Virus record (IMG/VR): IMGVR_UViG_3300030331_006178
Span: 1-59,319 of that record
Source: a virus
Direction: 5' to 3' (one strand)
Length of the DNA: 59,319 nt
A program made the translations under genes and the position numbers. Numbering within the stretch: position 1 is the stretch's first letter; each line of letters starts with the position of its first letter. A model generated the notes under the pieces. That model ran no database searches. It worked only from the letters and a program-made list of their open reading frames with translations, and was not told the origin of the DNA. Of this stretch, positions 1 through 59,319 are shown piece after piece.

Positions 1-1
1 T

Positions 2-472
2 AATTTTGGTAAATTTAAATTAATATCTGTTGAGGAAAATTTATACGAGGATATAGAGGGCAAAATAGAGAAAAAATTTAAAGGCTTCGTGGATCTGGTA
101 ATATACACCCCTGATACAAAAAAATTTCATGTAATAGATTGGAAGACTTGCTCTTGGGGCTGGGACAGCAGAAAAAAAACTGATAAAATGATTACCTATC
201 AATTGTCTCTATATAAGCATTTTTGGGCAAAAAAACATGGTAAAAGTTATAAAGACGTAACCACACACTTCGCTCTATTAAAAAGAACGGCAAAGAAAAG
301 CAACGTAGAAATATTTAAAGTTACAAATGGCGAAAAGAAAATTGGTAATGCTCTTAAACTACTAGACAAAGCAGTGTATAATATCGATAAATGCAATTAC
401 GTTAAGAATAGACTTTCATGTTACGGTAAATATGGCGTATGTGAATACTACAAATCAAAACATTGCTCGTGA
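2..472 (+). CDS. PD-(D/E)XK superfamily nuclease, 5' end missing
   Basis: The frame is open to the left edge, so this is the C-terminal 156 residues of a longer protein. An internal GTG at 89 could be taken for a start, but conserved sequence continues upstream of it. The visible core is GFVD (residues 28-31) followed 14 residues later by IDWKT (45-49). D31, D46 and K48 fit the D...(D/E)xK active site of the RecB/Cas4/lambda-exonuclease fold. Four cysteines close the protein (about residues 131, 140, 147 and 155), reminiscent of the C-terminal cysteines of Cas4/AddB-type enzymes, so a metal or Fe-S site is possible but unproven. It probably acts in phage DNA recombination or processing. It ends 7 nt before the glycan operon. 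Confidence 0.72.
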   Translation, partial: NFGKFKLISVEENLYEDIEGKIEKKFKGFVDLVIYTPDTKKFHVIDWKTCSWGWDSRKKTDKMITYQLSLYKHFWAKKHGKSYKDVTTHFALLKRTAKKSNVEIFKVTNGEKKIGNALKLLDKAVYNIDKCNYVKNRLSCYGKYGVCEYYKSKHCS

Positions 473-479
473 GGTTTAA

Positions 480-1748
480 ATGGATAAAAAAATTAAGGTG
501 CTCACTTTAAGTGATATGCCTCTCTCTCCCTCTGGCGTAGGGACACAAACTAGATATATGTGCGAAGCATTATTGAAGAGTGGCAAGTTTCAAATCCGCT
601 CTTTTGGTGGTGCAATTAAACACCCTAAATACGACCCAATCAAAACAGATCAATATGGTGAAGACTGGATTATGTATCCTGTTGATGGATATGGTAATAA
701 AGAAATGGTTAGATCTTTTATTCGCCAAGAAAAACCAGATATTATTTGGTTTATGACCGATCCTAGATTTTTTGGCTGGCTGTGGGAGATGGAAAATGAA
801 ATTAGACCTCTTATACCTATGGTTTATTATCATGTGTGGGACAATTATCCCTATCCTACTTTTAATAAATTATTGTATGAGTCGACCGACTTCATTGCAA
901 CAATTTCAAAAGTAACAGACGACATTGTTAAAACTGTTGCTCCATCCGTTAACTCTAAGTACGTTCCTCATGCTGTTAATAGTAACTTTTTTAAACCAAT
1001 TGAAAATGAAGAATTACTAAAAGAGTTTAAGAAGTCTGTATTTGGAGACTTTTATGATCCAGATAAGTTTGTATTCTTTTGGAATAATAGAAATGCAAGG
1101 AGAAAACAATCTGGTTCCTTAATTTTTTGGTTCAATGATTTTCTAGAAAAAGTTGGAAAAGACAAAGCATGCTTGATAATGCATACAGAAATTAAAGATC
1201 CTAACGGACAAGATCTGCAAGAAATCATTCAACATTTAGGCTTAACTAATGGCGAAGTACTCTTTAGCCAAGAGAAAGTTGATTTAAAAAGACTATCGAT
1301 GATTTACAACATAGCAGACTGCACAGTAAATATTTCTGATGCAGAGGGGTTCGGGTTAGCCACTCTAGAATCTCTTTCTTGCGGAACTCCGATCATTGTG
1401 AACATGACTGGTGGCTTGCAAGAACAAGTTACTGACGGAAAAAACAATTTTGGTATTCCATTATACCCATCTTCAAAAGCTATTATTGGTTCCCAACAGA
1501 TTCCGTGGATTTACGAGGATCGATTAAATGGAGAAGATGTAACTGGGGCTATGGAAAAAATATTTAACATGTCAAAAGAAGAAAGAACAAATCTAGGTCT
1601 TTTGGGCAGAGAACATGTAATGAAAAATTATAATTTTGAAAATTTTAATAAAACTTGGGTTGATTTGATGACCGAAATTTATGAAGAGCAAGGCTCTTGG
1701 GAGACTAGAAAATACACCAAAAGATGGACCCTTAAGGAGGTTGCTTGA
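480..1748 (+). CDS. GT4-type (GT-B) glycosyltransferase
   Basis: A 422-residue retaining glycosyltransferase of the GT-B fold, transferring a sugar from a nucleotide donor. The C-terminal donor domain carries EGFGLATLES at residues 289-298, the classic family-4 E-x7-E signature, followed by a CGTPIIV strand. There is no signal peptide or membrane segment, so it should act in the cytoplasm. The ATG at 480 follows a GAGG ribosome-binding site and lies just after the nuclease stop. It is the first gene of the glycan operon and ends by overlapping the next start in TGATG. Its donor and acceptor cannot be read from sequence. Confidence 0.88.
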   Translation: MDKKIKVLTLSDMPLSPSGVGTQTRYMCEALLKSGKFQIRSFGGAIKHPKYDPIKTDQYGEDWIMYPVDGYGNKEMVRSFIRQEKPDIIWFMTDPRFFGWLWEMENEIRPLIPMVYYHVWDNYPYPTFNKLLYESTDFIATISKVTDDIVKTVAPSVNSKYVPHAVNSNFFKPIENEELLKEFKKSVFGDFYDPDKFVFFWNNRNARRKQSGSLIFWFNDFLEKVGKDKACLIMHTEIKDPNGQDLQEIIQHLGLTNGEVLFSQEKVDLKRLSMIYNIADCTVNISDAEGFGLATLESLSCGTPIIVNMTGGLQEQVTDGKNNFGIPLYPSSKAIIGSQQIPWIYEDRLNGEDVTGAMEKIFNMSKEERTNLGLLGREHVMKNYNFENFNKTWVDLMTEIYEEQGSWETRKYTKRWTLKEVA

Positions 1749-3007
1749 TGAAAGTATTAGTACGAGGACCCGCGTTAACAAGAACTGGCTACGGCGAACA
1801 TTGTAGGTTCGTTCTGCGAGCACTCCGAGAAATTGAAACTTTAGATGTTTATTTAATCCCTGTTAATTGGGGTCAATCTGCATGGGTTTGGGAAGATTCC
1901 GAAGAAAGAAAATGGATTGATACATTGATTAAAAAAACAGCAGTGTACAGCCAACATAGCAATCAATATGATATGTCAATTCAAGTTACAATACCAAATG
2001 AATGGGAGCGTTTAGCACCAGTAAATATCGGAGTTACCGCTGGAATAGAAACAACAAAAGTAGCTCCAATATGGCTAGCCAAGTGCAACGAAATGGATAA
2101 GATTATTACAATATCTGAGCATTCCAAGCAAACGTTTTTGAATACAGTCTACGAGGGGATCGATCAAAGAACAGGTCAACCAGCCGTGCTTAAATGCGTA
2201 AAAGAAGTAGAAATAGTACATTACCCGGTTAAAAAACATATTTTAGATAACCTAGCGCCACTCGAAAATTTTGATTTGACTACGGATTTTAATTTTCTAA
2301 CTGTCGCTCAGTGGGGTCCTAGAAAGAATTTAGGCGCTACTGTCCACTGGTTTGTTGAGGAATTTATTGATAATCCAGACGTGGGGTTGGTAGTTAAAAC
2401 ATTCATCCGAGGCGGCTGCCTGATGGATAAAAACGCCATAGAGGAAGAGCTTAAAAGAACCTTATCTAAATATGAAAATAGAAAATGTAAAGTATATCTT
2501 ATGCATGGCGACCTTAGCGATGAAGAAATGCACTCTCTTTATAACCATAAAAAGATAAACGCTTTAGTAAGTTTAACTCACGGCGAAGGTTTTGGACTTC
2601 CTTTGTTTGAAGCAGCATATTCTGGTCTACCAGTTATTGCGACAGATTGGTCTGGGCATTTAGATTTCTTGTACAAGCCTACAAAAAATAAAAAAGGTAA
2701 AGTAAAAACAAGACCTCATTTTGCAAGAATTGAATATGAACTTCAGCCAATACCCGAAGGAGCAGTGTGGGAGGGTGTTGTGGAAGCCGGTTCAATGTGG
2801 GCATACCCACAGCAAGGTTCTTATAAAATGAAACTCAGAGAGGTTTATAAAGAGTATAGTAGGTTTAAGTCTCAAGCTAAAAAATTGAAAAAATGGATTC
2901 ATGAAGAGTTTGAAGTGAAAAAACAATATGATAAATTCAATTCATTTGTGTTTCCTTGGCTAGCAATGGATTTTTCAATTGAAGAAGATTTGGTAGAGTT
3001 TGGTTAA
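1748..3007 (+). CDS. GT4-type (GT-B) glycosyltransferase
   Basis: A 419-residue GT-B glycosyltransferase. HGEGFGLPLFEAAYSGLPVI begins at residue 278 and is a strong family-4 donor-site motif. The ATG at 1748 is preferred over the in-frame TTG at 1745, because AAGGAGG at 1734-1740 sits at ideal spacing and the start overlaps the upstream stop (TGATG). A second EGFGL enzyme directly after the first implies consecutive transfer steps in building a glycan. No membrane segment is seen. The stop TAA overlaps the following ATG by one base. Confidence 0.88.
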   Translation: MKVLVRGPALTRTGYGEHCRFVLRALREIETLDVYLIPVNWGQSAWVWEDSEERKWIDTLIKKTAVYSQHSNQYDMSIQVTIPNEWERLAPVNIGVTAGIETTKVAPIWLAKCNEMDKIITISEHSKQTFLNTVYEGIDQRTGQPAVLKCVKEVEIVHYPVKKHILDNLAPLENFDLTTDFNFLTVAQWGPRKNLGATVHWFVEEFIDNPDVGLVVKTFIRGGCLMDKNAIEEELKRTLSKYENRKCKVYLMHGDLSDEEMHSLYNHKKINALVSLTHGEGFGLPLFEAAYSGLPVIATDWSGHLDFLYKPTKNKKGKVKTRPHFARIEYELQPIPEGAVWEGVVEAGSMWAYPQQGSYKMKLREVYKEYSRFKSQAKKLKKWIHEEFEVKKQYDKFNSFVFPWLAMDFSIEEDLVEFG

Positions 3008-4632
3008 TGGACATAATTTTTATATCAGATTTTTTTGTTGATGAGGTAAAAGGTGGCGCAGAAATAGTTGATGGTCACCTAATAAACCTTTTATCCAAAA
3101 AAGGATTAAATGTAGAAAAAATAAAGTCACACAGTGTGACTCCAGAGTTCATAAAATCTAATATAAATAAGACGTTTTTGATATCAAATTTTACTAGAGT
3201 TCGCCCTAAAGCGTTAGATACACTTAGTCTTTGCAAATACTTTATATTTGAACATGACCACAAATATACTATAGATAGGGATGTGTCTAGATATAAAAAC
3301 CATCTTGCACCAGAAGATAGATTAATTAATTTATCTTTTTATAAAAACGCTCAATCTGTTTTCTGTCAGTCTAAAATACATTCTGAGGTGGTTGAGAAAA
3401 ACATAAAATCAAATAATATTGTAAATCTTGGGTGTAGTATATGGTCTGATGAAGAGTTAGATACTTTAGAAAGAGCTTCAAATGCGAAAAAAACAAAACA
3501 GTACGCAATAATTGATTCAATAAACCCTATAAAATCTACTCAAAAATCTGTAAGTTTTTGCAAAAAAAATAATTTACAATATGAATTAATATCTTCTCCT
3601 GATTACCACACGTTTATAACAACTCTATCTCGCTATGAGGGTCTGGTGTTTTTCCCCAAGGTTCTTGAAAGTTTTTGTAGATTGGCAATTGAAGCAAGAA
3701 TGTTAAATTGTTCTCTTAAAACAAATGGTAATCTAGGTTGCACCAGTGAGTCGTGGTTCTCACAGCATAAAGGCAAAGAACTTATTTATTTTATTCGTAC
3801 TAAAAAAGAAAAAGTTGTGAACACGGTTTATGATCATCTGACTAAAGAAAGGACACAGAAAATTGGTGACTTGACTGTGATATTAAACGCCTATAGGCGT
3901 CCCTATAACTTAAAAATGCAAGTTGAGGCATTAAAAAAACAAACAATTAAGCCAAAACAAATTTGGCTTTGGGTAAATGATCATCCTGAAAATAATGATT
4001 TTGATTTTACAACATTAGGGGTGGATAGAATATTTCATAATGATTATAACTGGAAATTTTATGGTAGATTTGCAGCTGCATTATTAGCAGATACTGAGTA
4101 TGTTGGTATATTTGATGACGATACTATACCAGGAGAGCGTTGGTTTGAAAACTGTTTTGAAACAACAAAAAACCATGAGGGTATCTTAGGAAGTGCAGGT
4201 TATATTCAAACCGGTCCAAGAGCCATGCAATATGAGCCAGAGCGTGCTGGATGGCCGCGTCAAAATAAAGAAACTATGAGGGTTGACTATGTGGGTCACG
4301 CATGGTTTTTTAAGCGTGAGTGGCTATCTCACCTGTGGAGGGAAAAGCCTCCAACTTGGGACAATGGAGAAGATATTCATTTTTCTTACACAACTCAAAA
4401 ATATGGTGGTTTGCAAACTTACTGTCCACCACATCCACCAGAAGATAAAAGTTTACATGGATCTTTGCTTGGATATGAACTTGGTGTCGACTCAAAGGCA
4501 ACTTCAAATAATCAAGCGGTCTCGCATCAACAATTTTTTAGTGAAAGAGACAATTGCATCAACAATTCTATTATTGGTGGATGGAATACAGTTAACAGCG
4601 TGAAAGCAGAGGTAAAAAATGATTTGGAATGA
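3007..4632 (+). CDS. Two-domain glycosyltransferase (GT-B-like plus GT-A-like)
   Basis: A 541-residue protein that reads as a fusion. Residues 1 to about 285 resemble a reduced GT-B glycosyltransferase: an N-terminal KGGAE-type segment and a late ESFCRLAIEARM element similar to the E-x7-E donor site. From residue 288 a GT-A domain begins (TVILNAYRRPYNL), with the metal-binding FDDD at 369-372 and a later GHAWFFKREW and GEDIHFSY region, as in GT2/GT64-like enzymes. The two halves probably catalyse successive transfers. The last 14 nt overlap the SGNH gene. Domain assignment is by motif only; the N-terminal half may be degenerate. Confidence 0.75.
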   Translation: MDIIFISDFFVDEVKGGAEIVDGHLINLLSKKGLNVEKIKSHSVTPEFIKSNINKTFLISNFTRVRPKALDTLSLCKYFIFEHDHKYTIDRDVSRYKNHLAPEDRLINLSFYKNAQSVFCQSKIHSEVVEKNIKSNNIVNLGCSIWSDEELDTLERASNAKKTKQYAIIDSINPIKSTQKSVSFCKKNNLQYELISSPDYHTFITTLSRYEGLVFFPKVLESFCRLAIEARMLNCSLKTNGNLGCTSESWFSQHKGKELIYFIRTKKEKVVNTVYDHLTKERTQKIGDLTVILNAYRRPYNLKMQVEALKKQTIKPKQIWLWVNDHPENNDFDFTTLGVDRIFHNDYNWKFYGRFAAALLADTEYVGIFDDDTIPGERWFENCFETTKNHEGILGSAGYIQTGPRAMQYEPERAGWPRQNKETMRVDYVGHAWFFKREWLSHLWREKPPTWDNGEDIHFSYTTQKYGGLQTYCPPHPPEDKSLHGSLLGYELGVDSKATSNNQAVSHQQFFSERDNCINNSIIGGWNTVNSVKAEVKNDLE

Positions 4633-5173
4633 AATACTTTGTTTAGGTGATTCTTTGACTTATGGAGCTAGAGATCGCTATGGTAGATCTTATCCTGCAG
4701 AATTAGGGAAAATTCTAAGTGAGAAAACAGGTGAGTTCTACATTTGTCACAACTATGGTATTAATGGAGAGACTAGTTCCGATCTTTTAAGAAGATCTTG
4801 GGGTATAATGAAGTCAAACAGAAGTTGTAAAATTATGTTACTTTTGATTGGAACAAACGATACGAAAAAGCCAACACCACTCCCGGTCTATCGGGATAAT
4901 TTAAGACAAATTATATTATCTTCTAGGGCAAATGGGATGACGCCTATTGTTGGTACACTCCCGGAATTAGAGTTCTCACCCTACTATCAATCAAACAGAG
5001 AATACGTTGATATCTATTCCGCAGAAATTATTAAGCTATCTAAGGAATTGAATTTTGAAGTATGTGATTTGTCTAAAATGAAAAAATATTTAATCGATGG
5101 GGTTCACTTTGATAACGAAGGGTATACCGAAGTAGCGTCTAGATTTGCAGACAAGGTATTGGATATGAAATGA
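4619..5173 (+). CDS. SGNH/GDSL hydrolase (carbohydrate esterase-like)
   Basis: A 184-residue SGNH hydrolase of normal single-domain length. All four family blocks are visible: LGDSLTYG with nucleophile S12, the block II glycine around G47, GTND at 78-81, and DGVHF with D160 and H163. Without a signal peptide it should act in the cytoplasm. Within a glycan operon the likeliest role is O-deacylation, or acyl transfer, of a sugar. It overlaps the upstream glycosyltransferase by 14 nt and the next gene by ATGA, so it is translationally coupled to both. Confidence 0.85.
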   Translation: MIWNEILCLGDSLTYGARDRYGRSYPAELGKILSEKTGEFYICHNYGINGETSSDLLRRSWGIMKSNRSCKIMLLLIGTNDTKKPTPLPVYRDNLRQIILSSRANGMTPIVGTLPELEFSPYYQSNREYVDIYSAEIIKLSKELNFEVCDLSKMKKYLIDGVHFDNEGYTEVASRFADKVLDMK

Positions 5174-5910
5174 AAATAGGAATAATAGGCAACACCAAAA
5201 TAACTAAAAAAGGTTTAGTGGGATTAATAAATGACGGTTATGATGTTGCATACGTGTTTGGATTACCAGAAAAAAAAGCTAAAAATAAAGTAAATTTTGT
5301 ACCTTTAAAAGGCTTTTGTGATATAAATGGTATAACCTTTGATGATAGTGATAATTGGGATAATTTATTAAAAATCAATCTAGATTTGCTTGTTTGTTTG
5401 GGAGACTCTAGAATAGTTCCTGAAAGCATATTAAATAAACACAAAGTTATAGGTAACCATGGTGCAGTATTACCATATGTTCAAGGTGGCGCCTCGTATG
5501 TTTGGGGTAGAATGCTAAATACAGGCAAATGGGGAATATCCATTATGGAACTTGATAAAGTCGTTGATTCTGGTAAAATATTGGTAACAAAAGAGTTTTC
5601 TTACGATGCAGATTGCACTATGGAAATGTTTTGTGATACTGCAGATAATCTAACAATAGATGCGCTATTTGATTATTTAAATGGAATCTATCAACCTAAA
5701 GAAAACTCCAAATGGGATATTAAAATAAAAAAACACACAGATAGTGAATTTGTTGTTGACATATTGAGAAAAACGTTAGACAATGACTTAAACATCTATC
5801 TCCCGCCAAGAAGACCTAGTGACTCTATGGTAAACAAAAGTTGGGAGAAAGAGTTTGTTGAGGCTTTTAAAAAAGCCAATTGTGACCCTTATCCGAGGTG
5901 GTTTGAATGA
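5170..5910 (+). CDS. Formyltransferase-fold protein, probable sugar N-formyltransferase
   Basis: A 246-residue protein of the formyl_trans_N family, which uses N10-formyl-tetrahydrofolate. The core is GNHGAVLP (residues 95-102), then GGASYVW, then VVDSGKIL with D133 in the position of the catalytic aspartate. Asn96 and His97 are adjacent, whereas the canonical motif is N-x-H, so the active site is a variant. Methionyl-tRNA formyltransferase is unlikely because its RNA-binding C-terminal domain is missing. Context (aminotransferase, dehydratases) suggests it formylates an amino-sugar nucleotide. It has ATGA overlaps with both neighbours. Confidence 0.75.
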   Translation: MKIGIIGNTKITKKGLVGLINDGYDVAYVFGLPEKKAKNKVNFVPLKGFCDINGITFDDSDNWDNLLKINLDLLVCLGDSRIVPESILNKHKVIGNHGAVLPYVQGGASYVWGRMLNTGKWGISIMELDKVVDSGKILVTKEFSYDADCTMEMFCDTADNLTIDALFDYLNGIYQPKENSKWDIKIKKHTDSEFVVDILRKTLDNDLNIYLPPRRPSDSMVNKSWEKEFVEAFKKANCDPYPRWFE

Positions 5911-6962
5911 AGTTTTTAATAGCGTTTGGTACTAGACCAGAGTGGATCAAGCTAAAACCTGTAATGGACATATTTGTACAAAATAATATACCGTACAAAA
6001 CTTTGTTCTCAGGTCAGCACGTTGATTTATTACCAAAAAGCGTAATTGAGTCAACAGATGTGAGACTGACAGTTAGTGAAAGTAGTAATCGTTTAGATTC
6101 TATAGTAGGTTCTGTTATGCTTAATTCAGGTATTTGGGACGAAGATATAACACACGTTATGATCCAAGGAGACACAACCTCTGCTTTTGCAATCGCCCTC
6201 GCCGCATTTCATAGAAAATTAAAAGTGGTTCACCTGGAAGCTGGCTTGAGAACTTATAATATATCAGATCCATACCCTGAAGAATTTAATCGTCAAGCTA
6301 TCGCTAGACTGACTGATATACACTTGTGCCCAACTGATACTGCAGCAGAAAATTTATCAAATGAAAGGGTTTCAGGGCAAATACATGTTGTAGGTAATAC
6401 TGTTTTAGATAATTTAAAAGATGTAAAAACAGAATATACAAATAAAATATTAGTCACTATGCACAGAAGAGAAAACCATGATATAATTCACAAGTGGTTT
6501 CAAGAGATTAATAAACTAGCACAAGATAACCCTGATCTAGAGTTTATTCTACCAATGCATCCGAATCCAAATGTTCAAATGCACAAACACATCTTAAAAA
6601 ATGTAAAAGTTGTAAACCCAATGCCTCATAAAGAGTTTATAAATTTAGTAGCAAAATCAAAATTTGTTATTACTGACTCCGGTGGACTACAAGAAGAGTC
6701 TTCTTTCTTTAAAAAGAAATGTATAATCTGCAGAAAAACAACAGAAAGAACAGAAGGCTTGGGAACTTTTGCAATAAAATCTCCAACTCCCGAACAGTTA
6801 AGCGGCATTTTTAAAGTTATTAACAAACAACCTGTACCATTGGGAGAGTGCCCATACGGAGATGGTAATGCTGCAGCCAAGATATTTAAGGTAATAAAAA
6901 CAGAAAATCTTCGAAATGATATGGCGTTAAATCCGGAAAAGTACATAAAGGTCACAAAGTGA
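5907..6962 (+). CDS. wecB: UDP-N-acetylglucosamine 2-epimerase, non-hydrolysing type
   Basis: A 351-residue WecB/MnaA-family enzyme converting UDP-GlcNAc to UDP-ManNAc or a related epimer. Family motifs are intact: FGTRPEW at 7-13, GDTTSA, HLEAGLRT at 109-116, PEEFNRQ, MHRRENH at 185-191 and DSGGLQEES at 257-265. The length is slightly short of the usual 370-390 residues. It provides an N-acetyl-mannosamine-type donor for the operon. The ATGA overlap with the formyltransferase gene and the GTGA overlap with the next gene place it in the same transcript. Confidence 0.9.
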   Translation: MKFLIAFGTRPEWIKLKPVMDIFVQNNIPYKTLFSGQHVDLLPKSVIESTDVRLTVSESSNRLDSIVGSVMLNSGIWDEDITHVMIQGDTTSAFAIALAAFHRKLKVVHLEAGLRTYNISDPYPEEFNRQAIARLTDIHLCPTDTAAENLSNERVSGQIHVVGNTVLDNLKDVKTEYTNKILVTMHRRENHDIIHKWFQEINKLAQDNPDLEFILPMHPNPNVQMHKHILKNVKVVNPMPHKEFINLVAKSKFVITDSGGLQEESSFFKKKCIICRKTTERTEGLGTFAIKSPTPEQLSGIFKVINKQPVPLGECPYGDGNAAAKIFKVIKTENLRNDMALNPEKYIKVTK

Positions 6963-7735
6963 AATTCAAAGAGGACTTAAAAAGCCTGCTAATTAAAATG
7001 AAATCTAAAGAAAATTTTGCCTTTACCAGATTTTCAGACGGTGAAATTTGTATTATGCAAAATAAAGAACTTAAGCTCGCCACCGATCATGTAATAATGG
7101 GACAGACAACTTATAATTTTGGATATTCTGACGACGATTACAAACATTTTGAACCAGAAAAGCACTCGTTTTTGAAAGATAAGCTGATTGAGGCTTACAC
7201 ATATAAGAAAAAAAATTATTTTGTAGGGGGTATCTGTAAGGGTTGCTCTTGTGCTTCAAGAGAATTTGCTACTTGGATGCACGACCTATATGGCGAGCTA
7301 GATGAAAATCTAACGTCTACAAATTTGTTAGTTAACTCAAACTATCCACTCTTTATAAAATATTTTGTACCCATACTACAGAATAGAAAAGTCGTTTTAA
7401 TATGCAGTCAGAATGCAGATTTATCCAAAACGAAACTTAATATAGTAAAAGATTTTAGAGTTGGTAAAAATTGCATAGTCAATGATCATCATTTGGTTGA
7501 TGATATAAAAAAATGGATTGTTAAAGAAGATATAAAAGATCATATATTTCTATTTTCAGCCAGTAGCCTAAGTGAGGTTTTAATCCATGAACTCTTTAAG
7601 GATCATGATGAAAACACATATATTGATATAGGCACGACGCTTCATCCTTACATAGGGCTAACAATTGAAAGAGATTATTTAAAATCTTTTTGGAGCAATT
7701 TACCACATCCAGACCTCTTTAAATCATGCGTATGA
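6959..7735 (+). CDS. Putative GT-D-fold (DUF1792-like) glycosyltransferase
   Basis: A 258-residue soluble protein. The N-terminal segment FAFTRFSDGEI (residues 20-30) resembles the RFGDGE motif at the start of DUF1792 (GT-D) glycosyltransferases, where the acidic residues bind the metal and nucleotide sugar. A central VVLICSQNADL strand and a FLFSASSLSEVLI segment also fit a Rossmann-like fold. Its position among glycosyltransferases supports this, but only one motif is convincing. It starts with GTG inside the GTGA overlap with wecB. It could be another operon-specific enzyme. Confidence 0.5.
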   Translation: MKFKEDLKSLLIKMKSKENFAFTRFSDGEICIMQNKELKLATDHVIMGQTTYNFGYSDDDYKHFEPEKHSFLKDKLIEAYTYKKKNYFVGGICKGCSCASREFATWMHDLYGELDENLTSTNLLVNSNYPLFIKYFVPILQNRKVVLICSQNADLSKTKLNIVKDFRVGKNCIVNDHHLVDDIKKWIVKEDIKDHIFLFSASSLSEVLIHELFKDHDENTYIDIGTTLHPYIGLTIERDYLKSFWSNLPHPDLFKSCV

Positions 7736-8127
7736 AAAAAATAGTAGCAAATAAAGACATATATTGGGATTTTATAAGAGATTTAAGAAACCATCCCGAT
7801 GTTAAAGAAGGTTTTGTTAAGCAAAATCACATATCTAGAGAAGAACACATTAGATTTATGTCAAAACATGGAGTTCAATACTTCATATGTTTAGTTGATG
7901 ACGAACCTGCAGGTTATGTTGGGGTTATTGATAATGATATTAGAGTTGCAACACACCCAAAGTTTCAAGGAGTAGGAGTTGGTAAATTTATGGTTAATGA
8001 GTTAATGAGATTGTTTCCTAAATCGCATGCTAAAGTAAAAATTAATAATGAGGCTAGCTTGAAGCTTTTTGAATCATGCGGATTTAAAAAGAAATATTAC
8101 ATTTTGGAGAAAGATGATGCTTCATAA
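7732..8127 (+). CDS. GNAT-family N-acetyltransferase
   Basis: A 131-residue GNAT acetyltransferase. The acetyl-CoA pyrophosphate loop QGVGVGK lies at residues 79-85 and is preceded by the VATHPKFQ strand. The C-terminal NNEASLKLFESCGFKK is the usual family ending. The ATG at 7732 overlaps the upstream stop (ATGA) and is preferred; an ATG at 7726 is also in frame, and neither has a clear ribosome-binding site. It precedes an aminotransferase gene, so it is likely to N-acetylate an amino sugar on its nucleotide carrier, as PseH or PglD do in flagellar or pilin glycan pathways (role inferred). Confidence 0.85.
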   Translation: MKKIVANKDIYWDFIRDLRNHPDVKEGFVKQNHISREEHIRFMSKHGVQYFICLVDDEPAGYVGVIDNDIRVATHPKFQGVGVGKFMVNELMRLFPKSHAKVKINNEASLKLFESCGFKKKYYILEKDDAS

Positions 8128-8737
8128 TCCATATAAAGTTGTGCAAATGTTCGAAGAAGAAATAGCACATTATACGGGCGCACCTTACGCTGTCTCGATG
8201 AATAGTTGTACAAATGCTCTTTTTCTCGCGTGTAAGTGGCACAACGTGAAAGATAAAGAGGTCATTCTGCCAAAAAGAACTTATCTATCACCACCTCAGT
8301 CTGTTATGCAAGCCGGCGGCAAGTTAGTTTTTGAGGATTATGAGTGGGAAGGCATTTATAAACTTAAACCTTTTCCGATTTATGATGCGGCAAAAAGACT
8401 GACCTCAAACATGTATATCCCAGGTTCTATGATGTGTCTTTCTTTTCATATTAAAAAGCACCTTAAAATAGGTAAGGGCGGTATGATTCTTCTTGATGAT
8501 CCTAAAGCAGCTAAATGGCTAAAAGCGCGACGCTACGAGGGACGTACAGATGGTATGAAATATCACGAGGATATGATCGACGAAGAGGGTTGGAACATGT
8601 ATATGACTCCAGAGCAAGCAGTTAGAGGATTAATGCTAATGCAAAATTATCCTGAAAATATGCCTGATATACCAGAAGATCCCCCCTATAGAGATTTAAC
8701 CGAATTTGAATTATTTAAAAACATAGAGGTAAGATGA
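8114..8737 (+). CDS. DegT/DnrJ/EryC1-type sugar aminotransferase, short form
   Basis: A PLP-dependent sugar aminotransferase homologue of only 207 residues; full members have about 370. It keeps SMNSCTNALFLA (cofactor phosphate region), a PIYDAAKRL segment matching the conserved D-A-A, and SFHIKKHLKIGKGG, in which K115 should be the Schiff-base lysine. The C-terminal small domain is almost entirely absent and the protein ends soon after YRDLTEF. An in-frame start at 8069 would lie inside the GNAT gene, so ATG 8114 or 8117 is chosen. It may be a streamlined active enzyme or depend on a partner. It has an ATGA overlap with the next gene. Confidence 0.75.
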   Translation: MMLHNPYKVVQMFEEEIAHYTGAPYAVSMNSCTNALFLACKWHNVKDKEVILPKRTYLSPPQSVMQAGGKLVFEDYEWEGIYKLKPFPIYDAAKRLTSNMYIPGSMMCLSFHIKKHLKIGKGGMILLDDPKAAKWLKARRYEGRTDGMKYHEDMIDEEGWNMYMTPEQAVRGLMLMQNYPENMPDIPEDPPYRDLTEFELFKNIEVR

Positions 8738-9609
8738 TAACTTTTTCTGAGCTTGGAAAACTTGGTAGACTAGGGAACCAGCTTTTTCAATACGCCATGT
8801 TAAAATCAGTTTCCCTAGCCATAGGTCACGAGCTTAAGATACCAAACCCAGAGGAGATAATTTTTCAAAATCAAAAGTGTCTTTTAGATAAGTTTAACAT
8901 TAAATGTGATTATCTAACAGAAAGAGACAAGCATTCAATAACAACAAACTTTGTTGAACCAGATCACACTTCATTTCATCCTCAAGTCTTCTACGCTCCA
9001 GACAACACAAATTTTTATGGTTATTTTCAATCTTATCAATATTTTAAAAAATTTGATGTGCAAATTAGAGAGGATTTGCGCCTTGAAAAGCAATTACAAG
9101 AGTTAGGTGAAGATTACGTTGGAAAACTAAAAACAGATAATGAAAAAATAGTAAGCGTACATATAAGAAGAGGTGACAATTCAGACGGGACCAACCCAGA
9201 ATATTTAAATTATTATGGTGAAGGTGATATACTAACACGTGATAGTGAGTTTGGTAAATACTTCTATCCTGCTTTGGACATTTTTAAAGATCAAAAAGTA
9301 AAGTTTTTAGTTTTTTCTGGTGGAAGTAGGAAGGGTGTTAACAATAATCAAAGTGATATGGAATGGTGCAAAAGTAATTTAAAGGATGGCAGATTTATTT
9401 TTTGTGAAGGTAATTCAGATATAGAAGACTTTGCAATAATGAAAAATTGTGATCACCATATAACCTCCCATATGACGTCTTTTGGCTACTGGGCGGCTCA
9501 TTTAAATGACAAAGAAAATAAAATAGTAGTAGCGCCATCAAACTACTCAATACCTGATGATGGTAGGGTGCAAAAAGGCTTTTATCCTGCTAAATGGAAG
9601 ATAATATAA
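8734..9609 (+). CDS. GT11 glycosyltransferase (alpha-1,2-fucosyltransferase-like)
   Basis: A 291-residue GT11-family enzyme. GRLGNQLFQYAML at residues 11-23 and VSVHIRRGDN at 140-149 are the family hallmarks; the H-x-R-R-G-D loop binds GDP-fucose or a related GDP-sugar. A late TSHMTSFGYWAAHLN segment matches the conserved C-terminal S-x-F-x-W-W/A-A region. Because the operon encodes GDP-mannose 4,6-dehydratase and GDP-mannose 3,5-epimerase, the donor may be a GDP-6-deoxy-hexose or GDP-L-galactose (inference). It starts within ATGA and ends in TAATG with the next gene. Confidence 0.88.
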   Translation: MITFSELGKLGRLGNQLFQYAMLKSVSLAIGHELKIPNPEEIIFQNQKCLLDKFNIKCDYLTERDKHSITTNFVEPDHTSFHPQVFYAPDNTNFYGYFQSYQYFKKFDVQIREDLRLEKQLQELGEDYVGKLKTDNEKIVSVHIRRGDNSDGTNPEYLNYYGEGDILTRDSEFGKYFYPALDIFKDQKVKFLVFSGGSRKGVNNNQSDMEWCKSNLKDGRFIFCEGNSDIEDFAIMKNCDHHITSHMTSFGYWAAHLNDKENKIVVAPSNYSIPDDGRVQKGFYPAKWKII

Positions 9610-10373
9610 TGAAAAACTTATCAACAAAAATATCAAACTGGCTTAAACAATATTCAAACAAAAGTTCCACTGAATGTTTTGTTGTCGGGGTATCAGGGGG
9701 TGTTGACTCTGCCTTGTCGTCGACTTTGTGCGCCGAGTCTGGTGTAAAAACATATGTTATTGATATCCCGATCAAATCTTCAAAAAATAATACAAATCTA
9801 TCGGAATTACACTGCGAATGGCTACGTGGTAAATATAAAAATGTTGAAAAATTACATATAGATGCAACTGAATCGTTCGATGTTTTCGAAAAAATGATAA
9901 ATTGGAACGGTTTTTCTAATAAGCTTGCAAGTGCAAATTCGAAGTCTAGAATGAGAATGATGTTGCTTTATCATGTGGCAACTTGTAAAAAAGGATTAGT
10001 TGTCGGAACAGGCAACAAAGTAGAAGACTTTGGCGTTGGTTTTTATACAAAGTATGGTGATGGCGGCGTTGATATTAGCCCGATCGCGGATTTAACAAAA
10101 ACTCAAGTGCGGGACCTAGCAGGGTCTTTAGGGGTTAGTGAAAGCATATTAAACGCACCACCAACCGATGGTCTTTGGGAAGACGAAAGAACCGATGAGT
10201 CACAAATAGGTGCTACGTATGAGGAACTTGAGTGGGCAATGTCCTATATTGACTCAGAATCAAATGAGGTTTTGTCTGAGAGACAACAAGAAGTTTTAAA
10301 TATTTACAACTCTTTTCATTCAAAAAATAAACATAAAATGTTACCCATCCCCGTTTTTAAATTAGGAGAATAA
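9609..10373 (+). CDS. nadE: Ammonia-dependent NAD+ synthetase
   Basis: A 254-residue NadE, which amidates nicotinate adenine dinucleotide to NAD+. The PP-loop SGGVDSA is at residues 29-35. GTGNKVED, TKYGDGGVDISPI, LTKTQVRDLA, PPTDGLWEDERTDE and ATYEELEW are all in family order, which separates it from QueC or WbpG-type PP-loop enzymes. There is no glutaminase domain, so free ammonia is used. ATG 9609 is preferred over 9594: it has GGAAG at 9597-9601 and the TAATG junction. It may supply NAD+ to the many NAD-dependent sugar enzymes here, or restore NAD+ depleted by a host defence (inference). Confidence 0.92.
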   Translation: MKNLSTKISNWLKQYSNKSSTECFVVGVSGGVDSALSSTLCAESGVKTYVIDIPIKSSKNNTNLSELHCEWLRGKYKNVEKLHIDATESFDVFEKMINWNGFSNKLASANSKSRMRMMLLYHVATCKKGLVVGTGNKVEDFGVGFYTKYGDGGVDISPIADLTKTQVRDLAGSLGVSESILNAPPTDGLWEDERTDESQIGATYEELEWAMSYIDSESNEVLSERQQEVLNIYNSFHSKNKHKMLPIPVFKLGE

Positions 10374-10374
10374 A

Positions 10375-11484
10375 ATGGAAAACGTATCCGTTATCGGCAT
10401 CGGAAAGCTTGGTTTGTGTTTCGCACTTACCTTAGAGAAAGCAGGATATAATGTTCTTGGATTAGATTTAAACCCAGAATATGTTAATATAATCAATAAC
10501 AAAGATTTGATTAGTGAGGAGCAAGGTGTTTCTAAAGCTTTATTAAACTCTACAAATTTCAGAGCAACTACAGATTTAAAAGAAACAGTGGAACACTCTG
10601 ATGTTTTGTATGTCGTTGTGGCTACTCCATCTTTAGAAAATGGAAGGTACGACCATTCTCAGGTTGACGGATTGGTTGATAATTTATTGTCTTTGGGCAA
10701 ACAACAAAGTAACAAGCATTTTGTAGTATGTTGTACTACAATGCCGGGTTATTGTGATACTGTAAGCGACAGAGTTAAAGACTATGGTTATACAGTTTCA
10801 TATAATCCAGAATTTATCGCACAAGGCACAATATTGAGAGATCAAGCAAAGCCAGATATGGTTCTTATAGGGGAGGGTTCAACTGTTGCTGGTGATATAA
10901 TTCAAAAAATGTATGAAGAAATGACTTTAAACGAGCCGAGAGTTTGTAGAATGTCCGCACGTGAAGCAGAGATCACAAAAATATCTTTAAATTGTTTTCT
11001 TACTACAAAAATAGCATATGCTAATATGGTGGGCGACATTGTACTAGCATCTGGCGGTGATCCTTCAAAAGTGCTATCGGCGATTGGCTCAGACTCTAGA
11101 ATAGGAAATAAATACTTAGGTTATGGGTATGGCTATGGAGGACCTTGCTTCCCAAGGGATAATAGAGCCCTTGCGCTATACGCAGGAGATATAGGACTAG
11201 AAGCTTTAATCAGCTTGGCTTCTGATGAGAGTAATTTAAAGCATTTAGATTTTCAAGTGAAACACTTTATAGAAGGTATAAAAAAACAAGATTTAGACGA
11301 GCAAATAGTTTTTGACACTGTGACCTATAAGCCTGAATCAACATTGTTGGTTGAATCACAGCAGTTAGCTTATGCCGTTAAACTAGCACAAAGTGGATTT
11401 GACGTTAAAATTATTGAAAGGGATAGTGTAATATCTGAATTAAAAGAAATTTATGGCGACTTATTTAAATATCAAAGGAGATAG
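10375..11484 (+). CDS. ugd: UDP-glucose/GDP-mannose 6-dehydrogenase family
   Basis: A 369-residue NAD-dependent sugar-nucleotide dehydrogenase that oxidises C6 in two steps to a uronic acid. The Rossmann loop is GIGKLG (8-13). The catalytic set is complete: K202 and N206 in EITKISLN, and C258 in GYGGPCFPRD, with almost the same numbering as bacterial UDP-glucose dehydrogenases. The C-terminal NAD/UDP domain is compact. The substrate could be UDP-glucose or the UDP-ManNAc made by the upstream epimerase. GGAG precedes the ATG. Confidence 0.9.
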   Translation: MENVSVIGIGKLGLCFALTLEKAGYNVLGLDLNPEYVNIINNKDLISEEQGVSKALLNSTNFRATTDLKETVEHSDVLYVVVATPSLENGRYDHSQVDGLVDNLLSLGKQQSNKHFVVCCTTMPGYCDTVSDRVKDYGYTVSYNPEFIAQGTILRDQAKPDMVLIGEGSTVAGDIIQKMYEEMTLNEPRVCRMSAREAEITKISLNCFLTTKIAYANMVGDIVLASGGDPSKVLSAIGSDSRIGNKYLGYGYGYGGPCFPRDNRALALYAGDIGLEALISLASDESNLKHLDFQVKHFIEGIKKQDLDEQIVFDTVTYKPESTLLVESQQLAYAVKLAQSGFDVKIIERDSVISELKEIYGDLFKYQRR

Positions 11485-11487
11485 GCA

Positions 11488-12498
11488 ATGAAAACAGCAT
11501 TGGTTTGTGGTGCCGGCGGCTTTATCGGAGGTCACATGGCAAAACGTCTTAAAGAAGAGGGATTTTGGGTCCGCGGCGTCGACTTAAAATATAATGAATT
11601 CATGGATATGGAAGACATTTGTGATGAATTTTTTATTGGAGATTTACGTGATTCAAACCTTGTTAGTAGATTGATGTTTGCTCCAAAACAAATATCTGAG
11701 AGTGACAGAGAAAATTCATTTGATATGGTATATCAATTTGCTGCCGATATGGGCGGCGCAGGATTTATCTTTACTGGTGAAAATGATGCCGATATCATGC
11801 ACAACTCTGCGCAGATTAATTTAAATGTTGCCTATGAAGCTACGAAAAAAAATGTTAAAAAGATATTTTACTCCTCTTCAGCATGCATGTATCCAGAGTA
11901 CAACCAGATGGATCCAAGCAATCCAAAGTGCTCTGAAGATTCAGCATACCCAGCAGCCCCAGACAGTGAATATGGCTGGGAAAAGTTATTCAGTGAAAGA
12001 CTTTACTTTGCGTTTGCTAGAAACCATGGTCTTACTGTAAGAGTTGCTAGATATCATAATATTTTTGGTCCCCAAGGCACGTGGACCGGCGGCAGAGAAA
12101 AAGCCCCGGCGGCATTTTGTAGGAAGGCTGCGGAAACAAAAGATGGTGATTCTATAGAGGTTTGGGGTGATGGTAGTCGTACTAGATCATTCTTGTATAT
12201 TGATGAGTGCATAGAAGCCACCAGAAGATTTGTAGACTCAGACTTTGAAGGTCCAGTTAATATTGGTTCTGAAGAAATGATTACTATACAAAATTTTGCA
12301 AAAATGGCGATTGATATATCTGGAAAAAATCTGACTATTGAAAATATCGATGGTCCTCTAGGGGTACACGGAAGGAACTCAGATAACCAGCTATACCGAG
12401 ATAAGATGGGCTGGGAGCCAACACAAAAACTTAGAACTGGAATGGAACAAACATATGAGTGGGTGAAAAACCAGGTAGAAAAAAATGTTGGTGATTGA
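11488..12498 (+). CDS. GDP-mannose 3,5-epimerase
   Basis: A 336-residue extended SDR very close to plant GDP-D-mannose 3',5'-epimerase (GME), which yields GDP-L-galactose and GDP-L-gulose. Seen: the GAGGFIGG NAD loop (8-15), AADMGGAGFI, SSSACMYPE, YGWEKL with Y162/K166, RYHNIFGPQGTW, GGREKAPAAFCRK and HGRNSDN. C133 and K205 correspond to the acid/base pair C145 and K217 of the Arabidopsis enzyme, both offset by 12. This activity is best known from ascorbate synthesis, so finding it in a phage operon is notable. AAAGGAG precedes the start; the 3' end overlaps the next gene by 14 nt. Confidence 0.9.
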   Translation: MKTALVCGAGGFIGGHMAKRLKEEGFWVRGVDLKYNEFMDMEDICDEFFIGDLRDSNLVSRLMFAPKQISESDRENSFDMVYQFAADMGGAGFIFTGENDADIMHNSAQINLNVAYEATKKNVKKIFYSSSACMYPEYNQMDPSNPKCSEDSAYPAAPDSEYGWEKLFSERLYFAFARNHGLTVRVARYHNIFGPQGTWTGGREKAPAAFCRKAAETKDGDSIEVWGDGSRTRSFLYIDECIEATRRFVDSDFEGPVNIGSEEMITIQNFAKMAIDISGKNLTIENIDGPLGVHGRNSDNQLYRDKMGWEPTQKLRTGMEQTYEWVKNQVEKNVGD

Positions 12499-13453
12499 AG
12501 ATTATGATGGTTGTTATGGTGATGCGTTAGAAAAACATTATAATTTTGATAAATACTCCAAAGATGATGATGGTAAAGTATTATTTCATGGTATGGGTTG
12601 TATTGAAAAAACAATTCATAAAGAAAAATATAAAAGTTACACAAAAAAAGCCTATTGGAATCTTGAGCAACCTTCAGCTTGGTACACAGGGGATCCTAAA
12701 TTTGCTAAAATAAGCGCTAATATGGATAAATATTTTGAAAAAATATTCACTATATGTCCATATACCTGTGATTGGTTAAATTCAATTCAAAAAAAACAAA
12801 CTTTCATCCCTTCATTTATGCCCTTTAATGAAGACTTAGTAGTTAAAAATAAAACAGAGAAGGTTTATGATGTTATTTACTGGGGACACGTATCGTCTCA
12901 AACTCATATAAATTTCATAGATGCTATGAAAAATTTTAAATATAATTTTTTATCTTTAGGTGCTTCATACTGGCACAAAGAATTTAGGTATTCAGGTTAT
13001 GATAAATACATAACAAATGTTAACATGCCTAGAGAAGATATGTGGAAACTGATGAGAGAGACTAAAATTTGTTTAATAACCAATCATGCATATCTCACGC
13101 AACAGCAGATAACCAACGTTAAATCAATTAAAAATTGGACTAATTGTAAAGCTTTTTGTGATATAGATAATGGCTGGGTACCACAATACAAAACTAGAAT
13201 GATAGAGAGTGCTGTTAATAGAATGCTAATGCTCGTTAAGAAAAGCCCATGGGATTTAGATGAAAAGTGGTTTGAAGCGGGAAAAGATTTTATATTTTTT
13301 GAAAAAGACGAGGAATTGCCGCTATTAATAGAAGACATATCTTCTAACTGGCATAAATACGAACACATAGTTGAAAGTGCCTACAAAAAAGCCGTTGATA
13401 ATTATACGGTTGAAAAATTTATAAACTTAGTAAAGGAAAAACTAGATGACTGA
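12485..13453 (+). CDS. Probable GT-B glycosyltransferase
   Basis: A 322-residue soluble protein without a sharp family signature. A central VIYWGHVSSQTHINFIDAM segment resembles the start of a GT-B donor domain. The C-terminal part (PQYKTRMIESAVNRMLMLVKK, then repeated acidic-aromatic segments and a long helix) resembles the CgeB/glyco_trans_1_2 arrangement, where an R-x-F/I-E motif precedes a conserved hydrophobic strand. It overlaps the GME gene by 14 nt and the following gene by 8 nt. The glycosyltransferase assignment is an inference from layout and context; donor unknown. Confidence 0.55.
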   Translation: MLVIEDYDGCYGDALEKHYNFDKYSKDDDGKVLFHGMGCIEKTIHKEKYKSYTKKAYWNLEQPSAWYTGDPKFAKISANMDKYFEKIFTICPYTCDWLNSIQKKQTFIPSFMPFNEDLVVKNKTEKVYDVIYWGHVSSQTHINFIDAMKNFKYNFLSLGASYWHKEFRYSGYDKYITNVNMPREDMWKLMRETKICLITNHAYLTQQQITNVKSIKNWTNCKAFCDIDNGWVPQYKTRMIESAVNRMLMLVKKSPWDLDEKWFEAGKDFIFFEKDEELPLLIEDISSNWHKYEHIVESAYKKAVDNYTVEKFINLVKEKLDD

Positions 13454-13850
13454 TAGAAAATATTTACCAACTTTGTCAGAGTTGATCGATAGACTGTCTA
13501 TAGTACAGCTAAAAGAGGTTTTCATACCAGAGCACAAAGAGGAATATGCAAAAGAAATAAAAGACATTGTTCATGATATTGATCTATGCCTGGATAGTTG
13601 TGAAAAAATAGATGCAGAAACCGTAAGAGCGATTATTGTTCTATCCCAAATGAATTTGCATATATGGCACAATGAGTCAAACTACAGAAAAGGTATTAAA
13701 GATGGTAACAATCTTGAATTAACCCATGGTCTAAATGGAATTAGAAATACATCAAAAAATAAAATACAAGAAATAATGGGCGGCAGAAAAGATTATAAGA
13801 TAGATTGTTTAGCCGCAGAGTTTAAAGATTGGGATATTAGTTGGGAATAA
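13446..13850 (+). CDS. Small conserved-looking protein of unknown function
   Basis: A 134-residue hydrophilic, helix-rich protein that I cannot assign. The N-terminal part (LPTLSELIDRLSIVQLKEVF) reads as an amphipathic helix, and a central MNLHIWHNESNYRKGI segment carries conserved-looking His, Trp and Asn residues. It ends with a Trp-rich acidic tail. There is no membrane segment or metal-binding cysteine pattern. It is translationally coupled to the upstream glycosyltransferase (8-nt overlap) and lies one base before the radical SAM gene, so it may be an accessory subunit of one of them. Confidence 0.7.
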   Translation: MTDRKYLPTLSELIDRLSIVQLKEVFIPEHKEEYAKEIKDIVHDIDLCLDSCEKIDAETVRAIIVLSQMNLHIWHNESNYRKGIKDGNNLELTHGLNGIRNTSKNKIQEIMGGRKDYKIDCLAAEFKDWDISWE

Positions 13851-13851
13851 T

Positions 13852-15387
13852 ATGGATGTTTTATTTATAAACCCTGGAAACGCCAGTGGGATCTATCAAG
13901 ATTTATCAAAAGTCTACTCTGCAATTGAAACACCAACATGGTCCTTGCTTTTGGCTGAATCTTGTCGTTCTGTTGGTTATGAAGTGGGTATATTGGATGT
14001 TAATGCTGAGAGGTTACCAACTCAACAGGCAGTAGATAGAGTTAAAGAATTGAATCCTAGATTGGTTTGCTTTGCGGTTTATGGGCAAAATCCAAACGCA
14101 GGAACGGTTAATATGGCTGGAACGGTTATGTTAGCTCGCGCGCTAAAAGAAGCGGGTCTAGAGTCTACCATATCTGTGGTTGGCTCTCACGTTCAAGCAC
14201 TTCCGTATGAGACTTTAGAAAAAGAAAAAGATATAATAGACATTATCTTTAGCAATGAGGGCGTATATGCACTGTGGAATCTTTTAAAACTACAGGATCT
14301 AAAGGATATATCACTTTTAGAAACAGTAAAGGGCATTGGGTTCATGAAAGAGGGAAAAGCGTTTTTAACTCCGGTTGAAAAATTGGTACCTCAAGATAAA
14401 ATGGACGAACACTTACCAGGGTACGCTTGGGATCTTTTACCTTACAAGGAAAAGCCATTAGATATGTACAGATCCCACTTCTGGCATGCTGAATATGACC
14501 ATGACAAGCGTACCCCATTTGCGACTCTTTATACTTCTTTAGGATGTCCTTTTAAGTGTAATTTTTGTATGATAAATATGATTAATAGAACCGATCACGA
14601 CCCAATCGGTAGCGCCTCAAATTATTCAAAAATGCGTTTTTGGAGCCCAGGCTTTATTATTAAAGAATTTGATAAGTTAGTTGCAATGGGTGTTAAGACT
14701 TTAAGAATTGCAGATGAAATGTTCCTACTTAATAAAAAATATTACCTGCCGCTTTGTAAGCTACTCAAAGAAAGAGGTTATGGTAAAATATTAAAAATGT
14801 GGGCTTATTCAAGAGTTGATACGATAGCCAAACCAGAAAATTTAAAACTCTTAAAAGAGGCTGGTATACATTGGCTGGGTATCGGTATTGAAAGTGCAGA
14901 CAAAAAAGTTCGCTTAGAGGTGACGAAAGGAAAGTATGAGAATGTTAATATCACCGAAGTTATCCAAAGAGTTCAAGATGCTGGGCTGGGTATCATAGCA
15001 AACTTTTTATTTGGTCTCACAGGAGACACTATGGAAACTATGCAAAAAACTTTAGATTTAAGCTTGCAATTGAACACTATGGCTGTTAACATGTATACTG
15101 TAATGGCGTTACCAGGAAGCAGGGTTTATAAAGAAGCTGTTTTAAATGGTAATGAACTCCCAGAGGGATACATAGGTTATTCATTTCACTCTTATGAAAC
15201 CAAACCACAACCAACAGAGCACCTCACTCCAGAACAAATATTAAAGTTTAGAGATGATGCCTGGCATGTGTACCATACTAGTCCTAGATTTTTGGATAAG
15301 ATTGAAAATCTTTACGGAAAGAAAATTAGAAATAATATCGAAGAGCAAACTAAAATAAAATTAAAAAGAAAAATTCTTGGTGACTAA
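13852..15387 (+). CDS. B12-binding-domain radical SAM protein
   Basis: A 511-residue enzyme with an N-terminal cobalamin-binding-like Rossmann domain (about 1-150, including the VVGSHVQALP region) and a radical SAM core. The [4Fe-4S] site is C232-x3-C236-x2-C239. A downstream RIADEMFLLNKK, the GIGIESADKKVR strand and LFGLTGDT fit the TIM-barrel core of B12-type radical SAM enzymes. No D-x-H-x-x-G motif is seen, so cobalamin, if bound, is not held in the classical base-off way. Members often methylate unactivated carbon or phosphorus; here a sugar intermediate is the likely substrate (inference). Confidence 0.85.
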   Translation: MDVLFINPGNASGIYQDLSKVYSAIETPTWSLLLAESCRSVGYEVGILDVNAERLPTQQAVDRVKELNPRLVCFAVYGQNPNAGTVNMAGTVMLARALKEAGLESTISVVGSHVQALPYETLEKEKDIIDIIFSNEGVYALWNLLKLQDLKDISLLETVKGIGFMKEGKAFLTPVEKLVPQDKMDEHLPGYAWDLLPYKEKPLDMYRSHFWHAEYDHDKRTPFATLYTSLGCPFKCNFCMINMINRTDHDPIGSASNYSKMRFWSPGFIIKEFDKLVAMGVKTLRIADEMFLLNKKYYLPLCKLLKERGYGKILKMWAYSRVDTIAKPENLKLLKEAGIHWLGIGIESADKKVRLEVTKGKYENVNITEVIQRVQDAGLGIIANFLFGLTGDTMETMQKTLDLSLQLNTMAVNMYTVMALPGSRVYKEAVLNGNELPEGYIGYSFHSYETKPQPTEHLTPEQILKFRDDAWHVYHTSPRFLDKIENLYGKKIRNNIEEQTKIKLKRKILGD

Positions 15388-15388
15388 A

Positions 15389-16216
15389 ATGAAAAAAATA
15401 AAAGAATTAGAAGAAAAAGCTAAACAGCTTAGAACAGATATGTTTGAAATGTGTGTAAATGCTGGGCACGGACATATTTCATCTGGTTTATCTTGCACAG
15501 ATATTCTAACTTCTTTATATTATGGCGGTCACCTTCGTCATGACCCTAAAGATCCTGACTGGAAAGAGCGCGATAGATTTTTCTTGAGCAAGGGACATAG
15601 TGCTATCATATTGTATGCTGTGCTTGCAGATAGAGGTTATTTTCCAAAAGAAGAACTTAACAGCTTCTCTCAAAAAGAGGGTAAATTTAGTATACACCTT
15701 CAGAAAGATGTGCCTGGCGCAGAAATCTCAGCGGGTTCACTTGGACACGGTTTTGGGATAGCAGTGGGTTCAGCCCTTGCAGCAAAATTAAACAGAAACT
15801 TACATTTAACTTATACTCTTTTAGGTGATGGTGAAACTTACGAGGGCTCAGTCTGGGAAGGTGCTATGTTTGCTGCACACCACAAGCTTAATAATCTTGT
15901 TGCAATAGTTGATAGAAACTATCAATGCACCTTAGATTTTACTGAAAATTTATTAAAGTTGGAGCCGTTAGATAAGAAGTGGGAATCTTTTGGTTGGAGA
16001 GTAAAAAGAATAAATGGAAACGATCTTAATGATATAGAACAGGCGTTTGCAGATATTCGACGGAGACCCACAGATAAACCCACAGTTATAATCGCGGATA
16101 CCGTTAAAGGTAAGGGTATAGATTTTCTTTCACATAAACCTTTATCTCATGGAAGAACGCCTAAAAAAGATCAAGAAATACAGCTTTGCCGAGAGCAATT
16201 AGCAGAGAACAAATAA
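15389..16216 (+). CDS. Transketolase, N-terminal (TPP-binding) subunit
   Basis: A 275-residue protein matching the N-terminal half of transketolase. Visible are GHGHISSGLSCTDIL near the start, LSKGHSAIILYAVLA, SAGSLGHGFGIAVGSALA, and the TPP/Mg motif GDGE (146-149) running to VDRN (174-177). The in-frame TTG at 15377 is rejected in favour of ATG 15389, just after the upstream stop. It pairs with the next gene to make a complete two-carbon transferase. In a glycan operon this may make pentose or heptose phosphates, or attach a two-carbon branch to a keto-sugar as split TPP enzymes do in some antibiotic-sugar pathways (inference). Confidence 0.92.
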   Translation: MKKIKELEEKAKQLRTDMFEMCVNAGHGHISSGLSCTDILTSLYYGGHLRHDPKDPDWKERDRFFLSKGHSAIILYAVLADRGYFPKEELNSFSQKEGKFSIHLQKDVPGAEISAGSLGHGFGIAVGSALAAKLNRNLHLTYTLLGDGETYEGSVWEGAMFAAHHKLNNLVAIVDRNYQCTLDFTENLLKLEPLDKKWESFGWRVKRINGNDLNDIEQAFADIRRRPTDKPTVIIADTVKGKGIDFLSHKPLSHGRTPKKDQEIQLCREQLAENK

Positions 16217-16217
16217 T

Positions 16218-17177
16218 ATGAGTAAAAATAGAAACTTTATTGTACAAAACCAGCACATGAGCCAGAGAGATGTCTTTTGGACGCGTATAGGTGAGATGAT
16301 GCGCGATGATCATGATATAATTATCGTAACAGCAGATATGGGCACTCCAGCGTTTGATAAAATTAGAACTATGTATCCAAGCAGATTTATAAATGTTGGA
16401 ATTGCTGAACAAAATTGTATCTCAGTTGCAGCAGGTTTAGCAAAAGAGGGGAAAAAACCTTACATCTTCAACATTGCAACCTTTGCGATACTGAGAGGGC
16501 TGGAACAGATAAAAGTCGGCGTATCGATTATGGAACTACCTGTAACAATTGTTGGAACGGGCACCGGTTTTAGTTATGATGATGCAGGACCAACTCATCA
16601 ATTGTTTGAGGATATAGCGATTGTAAGAGCGATGCCTCATATTACAGTAAACAGTGTTAGTGATAATGTAATGGCTAGAAAGCTAGCGGAAACATCAAGA
16701 CACTTAAAAAAGCCAAACTATATTAGGCTTGAAAGGCACATTAATCCAAACATATATACACCAGAAGAAGATTTTAATAATGGGTTTCAAGTTTTAAATG
16801 AAGGTCAAGAGGTATGTATAGTTTCTAATGGTTTTATGCTTTGGAAATCTTTTGAAATACAAAAAGAATTAGAACAATGTGGAATAAATGCAGGGATTAT
16901 AGACCTTCATACGTATCCTTGTAATGAAGACAAATTAGCTCAAAAACTAAGTGATTTTGGATCGATCATAACAATTGAAGAAAATTTCTTACCAGGAGCT
17001 ATGGGTAGTTATGTATTGGAAATACTGGCGGATAGACAAATTCAATCAAAAGTAAAAAGATTTGGTGTTAAACAAGAGTGGATATATCGCTATGGCGGTA
17101 GAGAGCATAATCATGAGTTTCATGGTATCGATTTGAATAACTTAATAAAAGAGACGAAGAGTTTTTTAGGAAAATAA
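16218..17177 (+). CDS. Transketolase, C-terminal (pyrimidine-binding) subunit
   Basis: A 319-residue partner of the upstream subunit. The pyrimidine-binding region is present: IIVTADMGTPAF, NVGIAEQNCISVAAGLA with the catalytic glutamate (E of GIAEQN), and GTGTGFSYDDAGPTHQ. The C-terminal transketolase domain (residues about 190-319) follows, with IIDLHTYPCNED and a TIEENFLPGAMGS segment. One base separates it from the N-terminal subunit gene. Split transketolases of this type are common in archaea and in polysaccharide loci; the separate chains form an alpha2beta2 enzyme. Confidence 0.92.
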   Translation: MSKNRNFIVQNQHMSQRDVFWTRIGEMMRDDHDIIIVTADMGTPAFDKIRTMYPSRFINVGIAEQNCISVAAGLAKEGKKPYIFNIATFAILRGLEQIKVGVSIMELPVTIVGTGTGFSYDDAGPTHQLFEDIAIVRAMPHITVNSVSDNVMARKLAETSRHLKKPNYIRLERHINPNIYTPEEDFNNGFQVLNEGQEVCIVSNGFMLWKSFEIQKELEQCGINAGIIDLHTYPCNEDKLAQKLSDFGSIITIEENFLPGAMGSYVLEILADRQIQSKVKRFGVKQEWIYRYGGREHNHEFHGIDLNNLIKETKSFLGK

Positions 17178-17178
17178 A

Positions 17179-17709
17179 ATGTCAAGATTTAAAATAATAG
17201 TTAAACAGTCTGAGGTTTTACCAGAGGTTAAAACGTTTCAGGCTGATGCATTTTCCGATGAAAGAGGCACCATATGGACAATATGGGAGAAAGAAAACAT
17301 ATTACCAGATCATTTGCAATTTAATCTAGCCAAGTTTACTAGATCCACAAAAGGCGTTTTGAGAGGTCTTCACGGTTGCTTTGGAACTTGGAAATATATG
17401 AGCGTCCCACATGGAAAAGTAAAATTTGTTGTCGCTGACGTTCGCAAGGAATCTCCTAACTTTTTAAAATGGGATACCTTTACTCTAAGTTCTGAAAATC
17501 ACATGGGTGTATTAGTTCCTCCAGGTTTTGTTAATGGTCATTTGTGTCTTAGCGATGACTGCTTGTATCACTACATGATGTCTTATGGTGGAGATTATAT
17601 AGAGCCTCATGAACAAGTTGTTATAAAATGGAATGACGCAAGGTTAAACATAGATTGGTCTATTGATAATCCAATTATTTCCGAAAGAGATAAGATTAGT
17701 AACATATGA
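17179..17709 (+). CDS. rmlC: RmlC-type dTDP-sugar 3,5-epimerase
   Basis: A 176-residue cupin of the dTDP-4-dehydrorhamnose 3,5-epimerase family. The diagnostic RGLHG has the catalytic-position His65, followed by VVADVRKESPNF and PPGFVNGHL, the equivalents of the RmlC V-x-D-x-R and PPGFAHGF blocks. It lies next to another cupin and downstream of the transketolases. With the RmlB-like gene at 21565 it could form a branch toward a dTDP-L-deoxy-sugar, but no RmlA or RmlD is clear in the window. Some homologues epimerise only C3 or C5. Confidence 0.85.
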   Translation: MSRFKIIVKQSEVLPEVKTFQADAFSDERGTIWTIWEKENILPDHLQFNLAKFTRSTKGVLRGLHGCFGTWKYMSVPHGKVKFVVADVRKESPNFLKWDTFTLSSENHMGVLVPPGFVNGHLCLSDDCLYHYMMSYGGDYIEPHEQVVIKWNDARLNIDWSIDNPIISERDKISNI

Positions 17710-18089
17710 GCAAACATGCAGTGAGATTTGAGCCTAGAGTCTATGTTGATACTCTTGTAGATGGTCGAGGCGGCATATTTAACTGGGTACCAGAACACAC
17801 CATAAAAGAATTTAATTTTTTATTTTGGAACAAGGGTGCCGAACGCGGAGATCATTATCATCCGCATTTTCACGAGTATATGCTACTGACTTCTGGTGAA
17901 GGTGTTTCTATATCGGGTACCGGACAAGATCAAAAAACAATTTATATGTCCAAGGGTAGCTGTTTATACGTGCCCAAAGGCGTAGTTCACGTTTTTCACG
18001 CCATAACTGATTGCACTGCAGTTAGTTTTTTAAGTGAAGAGTGGGACCTTAGCGATCCACCGATTATCCATCAACAGGTTAAAAGATGA
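17706..18089 (+). CDS. Cupin-fold sugar-nucleotide enzyme (WxcM/FdtA- or CapF-cupin-like)
   Basis: A 127-residue single cupin. ERGDHYHPHFHEYMLL supplies H50, H52 and H56 as candidate metal or base residues, and a later VPKGVVHVFHAI gives the second cupin motif. The R-G-x-H-x-H pattern is shared with 3,4-ketoisomerases (FdtA, QdtA) and with the C-terminal cupin of CapF; the present sequence looks nearer to the CapF type. It would act on a 4-keto-hexose nucleotide made by one of the dehydratases. It has ATGA overlaps on both sides. Confidence 0.72.
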   Translation: MSKHAVRFEPRVYVDTLVDGRGGIFNWVPEHTIKEFNFLFWNKGAERGDHYHPHFHEYMLLTSGEGVSISGTGQDQKTIYMSKGSCLYVPKGVVHVFHAITDCTAVSFLSEEWDLSDPPIIHQQVKR

Positions 18090-18790
18090 AAAAAATAGCC
18101 ATTATAGGATCCAATGGTTTTGTAGGCAAGGCTTTGGTTAGAACGGCTAAAAATTTTAATTTTGAAGTGACTTGTGTTACGAGAGAAAATTTTAGTGAAC
18201 ATAAAAACAAGTCATATGACTGTGTTATTAATAGCGCGATGCCTTCAAAGAGATTTTGGTCACTAAACAACCCTATTGAAGATATAAAAGAGACTGTGGT
18301 AAAAACAGCTGATATATTTTACAATTGGCACTATGATAAGTTTGTACAAATTAGTTCTATATCAGCAGAAAATCAACTTGATATTCCATATGGTTCCCAT
18401 AAAAGATCAGCTGAGATCATTGTAGAAAAAGATAAGAGTGCTCTGATTGTTAGACTAGGTGCGTTATATGGAAACGGATTAACTAAAAGTGCATTGTTCG
18501 ATCTAATAAATAAAAATCATATATATGTTGATATTAATAGTGAATACAATTACATTGACGTGGATTACGCAGCAAATTACATACTTAGTAATTTAAATCA
18601 CAAAGGGGTACTAAATGTCGGAGCACGAGATAGTATTTCTTTACTTGACTTATCTAAAGGAATCTGGGATAATCCTTCTTATGAAGGTCGTTTAGAAAAA
18701 TTAATTTTTAAAAAAGTTGATAGCACTATGCCGAGTGCAAAGAATGTTTTAAAATACATTAACTTACTAAGATCGAAGGAAAATACATGA
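18086..18790 (+). CDS. Short NAD(P)-dependent epimerase/reductase (extended SDR)
   Basis: A 234-residue SDR. GSNGFVG at residues 8-14 binds the dinucleotide, and YGSHK at 102-106 is the Y-x3-K catalytic pair, following an ISSIS strand. The usual extended-SDR C-terminal substrate domain is shortened. Its position beside cupins and a GDP-mannose dehydratase suggests a 4-keto-sugar reductase, for example an RmlD-, Tld- or Rmd-like step (inference). It overlaps both neighbours by 4 nt. Confidence 0.78.
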   Translation: MKKIAIIGSNGFVGKALVRTAKNFNFEVTCVTRENFSEHKNKSYDCVINSAMPSKRFWSLNNPIEDIKETVVKTADIFYNWHYDKFVQISSISAENQLDIPYGSHKRSAEIIVEKDKSALIVRLGALYGNGLTKSALFDLINKNHIYVDINSEYNYIDVDYAANYILSNLNHKGVLNVGARDSISLLDLSKGIWDNPSYEGRLEKLIFKKVDSTMPSAKNVLKYINLLRSKENT

Positions 18791-19794
18791 CTAAAGCACT
18801 AATAACAGGTATAACTGGAATGGTAGGATCCCACCTGGCGGATTATTTAATAGATAATACTGATTGGGATGTTTGCGGTTTGTTACGTTGGAATGATCGT
18901 ATGGACAATATCGAGCATTTAATGCCCAGTATAAATGAGAAAAATCGTGTTAGCTTGGTTTATGGAGATATAAATGATTTAAGTTCTTTGTTAGTCGCCT
19001 TGGAAAAAATAAAACCGAATTATGTATTTCATTTAGCTGCGCAGAGCTATCCTAAAACCAGTTTTGACTCTCCTCTTGAGACTTTAGAAACAAATATACT
19101 GGGCACCGCAAAACTTTTAGATGCTATAAAAATACTAAACTTAGATCCAGTAATACACGTGTGCGCTTCTTCTGAAGTTTTTGGTCGTGTTCCAAAAGAG
19201 TGCTTGCCTATTCATGAGGATGTGGGTTTCCACCCAGCCTCACCGTATGCGATATCAAAAGTAGGCACCGATCTTATAGGTAGGTTTTATGCAGAAGCTT
19301 ATGGTATGAAGGTCATGACGACAAGAATGTTCACACACACAGGTCCCCGCCGAGGTGATGTTTTTGCAGAATCAACTTTTGCTAAGCAGATAGCGATGAT
19401 CGAAGCGGGTATGTTACAACCAGTTATAAAAGTTGGGAATTTGGATTCTCTGAGAACTTGGTCAGATGTTCGTGATGCAGTAAGAGCATATTATATGTTG
19501 GTTACGACAAATCCAGTATCCGGAGAATATTATAATATTGGTGGTTCATACACTTGTACCATTAGAGAAATGTTAGATTATTTGTTGTCTTTGTCTACTG
19601 TTAAAGATATTCAAGTAAAAACAGATCCTGATAGACTAAGACCTATAGATGCAGATCTACAAATTCCCGATACTTCAAAATTTAAAAAACATACCGGATG
19701 GGAGCCAACAATTAAATTTGAACAAACAATGAAAGACTTGTTGGATTACTGGAGAAAACAAGTTTCTTCGGGTAGGGAATACTTAACACGATGA
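18787..19794 (+). CDS. gmd: GDP-mannose 4,6-dehydratase
   Basis: A 335-residue extended SDR converting GDP-mannose to GDP-4-keto-6-deoxy-mannose. It has TGITGMVGSHLADYL at the start, HLAAQSY, CASSEVFG with S129/E130, SPYAISK with Y154/K158, and MFTHTGPRRGDVF, a block typical of Gmd and related GDP-sugar enzymes. C-terminal R-P-x-D contacts (RLRPIDADLQIPDTSKF) are also characteristic. The same intermediate leads to GDP-fucose, GDP-rhamnose or GDP-perosamine, any of which would suit the local transferases. It has ATGA overlaps on both sides. Confidence 0.85.
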   Translation: MTKALITGITGMVGSHLADYLIDNTDWDVCGLLRWNDRMDNIEHLMPSINEKNRVSLVYGDINDLSSLLVALEKIKPNYVFHLAAQSYPKTSFDSPLETLETNILGTAKLLDAIKILNLDPVIHVCASSEVFGRVPKECLPIHEDVGFHPASPYAISKVGTDLIGRFYAEAYGMKVMTTRMFTHTGPRRGDVFAESTFAKQIAMIEAGMLQPVIKVGNLDSLRTWSDVRDAVRAYYMLVTTNPVSGEYYNIGGSYTCTIREMLDYLLSLSTVKDIQVKTDPDRLRPIDADLQIPDTSKFKKHTGWEPTIKFEQTMKDLLDYWRKQVSSGREYLTR

Positions 19795-20522
19795 AAATTC
19801 TTGTTGTAGGCGATAGCTGTAAAGATATTTTTGTCTATGGAAGCATCTCTAGATTATCTCCAGAGGCTCCAGTTCCTGTCATAGTACCAATGCATCAAAA
19901 AGAAAACCCAGGGATGGCGTCAAATGTTGCTGCAAATTTAATCGCTTTGGGTGCAGATGCAGATTTGCTCACCAACACTAAACAAATTAAAAAAATACGT
20001 TTTGTTGATGAGAGATACAACCACATGGTTCTTAGGGTGGACGAGGGTGATAAATGCGAGAGAATCAGCAATGTTGATATAGATTATTCACAATATTCTG
20101 CTGTGATAGTATCTGATTATTGTAAAGGATTTTTAGAGATTGAAGACATTGTACACATATCAAAAAAATCGACGTGTCCTGTATTTCTTGATACTAAAAA
20201 AGACCTTGGATCTTGGTGTAGCGCTGTTGATTATATTAAGATTAATAACTTTGAATACGAAAAAAATAAACATAATATAAAATTAAACCCTGAATTAATT
20301 AACAAAACTATAATAACACAAGGTAAAAATGGTTGTGTGTTTAAAGAACGCAGATATCTTACTCAAGAAGTCCCAGTAAAAGATGTTTCTGGCGCCGGCG
20401 ATACTTTTATATCTGGTCTCGTCATGAAATATGTCCAAACTAATGATATTGAGAAATCAATTAAGTTTGCACAAGAATGTACCACAATTGTTGTGCAGAA
20501 AACAGGAGTTGCCACAATATGA
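19791..20522 (+). CDS. PfkB-family sugar kinase, HldE (RfaE) domain I-like
   Basis: A 243-residue ribokinase-family protein close to the kinase half of HldE. The N-terminal GSISRLSPEAPVPV and NPGMASNVAANL segments are signatures of heptose-7-phosphate kinase, and VSGAGDTFISG gives the anion hole with catalytic D204. It is about 80 residues shorter than the usual domain, apparently in the lid and loop regions. The expected product is D-glycero-D-manno-heptose 1,7-bisphosphate. It overlaps the nucleotidylyltransferase gene by ATGA, so the two HldE halves are separate proteins made in sequence. Confidence 0.82.
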   Translation: MKILVVGDSCKDIFVYGSISRLSPEAPVPVIVPMHQKENPGMASNVAANLIALGADADLLTNTKQIKKIRFVDERYNHMVLRVDEGDKCERISNVDIDYSQYSAVIVSDYCKGFLEIEDIVHISKKSTCPVFLDTKKDLGSWCSAVDYIKINNFEYEKNKHNIKLNPELINKTIITQGKNGCVFKERRYLTQEVPVKDVSGAGDTFISGLVMKYVQTNDIEKSIKFAQECTTIVVQKTGVATI

Positions 20523-20908
20523 ATTGTGTTTGGGTTAATGGTTGTTTTGATGTATTACACGTTGGGCATATACAACTCTTTAAATATGCTAAACGTTTTG
20601 GTAATTATTTAATTGTTGGTATTGATACTGATGCTCGTGTAAAACAAGCAAAAGGAAAAACTAGACCATTTAATACTTTAAAAGATAGAGTTATGATGTT
20701 AGAATCTATAAAACAGGTTAACAAAGTAGTAACTTTTGGTACCGATGAACAATTGAAAGAACAAATTTTAAAAAGCGGAGCAAAAATTATTGTTGTCGGA
20801 ACGGAATATAAAACAAAAAAAGTAATTGGTTCTGAATTAGTAGACAAAGTTGTTTTCTTTGATAGAATAAAAAAATACTCAACAACTAAAATATTGGAAA
20901 ATAAATGA
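20519..20908 (+). CDS. HldE (RfaE) domain II-like nucleotidylyltransferase
   Basis: A 129-residue cytidylyltransferase-fold enzyme. NGCFDVLHVGHIQL contains the H14-x-G-H17 motif, and a KKYSTTKIL segment near the end corresponds to the ISSS/T-T nucleotide-binding loop. It matches the second half of HldE, which adenylylates heptose-1-phosphate, although glycerol-3-phosphate or other cytidylyltransferases share the fold. ATG 20519 (ATGA overlap) is chosen over an upstream in-frame alternative at 20477. With the kinase and HAD phosphatase it would form an NDP-heptose branch. Confidence 0.82.
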   Translation: MNCVWVNGCFDVLHVGHIQLFKYAKRFGNYLIVGIDTDARVKQAKGKTRPFNTLKDRVMMLESIKQVNKVVTFGTDEQLKEQILKSGAKIIVVGTEYKTKKVIGSELVDKVVFFDRIKKYSTTKILENK

Positions 20909-21225
20909 CTTACGTTTTTGATATCGACGGTACTATATGCACACTTTCTGATGGAAAGTATGAAAAAGCAAAACCAATTTATGGTAGAATAGATAGAGTA
21001 AACCAGTTATATGATCTAGGTAATACAATAATATTCCAAACTGCTCGCGGGATGGGAAGACATGAAAACAAAAGAGATTTGGCTATATCAGATTTTTATG
21101 ATCTTACAAAAAACCAACTTAGTTTATGGGGCGTTAAATACCACCAACTATTTCTTGGTAAACCCTCTGGCGACATTTATATAGACGATAAAGGTATAAA
21201 AGATATTGAATTCTTTAGAGATTAA
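20905..21225 (+). CDS. Small HAD-superfamily phosphatase
   Basis: A 106-residue minimal HAD protein. FDIDGTI puts the nucleophile D6 and acid/base D8 in motif I, FQTARG is motif II, and GDIYIDDKG is motif IV with the metal-binding aspartates. It lacks a cap domain and is far shorter than GmhB (about 190 residues). Similar small proteins occur in capsule loci. Between the HldE-like pair and a cupin it could remove the 7-phosphate of heptose bisphosphate (inference). It overlaps the preceding gene by ATGA. Confidence 0.8.
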   Translation: MTYVFDIDGTICTLSDGKYEKAKPIYGRIDRVNQLYDLGNTIIFQTARGMGRHENKRDLAISDFYDLTKNQLSLWGVKYHQLFLGKPSGDIYIDDKGIKDIEFFRD

Positions 21226-21562
21226 ATTTGTGCCCAAAGGTTGGGGTTTTGAAAAATGGATTGTAAATAAAGAGCAGTACTGTGGAAAGTTGCTTTACAT
21301 CGTCAAAGATAAACGTTGTTCCTGGCACTATCACAAAATAAAAGATGAAGTGTTTTATGTACAATCAGGAAAATTAAAAGTTTTATATTCTGATGATAAT
21401 GATATAAACACTGCTAAATCTGTTATACTATCTCAAGGAGATAACTTTCATGTACCAGTAGGGTTAAGACATCAGATGATAGCCATACAAGATACTGAAA
21501 TGTTTGAATTCTCAACGCAGCATTTTGATGAAGACAGTTATAGGATTATAAAAGGAGATTAA
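21206..21562 (+). CDS. Small cupin protein (mannose-6-phosphate isomerase type II-like fold)
   Basis: A 118-residue single cupin if begun at TTG 21206, or 110 residues from GTG 21230; the first overlaps the HAD gene by 20 nt, and neither has a strong ribosome-binding site. GWGFEKWIVN near the N-terminus, SWHYHKIKDEVFYVQSG and GDNFHVPVGLRHQM form the two cupin motifs with likely metal ligands. Homology is closest in style to cupins annotated as mannose-6-phosphate isomerase-like or sugar-binding proteins in capsule loci. The substrate is unknown. Confidence 0.72.
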   Translation: MNSLEIKFVPKGWGFEKWIVNKEQYCGKLLYIVKDKRCSWHYHKIKDEVFYVQSGKLKVLYSDDNDINTAKSVILSQGDNFHVPVGLRHQMIAIQDTEMFEFSTQHFDEDSYRIIKGD

Positions 21563-21564
21563 GT

Positions 21565-22515
21565 TTGAAACTTGTGACGATAACTGGCTGCTTGGGACTA
21601 ATAGGATCTCACGTGACTAGAAAGTGTTTAAGCTTGGGCTGGAAGGTTTATGGAATAGACAACTGTAGCTATGCCGCAAATACAAGCTTGATATCCGAGT
21701 TTTCAGGCTATAATAATTTTACTTTTGTTAAAGAAGATATAACAAATGTGAAGTATTTACCAGATTGTGATTATTTAATAAATATAGCAGCAGAATCTCA
21801 CGTCGGTAATAGTATACTAGACAGCACTGATTTTATCAACACCAACATCAACGGCGTAAAAAACTTATTAGATTTAATTCGTAATAAGCCTTCAAATGTT
21901 ACTAAAAAACCAATATTTTTCCATTTTAGCACTGATGAGGTCTATGGAGATATTGCGTCTGGTGAGCATTACGAGACAGACGTTTTAAGCCCAAGTAATC
22001 CATATTCAGCATCAAAAGCAGCTGCAGATATGCTAATTAAGGCATGGTCTAGAACATATGGAGTCGAATACATTATACTAAGACCAACTAACAACTATGG
22101 CACGCATCAATATCCTGAAAAATTAATACCGTTATCGGTAAAGCTTTTAACCAGAGAGAAAAAAATTAGGCTACATGATGAAGGAGAACCAATAAGAAAT
22201 TGGCTTCACGCAGCTGATACTGCAAATGCTGTTATAACAATCATCGAGGCAAACAAAAAAAACGAAATATATAATGTTGCCGGCGGCTTTGAGCAGAAAA
22301 ACAAAACAACTGTAGAAAAAATAATTAAGAATTATTTTAAAGATGAACGAAATTACTTAAATTACGTTGATTTAGGTTATAAGAGACAAGGGCAGGACGT
22401 TAGGTATGCCTTGAATGATAGCAAACTAAGAGAACTAGGTTGGCGCCCTCAAAAAGTTTTTGATGACGAAATATCTAAGCTAGTTGACTTTTACGTAAAT
22501 AATTTTAAATGGTAA
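21565..22515 (+). CDS. rmlB: dTDP-glucose 4,6-dehydratase-like SDR
   Basis: A 316-residue extended SDR of the RmlB type, forming a 4-keto-6-deoxy-sugar nucleotide. It has TGCLGLIGSH (7-16), NIAAESHVG, and FSTDEVYGDI with the T123-D124-E125 catalytic triplet. It also has NPYSASK with Y147/K151, RPTNNYG and the conserved IRNWLHAAD segment. It starts with TTG, supported by AAAAGGAG a few bases upstream. It is the last gene of the glycan operon; the following gene belongs to the phage core. The nucleotide (dTDP, UDP or other) is not certain. Confidence 0.85.
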   Translation: MKLVTITGCLGLIGSHVTRKCLSLGWKVYGIDNCSYAANTSLISEFSGYNNFTFVKEDITNVKYLPDCDYLINIAAESHVGNSILDSTDFINTNINGVKNLLDLIRNKPSNVTKKPIFFHFSTDEVYGDIASGEHYETDVLSPSNPYSASKAAADMLIKAWSRTYGVEYIILRPTNNYGTHQYPEKLIPLSVKLLTREKKIRLHDEGEPIRNWLHAADTANAVITIIEANKKNEIYNVAGGFEQKNKTTVEKIIKNYFKDERNYLNYVDLGYKRQGQDVRYALNDSKLRELGWRPQKVFDDEISKLVDFYVNNFKW

Positions 22516-22524
22516 GGAGAAAAT

Positions 22525-22752
22525 ATGAGTAAAGTTGAACATGTAAATCTATCCAAACAAGCTATTGGCGCAGTTATGATGGCGTTGCAAAAATCTTTGA
22601 TGGAGCAGTCAGACATAGTACCAGTTTTGGAAAATTTCAAAATGTCACAGTCCCCAGAAGGATTAGTTGTTTTAAATCCGCCAATAGTAAAATTTAAACC
22701 AGACGATGGCGAAAACTGGGATGTTGTTGGCGATCAGCCAGATAAAATTTAA
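22525..22752 (+). CDS. Small phage protein of unknown function
   Basis: A 75-residue acidic protein, not recognised. It has an N-terminal helix (LSKQAIGAVMMALQKSLMEQ) and a C-terminal segment rich in Pro and Asp. AAGGAG lies at ideal spacing before the ATG. It starts the set of small phage genes that separates the glycan operon from the late sigma factor, and the two genes after it use the same strong AAGGAG layout or overlap. Confidence 0.75.
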   Translation: MSKVEHVNLSKQAIGAVMMALQKSLMEQSDIVPVLENFKMSQSPEGLVVLNPPIVKFKPDDGENWDVVGDQPDKI

Positions 22753-22764
22753 AGGAGAAATAAG

Positions 22765-23013
22765 TTGCCGATTTATGTTTATGAGTGTCTAGATTGTCTA
22801 GGCGAGTGGAAGGAAAACCACTTGATGAATGAAACAGTTGAAGAGTGTTATTGGTGTATGTCTCAAAATGTACACAGGAAGCCAACCAACTTTTCTTTTA
22901 ACACTGAAAAAAAAGAAAAAACAAAAAAAGTTGGTGATTTAACTAATGAGTTTATTGAAAACTCGAAACAAGATCTTAAAAATCAAAAAAAGGAACTAGA
23001 TAGTAGCAGATGA
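22765..23013 (+). CDS. FmdB-like zinc-ribbon protein
   Basis: An 82-residue protein beginning with the typical MPIYVYEC start of FmdB-family regulators. Two CxxC pairs (C8/C11 and C28/C31) make a four-cysteine zinc ribbon. The rest is a lysine- and asparagine-rich charged tail. The TTG start at 22765 is well supported by AAAGGAG just upstream. Its function in phages is not established; a role in transcription control or as a small adaptor is possible. It has an ATGA-like overlap with the next gene. Confidence 0.82.
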   Translation: MPIYVYECLDCLGEWKENHLMNETVEECYWCMSQNVHRKPTNFSFNTEKKEKTKKVGDLTNEFIENSKQDLKNQKKELDSSR

Positions 23014-23297
23014 CGCACTTTTTCTTGGCTATCTCATCAATTCTTAACATTGTTTTGGTATGGTATATTGTTCAACTCTTGAAAAGGTTTTTAAACTTTC
23101 AAGATGAACTTGACGTATTTAGTGAAACATTAGAGGAATATAAAGAACATATAGACGTTGTTAGTAATCTTGAAAGGTTTTATGGCGATGAAACTCTTGG
23201 TAATTTACTTCGCCACTCTATATCTCTTGTTGAAGAATGCCAAAGTTTTCAGCGTGTCTTAAGACAAGAGGAAGATTATGGCGAGGAAGAGAACTAA
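23010..23297 (+). CDS. One-pass membrane protein of unknown function
   Basis: A 95-residue protein with one clear transmembrane segment at about residues 4-24, followed by a long acidic, probably coiled-coil helix. Lacking a cleavage site, it should be anchored by its N-terminus with the acidic domain in the cytoplasm (topology inferred). It overlaps the zinc-ribbon gene by ATGA and the sigma-factor gene by 20 nt, so it is co-translated with both. I do not recognise a family. Confidence 0.75.
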   Translation: MTHFFLAISSILNIVLVWYIVQLLKRFLNFQDELDVFSETLEEYKEHIDVVSNLERFYGDETLGNLLRHSISLVEECQSFQRVLRQEEDYGEEEN

Positions 23298-23976
23298 AAA
23301 TCATTATTTTAGAAGAGAACATCAAGATGCAATAGTAGAGTATTGCCAGACACAAGACCCAAAAAGAAGAAATGAATTATATAAAGTTTTTATAGGTCCT
23401 GTATTTGATGAAATGGTGGATAAAATTGTCTATACTTATAAGTTCACTTCACTTCCAAATATAGACTCTTTAAAAGAAGATTGTAAAAATTGGCTTATTA
23501 CTGTTTTAAACAACTTTGACCCAGAAAAAGGCTCCAAGGCGTTTACCTACTTCAGTGTCGTTTCTAAAAACTGGTTTATAGCAGAGGTAAAAAAGACATC
23601 TAAAAAAGCAAAAAGAGAAACCCACCTAGAAGAATATTTTTTAACACATAGCGAGCGCTCGAACACACCCGCAATTCAGCAGTTAGTAGTTCATAATACA
23701 TACATTGAAGACAGAAATAAATATGAATTCTTTTTACATCTCAATAAAGAAATTCAAGGTTGGAAAAAAATGCCCCTCCGAGAGAATGAAGTAAAGACTA
23801 TTCAAGCGATTGAAATTCTTTTTAGCGAAGCAAACAATATAGAGATTTTTAATAAAAAAGCTATTTACTTATATATTAGAGAAATTACCGGATTAAATAC
23901 CAAGCAGGTTGTAAGCTCTCTAAACAAAGTAAGAAAACGTTATGCGGAGTTTAAAAAAGAATGGGACGATCAGTAA
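23278..23976 (+). CDS. gp55: Late-transcription sigma factor, T4 gp55-like
   Basis: A 232-residue sigma-like protein. NFDPEKGSKAFTYFSVVSKNWFI (from about residue 79) corresponds to the sigma region-2 helix of T4 gp55, in which N-F-D-P-x-K-x...A-x-x-Y-F is conserved. It directs host RNA polymerase to late promoters together with the sliding clamp in T4. It is longer than gp55 (185 residues) and its C-terminal 192-222 segment (ITGLNTKQVVSSLNKVRKRY) could be a helix-turn-helix that T4 gp55 lacks. It sits just upstream of the virion genes it would activate. It overlaps both neighbours. Confidence 0.82.
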   Translation: MARKRTKNHYFRREHQDAIVEYCQTQDPKRRNELYKVFIGPVFDEMVDKIVYTYKFTSLPNIDSLKEDCKNWLITVLNNFDPEKGSKAFTYFSVVSKNWFIAEVKKTSKKAKRETHLEEYFLTHSERSNTPAIQQLVVHNTYIEDRNKYEFFLHLNKEIQGWKKMPLRENEVKTIQAIEILFSEANNIEIFNKKAIYLYIREITGLNTKQVVSSLNKVRKRYAEFKKEWDDQ

Positions 23977-24263
23977 AAGATTTAGAGGTTTATATTCAAG
24001 AAGCGATTGATAATATTCGCGACGATCGTGATATAACTTCCACGCTACTAACACAGGTTTTTGCCGAGATAAGCAACGGCTCAGAAACTCACAAAGATCT
24101 AGGCTTAATAGCAGCTAAGTATGTAGAAACACTACAAAGATCCAATGAACAGCTAGTAAAACTCACCTCAATCATGTCGAAAAAAACAGACTCCAGCGTT
24201 GAATTATCAGAGGAAGATAAAAAATCACTTTTTGATGTTATTCAGGGCGAGGGTCATAAGTGA
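23961..24263 (+). CDS. Small helical phage protein of unknown function
   Basis: A 100-residue acidic, predicted all-helical protein. LGLIAAKYVETLQRSNEQLVKL (residues about 45-66) is a long amphipathic helix. It overlaps the sigma-factor gene by 16 nt and the endopeptidase gene by GTGA. I cannot name a family; position between the late sigma factor and the virion genes would suit a regulator or an assembly helper, but nothing in the sequence decides this. Confidence 0.75.
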   Translation: MGRSVKDLEVYIQEAIDNIRDDRDITSTLLTQVFAEISNGSETHKDLGLIAAKYVETLQRSNEQLVKLTSIMSKKTDSSVELSEEDKKSLFDVIQGEGHK

Positions 24264-25912
24264 AATATTTCCTAAAAAATAATTTTAAAATTAGATCAAA
24301 GAGTATAATTCACAACTCTAACACATCAAGCCCTGTTGGGCTGGTAAGAGACGTCATAAAAAATGCCAACAATCCAAACGCGTTTGAGACTGCAAATATA
24401 TTAGTTGGAGATTTTATAGCAAATGTTAGCGATATCGTACAACAGGGAGATAATGATTTTTTATTTGATGACTTCTTAGCCGCTGCTGCAATATCACAAA
24501 CCGTAGATGTAAAAAGTCCAAATTTCAAACCTTTTTTTGCTATAGTCAACGTACCAGAGATAACCTGTATACAAACCCCTATTAGTACAGAAGTCGAGGG
24601 TTTTAATAGAAAAGTTAGAGATATTGTACAAACTTTAGGTGTGTTTAAACTTTATAACTATTACGGTCAATTCAACGATCCGGAATATGGAGATCCGGTT
24701 CAAGTGACTTTTGCTGATATGGAAACATTCACCGATGCAATTTTTATTGGTCCGATTATTACTGGTCAACCGACTGTTACTTTCAGCGGAGGATCAAAGC
24801 AGACCAACTCTCCTAAAGAATATGTTTCAAAATGTTCAGAAAAAGACAATGTAAATTGTAATATTAGCAAGTCTACCGAGACTCAACAAAGTACTGAGGC
24901 GTCCGAAAAGAAAAAAAATGCTAAAGAAAAATCCAAGCCTTCAAAGCCTAGTACTTCTAAAGAAACATCTAACACTCCAAACACTTTATCCTCCCCGACT
25001 CCTACACCCACTAGCAATTCCTCTGAGAATTGCAAGTTTGCAAATTTTGATTCTGATGTTTCCACAGATGATGGTTTACAGTGGGTTAAGATTAATAGCT
25101 ATGGTCCACGCGTCTGGCAATCACCAAGGAGAAAAACCCAAAACCATAGTTGGGGTACTCTTAGAATGGAGAAATTTTTAAGAGGTCTAAACAACGTTAG
25201 AGGTGGAGAGGATTTAGGCAAAGGCTATAAAAACCCAGTTAAAAACAATTACAAAGGTAGATACGATGTGCCCGATGATATAAGACCTGGATGGCACTTT
25301 CTCGACGTTAGTAAAGAAAAAGGCGGCGCAGCGACTGGACACAAGAGTCATCAATCTGGAATAGGTGTTGATATAAGTATTCCAACTAAATATGTAGACC
25401 CAAAAACAAAACAAGTTTTTAGAGGTATGAATATAAGGAAAAAATTTGTTAAAAACAAAAAAGGTGTGTATGTTCTTGATCCAACTCCACATTCCATAAG
25501 AGTCTGGGGCTTTCGCCGGGGAGAGCCAAAAATTGAAGATCACATGTTGGACGAAGTTGCTTTGTTGGATTTTCTCAGATATGCTATTCCTCTTTCTTAT
25601 CGTATAATATTTGGAGATAACCATGTCGCCCTAGCAAAAAAACTCATAGAGAAGTATTCTAGAGAAAATACTAATGGTTGGAGTCTAGACCACCCAGCAT
25701 ATAAATATTATAAGCTAAGCAAAACTAGGGTCCTTTCCGGAGATGATAGGATTCATGGCGATCATTTCCACGTCAGGTTGAGAGGTATCGCACAAGCTCC
25801 GCTCGGCATGGACAAGCAGAATCATCGAGACCGGGAAACTAAGAAAACAGGGAACCAAGGCGATGGTAGGATTGATAAAGGCTATCCTGGCTATAAAGTA
25901 GTCACCTATTAA
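24260..25912 (+). CDS. Baseplate/tail lysin with a MepA-like (M74/LAS) murein endopeptidase domain
   Basis: A 550-residue protein in three parts. Residues 1 to about 175 include a beta-rich segment (GDPVQVTFADMETFTDAIFI) that could be an OB-type domain. Residues about 176-265 form a Ser/Thr/Lys/Pro-rich linker. From about 275 there is a metallopeptidase domain. GHKSHQSGIGVDI gives H361, H364 and D371, and HGDHFHVRL gives H502 and H504. These match E. coli MepA ligands H113, D120 and H211, with the H364-D371 spacing of 7 identical. It should cleave D-Ala-mDAP cross-links during DNA injection, much as T4 gp5 carries a lysozyme. GTG start. Confidence 0.82.
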   Translation: MKYFLKNNFKIRSKSIIHNSNTSSPVGLVRDVIKNANNPNAFETANILVGDFIANVSDIVQQGDNDFLFDDFLAAAAISQTVDVKSPNFKPFFAIVNVPEITCIQTPISTEVEGFNRKVRDIVQTLGVFKLYNYYGQFNDPEYGDPVQVTFADMETFTDAIFIGPIITGQPTVTFSGGSKQTNSPKEYVSKCSEKDNVNCNISKSTETQQSTEASEKKKNAKEKSKPSKPSTSKETSNTPNTLSSPTPTPTSNSSENCKFANFDSDVSTDDGLQWVKINSYGPRVWQSPRRKTQNHSWGTLRMEKFLRGLNNVRGGEDLGKGYKNPVKNNYKGRYDVPDDIRPGWHFLDVSKEKGGAATGHKSHQSGIGVDISIPTKYVDPKTKQVFRGMNIRKKFVKNKKGVYVLDPTPHSIRVWGFRRGEPKIEDHMLDEVALLDFLRYAIPLSYRIIFGDNHVALAKKLIEKYSRENTNGWSLDHPAYKYYKLSKTRVLSGDDRIHGDHFHVRLRGIAQAPLGMDKQNHRDRETKKTGNQGDGRIDKGYPGYKVVTY

Positions 25913-25920
25913 TCACCTAT
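25902..25920 (+). repeat. 8-bp direct repeat TCACCTAT spanning a stop codon
   Basis: TCACCTAT occurs at 25902-25909 and 25913-25920, an 11-bp period, bracketing the TAA of the endopeptidase gene. It is short enough to be chance, but it lies in one of the few gaps of the structural region. Confidence 0.3.
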
Positions 25921-25947
25921 GGTTAAGTTAAAGGCAAAAAGAAAAAA

Positions 25948-26922
25948 ATGAAAAAACCAGCATATGACATATCCCTTTTAACCCCTCAAGAGAAATTGAG
26001 GCTAGGTATAAACCAAAACTCTTCAAATTTATTGGGAGTTAGAGGTGATTCTCTGTTGGAGCCTGTTTGCTACCCAGAAAAAGCTAAAAGTGAAGTTAGA
26101 TTGTTCGGTCCTAATAATCATATGATATCTTTGATTAGAGATACACCTCGTGATTTAGGTAGTGGTTATGGTGCCCAGACAGGTGCCGGCTCGATTGAAT
26201 TAGTTGCTGGGTTTAGCTCTGCAGATCCCTCACAGACACTCTCTGCTAATCCTCAAGGCACACGCCCAGATTCAGTAACACTGATTAGAAATTATAAAGA
26301 TGACGCATCTAGACTCTTAATATCTCAAAAAACCGATGTCGACGATAATTTTGAATTAGTTCAGGGTAACATAGGAATTGTAAGAGCTAAAGCAGCAGTA
26401 GCTGTCAAATCAGATTCTTTAAGATTGATAGGTAGAGAAGGTATTAAAATAATCACTGGTGGAGATTCAAAAAACTCTGCCGGCGCGGAAATTAGAAGTG
26501 TGCCTAGAATAAACATTATTGCAGGAAATGACGACACGGATCTACAACCAGTTGCAAAAGCCGATACGTTAAATCTTACTTTACAAGATATTTTTGATCA
26601 AATAGATAAGCTTAATAGCGTGTTGGATACGTTTATGACTGCTCAAATAGAATTTAACACGGCTGTAATGACGCACGATCATTTTGACCTACCTGTCATG
26701 ACGGTGGGTACAATTTCTAGTGGAAATCCTTTCGCAATAAATGGTGGTAGAACAGGAGTTAGTCCTGACTTAATCCCAGCAGGCTCTAAGATGTTGTCCA
26801 GTGAATATGTCGCAAAAATTGATGGCATAGTTCAAAAACTACAAACAAGTATAACTCAATTTAACAATACCGATGCATCGGGACCAAAAAATAATGCTAG
26901 TCCAAGTGTTTACACGACATAA
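25948..26922 (+). CDS. Putative baseplate spike/hub-associated protein
   Basis: A 324-residue protein without a certain family. The central part repeats short beta strands (residues about 80-190, for example DSLRLIGREGIKIITGG), a pattern seen in the triple-stranded beta-helix of phage spikes and VgrG-like proteins. A later helical region (about 210-245) is followed by a MTHDHFDLP segment with possible metal ligands. It follows the tail lysin after a 35-nt gap, the place where a separate spike would be expected. This is inference from repeat style and position. Confidence 0.6.
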   Translation: MKKPAYDISLLTPQEKLRLGINQNSSNLLGVRGDSLLEPVCYPEKAKSEVRLFGPNNHMISLIRDTPRDLGSGYGAQTGAGSIELVAGFSSADPSQTLSANPQGTRPDSVTLIRNYKDDASRLLISQKTDVDDNFELVQGNIGIVRAKAAVAVKSDSLRLIGREGIKIITGGDSKNSAGAEIRSVPRINIIAGNDDTDLQPVAKADTLNLTLQDIFDQIDKLNSVLDTFMTAQIEFNTAVMTHDHFDLPVMTVGTISSGNPFAINGGRTGVSPDLIPAGSKMLSSEYVAKIDGIVQKLQTSITQFNNTDASGPKNNASPSVYTT

Positions 26923-26933
26923 AGAGAAATATT

Positions 26934-29900
26934 ATGACTTCAATTAAAAGATGGTATGTACAAAAAACAATAACTAGAATATCTCAACAACAGGCTTTAG
27001 AGGTTGTTGAAAATTCTGATGAACAATTTATAAATGCACAGCTGAGTAGAACTGGTTTTATTCAAAATAAAATACAAGGCGCAGGAGAAATAGTTCACTG
27101 TGTCGTTAAGTATCCTTTAGAATATTTACGAAAAGAATGGGAGATACAACAGTTCAGCAAACAAGTATATTTACAAGAAATAAAAAGCAATTGGTATAAC
27201 ACTTTTTTTGATTTTATTATTAGTGATTTTGTTGAGAATGAAAGATCTAAAATTGAAAAAGTGGGCAGATATCTTGAAGGAGATAGTTCTTTGACGCTAC
27301 CAGCGCTAGAAAGAGAGTTGGTCTCGGGCGAGGGCATTGTCTTGAGATCTCTGATTGAAGACAATAGTTCAATAGTAGCAACCGGCAAGTATTATGTTGA
27401 TACTGGAAAGCCACTTGCTGGTTCTTTGGTCACTTTTCAAGGGCTGATGATTATACCAAAAAACGTTGTTGAAGCCCCAGCGCCACAAATTGATGGGATT
27501 CGTCCCTTGTCTTTAGTCGAAATAAGAGAAATAGCTTGCAGTCCAAAGCCTGAAAATGAAAGAAAAATAAAACCTGACGATCCTGGCGCAGAATTGGGTA
27601 TCAAAAAGAAAAAAGTAACCACATCGGATAGAAAAAGAAAGCAATTATCAAAAAAACAAAAAATAGATATTTCTAGGGCAGTGAAAGCAAAGTTAAATCA
27701 AGTTGGAGATGCTGCATTTCTAAATGCGCTAGCCAATGCAGATCAAATTAAAACGACTAGAGATGCATTTGATTTTGTTTTAAATGTGTTGCCTTTGCGT
27801 CAAATGGTACAAATTGCATTAGATTGTGCAAAAAAGTTTATACAAGAGACTCCTGATAGTGCAATATGCGACGTTATAATGCGAAATCTTTCAAATCAAG
27901 ATGTTGTAATATTGTTGCGTTATGCAAATATAAACTTAACAACTGACCTCATCGCAGCGCAATTTAAAACGGAACTAATGAATAAATTTGAAGGATCAGC
28001 TGAAGACGATCCAGTCGGGTTTAAAAACTTTTTACAAACAGAGTTCAATAATAACGTAGGCACCAGAGAAATAATATGTGCAATGGTTTTTGCTGCAATA
28101 CCCGCCGCAGCTGCACTGCTAGCTTTGTATTTAAAACAAGATTTCTCTAATTTGACTTCTGATGGTACTTGCGGCAATCCTTTACTGCCAAACGAAAAAG
28201 AAATTAAAAAATTATTAGAAAATCCGGCACGAACGGCATTAGAACAAATTGAAAAAGGAATAAAATCCCACCCTATACTTTCTTTTACAAAAAACTTTAC
28301 CGATAACATGTTAAAACAGGTTATTTTATTTGTCGATCAATTGATAGTCCAAAGCATATCTTTAATGCTACAAGAGTTAGCTTTTCTTTGTGATGGAAGC
28401 AATAAATCTGATTATGCTAATTCAAAGACGACAAGTCCCTTTAATTCAAATATCGATGAACTAAACACAAATGCTAATATTTATGATGAATTATTTAATG
28501 ATCTAAATCTAAGCACCGACACAGAAGATGATATCGATAAAGAGCTAATAACAAATTTCTTTTCAGACATATCTTCTCTTTTAACATTATCTGAGATATG
28601 TGTGTTATTTACTGGTAACCCTAATGAGATAAACTATTCAATTGTTGTTGATAAGATTTTTTATGGGCTGCTTGCCCTAGATTCTTATGGGTCACTGAGA
28701 AACAAACTTAACACAAAACAAAAACTAGTAGACTTTTTAAATATCTTTGCAGAGAGTTTTGATGCAAAACTTTGTAACGAAAGAATAGAAAATTTAATAA
28801 AATCAAAAAAATTAATATCTGAGCTTTGCGATCCGCCTTCAAGTGAGGCTTTAACTAATGAATTAAGAGAGAAAGCAGTAAAAAGCGCAGTCGACGAGCT
28901 ATTAGATCAAGAGCAAGATCTTTTAAACGATTTGTTAGACACTATCAATAGTGTTGTTTCACCTGAAACCCCAGAGGTGTTCTGTGGTCCTGAAGCTGAT
29001 AAACAGGGAAAAACTCCGCTTGTTCCAAGTTTTCAAGAACCCAGTCAGTTATATTTAGCAAAAAGGTTTCTTAGAACAACATTTAAAGCTGCCGAGAAAT
29101 TATTTGAAGGAGAAGTAAAAAGTTTTAAATCGATTTTAACAAAGCCAGCACAATTTGCTAGCAACCCAGATGATTTAGTAGGCTCAATAAGCAAATCGTT
29201 CACCGCGGCAGGACAAGTTGGTAAAGTTATGAGTCAACTTTACTCAATTGGAAATGAAAAAGCTAAAAGTAAACTAAACAGTACACCAGGATACGGAGAT
29301 GCGAATTCATTAGAATCTGTCCTGCAGAGTTATGCAAGTGATAACAAACTAGTAGCAAAGAAAGTTAATGATTTTTTAATAGGAGTCCAATCGGATTTGC
29401 AAACAGAGGTGATCACCGCAGCTGGCGGTCCTGTGTTCAAATATACTATATCCGGTGGAAATGACTTTAGTGATCTATTATATGTTTTAAATTATTCTAG
29501 CAATGATTTTGTCATTGAAGGGTTACCAATAGATTCAGCAATAGTTGAATCAGGCTTTTCAAGATTGGTTTATAATGGAGGCGAGGCTTCATATTCATCA
29601 GAGCTTCCCGTATTACCAGATGATAATAACAACCCCTATGTTTATAATAATTTAGACTTACTAGAGACAAAATCCACTTTTACTTCTTTTATAAAATTAA
29701 TGGTTTCGGACAATAGCTTTTTTGCAAATAACTTAGAGCAAATAATAAGAGAGCATGCAGAATATATAACTACGGTTGATTTGTTTAAAAAAGATAAGTT
29801 TAGCAATTTAACTCTAGTAAAAGATAATAATTGTGACTTTTCTCTTTTTTATTATGGAGATATATTAAATAAACTAGAGCAAAGAGCAAAAAAAGTTGAA

Positions 29901-32195
29901 TGTTTAACTGGATTTGGTGCTATACCAACGCCCTCTGAAAAAGCGCTTTTAACCTCGATTTATGAGGGCATGATTCGTGTGATAATAACAAATGAAATGA
30001 TGAAAAGCTTTTTTGTTTTTGCTTCTTTTGGATTAGAGGCGCTTTTGCCTACTGAAGAACAATTACAGTTAGGGTCTTTGGGCAAAAACCTATCTTCATT
30101 TTATTTTGATTATTTAATTGAAGAAATAGAAGCCAGGACAAACCAGTTGAATATATTAACTCCAAAGCTCAGAAGAATTATAACGGAAGTGTATGCAGCA
30201 GAGCGCGATAAAAAACTTACTGAAACTAATTTTAATGAAGCAAACCTTCACTTCATTCAAGGTTCAGCGAGAATAGTACAACAAATACTAGCCCAAAAAT
30301 TGAATAAGTCGGGGATACCAACGAAGCTTATTGAAACTGATGCTTCTTATGGAATAGTCGCGCAAGAATTTATAGGTGCTTTGTCGCCGCAAGATAAATA
30401 TACACAAATATTAGAGAATATAATATCTACAAATCCCGCCGCGGACTCTGGTGGTTGTTATGCACCTCCAGCTATAATAGATGTTGATTATAACGATAAA
30501 TATGTTTTAATAGAACAAACATACAGTAAAAATCCACGTTTATACAATGGTGGTTTTTTTGTGGAAAAAGGCATCGAAGTGTTTCATAATCGCCCGGGAG
30601 ACACAGCACCTGGCGGATTTGATGTAAATAGGTTTATGAAGTACGTCAACGCGCTACCTATAGTGCTCACTCCTGTTCCTACAGAACAAATAGATTACTA
30701 TAATAGAGGTCTATCGAACACGCTTGGGGACGTCTCGATCCCCACTCAGCTTAGAAATATCATTGAAATACTTTTAGGCGAGACGGCTGATGATTTTGAT
30801 TCTAGAGTTCAAGATTATATTTTTGGAGCATCTAGGCAAGTTGGAGATTCACCAAAAAAGAAGGCAGCGATTTATGTATCAGCGACAAGTCAAGACAGTG
30901 TTGAGGATATAAGTTTTTATTCATCCAAGCAAGGAAAAATAGTAGCTAGTCCTTCTTCAATAGATTACTTGGAATACAAGTCACTCAATGTCACCTTGGA
31001 ACAATTTGCAAACAAGTTTTATGATGGCTTGGAGGTAGCTAGAACTCAATTGGGAGAAAGTGTAATTTATGATAATTTAGGTAGTTTGTTTCCCTTTGCA
31101 CAATCAGCTAGCCAGATAAACATACTTGCAAGAGAGGAACTAAAAAAATTAGGAAAATACTTTAATACTTTTAGAACATATAAAACTTTAAATTTATTGT
31201 TAAGAGTAGAAGATACAGAGTTTGTACAAGGCTACTATGATCTTATAAAACAAGCTATAAATCTTGCAGATAATGCGTTTTCAGATGATCTTAGAGAGAT
31301 TATAAATTCTAGTTTAAAAAGAAAGTTCTTTGTTAAAGAGCAAAATGGTCCATTATATTTTAAATTACCCTTGATAAGCGTTAATAACGATATAACAGAT
31401 GCAAGCTTAATAGAAGATGCTTTCAATCAGCTAGAAGAATATGATTTATTTTCAGAGCAAAAGTTAACTTTTGACTTCGCAGAAAAAGCAGACTTTCAAA
31501 ATTTGGTTACATTTACTCAATATGAAAATATTCTTTCATTTGTGTCTGTTTTAGTTACAGAATTAGTTGATTCAAGCTACCCGTCTTTAAACTCAGTTTT
31601 TAACAAAACATTACTAGTTCTGCAGAATAGTATGAAAAATATGGAAAACATTGCAAATCGAGATAACAATCCAAACGTATATGAAGCCAATCCAAACATA
31701 GCAGAATTTAATTCACCAAACCAAGCAGATATGGATTTGATTGGCTTGTTTGTAGAGGGTGTGCTTAAAGCCGTAGCAAACATGACAGATCCCACTTGGA
31801 GAACACCGTGGTTTTTGCCGGGACCTTTGACTCCTTTTGGAATTATAGCAAAAATTTTAGACGGTTCGGACGATGTTTCAGACGTTAATGCCGCAACTAA
31901 ACAAAATGAGGTTACGCAGCAGGATTTAGAAAGAGCTTACAATGAAGGAAACTGTGACGAGTTGACCCCAGATATATCAAAAGCTGTATCAGAAGTCATA
32001 ACAAATGAAGAACCAATAGAAGTGATAACAGATATTTTAGCAGGCACTCAAACTCAAGAGGCTGTTGACTCGACTCCAATCGTCGAATCAGATGATAATA
32101 TAAATCAAACGGTTCAGTCTCAAGATGTGCAACAGGACACTGGCACTTTGGTGAGCGATGTCTTGGGTCCAACGCTTAATATACCTGGAACTTAG
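26934..32195 (+). CDS. 1753-residue structural protein with shared C-terminal tail
   Basis: A very large, mostly helical and hydrophilic protein with no membrane anchor beyond a short hydrophobic stretch around residue 390. It lies between the spike and gp25 genes, so it is most likely a baseplate or tail component. I recognise no catalytic motif. Its last 32 residues (1722-1753, NINQT...PTLNIPGT) closely resemble residues 1136-1165 of the 1179-aa protein at 46406 (about 21 of 29 aligned identical), although the rest of the two proteins does not obviously align. Candidate roles are tail tube or hub scaffold. Confidence 0.8.
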   Translation: MTSIKRWYVQKTITRISQQQALEVVENSDEQFINAQLSRTGFIQNKIQGAGEIVHCVVKYPLEYLRKEWEIQQFSKQVYLQEIKSNWYNTFFDFIISDFVENERSKIEKVGRYLEGDSSLTLPALERELVSGEGIVLRSLIEDNSSIVATGKYYVDTGKPLAGSLVTFQGLMIIPKNVVEAPAPQIDGIRPLSLVEIREIACSPKPENERKIKPDDPGAELGIKKKKVTTSDRKRKQLSKKQKIDISRAVKAKLNQVGDAAFLNALANADQIKTTRDAFDFVLNVLPLRQMVQIALDCAKKFIQETPDSAICDVIMRNLSNQDVVILLRYANINLTTDLIAAQFKTELMNKFEGSAEDDPVGFKNFLQTEFNNNVGTREIICAMVFAAIPAAAALLALYLKQDFSNLTSDGTCGNPLLPNEKEIKKLLENPARTALEQIEKGIKSHPILSFTKNFTDNMLKQVILFVDQLIVQSISLMLQELAFLCDGSNKSDYANSKTTSPFNSNIDELNTNANIYDELFNDLNLSTDTEDDIDKELITNFFSDISSLLTLSEICVLFTGNPNEINYSIVVDKIFYGLLALDSYGSLRNKLNTKQKLVDFLNIFAESFDAKLCNERIENLIKSKKLISELCDPPSSEALTNELREKAVKSAVDELLDQEQDLLNDLLDTINSVVSPETPEVFCGPEADKQGKTPLVPSFQEPSQLYLAKRFLRTTFKAAEKLFEGEVKSFKSILTKPAQFASNPDDLVGSISKSFTAAGQVGKVMSQLYSIGNEKAKSKLNSTPGYGDANSLESVLQSYASDNKLVAKKVNDFLIGVQSDLQTEVITAAGGPVFKYTISGGNDFSDLLYVLNYSSNDFVIEGLPIDSAIVESGFSRLVYNGGEASYSSELPVLPDDNNNPYVYNNLDLLETKSTFTSFIKLMVSDNSFFANNLEQIIREHAEYITTVDLFKKDKFSNLTLVKDNNCDFSLFYYGDILNKLEQRAKKVECLTGFGAIPTPSEKALLTSIYEGMIRVIITNEMMKSFFVFASFGLEALLPTEEQLQLGSLGKNLSSFYFDYLIEEIEARTNQLNILTPKLRRIITEVYAAERDKKLTETNFNEANLHFIQGSARIVQQILAQKLNKSGIPTKLIETDASYGIVAQEFIGALSPQDKYTQILENIISTNPAADSGGCYAPPAIIDVDYNDKYVLIEQTYSKNPRLYNGGFFVEKGIEVFHNRPGDTAPGGFDVNRFMKYVNALPIVLTPVPTEQIDYYNRGLSNTLGDVSIPTQLRNIIEILLGETADDFDSRVQDYIFGASRQVGDSPKKKAAIYVSATSQDSVEDISFYSSKQGKIVASPSSIDYLEYKSLNVTLEQFANKFYDGLEVARTQLGESVIYDNLGSLFPFAQSASQINILAREELKKLGKYFNTFRTYKTLNLLLRVEDTEFVQGYYDLIKQAINLADNAFSDDLREIINSSLKRKFFVKEQNGPLYFKLPLISVNNDITDASLIEDAFNQLEEYDLFSEQKLTFDFAEKADFQNLVTFTQYENILSFVSVLVTELVDSSYPSLNSVFNKTLLVLQNSMKNMENIANRDNNPNVYEANPNIAEFNSPNQADMDLIGLFVEGVLKAVANMTDPTWRTPWFLPGPLTPFGIIAKILDGSDDVSDVNAATKQNEVTQQDLERAYNEGNCDELTPDISKAVSEVITNEEPIEVITDILAGTQTQEAVDSTPIVESDDNINQTVQSQDVQQDTGTLVSDVLGPTLNIPGT

Positions 32196-32240
32196 GTTGC
32201 TTCAAATAATTGGTTTGGTAATGAAAATCATATTAATCAA

Positions 32241-32258
32241 CTATTTATGGACAAGGAG
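32241..32258 (+). promoter_or_regulatory. Candidate upstream motif CTATTTATGG with AAGGAG
   Basis: CTATTTATGG lies 26 nt before the gp25 ATG within the 71-nt gap 32196-32266, followed by AAGGAG (32253-32258). A near-identical CTATTTAGG lies 25 nt before the ATG at 53643. The spacing match suggests a shared promoter or mRNA element. It does not match the T4 late consensus on the + strand, and two copies may be chance. Confidence 0.2.
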
Positions 32259-32266
32259 ATAATTTA

Positions 32267-32683
32267 ATGTCCACTGCTCGTAATATGACAAATGGTATTG
32301 ATGCTGCATTGCCGTTACAAGAGGACAATGTTGATTTATTCTATAAACTTCACAAAAATTTAAAAGATAATATCAAGCAAAACTTAAAAATGCTTTTATA
32401 TACCGCACCAGGCGAGAGAATTATGGTTCCTGAATATGGAGTGGGGTTGAGAAATTTTTTGTTCGAGCAATCACCAGAAGATGATATAAAAGAAGCCATA
32501 TTTGAACAAGTTGCAATATATGTCCCACAGGTTGAAATATTATCTTTAGAAGTTTCAAGGGCGGAAGATAGAGAAATAGCTAAAGTAGGACAATCAAACA
32601 CCTTAACTATTAATCTCGTATACGAAATTAACGGGTTTAACGTTAGAGATTCAATAATAGCAGTTGATAGTTCTCCTAATTAA
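32267..32683 (+). CDS. gp25: Baseplate wedge protein gp25-like
   Basis: A 138-residue member of the gp25/GPW family, near the 132 residues of T4 gp25. The core LKMLLYTAPGERIMVPEYGVGLRNFLFE (residues about 41-68) contains the hallmark P-G-E-R...P-E-Y-G-V-G-L segment. The protein joins the gp6-gp7-gp53 wedge and the sheath start in contractile tails. AAGGAG at 32253-32258 precedes the ATG. It sits directly before the gp6-like gene, as in many myoviruses. Confidence 0.93.
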   Translation: MSTARNMTNGIDAALPLQEDNVDLFYKLHKNLKDNIKQNLKMLLYTAPGERIMVPEYGVGLRNFLFEQSPEDDIKEAIFEQVAIYVPQVEILSLEVSRAEDREIAKVGQSNTLTINLVYEINGFNVRDSIIAVDSSPN

Positions 32684-32709
32684 CTTGTTAAAAGGAAAAA
32701 ATATATACC

Positions 32710-34509
32710 ATGGTAGACAGTAAAAAACCAGCAATTGATTATACCAGTAGAGATTTCAATTCAATTAAATCCGATTTGGTTGACTATGCAAGAAGATACT
32801 ATCCAGATACATTCAGAGATTTTTCTATCAACTCTTTTGGCTCCTTAATGTTAGATACGGTTTCGTATGTTGGTGATATTTTATCTTTTTATCTAGATTA
32901 TCAAGTTAATGAAAGTTTTTTATCCACCGCCACAGAATATGATAACATATTAAAAATCTCAAGGCAATTGGGGCTAAAGGCAGATTTGGCGCCTGCATCT
33001 TATGGGGTTTTAACTTTTTTTGTTTTAGTACCAGCAGCATCTAATGGTGCTCCTGATTTTGACTATGCACCAATATTGAAATCAAATAGTAAATTCACAA
33101 CTACAGACGGAAGAACATTTACATTGCTTGAGGATGTTAATTTTAAGGACACTGATCAAAATGAAATTGTAGTTGGCGAGGTTGACTCAAACACGTCTGT
33201 GCCGACTAGCTACGCTATTAGGGCGAGAGGTCAAGCCATTTCCGGAGAACTAGCCGTTTATGAGGAAGTGTTGGGTGGGTATCAAAGATTCAGGAGAGTT
33301 GTTGTACCGGGAGAAAATATATCTGAAGTGGTATCTGTTATCGACTCAGAAGGAAATGTTTTTTTTGAAGTTGATTATTTGTCTCAAAATACAGTATACA
33401 CAACCCTTGAAAATAAAAGTGAGAGTAGAACAACAGTACCCAACATATTAAAACCAATAGCAGTGCCCAGAAGATATGTGGTAAGTAAAGAAAGAGATAA
33501 TGTAATTTTACAGTTCGGTTTTGGAACAAACGAAAATGTATCTGAAGTTCTTGACCCTAGTAATGTTTTAGTACAAGAGCACGGTAAAAAACACATAACT
33601 GATGATTCTTTTGATCCCGCTTCTTTGATCAAAACAGACAGTTTGGGCGTGAGTCCTAGCAACACCGTTCTAAGAGTGATCTATAGGGTGAACGGCGCTG
33701 AGAATACTAATGCGGCAGCAAATACTATCACTATACCAGGAGAAGCTATACTTACTTTTTCTAGTGAAGAAGAATTAGATTCAACTCTTGTGCAAAACAC
33801 AAGACAAAGCTTAGAGGTTACAAATGAAACTGCTTTTGTTGGCTCAAACCCGTTACCGAACTCAGATGAGCTAAAAGAAAGAGCGTTTGGCGTCTATTCT
33901 ATGCAAAACAGGATAGTTACAAAAGAAGACTTAATAACAGCAGCCTACAACATGCCAAAGAATTTTGGTTCAATTAAAAAAGCAATGGCTTACCAAGACT
34001 CAGATTCCTTTAATCAAAGAAATATTAATTTATATGTTATGTCACAAGGGTCTGATGGCAAATTAGAAAAATCAAATACAATTATAAAAAATAATTTAAA
34101 AACCTATCTTTCAAGATTTAAAATGATCAATGACACGATTGATATATTAGATGCGAACATAATAAACTTAAGAGTCAATTTTAGCATAATAGCTTTTCCA
34201 GACGTTGAAAAGTTTAGGGCTTTGGATCTTGCAAAAAGAGATTTAGTTAGGTTTTTTAACAATAGAACAAATTATGAAATAGGTGAATCTTTTTATATTA
34301 CTGATATTTTTAGTGTTTTAAAGAACTCTTCTTTGGTTTTAGATGTTGTAGAGGTTGACGTGGTTACGAAAACGGGTGCTTTATATGCTGATACAAATTT
34401 CAACGCTTCTGTGAACAAAAGTGCAGATGGTAGAAGAATTTTGTGTCCTTTTGATTCTGTTTTTGAAATTAAATTTCCTGATACTGACTTGGTGGGGACA
34501 ATTAAATAA
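32710..34509 (+). CDS. gp6: Baseplate wedge protein gp6-like (baseplate J family)
   Basis: A 599-residue baseplate J/gp6-like protein; T4 gp6 has 660. The N-terminal YTSRDFNSIKSDLVDYARRY and SFGSLMLDTVSYVGDILSFY stretch (about 12-70) is typical of gp6 of T4-like phages. The LPNSDELKERA...QNRIVTKEDL region near 383-410 is the conserved J-domain part. gp6 dimers form the inner ring of the baseplate. It follows gp25 and overlaps the next gene by one base (TAATG). Confidence 0.9.
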   Translation: MVDSKKPAIDYTSRDFNSIKSDLVDYARRYYPDTFRDFSINSFGSLMLDTVSYVGDILSFYLDYQVNESFLSTATEYDNILKISRQLGLKADLAPASYGVLTFFVLVPAASNGAPDFDYAPILKSNSKFTTTDGRTFTLLEDVNFKDTDQNEIVVGEVDSNTSVPTSYAIRARGQAISGELAVYEEVLGGYQRFRRVVVPGENISEVVSVIDSEGNVFFEVDYLSQNTVYTTLENKSESRTTVPNILKPIAVPRRYVVSKERDNVILQFGFGTNENVSEVLDPSNVLVQEHGKKHITDDSFDPASLIKTDSLGVSPSNTVLRVIYRVNGAENTNAAANTITIPGEAILTFSSEEELDSTLVQNTRQSLEVTNETAFVGSNPLPNSDELKERAFGVYSMQNRIVTKEDLITAAYNMPKNFGSIKKAMAYQDSDSFNQRNINLYVMSQGSDGKLEKSNTIIKNNLKTYLSRFKMINDTIDILDANIINLRVNFSIIAFPDVEKFRALDLAKRDLVRFFNNRTNYEIGESFYITDIFSVLKNSSLVLDVVEVDVVTKTGALYADTNFNASVNKSADGRRILCPFDSVFEIKFPDTDLVGTIK

Positions 34510-35993
34510 TGGCTATAAAAAGATATTACGCTACAAAAGACAACACAATAACAAACGCTTTTAAATCAAATCTTCAAACCCGCGGTGTCAGCGGAAACAT
34601 GGGTCAGTCGGACATTTTAGAAGTGTTTAGTATATATGCTCAGGCTAGCTCAAGCTCTGGTCTATCTTCAGAATTAAGTCGTGTGCTTATCGAGTTTGAT
34701 ACGACGGCAATAAACGCAGACAGAACCGCTGGTGCTATTCCCGCCTCTGGTAACGTTAGCTTCTTTTTAAGAATGTTTGATGCTGAACACACGCAAACAA
34801 CACCTAAAAACTTTACTTGCGAGGTGCAAGCTATTTCTCAGTCCTGGAACGAAGGTCTCGGATTGGATATGGAAGAATATAGCGATTTGGATGCATCTAA
34901 TTGGTTATCAGCCTCACAGGGAACCAGGTGGGTGGATATGAGCGATACGCCATTAGAAGGCGGTAGCTTTATTACAGGATCCCCAGGCGCGCTTACGGAA
35001 TATCTATTCACTCAATCATTTGATAGTGGTTTCGAAAACTTAGAAATAGATGTTAGTCATTTGATTGAAGACTGGATTAAAGGCGATTTAACTAATAATG
35101 GTTTTGGAGTGCAGCTATCTAGTAGTTTGGAAACTCAAGAAAATTCCTATTACACAAAAATGTTTTTTGCTCGTGGATCTCAATTTTTTCACAAGCGCCC
35201 AATTATTGAAGCTAGATTTGATGATAGCAAAAAAGACAATAGAGGTGACTTCTTTTTAAGCTCCTCGCTGGTACCAGCTGCTGATAATTTGATGAATTTG
35301 TATTTATACAACGTTGTTCGGGGGCAATTAACTGATATTCCAGTAGTGGGGACAAACCCGTTGCAGGTTAACATATTCAGTGGTACGACTTCACCAGTTG
35401 GAGATGAATTGTTTTTACCAGTCGGGGGCGGAGTTAATGCGACAGGTGATATTAATATAACCGCTTCACATGTAGAGACTGGGATATATTCTTGCTCGTT
35501 TGCTTATACCTCATCTAGTATAACAACTATTTTTGATGTGTGGAGTAGCGGTAGCATACAATATCATACTGGTTCTGCTATAAGTGTTAAAACTTTTGAT
35601 AGCCAAGACTTTAATTTTGATCAAAGATTTGTTTCTAATATCACAAATTTAAGATCGACTTATAGTCAAGGCGAAAAGGTTAGATTTAGATTATACGTTC
35701 GTGAAAAAGATTGGTCTCCAACTATTTATTCAGTAGCGAATAACGAAATAGAGACAAGCATTATCGAGGATGCTTATTATCGATTCATTAGAGTGAGTGA
35801 TGATTTAGAAGTTATTCCTTTTGGGACTGGTTCCCTAAACCACACTCGATTATCTTATGATACGAGTGGTAGCTACTTTGATTTAGAGATGGACTTGTTT
35901 GATACTGATACTGTTTATGAATTAAGCTTTGCATATCTAATTAATGGTAGCCATGTTGAACAACCAGAAAGGTTTAGGTTTAGAGTAGAATAA
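34509..35993 (+). CDS. Virion protein with DNRLRE/CBM96-like beta domain
   Basis: A 494-residue beta-rich protein. Its first half (about residues 30-240) resembles the DNRLRE beta-sandwich: LSRVLIEFDTTAI, then a strand-rich FFLRMFDAEHT, VQAISQSWNEG and a FFARGSQFFHKRPIIEARFDDS end, with conserved Trp and Asp spacing. Such modules bind glycans or act as structural beta-sandwiches. The second half is also beta-rich and unassigned. It lies between gp6 and the giant LamG protein, so baseplate periphery is likely. Family call by pattern only. Confidence 0.65.
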   Translation: MAIKRYYATKDNTITNAFKSNLQTRGVSGNMGQSDILEVFSIYAQASSSSGLSSELSRVLIEFDTTAINADRTAGAIPASGNVSFFLRMFDAEHTQTTPKNFTCEVQAISQSWNEGLGLDMEEYSDLDASNWLSASQGTRWVDMSDTPLEGGSFITGSPGALTEYLFTQSFDSGFENLEIDVSHLIEDWIKGDLTNNGFGVQLSSSLETQENSYYTKMFFARGSQFFHKRPIIEARFDDSKKDNRGDFFLSSSLVPAADNLMNLYLYNVVRGQLTDIPVVGTNPLQVNIFSGTTSPVGDELFLPVGGGVNATGDINITASHVETGIYSCSFAYTSSSITTIFDVWSSGSIQYHTGSAISVKTFDSQDFNFDQRFVSNITNLRSTYSQGEKVRFRLYVREKDWSPTIYSVANNEIETSIIEDAYYRFIRVSDDLEVIPFGTGSLNHTRLSYDTSGSYFDLEMDLFDTDTVYELSFAYLINGSHVEQPERFRFRVE

Positions 35994-35994
35994 T

Positions 35995-38900
35995 ATGTCC
36001 TTAAAAGATTTATTTAAAGAACAACAATATAAAAATCTATCTAATTCTTCGATATCTTCTTTAACTGCTAGTGGAGTTGAGTCAGCAGGATATATAGAGG
36101 CATATTTAGAAGATCGAAATAGATTTATACCATTAGTAGATTTCTCCCAGCCTGCGAATTTTGCTCGTTTTGGCTCCGCAGAAAAATATTATTTTGATTC
36201 GATAAGAAGAGTATATCAAACCTACCCATATGATGGCTCCAAAAAAGAGAAGATACAGTGGGAGTTATCTTCATCTGGGCTAGATTTATATCTTTTTGAA
36301 AACGAATACCCTAGAACCACTGGTTTCGCAGTGTTTTCAACCTCTAGTTTGACAGCAACAGATACTTCAACAAATTATTCTGTTTGGGGTTCATATGGCG
36401 CCGCAGGCAGCGGCACTTACGAATATGTTTCATTTAATGGCGGTCCACACGCTGGTGAAGGCAGTGCGGTACACATTGACCCCGACACAGGAGAAGCCCA
36501 TTACAGAGAAAAAGCCAATCTTTATGATTTATCAAAAAATAGAGAGTGTAATCTAAAAATAGGCGGCGATGACGGCAATACAATAGAATTTTGGCTTAAA
36601 AAAGCAGCGTTTAACACTAACGCCACTCAGACCGAGGTTATTTTTGATATATTCACCACGTCTTCAATATCTTCAAGTTTAGACTATGGACGCATGACGG
36701 TGGAGGTATCAGGACACGGCGCAGGAACAAATACGCTATCTCCTTTTTATGTTACCTACCTATCGGGTACTTCTGGAATATCTAAGCAAAACATTGGTGC
36801 ATCAATTACAACTTCTTCCGTTGCAGATGATAACTGGCACCACTATTCATTTAGATTTAAAAATGAGGGCTCTAACACCTCCGTGGATCTTTTTGTTGAC
36901 GGAGATTTTAATCATAACATAAAAACAGGCACTACGACTGATTATGTTAGTGGTACGCTGGTTGGTACTATCGGCGCCCTAGCGACTGAGCCTTCAGGTA
37001 CACACGCGGGCTCTCCTCAAGCTGGAGAGGGTTGGGGTAAACTGTCTGGTTCTGTTGATGAACTAAGATTTTGGAAAGTTTGGAGAAATTCTCAGCAAAT
37101 ACAGACTCGCTGGTTCGATCAAGTTGGCGGCGGAACAAACACAGATGATGCTAATACTAATTTAGGGTTGTATTACAAATTCAACGAGGGAATAACTTTA
37201 ACCTCTTCAACAGATTCTGTAGTTTTAGATTATTCAGGCAGGATTAGTAATGGAACATGGGTAGGGTATTCTTCACTTTTCTCTAGAGACACAGGCTCAG
37301 CTATCAATGAAACCAATTTAACTAATTTTTCAGGGAGTGAATTTAGAGATCCTATATTATATGCATACCATCCTGAAGTACAATCTTTCTTATCTGATAA
37401 AAGAAAAGAAGGTAAAGAATATGATTATGGAAACCCATCTACAATATATTACTCACTGCCCTCTTGGTTAATTGAAGAGCATGATGCAAATGATCCTGAT
37501 GGCGAAGGAATAATATCAAACTCTCTTTGGAATCTCACACAAATATTAAGTAGCTACTTTGATAATGCAGCTAATTTAATGAAATCATTACCAGATTTAG
37601 CGCAAACAGAATATGTTAGCGGCTCGCAAAAACCTATTCCATTTATGAATAGAATTCTTGAATCAAAAGGCTTTGTTGCCCCAGAGTTGTTTAACGCCAT
37701 TGATGCACTAGAGAATTTTGAAAATAGAGATAATAATTCAATATATACGGAAAAAATATCAGATATTAAGAATATTATTTATAGAAACATTTACAACAAT
37801 CTAACTTTTATAAATAAATCAAAAGGCACTGAAAAATCATTTAGAAATTTGATTCGCTGCTTTGGTATAGATGATAAGATATATAAATTAAATTATTATT
37901 CCAACAACGTAGATTATATATTAGAAGACAATTACAGATCTGTTGCTGATAAATTTAAATTAGTTGATTTTAACACTTTACTACACACTAATGCAGTCGT
38001 GTACCAGTATTCCAGTAGTTTAAATTCTAATTCAACAACGTTTATTTCGGCTAGTAAAGATTTCACACCAGCGACCTCACAAGAAGCTGGATTGCCATTT
38101 AGCGTTGAAGCAAATTTAATTTTTCCAAATAGGGTAGATATATCCGACTATCACACCCTTGTAAGCAATGATCCAACATTTAGAAATAACTATCCCTTGT
38201 TTCTTACTGCAAGCATGTTTGGTATGCATACAGCCATTGATTCAACTCCCGCTGAAACAACTTGGAACACTAATGATTTTGCAAACTTTGTAGTAAAAGC
38301 AGTTAAGCCATCGTTGTTTTCTAATAAAGCAAAATTTGTTTTGACCGGTACAGCCGCCGGCTTTATACCAGAGCTTACCTCTTCTTTCATAGATGATATT
38401 TATGCTGATACCGATTGGAGTTTTCTAGTTTCTCTGTACCCAGAAAAGTTTCCAAATGTCAATGAGGTTTCGGGAGCAGCTGCTGATGAGAGTGGATATA
38501 TAGTTGAATTCACTGGTATTAATAAAGTTTTAGATACAGTAATAAACGAGTTTACTCTAACAGGCACTTTAGCGGCTGACGAAGCAACTAAGTTTTTAGC
38601 ATCTCCAAAGCGAGTTTTTGTTGGTTCACACAGGGACAACTTTACAGGCTCAGTGTTGCAACAAACAGATATTAAATTTAACACTATACGCGTTTGGCAG
38701 AACAAACTTACTGCAAAAGACTTATCGGTACATGCTTCAGACCCAAACAACTACAGCATTAAAAACCCGGAGCAAAATGCTTATCTTTTCAATACAAAAA
38801 TAAACAAAGTTTATGTTCCAAACAAAGAAACTATGCTTCTGCATTGGAACTTTAATAATGTAACGGGCTCTGATGCTTCAGGTGAATTTATAGTAGATGA

Positions 38901-41900
38901 TTTGACCTCTGGTTCAAGCACTCAAATCAATAGATATGGCTTCTTAACCAACCTATCAAATAAACAATTTACTGGACGTGGAGAAGATTTTGCAGCCTCT
39001 AGCACGGCAGTAGTTTCAATTGACGACTTCGTAGTTGCAAAACCTAACCTACCAGAAGTTTTATCGAGTGAAAACACAATAAAAGTGCTTTCAAACGACG
39101 ATATATATTTCACCAGAGACAGTAGACCGACTTTCTTTGATTTATATGTAGAAAAAAGTCCCTATCAAAACATCTCAGAAGAAATGTTAAAGTTTATGTC
39201 CACCGTTGTTGATTTTAATAACTTAATAGGTTCTGCGGTGGATAGGTATCGCGGTGAATATAAAGCTTTAAAAATGCTTAGGCAATTGTTTTTCCAGCGT
39301 ATGGATACTCCGAACGTAGATAAATATATTGAGTATTTCAAGTGGTTTGACTTAGCAGTCTCTGCTATGATCCAAAAGCTGGCGCCAATGTCTTCAGGGC
39401 TAAATGATAGACCTTTAAGGAATATTATTGAATCTCACATTCTTGAAAGAAACAAATATCAATCAAAGTTTCCCACTTATGAGTTTAAGCAGACAGACCC
39501 TGAAGCCAGGCTGTTTGGTGTTAATGAATTAACTTATCCGTGGAAAGAAGGGCATGCCCCTCTTAGCTTCGCGGCATCTGATCAGGATGATAATTGTCTT
39601 TGGTTAAAAGAGAGAGCAGAAAGGACTGGCTCAATATCTAGTGGGGATATAAATGTAGACTCAGACCGTCAAGAAATATTAGACGTAATAAACAATCTTA
39701 ACAACGCAACGCCACCAAACTTAAGCGGCTCAGACGGCACCTATCAAGGTTCAACATATGCCCTTCGCCGCTTCGCAAGACCATATAAAATAAATGCTGT
39801 AAAGCAGTCCGATATACACGGCGGCTCAAATGGATATGATAATAAAAAAGTTGGTTTCTGGGACGCCATAAGAAAGCGCCCAACACCTTCAGAGCCTGGT
39901 GAAGGCGGCTTGATTTCAATTGAGCCACCAGATTCTTCACTAGAAGAGTTTAAAGATTGCGATGATAATCTTATCTTAAACAAAGGTAAAAGAAGATTTA
40001 GCTTCTCTGCCGGCACAGCCATTGACGGTGCAGAGAACTTTAGTGATGTCTTTAAAGGGCAGCTTATTTTTCCGTTTAGCTTGTATAGCTCCTCAGTAAC
40101 AGATAACCCTGCCATGGCTGACCTAGAAGACTTTAAAGCAAATTTAGCAGTTACCAATCTACATCACGATTCTTATGGACCAGATAGAGATGTTCCAATG
40201 CAGGGACCATTTACAGAGAAATATGTTGGCGGTCGATCTTACAGACACGTAATGAGTAACCTTACGCCTAATAATACGACTCCATTGGTTGAAGGTCAAA
40301 GATTAGAGGGTTGGAGACTAACGGGAAGTGTAGAGGGCAATTTAGATTTAACAAATGTATCAGTGCATAATCCAAAATCAGTCTTCTTAAGGGAAGAGTA
40401 TGCAAAAAGACCTGTAAATATAAAGAATATCCAACAACTAACGGGCGCTTCTGATAGCACCGGCATTCACCCTGAGTCATCAACAAAGATAGGAAATTAT
40501 ACAAATACTTATGAAATTGTAATGACTAACGGTCGTTCTTTAAATAATCGTTATTTGGTTGAATCTGATGGCTTTTTATCAACCACGACACCTGATTCTT
40601 TATTTGTCTCTGGTGTAATTGATTTTCCACTTCCAAGAAGAGACTTGACGGGTTCAAACAAAGCTATTATTGTAAATAGATTTTCCTCTCCGGGCGACCC
40701 AGCAACAATGGGCGAAGGTATGCTGGACACAGCAGCTGCTGAATTTAGTGTTTATAATGCGCTACCCTTTAGAAATTTATCTGTGCGACTACCACTACAA
40801 GAACTTTTAACAGATCACGCAAATCAATTTGGATTATTTAGTGATCAATTCACGGTCGCTGCTTTTGCAAGAGCAGGAAAAGACTATGCGGCTGTGGGTG
40901 GCTCATCTTCTATTAACGATCCTGGTGCAGACTTAGACTACATAGGCACAGGTTCTTTTCACAAAGTAAACAGAAACGGAAGAAAACAACCAAAATATTC
41001 AAATGAGTTTACAGGCGATACAGGTACTATTTCGACCAATCCTGTGTTTGATAACTTTTTTGTACAACATCAGATACCACAAACAGATGTACAATATTCT
41101 TGGATTACAGCAAGCTTAATTAATACATATACTGGAAGTGCATTATTTGGTTTTGAACAGCCAGATTTTAGCAATGCTAGTCTTGCCTCTACTGATTTAA
41201 CATTTGTAAGCGCTTCTGATTCTGGTAGTTTGAATATAAAAGTAGATTTTGCTGGGCTGAATACTCTTGTCATAGACAATGTGTTGTCTGCGTCTAATCT
41301 ATTATCAAGTTCTGATTATTATAATGATGATATTGAAAGTTTAGATGACGCATTGACCACTAACGCAGTTATTTCTCATCGTGGAGGTCCCGCAGGCGGA
41401 TCCAATTGGAAACTTTATAGAAAAGATGGTCATCCAATTGTAAGAGCACACAGGGTGGAAAATAGAATAAGCTTTTTAAATGAAAAAATTATTTTTGAAA
41501 ACGACAGCCCCGCTCTTGAGGTTACTATAGACTCTGTTATTGAACCACCGATAACGAGTAAATATAAAAAAATAACGCACGTGGTTGTTGATAGGGAGAG
41601 TGGTGATGAAGTAGCAATAGATCACACCTATATGAACAACATTCGTTATTTCACAGATCACACTCTTGATAATCTTGATTTGGATGCTAAATTGCTAGAT
41701 CCACAAAGAAACAAAAAAGCAGATCAACAAATGCTTGATATCATTAATTATTATTTATATCAAGCAAATGACTTCGCTGATGCCCCAGAACTCAATCCGA
41801 TATCAGGCTTAGTGAAATTAATTACAAGAGAGACAATATTCCCAAGAGAACAAAACACCTACCTATCAACTCATAGGCAAAGAAGTGATTTCCTTAGCTT

Positions 41901-44900
41901 CATATGGCGAGACGATATAAAAGTAAGAAAGCAAAAAGGTTCGCAAGATCCGATTGTAAAAAACCTTAGTTTGGATTCCACCCCTTATGGGTTTTTAGAT
42001 ATAACTAGCATGAGCAACGCACGAACCGGCGGCGGCTCAATTTCCGCTAGTATATTCCCACTTGACGCAAGAGGCGATGTCCCTAATACAATCGTACCTG
42101 GTGAAGATAAGGTAGATAGCATGGAAGATTTGACTCAACAACCTTTCGAAACTTGTAATATTGCTATAATAAGACCTAATAATATTTGTGGACAGTTTCC
42201 GGGGATCTTCACCGGCGCCAGCTTTATAACACCAAGTACGACAGGCGAGCAATTGCCTACCGTGCTATTTAGCACAACCGCCACTGACGGCGCTGGAATA
42301 TTACAAAATGCTATTCTACCTTTCTCATGGTATAATAAATTTGTTAACCGAATTGATCTACGGATAGACGAGGGCTTTGTACGAGGCTATTCGACATTAG
42401 TACCTCAGTATAACAGAAGATTTGCCGGCGCCCTACCGGAGGACGGCACGCTGCGTATATATAGCGCATCGACTCCAGAGCAAGCAGTTCCGCGTTCGGG
42501 TGTAGAATATAAATTTGGAGATACAAAGTGGGAAGCTGGTGAACAATCTGGAAAGTCACCTTTTTACGATAGCTACTCCGATTACATTGAAGACATCAAA
42601 AGAGCGGGTAAAGACTTTAGCCTAATACCGGAGTTTAGAATTTCTGAGCATATGGATTTTTATCTTAATAAAGCAGAAAATGGTTTCTTAACCGCTCCAG
42701 ACACTGCGTTTGAATTAACTGGCACTGTTGTTTCTTCTAGTGCAAATGAAGAATTTGCAAAAGTTTACTCTAATTCTGATTTCTTAAAAACCTTTGCAGT
42801 TGTTAACGATTTTTATGGTGCGCAAACCACACCATCAAAAATAACTTTATCTGCAGAAGCATTAATAAAATTCTTACCTTACAGCGGCTTTTATCCTGCA
42901 GATAGAACTGTTGAGTTGTCTAAATTGTTTTTTCAAAGCTATTCTGCTAGTGTCAATATAACAGGTTCATTCACGAACTTTGATAGCACTACAATTACCG
43001 CCGGTGATACAATCATTGGTCAAACTGCCGGCGGCATGTACCCAATTTGGAAACCTTTATTCGCTCCTGGTATTTTATTTAATAGTATTAAATCGGGCAT
43101 TGCTGTTGATTACCCAGTTCATACATCAAACGTACAGCTTGATACCAGAGGTGTAGCTGGTAATTATAATCGAACAATGAATGGACAGTTTTTAGAAAAC
43201 ATTCCAAGAATCGCAACTGATTTTGATTTTAGAGTGCCCTTTGAAGCGCTTTTAAATCCTGAAGGTCATTTAAATCAGTTTATCGTTAGTAGTGAGCCGC
43301 ATCCAACAGCTGCTTTCGGCGCCACACCGCATCAAAAAACAGGTAGCTCTGAGGGTCAAGGCACTCAGCGAATGTCTGCTTCACTAGCTGCTCCTGGTAA
43401 GTTAAATTACAAATTAGCTATGAATAACTTTTTAGCTTCAACTATTGATTTCTTTAAGCCAGGGGGCAATTTAACAACAATTGCTTCCAAGCCTGATACA
43501 AACACTGATGGTTTTGGTGTAAATTTTGATTCAACAAAAGAATATAGAATGAGAGTAGTTTGCTATAATGGGATACGATCAACATTTGAAGAGCTTAGTG
43601 CTAGTATAAATGCAGGAGCATCTGATAACCCGGCTGCTACATTTCAAAATCCTGAAATAGTTCCTTCTTATAGAATCAACCCTGCGTCATGTGTTATGTA
43701 TAGACAAGATGGCTTAAATGTACAAGCAGATATGTATGGCGCCGCATTTGGTCCACCTTGTGATTCCAGCGGTTCTTTATCAATGGATCGATCTGGTCTT
43801 ACTGATACTCAAGCCACGACTCCACTGTACGGAACTGCATCCTTTGAACCGTTCACACCGCCATATTATGATGGATATAGTCATATTGAGTTTATTTTTA
43901 GACCGGAAGATGCTGATATATTCCAACCAGAGGATTTAAGCATACCAGCTATTTTATCTAATGTGGAACAAAATGGTTTTGGATTTAAAAGATTTGTAAC
44001 CCAACACGTACCAGGTTTAGGGTTCGATGACCTCGGCAACAGTTCTGTGGCTACAAAAAACAGAATGCAGCTAACATCAAGTATAAACTTAAGTGTGATT
44101 GAGAACGCGTCAGTTGACTTTGATGCGTTTGGGAACCCCCAGGTGATTAAAAAAGGTGGAGATACATCAAATGTTTTAACCATTCAGCCAAAGTGGGAGA
44201 CACCTATTCTTGACTTTAAAGATGTCGCAGCGACGCTACCAGTCAGTGGCTCCGGTTCTATTGCAAAAGGAATGTGGCATCAGTATGGTGTGAAACCGTC
44301 AGGTAGCAATGGAATATTCTTGCAAATACAAAACATTGCAGATTCCGAAAAAACAAACATAGCAAAAACTGGATCACTAGCCGATCTTCTTGGCTTTGAT
44401 ACTAATCCTCGTAAACTGGGGCAAGTTGCTGAGTCTAAAAAGATTTCTGAGGCTATTGTAGCTATACCATTCTTTAAAGATTTTAGTGGAAATATCAAGA
44501 AGTTTAATCTAAACAAAAAAGCTGTCGCAGTAGCAGAAGAAATAGTCGCTAAAAAAGAGGCTGGACTCCAACCTGATATAAGTGCTGAAAAACCAGATAT
44601 CGCAATTATTGATATGGTTTCTAAAATGAAAAAGTTTATTGTCCCACCTCACTTTGATTTTGTTAGAAACAAAGATGTAGTTGATCCCTTTGCAATGTTT
44701 ATATTTGAATTTGAAGTCAGTTTAACAGAAAAAGATTTAACAGACATATGGCAGAATTTAGAGCCAACTGTCGCAAGAAGCTTCCAAAAATCCGAAGCCT
44801 CTTTGCCGGTTGATATTTTTTCACCGCAGGATGTAGGTGCCGCTACGGGGGCTGATGGTCTGTTACCTGGAGAGGTAAATTTAGGCAAACAGTACGCTTT

Positions 44901-45315
44901 AATGGAGATTTTCCCAGAAAACACACAATGGATGGTGTTTAAGATAAAACAACGCTCAGCATTCAACTATTTTGCAAAAACAGCTGATTCATCAGATGAT
45001 TCAAACTTTAAATTTGATTTTGGTTTTGGTAGCAATGGTGAATCAACAAGCACCACACCAGATTATAGTTACAACTGGCCATTCGATTTCTTTAGTTTGA
45101 TTGAGCTAGCAAAAATAGATGCAAATTTAGAAATGACACCAACAGATTTTCTTAAAAAAGTTGAGATAGAAAACAAAGTAGTCGATAACTCAGTTGCGGG
45201 TGTGCCCATTACAAGTGAAAAGGCGCAAGCTTTAACACCAAAGCCTAATGATTTACAGATTGCGCCTTCTATACCAGACACCACCGGCATCGGATTTGAT
45301 GGAGGTTCTAATTAA
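35995..45315 (+). CDS. 3106-residue structural protein with two LamG/concanavalin-like domains
   Basis: The largest protein in the window. Residues about 130-430 form a LamG-type lectin domain: NTIEFWLKK, DNWHHYSFRFK, VDLFVDGDF, VDELRFWKVWRN and GLYYKFNEG are all in order. A second, more divergent copy spans about 700-985 (FSVEANLIFP, IRVWQNKLTAKDL, LLHWNFNN). The long remainder is beta-rich, with a C-terminal PPHFDF...PFAMFIFEFE...DIWQNL segment around 2880-2930. It is probably a baseplate-attached fibre or host-recognition protein. No signal peptide. Confidence 0.85.
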   Translation: MSLKDLFKEQQYKNLSNSSISSLTASGVESAGYIEAYLEDRNRFIPLVDFSQPANFARFGSAEKYYFDSIRRVYQTYPYDGSKKEKIQWELSSSGLDLYLFENEYPRTTGFAVFSTSSLTATDTSTNYSVWGSYGAAGSGTYEYVSFNGGPHAGEGSAVHIDPDTGEAHYREKANLYDLSKNRECNLKIGGDDGNTIEFWLKKAAFNTNATQTEVIFDIFTTSSISSSLDYGRMTVEVSGHGAGTNTLSPFYVTYLSGTSGISKQNIGASITTSSVADDNWHHYSFRFKNEGSNTSVDLFVDGDFNHNIKTGTTTDYVSGTLVGTIGALATEPSGTHAGSPQAGEGWGKLSGSVDELRFWKVWRNSQQIQTRWFDQVGGGTNTDDANTNLGLYYKFNEGITLTSSTDSVVLDYSGRISNGTWVGYSSLFSRDTGSAINETNLTNFSGSEFRDPILYAYHPEVQSFLSDKRKEGKEYDYGNPSTIYYSLPSWLIEEHDANDPDGEGIISNSLWNLTQILSSYFDNAANLMKSLPDLAQTEYVSGSQKPIPFMNRILESKGFVAPELFNAIDALENFENRDNNSIYTEKISDIKNIIYRNIYNNLTFINKSKGTEKSFRNLIRCFGIDDKIYKLNYYSNNVDYILEDNYRSVADKFKLVDFNTLLHTNAVVYQYSSSLNSNSTTFISASKDFTPATSQEAGLPFSVEANLIFPNRVDISDYHTLVSNDPTFRNNYPLFLTASMFGMHTAIDSTPAETTWNTNDFANFVVKAVKPSLFSNKAKFVLTGTAAGFIPELTSSFIDDIYADTDWSFLVSLYPEKFPNVNEVSGAAADESGYIVEFTGINKVLDTVINEFTLTGTLAADEATKFLASPKRVFVGSHRDNFTGSVLQQTDIKFNTIRVWQNKLTAKDLSVHASDPNNYSIKNPEQNAYLFNTKINKVYVPNKETMLLHWNFNNVTGSDASGEFIVDDLTSGSSTQINRYGFLTNLSNKQFTGRGEDFAASSTAVVSIDDFVVAKPNLPEVLSSENTIKVLSNDDIYFTRDSRPTFFDLYVEKSPYQNISEEMLKFMSTVVDFNNLIGSAVDRYRGEYKALKMLRQLFFQRMDTPNVDKYIEYFKWFDLAVSAMIQKLAPMSSGLNDRPLRNIIESHILERNKYQSKFPTYEFKQTDPEARLFGVNELTYPWKEGHAPLSFAASDQDDNCLWLKERAERTGSISSGDINVDSDRQEILDVINNLNNATPPNLSGSDGTYQGSTYALRRFARPYKINAVKQSDIHGGSNGYDNKKVGFWDAIRKRPTPSEPGEGGLISIEPPDSSLEEFKDCDDNLILNKGKRRFSFSAGTAIDGAENFSDVFKGQLIFPFSLYSSSVTDNPAMADLEDFKANLAVTNLHHDSYGPDRDVPMQGPFTEKYVGGRSYRHVMSNLTPNNTTPLVEGQRLEGWRLTGSVEGNLDLTNVSVHNPKSVFLREEYAKRPVNIKNIQQLTGASDSTGIHPESSTKIGNYTNTYEIVMTNGRSLNNRYLVESDGFLSTTTPDSLFVSGVIDFPLPRRDLTGSNKAIIVNRFSSPGDPATMGEGMLDTAAAEFSVYNALPFRNLSVRLPLQELLTDHANQFGLFSDQFTVAAFARAGKDYAAVGGSSSINDPGADLDYIGTGSFHKVNRNGRKQPKYSNEFTGDTGTISTNPVFDNFFVQHQIPQTDVQYSWITASLINTYTGSALFGFEQPDFSNASLASTDLTFVSASDSGSLNIKVDFAGLNTLVIDNVLSASNLLSSSDYYNDDIESLDDALTTNAVISHRGGPAGGSNWKLYRKDGHPIVRAHRVENRISFLNEKIIFENDSPALEVTIDSVIEPPITSKYKKITHVVVDRESGDEVAIDHTYMNNIRYFTDHTLDNLDLDAKLLDPQRNKKADQQMLDIINYYLYQANDFADAPELNPISGLVKLITRETIFPREQNTYLSTHRQRSDFLSFIWRDDIKVRKQKGSQDPIVKNLSLDSTPYGFLDITSMSNARTGGGSISASIFPLDARGDVPNTIVPGEDKVDSMEDLTQQPFETCNIAIIRPNNICGQFPGIFTGASFITPSTTGEQLPTVLFSTTATDGAGILQNAILPFSWYNKFVNRIDLRIDEGFVRGYSTLVPQYNRRFAGALPEDGTLRIYSASTPEQAVPRSGVEYKFGDTKWEAGEQSGKSPFYDSYSDYIEDIKRAGKDFSLIPEFRISEHMDFYLNKAENGFLTAPDTAFELTGTVVSSSANEEFAKVYSNSDFLKTFAVVNDFYGAQTTPSKITLSAEALIKFLPYSGFYPADRTVELSKLFFQSYSASVNITGSFTNFDSTTITAGDTIIGQTAGGMYPIWKPLFAPGILFNSIKSGIAVDYPVHTSNVQLDTRGVAGNYNRTMNGQFLENIPRIATDFDFRVPFEALLNPEGHLNQFIVSSEPHPTAAFGATPHQKTGSSEGQGTQRMSASLAAPGKLNYKLAMNNFLASTIDFFKPGGNLTTIASKPDTNTDGFGVNFDSTKEYRMRVVCYNGIRSTFEELSASINAGASDNPAATFQNPEIVPSYRINPASCVMYRQDGLNVQADMYGAAFGPPCDSSGSLSMDRSGLTDTQATTPLYGTASFEPFTPPYYDGYSHIEFIFRPEDADIFQPEDLSIPAILSNVEQNGFGFKRFVTQHVPGLGFDDLGNSSVATKNRMQLTSSINLSVIENASVDFDAFGNPQVIKKGGDTSNVLTIQPKWETPILDFKDVAATLPVSGSGSIAKGMWHQYGVKPSGSNGIFLQIQNIADSEKTNIAKTGSLADLLGFDTNPRKLGQVAESKKISEAIVAIPFFKDFSGNIKKFNLNKKAVAVAEEIVAKKEAGLQPDISAEKPDIAIIDMVSKMKKFIVPPHFDFVRNKDVVDPFAMFIFEFEVSLTEKDLTDIWQNLEPTVARSFQKSEASLPVDIFSPQDVGAATGADGLLPGEVNLGKQYALMEIFPENTQWMVFKIKQRSAFNYFAKTADSSDDSNFKFDFGFGSNGESTSTTPDYSYNWPFDFFSLIELAKIDANLEMTPTDFLKKVEIENKVVDNSVAGVPITSEKAQALTPKPNDLQIAPSIPDTTGIGFDGGSN

Positions 45316-45320
45316 TAATA

Positions 45321-46406
45321 ATGAGTTACTTAGATCAAAAAGAAGAAGTTATAAGCTTGGAGTTAACTCCGTATGGAAAATATTTACTGTCGATCGGCGA
45401 GCTAGACCCAGTATACTATGCTTTTTTTGATGATGATATTATATATGATTCTGAGTACGCTAATATTGACGCAGAACCACAGAACAACGTCGAGCCTAGA
45501 ATTCAAGAAGAAACTCCTAGATTCGCAGCCCAAGGTGTTCAGACTAGCAGGGAAACTGATATTATCAGCAAAAGATTTGTCGAAGGAGGAATAGATCTTT
45601 TTGATCCACTCGATCCGACAACCTCTTGGCTTCTTAGTGAGGGTAGAACTAATGAAGTTATACTTTATAACTTGTTGACTCCACAACCTCTGTCGGATGA
45701 AAACACTCTTAAATGGCAGCCGATTGGAAAGTCCGATCCTTCAAAACAAAACGCTCCCGCGTGGAATGTTTCATTTCTTAAAGCTGAACTTTCTTCGTCC
45801 TCGGACACATTATTGATATCTGGCTCCCATGGAACTAGTCACTACAACGTGCCGCAGCTAAACAGCGAAGTCGAATATATAATTGAAAGAAACAGCAAAA
45901 AACACAATGTTCTCTATGCACCAGATAATTTAGTAGAAGAGCCAGATCCAACTACGAATCCAGAGTTACTAGACAGTCTTAGCATCCTACCGTATTCTAG
46001 CGGCGCCACCATTACGGTAAAAAAAGACTTTTTGGTGATTAGGGTTGAAGAGTCGAATGTTAATTTTGATAAAGAAAACTTTGAAATAGAACTTTTTGAA
46101 GTACAGACTTATCCTGTTACTGGAGAAGAGATTCTTAGCCCTATAAAATTTTATAAAAATGAAGAGGATGCTTTGCAAGACTCTATAAACAATAGGTCAC
46201 GACCGGATGTGGCTAACTGGTATTTTGATATTCTCGTAGATCAAGAAATCGGTAGTGATGTTATCTGTCCGTTAATCACAGAAGACAAGACAAAACAATT
46301 CTATAATACAAACATGTTTGGTTGTGAAGATATTGATTTGTTCAGAGGAGATGTTGTGCAAAATATTTATTTTGAAGAGGACGACACAAAGGATGTATGT
46401 GAATAA
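45321..46406 (+). CDS. Virion-associated protein with LT-x-x-G / DDDI N-terminal module
   Basis: A 361-residue acidic protein. Its first 45 residues (YLD...VI...LT-x2-G-x3-L-x2-G...FFDDDIIYDS) match the beginning of the 319-residue protein at 53643, suggesting a shared docking domain. The rest is unassigned and beta-rich. It lies between the giant LamG protein and the 1179-residue protein and ends in a TAATG overlap with the latter. Function unknown; baseplate or tail location is inferred from context. Confidence 0.72.
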   Translation: MSYLDQKEEVISLELTPYGKYLLSIGELDPVYYAFFDDDIIYDSEYANIDAEPQNNVEPRIQEETPRFAAQGVQTSRETDIISKRFVEGGIDLFDPLDPTTSWLLSEGRTNEVILYNLLTPQPLSDENTLKWQPIGKSDPSKQNAPAWNVSFLKAELSSSSDTLLISGSHGTSHYNVPQLNSEVEYIIERNSKKHNVLYAPDNLVEEPDPTTNPELLDSLSILPYSSGATITVKKDFLVIRVEESNVNFDKENFEIELFEVQTYPVTGEEILSPIKFYKNEEDALQDSINNRSRPDVANWYFDILVDQEIGSDVICPLITEDKTKQFYNTNMFGCEDIDLFRGDVVQNIYFEEDDTKDVCE

Positions 46407-49400
46407 TGATATCGCTAGAAAGTTTATCACAAGAGTTATTACCAAACATATATGTTAAAAATCTGACATTAAACACAGATTACAAAACTGTTGATAGTGA
46501 TACAGACAATAAGGGCAAATCCATACCAGATAATTCGTTTTCTAGTAATCTCACTTTGTCTTTAAAATTCTTAAAGAATCCTAAATTTCAATCCGAACTG
46601 GCTCTTTTGCTTGAATCCGAAATGATAGATTTGGTTAAAATATACGTACACCAGATTACTAGCAAGCCAGATTTTGAAGAACTTTACAAAGATGATATAA
46701 TAAACTCTGACGGAACACCAACAGAATTTGCGAAAACTGTATTGACGCAAGATAATTCTGAGTCACCATTCATCACAACTAAAATAAAATCTTTATTTGA
46801 AATATCTAAAAACTCTGAATTTGTAGGCTCAAATGGATTAACGCAGTTACCAGAGGAGCTATTAAGTGACGGCACAGCATTAAATGAAATCATTGGAGAA
46901 TTTCAATTTAATAACATTCCAAATGATACTGATTTTTTAGGATATGCTATAATAATTTCTATAAAATCAACGGCTGAAGCAGGAGAGGTTGACGCAATAT
47001 ATACAGATACATTTGTATCTAACATAACAAGAGAGATAGTAATCTTAGATGGTCAGTTACAAAACGAAGGTTTAATTTTTACCATAGCGCCGTTCGCTGC
47101 AGGCTCCGACATTTCAGCGCTATCTAAATTTGGGCAACCTGGAGACATCTGGGCAGGAGGAGTTCACATTCATGAGGGCAAATTTATGGCTGGACCTGTG
47201 CATAATCAGAACCCTCACCCCTTTTTAAATTACTCACTTGTTCCAATATCAAAATTCATTGACAACCGAGTGCGCACAAAAATAGAAAAAAACATATTAA
47301 ACATTACGAAGACGTTTGAAAAATTAAACTCTTTAACATCTCGATATAAAAGCTCTGCTAATCTTTTAGATTTTAATGAATATAAAAACAAAACATTTGT
47401 AAGTGATATATACCTCTCTCAAGATAGAAAAGGAAATGTTGAAGGCGCTTTTGTAGCTGATAAATTAGAATCCTTGAAAGGTAATTCTTCGTATGCATTT
47501 TTATTTGAAAATGCAAAACAGCTTTTTGCTAATGACTCCTCCTCATATCAGGAATTCGTAAATTTAATGATGCAGAAGTCTAAACTTATAAATGCGTATG
47601 TCTATGATGGTAACGTTACTTTGGGAACAATAACGGAAAACCAGTCCGAGTCTCGATATCCAAAAAACTTTTATGAAGTAAAAGACAGCGACAGAGAGTT
47701 TATTATAAACAAAAATAGCTTTATAATACCTAGAGATCCAAAAGCTCGATCTTCCTATTCTTCTATTGGTTTTGAATATTTTACTTTTAAGCACTATATT
47801 AGTGGCTATGAGTTAACAACTAAAAGCTATTCTACAGAGCTTGAATACATAGACCCAACTATTGAATTTGTTAAAGAGACCATACAAAGTTTAAGATTAA
47901 GTTCTAATAGTCTAAGCTCTTTGATTGACTTTATTAACAAAACACCCCCACCGAGCTTCACCGGCGCATCGAAAAGCAATGGTGGTTTTGATCTTGTTAC
48001 ACAAAGAATTAATCCTGATGTATTGAACAGTATAAAAAACAGCGGCGGACCAGAATTTGCTACAGTAGAACAAAATCAAAATATATATTTAAAATCTCTA
48101 CTTGATTTACCCTTTAAAAATATAGCTATATACTTTTATAGCCCAGAAAAAGGCTTAGATTATAAAGCATTTGAAAATTATATTAAAAACGTATCAAATT
48201 TAAATATTGCAACGTTAGATACGCTTCTTGTTGTAAATGATTTTTTAATTAATCTGATTTACAAAATGGAACTTTCATTAAACAGTTTTGGAATAAAACA
48301 GACCAAGGAACAAAGTCCTAATTCATATGGATATCAATTATCAATTGGTGATGTAAAAGCAAGATCAAGTACTAAAGCGATAAAAATCAAGCCATTGAAA
48401 AAGTCACAGATTACAATATATGAATATGGATATGACTTTACTGGGCTAATTGACTTTCAAAAAATATTTGGTGTGGAATATTTTAACGGTAGAGCGAAAG
48501 ACAAATTTTTAGATATATCAACAGCCGACTATATAAATGCCTGCATATATTCTTTTTTAGAAATTGGTGAGGTAAATAATATAAACTCAAACTTTATTTT
48601 AACCAATGGTGATATAAAGTCTGTTCAAGGGCTTTTATACTCGTATCTAAACACACCAGCATTATCAGCAGAAGTCTTTAAATCTTGTATAGTTCTACCA
48701 GAAATAGTGGCGAATTTAAGTTCTACAGAGGTGGGTCCCCAACAGGTGTTTACCAGCATAATAAAATATAAAAATGATATTTTTGAAAACAACTCGCATG
48801 GCATAAATGGACCATTAACTTCGGGCGTATCGTTAAAAGAAGATTTGATTACACTTTTAAATGCAGCCGGCACTACATTACCCTCTGTAAACCAAACTCA
48901 GCTAGGCATTGTTAAGGAAGCAACAATAAACCCAGTAGCCAGCGATTCTTTAGTTCAAGTCGGTTCCAACTCTAATAGTGTTAATGATTTATTGTCTGCT
49001 ACGACAAATATAGATCCTCAATTGACTGCTAATTCTAATAATTTTAAAGTAAACCCTTCTTACACAAGACAAGTTGTATTAGAGGCAAATAGCGATATTA
49101 GTAAAAATAATTTATTAAGTGCTTTGAATAATAGAAGTATAATAACAAATGTTATAAAGAATTTTTCTTTTAATATTGAAAAAGAAATATTTTTACCAAC
49201 GGATCAAAATAACTTTGCTGGTGAGATAAAAGCTCCATTACATGTGTTGTGCTTACCAGGTGCTATTTCAAAATTAGGAGGTCCTACGGCGAATCCGTTT
49301 AAACCTTTTGACTCAGCTGAAAATCTTTATATATCTAATGGGATTGTGGATCCTGCGTTGTTATCCTATTTTTGGTTTATACATCAAAATATTGTAAGAG

Positions 49401-49945
49401 TTGAATATTTAAGCGGTTATGAGGTTGCCCAAGAAACAGTGTATATAAAAAGCAAAGATGATGTGTACACTCCAGGTCAACCAAAACAAGTGGTTAATAG
49501 AAGTGTTAACAAGCCGGTTTGGAAAACTTTGAATAAAAATGTTATAGATAATCTTGCGCCACAGCGTAAAATAATGTGCAGACTGGTGAGGTATAACGGC
49601 AAAGACACGTTGGAAGACGGTACCGTAGTGGATAGAAGCTACATTAACAAATACTTATCAAAAAAACTAGATATGCCTTTGATAAGCTCATTGTTTACTT
49701 TAAGAAAATCAGGTGAAGCGCTAGTGCCTGCTTCAAGAATAAACACTCTGCGTGATCAAGGTCAAGCGCAAGAGGCTATACAAGAATCTGAACCTATAGG
49801 CACAAACAGCGAAATTAATCAAACTATTGCATCTGAAGACGTGCAACAGGATACAGATAATTTAATATCTGATACGCTAGCGCCAACTCTTAATATTCCA
49901 CAGCCATTACCGCAAACGTTGCCGCCAACAGATTCAACACGATAA
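46406..49945 (+). CDS. 1179-residue structural protein with shared C-terminal tail
   Basis: A large hydrophilic protein with mixed helix and strand, no catalytic motif recognised. Residues 1136-1165 (EINQT...PTLNIP) repeat the C-terminal tail of the 1753-residue protein, here followed by a 14-residue Pro/Thr-rich extension. The tail sits after a low-complexity Gln/Glu-rich stretch, so it is probably flexible. It contains one GDIWAGGVHIHEGKFMAG segment (about 248-265) with histidines that may bind a metal. Location in the baseplate or tail is inferred. Confidence 0.8.
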   Translation: MISLESLSQELLPNIYVKNLTLNTDYKTVDSDTDNKGKSIPDNSFSSNLTLSLKFLKNPKFQSELALLLESEMIDLVKIYVHQITSKPDFEELYKDDIINSDGTPTEFAKTVLTQDNSESPFITTKIKSLFEISKNSEFVGSNGLTQLPEELLSDGTALNEIIGEFQFNNIPNDTDFLGYAIIISIKSTAEAGEVDAIYTDTFVSNITREIVILDGQLQNEGLIFTIAPFAAGSDISALSKFGQPGDIWAGGVHIHEGKFMAGPVHNQNPHPFLNYSLVPISKFIDNRVRTKIEKNILNITKTFEKLNSLTSRYKSSANLLDFNEYKNKTFVSDIYLSQDRKGNVEGAFVADKLESLKGNSSYAFLFENAKQLFANDSSSYQEFVNLMMQKSKLINAYVYDGNVTLGTITENQSESRYPKNFYEVKDSDREFIINKNSFIIPRDPKARSSYSSIGFEYFTFKHYISGYELTTKSYSTELEYIDPTIEFVKETIQSLRLSSNSLSSLIDFINKTPPPSFTGASKSNGGFDLVTQRINPDVLNSIKNSGGPEFATVEQNQNIYLKSLLDLPFKNIAIYFYSPEKGLDYKAFENYIKNVSNLNIATLDTLLVVNDFLINLIYKMELSLNSFGIKQTKEQSPNSYGYQLSIGDVKARSSTKAIKIKPLKKSQITIYEYGYDFTGLIDFQKIFGVEYFNGRAKDKFLDISTADYINACIYSFLEIGEVNNINSNFILTNGDIKSVQGLLYSYLNTPALSAEVFKSCIVLPEIVANLSSTEVGPQQVFTSIIKYKNDIFENNSHGINGPLTSGVSLKEDLITLLNAAGTTLPSVNQTQLGIVKEATINPVASDSLVQVGSNSNSVNDLLSATTNIDPQLTANSNNFKVNPSYTRQVVLEANSDISKNNLLSALNNRSIITNVIKNFSFNIEKEIFLPTDQNNFAGEIKAPLHVLCLPGAISKLGGPTANPFKPFDSAENLYISNGIVDPALLSYFWFIHQNIVRVEYLSGYEVAQETVYIKSKDDVYTPGQPKQVVNRSVNKPVWKTLNKNVIDNLAPQRKIMCRLVRYNGKDTLEDGTVVDRSYINKYLSKKLDMPLISSLFTLRKSGEALVPASRINTLRDQGQAQEAIQESEPIGTNSEINQTIASEDVQQDTDNLISDTLAPTLNIPQPLPQTLPPTDSTR

Positions 49946-50020
49946 TTAAAAGCTGGTGGTGCAACCGAGTGTCTTTTGAGGTACATAAAATATTAAAAAC
50001 ACTAATTAATAAAGGATATC
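49946..50020 (+). other. Longest non-coding gap (75 nt)
   Basis: This is the longest stretch without a gene. It is AT-rich toward the 3' end (an ACATAAAATATTAAAAAC run) and ends with an AAAGGA ribosome-binding site before the next ATG. A weak late-promoter-like element could lie in the AT run, but it does not match TATAAATA well. No strong hairpin was seen. Confidence 0.4.
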
Positions 50021-50482
50021 ATGGAAGATTTTGTCACAACAGCGTATAATCTACAATTACAACAATTAAGGTTACAGCAAGAGTCTGTTAATGAGTTTGT
50101 TGGGGTGATTGATGTTGAACAGATGGTGGCAGAACAACAAACATCCGATACGTCACGCCCTCGCACGACGAATTTGAGAAAAGAATCTAATAAGAAAATG
50201 GGCTTAACAAAGCTACAGATTCTTGAACAACGTAGAAGAGAAGAGGCTAGAAAGGTTGCTGCAGAAGAAAATGCATCAACTCTCGACGAACCTGCCGCAC
50301 CCGAACGAGAACCTAATGAACGCGAAAGAAGATCAGCAGAAACGGCAAGAGAAGCGAGAGAAGCGAGAGCGGCAAGAGCCCGCGCAAGAGAAAGAGCAGC
50401 CAATCAAAGAAGGGAGCCTGAGAGACCTCCAGAGGTTGTGCGAGACAGGCAGCCTACGCCCCGCGGAAGATCGGGATACTAA
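50021..50482 (+). CDS. Charged Ala/Arg/Glu-rich coiled-coil protein
   Basis: A 153-residue protein. The N-terminal 60 residues include a Gln/Leu-rich helix (YNLQLQQLRLQQESV). From about residue 66 the sequence is dominated by E, R, A and K in coiled-coil-like runs, then becomes Arg/Pro-rich and likely disordered. The ATG has AAAGGA upstream. Overlapping ORFs in other frames are by-products of this low-complexity sequence. It lies among virion genes, so it might be a minor virion or scaffold component. No family recognised. Confidence 0.65.
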   Translation: MEDFVTTAYNLQLQQLRLQQESVNEFVGVIDVEQMVAEQQTSDTSRPRTTNLRKESNKKMGLTKLQILEQRRREEARKVAAEENASTLDEPAAPEREPNERERRSAETAREAREARAARARARERAANQRREPERPPEVVRDRQPTPRGRSGY

Positions 50483-50494
50483 CAGGGTTTATTA

Positions 50495-53400
50495 ATGGCA
50501 ATACAGAATTTAAATTTTAATAATTATATTTATCTTTTTAACAATCCAAATGAGATCACTGTTGCAGTTGAAGGCACCGGAATTGATAAAAATAATGAAG
50601 TTGGTCTTTACTTCTATGATCCAAGCGATCCTACAAATGAGGGTATAGAAGACTTTTTTGCTGCACTGGCTGGAGAATATTCTTCTCTCAATTATCAATA
50701 TTTTAACGACTTAAACACTCTTGGAGATGCGCCAAATCTAAACAATTCTGATAATCAATTGAGAGACGGCGGTGAGTTAGTCAATTATAGTATAGAGGGG
50801 ACTAACACAAATTTATCAATTGATGATTTTTATTATAAAATAACAAATGACTTTGGCTATAATCCAAGAACAAGAAATAGATTTACTGTTGAAAATGGAA
50901 TAGTTAAATTTAATTTTCACGCTGGAGTTAATCAAAGCTACAATATATCACCGGTGCAAGTAGGGATTTATGGAGACATTAGCCCAAATAATAATGACCT
51001 AGCTAAAGATGATGCAAAAATACAGATAGCTCCAAACACTTTTCGAGAAGTTGATGTTAACAGTAAAATCGAACCAACGAGTCTTTTAGGGCAAAAGAGC
51101 TTTGGAGAAAACAGCGGCGAGCCGGATTATTCATTAAAACAAATAAACGGATCGTACAAATATGAGCAATTTTCTTATTTTTCTGCTGAAGTTGAGGATG
51201 TAAGTAGTGTTGCTGATAATGAGTCTTTTGTAACTTCTTTCTTTTCTAATATTTATGATCTCTTAGAAAACTCACCAGGAAAGGGCTATACATTAAATTC
51301 CTCTACTAAAATAGGAGTTCCATACGACTACCAGACAACAATATCACAAGATTTAGATAATAAATCTATTGGAGTAAAAAACACTCGCCCAAGTTATGAA
51401 AATATGTACAACTATTATGACGCACAGTTTGAACCAATAACACGTGATCTTTACGCTGCATCATATTTGACTGAACCTGCCCTACCTAGTATCTATGATT
51501 TCACATACTTACCAGTTCAAACCAATGCAATGTCTGCTTTTTTAGGTTTACCCGGTGATACTATAATACCAGAAACAGCGAGATTATCGAACATAAATCA
51601 ATATTTAGATAATTTGTCTAATTTGTATGAAGAGTATTATAAATCATTTGAAGTCGATACGTCTTATGGACCCTCTGCGGCAATATTTGAAGATAAGTTT
51701 ATCTCTGATTGGATTACATCAGAGGATCTAGAATTTTCTAGCACTTCTGATAGTATATTTAACACTAGCAAATCTCAATTTATAAAACAAATAAATTCCA
51801 ATGCTGCATTTACCGAGCAGTTAGTTGAAGATAAAGGCGCTGCCGTACCCAAATGGCTGCAAGAAGTCAAGACGGGATTGTATTTTTCGGAGAACTCTTT
51901 AGAGTATTTTAACGAAGCTCTGCAATATAAAAGTTTTTTCCCTTATTTGATGTCTGTGAATATACCATTGGAGCAAAGAGGTCCTCTAGTAAAGCTATTT
52001 TCAGAAATTGGGCTACTTGATTCAATAAACACCCATGCAGCCTCTCTTGTCGTACCTAACGAACAAATAAGTGATAGTGTTGCAACAGTTAGTAATTTTT
52101 ATGGCGGATTAATCAATGGTTCTGGCGCAGAGCAGTTTAATTTGTACGGAAATATTAGATTAAAAAACTTTAACATGCACTTTTCTTTTAAGGGACAACT
52201 ACCTCCTGATAATGACGTGCAAAGTGAAAATTACGTGCCTGACTATTCACCAAGTGACTTGTTCATAGATAGCTTTGAAGATATTAGCATGTCATCGCCA
52301 AAAAATGTATTTACTTACACCGATAAATCAGAACAAACAACCTTTGACGGTCCATTGAAACAACTGCTAGACAAATTAAAAGGTGAAAAGTTTAACCAAA
52401 ATTTAAAAAAATTACTTTTGGAGGGTTCTTTACTGAGAAGCCCACAGGAGATTAAAAACGGAGCTTTAGCTCATCAAGAAACTTTGATGTATGAGATAGC
52501 CAAGTATAAGATTGGTCCAGAAGGCGAACAGATTTATATTCAGAGTGTTTTCTTACCGCTGGCTGACCAGGACAGCATAACTTATCTTGACACACAAGTT
52601 ATACCATATCAAGATTACTTTTATAAAATATTTGCACACAAAGCCGTTGTCGGAACGAAATATCGAGTTGACTATCAAAGCGAACCTGAACAGTATTATG
52701 CTGGTATTGGCGGCGCGCTATTCAAGTATAAGTACGAAGTACAACCATATTTGCAATTTATCAGAGTGCCATATTACAATACGGAACAGGTAAATGTATT
52801 AACTGACGAAGTAAATTACTCTAGAATCGAAGATGCACCACCATTACCTCCTCAAGTTCAAATCGTACCTTACAGAAATATAGACAATAAAATATTGATA
52901 TTGTTAAATAATTCTTCTGGTGAGATAAAAACTAGACCAATAGAAATGTTTGATGAAGATGCGGAATCGATACGTTCTACTGCCATTAGTCAAGGATTGA
53001 GATATGATGGTTCAAATCCAAGCATCGAACTTCTTTACAGGTCTGATGACCAAATCGGAACATTTGAAGCGTATAGAACTGATAATCTACCTTTGAGCTA
53101 TGAAGAAATGGCTGATGATCCTACATTGATTGCAACGCCCTTAAACGTTGGCGTCACTTCTTTTCAGGACAATATAGTTCCGAATACAGAGTATTATTAT
53201 ACATTTAGGTTTATTGATGTACACGGAAAGCTATCTAACCCAACTGACGTATATAGGGTAAAAATTATAAGTAATCCAAATAGCGCTCCATATTTAACAA
53301 TTTCAACGATAAACTTACTTGATGCTAGTAGAAATAAAGAAAATGAAAAGTTTTCTACTTTTAAAACTTTTCAAAAGTACTTATTAATACAACCAAGTGT

Positions 53401-53614
53401 TAGACAAAATACTGTTGATTACCCTGATGTTAGTGTTGATGAAAGCGGATTAGCCGTTGGAAATCAAAATACACAAGAGGTAATAGTTGGCGATCCTGTT
53501 ATTAATGCATTTGGTAAAAAATACAAATTAAGGCTTACGTCAAAACAAACAGGAAAAAAAATAGATATTAATTTTACTTTCAAAAATCCAAAAAATATTA
53601 TAAATGACTTATAA
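50495..53614 (+). CDS. 1039-residue virion protein with a fibronectin-III-like region
   Basis: A large protein, mostly mixed alpha/beta. Residues about 775-925 resemble a fibronectin type III domain: [14 protein letters not shown], then strands ending in [27 protein letters not shown], where Y-Y-Y-T-F-R matches the conserved Tyr-containing F strand. FN3 domains are common on phage tail proteins. It sits 12 nt after the coiled-coil gene. The other regions are unassigned. Tail or baseplate periphery is inferred. Confidence 0.78.
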   Translation: [1039 protein letters not shown]

Positions 53615-53617
53615 TAC

Positions 53618-53636
53618 TATTTAGGTAAAGAGGAGA
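53618..53636 (+). promoter_or_regulatory. Candidate upstream motif CTATTTAGG with GAGGAG
   Basis: The second copy of the element described at 32241, placed in the 28-nt gap after the 1039-residue protein and followed by a GAGGAG ribosome-binding site. Spacing to the start codon is nearly the same (25 versus 26 nt). Function is unknown. Confidence 0.2.
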
Positions 53637-53642
53637 TATTAA

Positions 53643-54602
53643 ATGGCTTTCTTAGACAATTCGGGCGATATTATTCTTGACGCAGTGCTCACAGACACGG
53701 GTAGAGCGCGCCTAGCCAGAGGAGATGGCTCTTTCAAGATAGTGAAATTTGCTTTAGGTGATGATGAAATTGATTATGAATCGTTTGACGGCAATAATGC
53801 TTCTGGCTCTGCTTTCTTTGATTTAGAAATACTGCAGACACCAGTTTTTGAAGCGTTCACAAACAACACTTCAACAATGAAATCAAAATTGATTAGTCTT
53901 ACAAACAACAACCTTCTTTATTTACCGGTTGTTAAGTTGAATAAATTAGATCTTGCAGATGCCGCCCCAACCTCCACCGACGCCGGATCGAATGCTTTCG
54001 GTAGTGGCTCACATGTTTTGGTGGTAGATAATGATACCAAAAACGCTCTTGATAGCTCGGCATTGGGTGTTACTATATCTTCACAAGGATTTTTAAATGG
54101 CTTTGATGCACCGACTAAAGGAAGGCACATCAGAGTCGATCAAGGGTTGGACACTAGTGAAGTATCTCCTACTTTTACGATCGATCCCGAGCTAAAAGAA
54201 ACACAATACATAATTGAAATCGATTCTCGCTTCGCAAAAATTTATGATGCAAATGGCGACGGCGCAGTTGCTAGTCCTTCATTTATTGATGATGATTTAA
54301 TTGCTTCATATTATTTTGCACAGAATGTTGGATCTTATATTGAAAATATGGGACAAGAGGCAACAGACAAAGCAAAAGACTTTGAAAATAACATTGCTGG
54401 ACCAAGGGGTACAAAGTTTAAATTCGGCTTACAAGCTTCAACAGATGTCGTAGCTAGCGATTTTTTGTTTGAAACCATTGGAAGCACAGTCACTCCAGAT
54501 GGTAATACGTACTTTTTCTTAGATACGACTGTCAGAGTGACCGGGGTAACTACTGGTTACCAACTTGATATTCCCGTAAGATTACTAAAACTTAACGACT
54601 AA
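53643..54602 (+). CDS. Phage virion protein with LT-x-x-G / DDEI N-terminal module
   Basis: A 319-residue protein. The N-terminal segment (FLD...DIILDAVLTDTGRARLARG...FALGDDEIDYES, residues 3-47) is a shape I associate with structural proteins of large phages and is shared with the 361-residue protein at 45321. The remainder is beta-rich and acidic, with a Gly-Asp pattern (DANGDGAV) that may bind calcium. GAGGAG precedes the ATG. It starts the last structural block, upstream of a tandem paralogue pair. Function unknown. Confidence 0.75.
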   Translation: MAFLDNSGDIILDAVLTDTGRARLARGDGSFKIVKFALGDDEIDYESFDGNNASGSAFFDLEILQTPVFEAFTNNTSTMKSKLISLTNNNLLYLPVVKLNKLDLADAAPTSTDAGSNAFGSGSHVLVVDNDTKNALDSSALGVTISSQGFLNGFDAPTKGRHIRVDQGLDTSEVSPTFTIDPELKETQYIIEIDSRFAKIYDANGDGAVASPSFIDDDLIASYYFAQNVGSYIENMGQEATDKAKDFENNIAGPRGTKFKFGLQASTDVVASDFLFETIGSTVTPDGNTYFFLDTTVRVTGVTTGYQLDIPVRLLKLND

Positions 54603-54614
54603 AAGGAAAAATAA

Positions 54615-55685
54615 ATGGCTACTACATTTAAAACTCTATTAAACAGCGATATTGCTAACACAAGAACACTTCTCCATGAGGCTATTCCAATCACTGGAAC
54701 AATTGTCTCGGGTACCTATAGTGACGAAAATATTAAAACATTTGCTCACGGAATGTTTGAAGCGGTATCTGATTACCCCTTCTTAAGCTCTTCTGCAAAT
54801 CACATATTTGACATTACAGCTGGATACTCAGCTAATAGTGCTTTATCGGCAGCGAGTAACACTCAAAATGCTAAAAAGATAAACATCTACAATCAGCACG
54901 CTCAAGTGCTTTATGGGTATGATGTAACGGGTTCTATACAAGAGTTTGATACTGATGGTAATATTGTAGCCGGCGGCACAAAAATGAGAGAGTGTTTTTT
55001 CCTTAATTTTGCAAGACTTTTAACTAAAGACGAAATTAAAAAAGATTCTTTTAGACTTAAATTGTATGCAACAGCTAGTTCAATAAGCAGTTCAAACGAT
55101 CGCGCTGCCCGTGAGACAATTGGTGATTATGGTGCGGCAACTAGCTTCAAAGTAAACTCTCCAGCTGGAGAGTACGGATTGCTTTTCTCGGCATCTAATA
55201 ATACGGGCGAAGACCAGAACCCTGCAATCGGACACATATACTATCAAGCTGGTATAGCAGTTATAACTGCATCTTACTTTACTGGCGCATTTGGTGCTCC
55301 TACCGCAGACGCTGAAATCCCTGCATTGCTTTTTGATAGACAAGTCGATAATAGACTAACCGGTTCAACCATAACGCAATTAGCTGATGGTTTTAGAGTG
55401 ATGTTGGATAATATTGATTTTAACAACACAACAGAACTTAATTCTACCATTTATTTCTGTCGTGCGAATACTCAAGATTACAACTATAGCGCTAATCCAA
55501 CTTACTTAACGGCAAGTAAAATTAGAGTTAAAAATGATAATCCAAAGGCTCAGCCAGTTTCTTACATTACAACTGTAGGTCTTTATTCTGCAGATAATGA
55601 ACTGCTGGCGGTAGCAAAACTATCGGAGCCGTTGAAGAAAACTCCTTCAAATGAATTAACTTTGAGGGTAAGATTAGACTACTAA
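54615..55685 (+). CDS. Virion protein, member 1 of a tandem paralogue pair
   Basis: A 356-residue beta-rich protein. Its C-terminal part (YSANPTYLTAS...ITTVGLYSADNELLAVAKLSEPLKK...LRVRLDY) matches that of the next protein (FSSNPTYVKYR...ISKVGIYDKDKNLIAIANLSKPVKK...FRLKLDI), so the two arose by duplication. The N-terminal halves differ more. AAAAGGA precedes the ATG. The repeat of strands and the absence of catalytic residues suit a tail or head decoration protein, but no specific family is recognised. Confidence 0.75.
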   Translation: MATTFKTLLNSDIANTRTLLHEAIPITGTIVSGTYSDENIKTFAHGMFEAVSDYPFLSSSANHIFDITAGYSANSALSAASNTQNAKKINIYNQHAQVLYGYDVTGSIQEFDTDGNIVAGGTKMRECFFLNFARLLTKDEIKKDSFRLKLYATASSISSSNDRAARETIGDYGAATSFKVNSPAGEYGLLFSASNNTGEDQNPAIGHIYYQAGIAVITASYFTGAFGAPTADAEIPALLFDRQVDNRLTGSTITQLADGFRVMLDNIDFNNTTELNSTIYFCRANTQDYNYSANPTYLTASKIRVKNDNPKAQPVSYITTVGLYSADNELLAVAKLSEPLKKTPSNELTLRVRLDY

Positions 55686-55686
55686 A

Positions 55687-56886
55687 ATGCCTTATTACAA
55701 GTTTGGTCCAAGAGACATATTAAGAAACAGGATAAAAACCTATCCTGATAATGTGTTTTTTGTAAATAATAATAAGATTTATTATGACAATAGAAACGCC
55801 ATCTCTGGTGCGCACCTAAATAACGTAACTCATGTTCCCACTGGACACGTTAGTCTTTATGAGCTTAATATAGATCGCGATTTTTCTAAACATACATACG
55901 ATCCAGACACCGATACGGGAGTTAAGGCAAAAATATTTCCATTTATCACAAAAGATTCTTCTTTGAATTCTTTTTCAACTATAAGTGATAATAGCTTTAA
56001 TCAATTTTTATATGGTGATATAATAACTGGTAGCTACCCATTATCAGCATCTATAGTTAGGGAGGTGTTTTCTTCTACGACAAGTCCAACGGGCTCTCAT
56101 TTGCTAGCGCTTAAGAACACTTTAAATTATTATACTCCAATTAGCAATCATTATTCTTTTAATTCTTCTTTGGGTAATAAAGCAACACAAGACGTTACGT
56201 TGATCAGCATACCAAGTATTTTTTATGGATCAGATATACACAAAAAATCAGTTAAATTAGATTTTTTCATTTCTGGCACTTTAGTTGCGCGTTGTGAAGA
56301 CTTGTACAGTAATGGTGAATTAATACAAACTAGCGGCACAGCGTTCGCACAGTCTAATGGTTCAGGATCGGTCGCAGGCGTGGTTTTATATAATGAGGGT
56401 TTCGTCTTGTTGACTGGAAGTTGGAATCTAACAGAGGCATCTCACGATTTTGGAGCAGTATCTAGAAATGGAAAATGGCTAGACTTCTGTGCTGGTGCAA
56501 ATGATGGCTCAACAGACGTAACTCCTTCTGCAAGTTTTGCACTTAATTTTCAAGGCACAAATTATATAAATACACTAACGATGCATGCCGACGCGCCATT
56601 GGGAGAATTAAATTTTTCTTCAAACCCAACGTACGTTAAATACCGCTCCTCTTTTGATTACAAAACAGGCTCAGGCGGCTACTTTCAAGATAATGATATC
56701 GCTATAAAAAACACTATAAGTTCTTCTTTTTATAAGTATGAAGAAGAATTTAAACCGCAAACTTTCATAAGTAAAGTAGGAATATACGATAAAGATAAAA
56801 ACCTCATAGCAATAGCCAACTTGTCTAAACCAGTTAAGAAACTAGAAGAGGTAGACTACACATTTAGATTAAAGCTAGACATTTAA
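55687..56886 (+). CDS. Virion protein, member 2 of a tandem paralogue pair
   Basis: A 399-residue protein, homologous to its upstream neighbour over the last about 100 residues; the conserved elements are NPTY, the VG(L/I)Y strand and the closing L(S/K)-x-P-(L/V)-K-K segment. Only one base separates the two genes. It is about 43 residues longer, with an extra N-terminal stretch beginning PYYKFGPRDILRNR. This suggests specialised subunits of one structure, for example alternative rings or fibre segments (inference). Confidence 0.75.
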   Translation: MPYYKFGPRDILRNRIKTYPDNVFFVNNNKIYYDNRNAISGAHLNNVTHVPTGHVSLYELNIDRDFSKHTYDPDTDTGVKAKIFPFITKDSSLNSFSTISDNSFNQFLYGDIITGSYPLSASIVREVFSSTTSPTGSHLLALKNTLNYYTPISNHYSFNSSLGNKATQDVTLISIPSIFYGSDIHKKSVKLDFFISGTLVARCEDLYSNGELIQTSGTAFAQSNGSGSVAGVVLYNEGFVLLTGSWNLTEASHDFGAVSRNGKWLDFCAGANDGSTDVTPSASFALNFQGTNYINTLTMHADAPLGELNFSSNPTYVKYRSSFDYKTGSGGYFQDNDIAIKNTISSSFYKYEEEFKPQTFISKVGIYDKDKNLIAIANLSKPVKKLEEVDYTFRLKLDI

Positions 56887-56897
56887 GGAATCACTAT

Positions 56898-57410
56898 ATG
56901 ATATTAGGATTAGATATTAGCACCAGTATAACTGGTTTTTGTATCTTAGACGGAGAGGGTGAAATAATCCGCTCTGGCGTTTGGGACACAAGAAATAAAA
57001 ATAAATTTGAAACATTTTTTGATAAAATTCAATATGTTAAAGATGGTCTACAAGAAATCAAGGCACAGTACCCAATCCAGAAAGTATTTATAGAGAAACC
57101 TTTTATGTTTTTTGGCTCTGGCGGCTCAACAGCGAAAACTATGGCTGCTTTGCAAAAGTTTAATGGTACAGTGTCGTGGATATGTTATGAGACGTTCAAG
57201 CATCAACCAACCTACTTTACTGCCCAGCAAGCACGAAAACTTAATGAAATAAAGGTAGAAAAAGGTAAAGATACAAAAAAACAAATCCTACAATGGGTGC
57301 TTGACAACTGCCCTGACTTTAGTGTAGAATATACTCATAAGGGCAACCCTAGACCCAAGTATTTTGATATTGCTGATGCAATAGTAGTAGCGAAGGCAGG
57401 ACTTAAATGA
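56898..57410 (+). CDS. RuvC-like Holliday-junction resolvase
   Basis: A 170-residue RNase-H-fold nuclease of RuvC type and length. The four acidic residues are placed as in E. coli RuvC (D7, E66, D138, D141): D6 in LGLDIST, E66 in IEKP, and D157/D160 in FDIADAI. It would resolve branched DNA before packaging, the role endonuclease VII (gp49) fills in T4. It is the first gene of the DNA-metabolism block; its end overlaps the next gene by ATGA. Confidence 0.88.
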   Translation: MILGLDISTSITGFCILDGEGEIIRSGVWDTRNKNKFETFFDKIQYVKDGLQEIKAQYPIQKVFIEKPFMFFGSGGSTAKTMAALQKFNGTVSWICYETFKHQPTYFTAQQARKLNEIKVEKGKDTKKQILQWVLDNCPDFSVEYTHKGNPRPKYFDIADAIVVAKAGLK

Positions 57411-57868
57411 ACTGGACTACCGGTGCAGGTAAATCCATAAACTTTTTCGATATCACACAAAAAATAAAATCTCATAATAAAAACAAAGGACAAGTCATTG
57501 TAGGCACAGATTCTCACGTAAAAACGGGAAAATGCACCTTTACAACCACCATCGTCCTCGTCGGCGCTGAAAATCAGAAAGGAGGTCTTTACTTTTATAA
57601 AATAGAAAAGTATAATGACCCTGATAGATTTTACAACCGCATTCTTAAGGAAGCAGAGAAGTCAATAAACATGGCAATGAAGATAACAGAATTGTGCCCA
57701 TCGACAAATGTAGAAATACATATTGACATTTCACCAGAAGAATGTAATAATAGAACCTCACCTATGGCTAAAATGCTAGTAGGCTACACAGTTGGATCTG
57801 GATTTGCTTGTAAGATCAAGCCTGATTCTTTTGCAGCTTCGGTAGTCGCAGACAAACACTCTAAATGA
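57407..57868 (+). CDS. YkuK/DUF458-like RNase-H-fold protein
   Basis: A 153-residue protein of the DUF458/YkuK type, a predicted RNase-H-like nuclease. The GTDSHVKTGKCTFTTTIVLV segment (from residue 33) provides D35, S36 and H37. A later HIDISPEECNNRTSP matches the family's second acidic block, and residues near VGYTVGSGFACKIKP match its third. A nucleic-acid processing role next to RuvC and primase is reasonable, but no activity is well established for the family. ATGA overlaps on both sides. Confidence 0.75.
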   Translation: MNWTTGAGKSINFFDITQKIKSHNKNKGQVIVGTDSHVKTGKCTFTTTIVLVGAENQKGGLYFYKIEKYNDPDRFYNRILKEAEKSINMAMKITELCPSTNVEIHIDISPEECNNRTSPMAKMLVGYTVGSGFACKIKPDSFAASVVADKHSK

Positions 57869-58791
57869 GAAACAAAAAAAATATATTAACAGAAGTTCTT
57901 GGCTCATCTTATTCATCCAAAGATGAGCTTTTGTTTAACTGCCCTTTTTGTAAACACCACAAGAAGAAACTATCAATCAATGTGGATAAAGGTTTTTTCA
58001 AGTGCTGGGTTTGCGATACAAAAGGTGGTATCTCCTATCTTATCAAGCGGTTTGGGTCTATTGATGACCGACACGATTGGGCTTTACTGGACCAAGAAGT
58101 AGACTTTTCTACTATGGACCTTATCTTTAACCAGCCTGAAGAAAAGCTGCCCCCTGTAAAACTACCAGCAGAATACATGTGCCTAGCAAAGAAGGGTCTA
58201 CCTCCGGCTGCAAAGGATGCGATATCTTATCTTTGGTCAAGAGGAATTGGACACAAAGACATCCTATATTATAAAATAGGTTTTTGCTTGACAGGTAAGT
58301 ATAAAAAGCGTATAATAATACCGTCTTTTGATGAAGAAGGAAACTGTAACTATTTTACAGCCCGTTCTTATTCTGGTGATTGGTTATCTTATAAGAACCC
58401 ACCGGCATCAAAAAATATTATTTTTAACGATCTTCTTATTGATTGGAACAAACCGATAACTCTTGTCGAAGGTCCGTTTGACTCTATCAAAATGAGCAAC
58501 TCTATTCCTATATTGGGTTCGACCCTGAAAGAAACAACAAAGCTATTCAAGAAGATTGCTGAAAAACAAACAAAAGTTTTTATTGGTTTAGACGAGGACG
58601 CACTATCAAAATCAATGAAGATTATATCTCTTCTATTAGAATACGGGTTAGATGTTTACAAGATAAATACATCCGAGATAGAAGACATTGGATCGATCAC
58701 AAAAACAGAAGCAGAAGATCTTAAACTAGACGCATCCCAAATCAATCTAGAAAGTATTTTTAATATTTATTGGAGTATGAATGAGCTATAA
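57865..58791 (+). CDS. DNA primase, zinc-ribbon plus Toprim
   Basis: A 308-residue primase. The zinc ribbon has C26/C29 and C47/C50 (CxxC-x17-CxxC). The Toprim metal site is E202 in LVEGPFD and D243/D245 in GLDEDA. The length is near the 342 of T4 gp61, but the order of zinc ribbon then Toprim follows the general DnaG plan. It would synthesise RNA primers with a replicative helicase outside the window. It overlaps YkuK by ATGA and the next gene by 11 nt. Confidence 0.9.
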   Translation: MRNKKNILTEVLGSSYSSKDELLFNCPFCKHHKKKLSINVDKGFFKCWVCDTKGGISYLIKRFGSIDDRHDWALLDQEVDFSTMDLIFNQPEEKLPPVKLPAEYMCLAKKGLPPAAKDAISYLWSRGIGHKDILYYKIGFCLTGKYKKRIIIPSFDEEGNCNYFTARSYSGDWLSYKNPPASKNIIFNDLLIDWNKPITLVEGPFDSIKMSNSIPILGSTLKETTKLFKKIAEKQTKVFIGLDEDALSKSMKIISLLLEYGLDVYKINTSEIEDIGSITKTEAEDLKLDASQINLESIFNIYWSMNEL

Positions 58792-59319
58792 AATCGCCCA
58801 TATTGCAGATACACACATAAAAAATTTAAAATATCATACAGAATACCGTGAGGTTTTTTCTAATCTTTATAAGAAGTTAGAAGAAGAAAAGGTGGATTAT
58901 ATCATCCACTGTGGAGACATTGCACACTCCAAAACAAACATCTCTCCCGAGTTCGTAAAGATGTGCTCAGAATTCCTAAGTGGGTTAAATTCTATTGCAC
59001 CGACCTATATAATACTTGGAAACCATGACGGCAACTTGAAAAATAGTAGCCGAGAAGATGCTATTACTCCAATAGTTGAAGCTTTGGATCTTCCAAACCT
59101 CTTCTTATTGAAGAATAGCGGAGAGGTAAAAATAAATGAAGAAATATGTCTCAACGTTCTTAGCGTATTTGATAGCGATAATTGGAGAGATCCTACCGAC
59201 TATAATGTTATTAACATTGGTTTGTATCACGGGTCTATATCAAATTGTCGCACAGATGTCGGCTGGACAATGCAGCACGGAGAAAACGAGATATCGATCT
59301 TTGACGAATTCGACTACGC
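58781..59319 (+). CDS. gp47: SbcD/Mre11/gp47-like exonuclease subunit, 3' end missing
   Basis: The gene runs off the right edge; 179 residues are visible. Metallophosphoesterase motifs are intact: IADTH with D10 and H12, HCGDIAHS with D46, and LGNHDG with N81 and H82, followed by LYHGS. This matches the N-terminal nuclease part of SbcD, Mre11 and T4 gp47, which partner with an SbcC/gp46-type ATPase. ATG 58781 begins inside the primase gene; an ATG at 58777 is in the primase frame and is not this start. A gp46-like gene is expected just outside the window (inference). Confidence 0.88.
   Translation, partial: MSYKIAHIADTHIKNLKYHTEYREVFSNLYKKLEEEKVDYIIHCGDIAHSKTNISPEFVKMCSEFLSGLNSIAPTYIILGNHDGNLKNSSREDAITPIVEALDLPNLFLLKNSGEVKINEEICLNVLSVFDSDNWRDPTDYNVINIGLYHGSISNCRTDVGWTMQHGENEISIFDEFDY

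Follow-up and report, generated by a model that had tools for sequence, protein, structure and literature searches.

A baseplate-type gene cluster with two giant proteins

The window analyzed here is the whole 59,319-nucleotide stretch of IMG/VR virus record IMGVR_UViG_3300030331_006178, and it contains a run of structural-type genes in the order P1, gp25-like, gp6-like, a 494-aa protein, P4, a 361-aa protein, P2, a small protein, and a 1039-aa protein. The members on which the analysis depends are the following.

26934–32195, + strand: P1, a 1,753-residue baseplate-cluster protein with the shared tail at its C-terminus (homologues found; no PHROG, Pfam, or PDB match)
32267–32683, + strand: gp25-like baseplate wedge protein (Pfam GPW_gp25, E = 5e-14; PHROG 261)
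32710–34509, + strand: gp6-like baseplate wedge protein (PHROG 219, E = 4e-19)
35995–45315, + strand: P4, a 3,106-residue giant whose homologue in another contig (G042) carries a different shared tail
46406–49945, + strand: P2, a 1,179-residue baseplate-cluster protein modeled as largely folded to about residue 1103 (homologues, model)

The adjoining gp25-like and gp6-like wedge genes identify the region as a T4-type contractile-tail baseplate neighborhood. Among cultivated phages, the gp6-like protein has its closest relatives at only about 29 to 30% identity (Microcystis phage Mel-JY01 and Flavobacterium phage immuto), and its counterpart in immuto is a baseplate wedge. Neither P1, P2, nor P4 matched a PHROG family, P1 and P2 had no match in Pfam, and the P1 profile found none among PDB sequences. 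Searches of the P1 and P2 models against PDB folds gave nothing at E ≤ 0.001 (the P1 model being poor), and the fold matches of P2 in BFVD were all unnamed or uncharacterized viral proteins. With no family or fold match to guide us, P1 and P2 are placed by synteny, and on that basis they probably belong in the baseplate. The first-pass annotation had called both proteins structural, which agrees with the gp25- and gp6-like neighbors, the basis being gene neighborhood and not proteomics.

Two other parts of the window deserve mention. Between P2 and P3 lies a small Arg/Glu-rich protein (50021–50482) that ends in RGRSGY; the small proteins at this position in close relatives begin alike (M[EQ][DE]F-like, followed by T--[YF]N) and are unrelated beyond that. 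Adjoining the tail genes are roughly 22 kb (480–22515) whose genes, judged by eye, resemble those for enzymes acting on sugars and nucleotide sugars (glycosyltransferase-, epimerase-, kinase-, and transketolase-like), and this region is in part 70 to 80% identical in the relatives G025 and G008 and elsewhere divergent.

One tail on two unrelated proteins

The C-terminal regions of P1 and P2 are organized as follows.

31788–31853, + strand: family-conserved DPTWRTPWFLPGPLTPFGIIAK segment of P1; homologues usually end about 19 to 80 residues later
31953–31958, + strand: conserved Cys-acidic end (C1674-D1675), near-terminal in most P1 homologues and followed here by the extra tail
31962–32192, + strand: extra 77-residue C-terminal extension of P1, with very low model confidence
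32052–32186, + strand: shared block in P1, residues 1707–1751, 24/45 identical to P2
32100–32186, + strand: shared core motif in P1, INQTVQSQDVQQDTGTLVSDVLGPTLNIP, residues 1723–1751 (motif search, BLASTP, codon alignment)
49715–49942, + strand: disordered C-terminal tail of P2, residues 1104–1179 (AlphaFold2 pLDDT below 50)
49766–49900, + strand: shared block in P2, residues 1121–1165 (alignment to P1)
49814–49900, + strand: shared core motif in P2, INQTIASEDVQQDTDNLISDTLAPTLNIP, residues 1137–1165, followed by a 14-residue Pro-rich end

The core aligns without gaps between P1 1723–1751 and P2 1137–1165, with 21 of 29 residues identical, and the likeness reaches upstream to P1 1707 and P2 1121, where the wider block of 45 residues retains 24 identities. 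BLASTP of P1 against P2 returns this tail alone (52 bits, E = 3e-10; P1 1694–1750 against P2 1108–1164), the second-best local alignment having an E value of 0.8. When the last 120 residues were shuffled, the maximum score was 50 to 55, compared with 134 for the real tails (z of about 15 to 17). The sharing reported by the first-pass annotation at 32097–32192 and 49811–49900 is thus real, with coordinates right to 1 or 2 residues, and its count of about 21 identities in 29 positions, with no visible alignment of the rest, was recovered exactly, the bodies being unrelated by BLASTP and by profile-profile comparison. The whole record holds exactly two copies of the motif; a further degenerate copy sought within the P1 extension was not significant (p 0.2 to 0.3). 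All the other pairs at a BLAST E value of <0.01 among the 49 proteins of the window are ordinary paralogues (enzymes or tube-like proteins). The motif is followed by 2 residues in P1, where it stands at the extreme C-terminus, and by 14 in P2, which rules out a strictly terminal signal.

The P1 family shows how unusual this ending is. About 53 homologues share the pattern DPTW-TPW--PGP-TP-GI-AK and then usually finish, some 20 to 80 residues on, with a Cys/acidic end; P1 of the window retains that end (NEGNCDE) and continues for 77 more residues that carry the motif. Some distant homologues bear other, unrelated C-terminal additions, about 109 to 446 residues long, which indicates that the P1 end accepts additions; the homologues in L269/L270, L277, L287–L289, and L291 run 231 to 446 residues past the DPTW-TPW motif. 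The tails of P2 homologues are very variable in sequence and length, or there is no tail at all. In the AlphaFold2 model of P2 (mean pLDDT of 68.5), a folded body is followed by disorder from residue 1104 to 1179, which puts the motif outside the folded body. The tail of P1 has the lowest pLDDT of its C-terminal model (about 26 to 35), a model that is poor throughout (mean of 54.9). The amphipathic moment of the core is marginal (p of about 0.07).

Two unrelated proteins of the cluster, P1 and the 361-aa protein (45321–46406, ending in NIYFEEDDTKDVCE), have in common a Cys close to the C-terminus with acidic neighbors, a feature that recurs across both families. Among homologues from 76 contigs, it lies in the last 8 residues of 61/64 homologues of the 361-aa protein and 23/42 of those of P1, and within 20 residues of the end in 31/42 P1 homologues, with a background of 70/1,109 other proteins. 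Some acidic codons of this end may overlap the ribosome-binding site of the next gene.

At the codon level, the two copies of the core are 76%, 79%, and 45% identical at positions 1, 2, and 3, respectively. The core is conserved as amino acid sequence, not as DNA: the copies differ by 29 nucleotide changes and still agree at 21 of the 29 residues, while 20,000 simulated trials under uniform substitution kept a mean of 11.6 and a maximum of 19 (p of about 5e-5). Taking both copies together, pN is 0.19 and pS is 0.80; uptake of a diverged P2 tail from another phage would give an equally low pN, so the figure speaks for constraint on the pair and not for constraint on P1 by itself. Synonymous sites are saturated, and therefore a duplicate produced by the assembly, a recent duplication, and ongoing gene conversion are excluded, as each would leave synonymous identity. 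With the motif in no searched relative, selection on the P1 copy cannot be separated from that on P2; if P1 took up a diverged P2 allele recently, the low pN would reflect constraint on P2 only.

Distribution among relatives and a second shared tail

A search of about 90 distinct related virus records, of the kind that recovers the copy in the window, gave no further example of the tail, and neither did a scan of IMG/VR with motif patterns, the INPHARED phage collection, or the loci examined in relatives. The nearest relatives examined (G025, G008, G003, G005, G004, and G009) have both proteins without this tail. The first-pass annotation had described the tail as conserved and proposed a motif search in relatives; that search yielded no copy outside the window record, and the tail is a lineage-specific addition, not a family-wide feature. 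The window is a fragment, and further carriers may exist, as may relatives closer than those covered by the search. A likeness between the P2 tails of the window and G003 is plausible by eye and not significant, so the direction of copying can be approached only indirectly.

Among 1,784 same-genome pairs of cluster proteins, strong tail sharing appeared in 2 of the 76 contigs, the window and G042 (L063). Sharing as rare as this is not a general principle of how baseplates are assembled in the group. The motif in G042 is another one, about 22 residues long (PVTTAVPGA-GG-FTAANAAQ), and is found on P2 and on the giant P4 of 3,500 residues, with a score of 148. Only 2 of 9,653 cross-genome control pairs scored ≥70, and the higher of them (93) paired the P4 of G042 with the P2 of a related phage. 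The sister phage G043 has this motif in P2 only. The pS of the G042 P4 copy is 0.28 against the P2 of G043 and 0.65 against its own P2 (0.74 between the two P2 copies). As the P4 copy is nearer at synonymous sites to the P2 of G043 than to its own, transfer between genes and phages is suggested, and most simply the P4 tail piece would have come from the P2 of a G043-like phage, a comparison that, over 22 codons, is suggestive and not decisive. The G042 data are compatible with recent uptake of a diverged P2 allele of the kind considered above for P1.

A third candidate, G049 (L042), scored 74 in the pair scan and was rejected as too weak (score of 58, z of 4, shuffle maximum of 54). Its tails are internally repetitive, with a direct repeat, NITVEAAPTVTNLSTGFQG, in P2 and repeats like DKNIPVGTNL in P4, and their weak mutual similarity is possibly a degenerate third case.

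Another type of ending recurs in these families. A Gly-rich end with a terminal or near-terminal Tyr/Phe is present in 28/69 P2 and 10/68 P4 homologues (for example, in G048, G054, G058, G066, G008, and G009) versus 2/1,109 other proteins. It is also seen on small proteins encoded after P2 (G003, G013, G020, and G022) and on the 50021–50482 protein of the window, and where P2 lacks it, P4 or the small protein just after P2 often has one. The P4 of the window ends in DGGSN (45280–45330), and the Gly-Gly end of P2 or P4 arises in several cases from in-frame reading of the Shine-Dalgarno leader that precedes the next gene (GGAGGTTCTAATTA...ATG), a stretch that is noncoding in G025 and G005. How a protein ends can thus depend on a ribosome-binding site, and we rejected the family-wide Gly-rich-Tyr end as a docking motif, since it is at least partly the ribosome-binding leader of the next gene.

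A probable docking peptide, apparently copied between baseplate genes

The shared tail is real and unusual, with one independent parallel and a narrow distribution, and from these data we infer a docking function. The reading that we favor, with about even confidence, is that a disordered docking peptide was copied between baseplate genes and takes P1 and P2 to one common partner. The tail would be one homologous, intrinsically disordered segment of about 45 residues with a 29-residue core, and one of the two genes would have received its coding DNA as a copy from the other. The likelier donor is P2, because P2 homologues often have long variable tails and P1 homologues normally stop at the Cys/acidic end. 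The core, kept at the same protein sequence in both genes, would then act as the docking peptide, perhaps with SxDVQQDTxxLxSDxL forming a short amphipathic helix and PTLNIP extended after it, and the tails would tether P1 and P2 to one baseplate partner or to adjacent copies of one subunit. Docking is favored because the tail sits beyond the folded part of P2, is kept as protein, and has apparently moved between genes of one machine, and because peptides of this sort serve in virions to dock or target proteins. The first-pass annotation had offered docking, trafficking, or cleavage as possible roles; docking is the best supported of them, by the disorder, a pN far below pS, and the second motif case, while a trafficking or cleavage signal fits poorly with a motif that is not strictly terminal, occurs in one phage only, and has no aligned prohead-protease-like site.

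The main rival is that illegitimate or interphage recombination attached DNA of the P2 tail to P1 at its 3' end, where it has no selected function; the likeness of the proteins would then mirror constraint on P2 alleles only, and the P1 end would tolerate additions. The unrelated additions on distant P1 ends (about 109 to 446 residues), the hypervariability of P2 tails, and the synonymous closeness of the G042 P4 copy to the P2 of another phage all speak for it. Constraint on the P2 tail core would still need a reason, however, and both independent cases join proteins of the same baseplate cluster and not random genes; we hold such a transfer to be a serious possibility, though an unlikely one. 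It is improbable that the motif zips P1 to P2 tail to tail with no third partner: the same motif does stand on two neighbors in one machine, and a stretch of the core may be amphipathic, but the core contains two prolines and is short as well as acidic and polar, its moment is marginal (as given above), and no structure supports the pairing.

The remaining readings are weaker still. A cleavage or assembly-trafficking signal, such as a prohead-protease-type site removed at maturation, could draw on the single (L/I)xE triplet found upstream of the core in each tail (IVE in P1, IQE in P2). These triplets are not aligned with each other and are common by chance, the motif is phage specific, and P1 and P2 are baseplate-cluster proteins, while the T4 prohead protease acts on head proteins, all of which leaves this reading very improbable. 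We give hardly any credence to a nucleotide-level element (ribosome-binding site, promoter, or recombination site) that both genes happen to translate; the Gly-rich-Tyr ends that coincide with a Shine-Dalgarno leader in some P2/P4 homologues provide a precedent, but in the tail the third codon positions are far less alike than the first and second. Lastly, full-length paralogy of P1 and P2, which the first-pass annotation had named as the explanation that would make the tail ordinary, is effectively excluded at the sensitivity of these comparisons, as BLASTP aligns the tail only, the family-against-family hhalign probability is 0.1, and distant relatives hold homologues of both proteins without the tail.

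Phage tail fiber genes exchange modules: recombination carries pieces of structural proteins from gene to gene and from phage to phage. The shared peptide resembles this exchange in that a segment of a structural protein apparently moved between genes, and differs in that tail fiber exchange usually involves receptor-binding or chaperone domains, while here it is a disordered tail of about 30 to 45 residues on baseplate-cluster proteins. The capsid targeting sequence (CTS) of T4 is cleaved by the head protease. Like the tail, it is a single short peptide on otherwise unlike proteins. The CTS joins the diverse internal proteins IPI to IPIII to the head core and so places otherwise highly diverse proteins in the virion (PMC3012670); it is N-terminal and acts in the head, unlike the tail described here, which is C-terminal, on baseplate-cluster proteins, and found in one phage. 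In Pseudomonas phage E217, C-terminal extensions recruit neighbors by added strands, as in the gateway-to-sheath contact (PMC10329688). Like the tail, these arms are C-terminal and outside the folded body, and they dock by intermolecular beta-strands in a contractile tail (PMC10329688); unlike it, they are protein specific and ordered in the virion, while here one sequence with no predicted strand stands on two unrelated proteins.

A broader and more speculative idea, which we consider rather doubtful, is that of a portable docking code, in which the disordered C-terminal tails of the giant baseplate proteins in this group would carry lineage-specific address peptides, each on at least two proteins and spread by recombination between genes and phages. 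If true, assembly partners would be rewired by swapping tails, not folded domains. The baseplates of large uncultured viruses hold giant proteins without a known family, and peptides common to two baseplate-cluster proteins are direct handles on the parts that contact a common site. Our results suggest that one component can acquire a docking sequence from another, by which the recruitment of new virion parts becomes testable.
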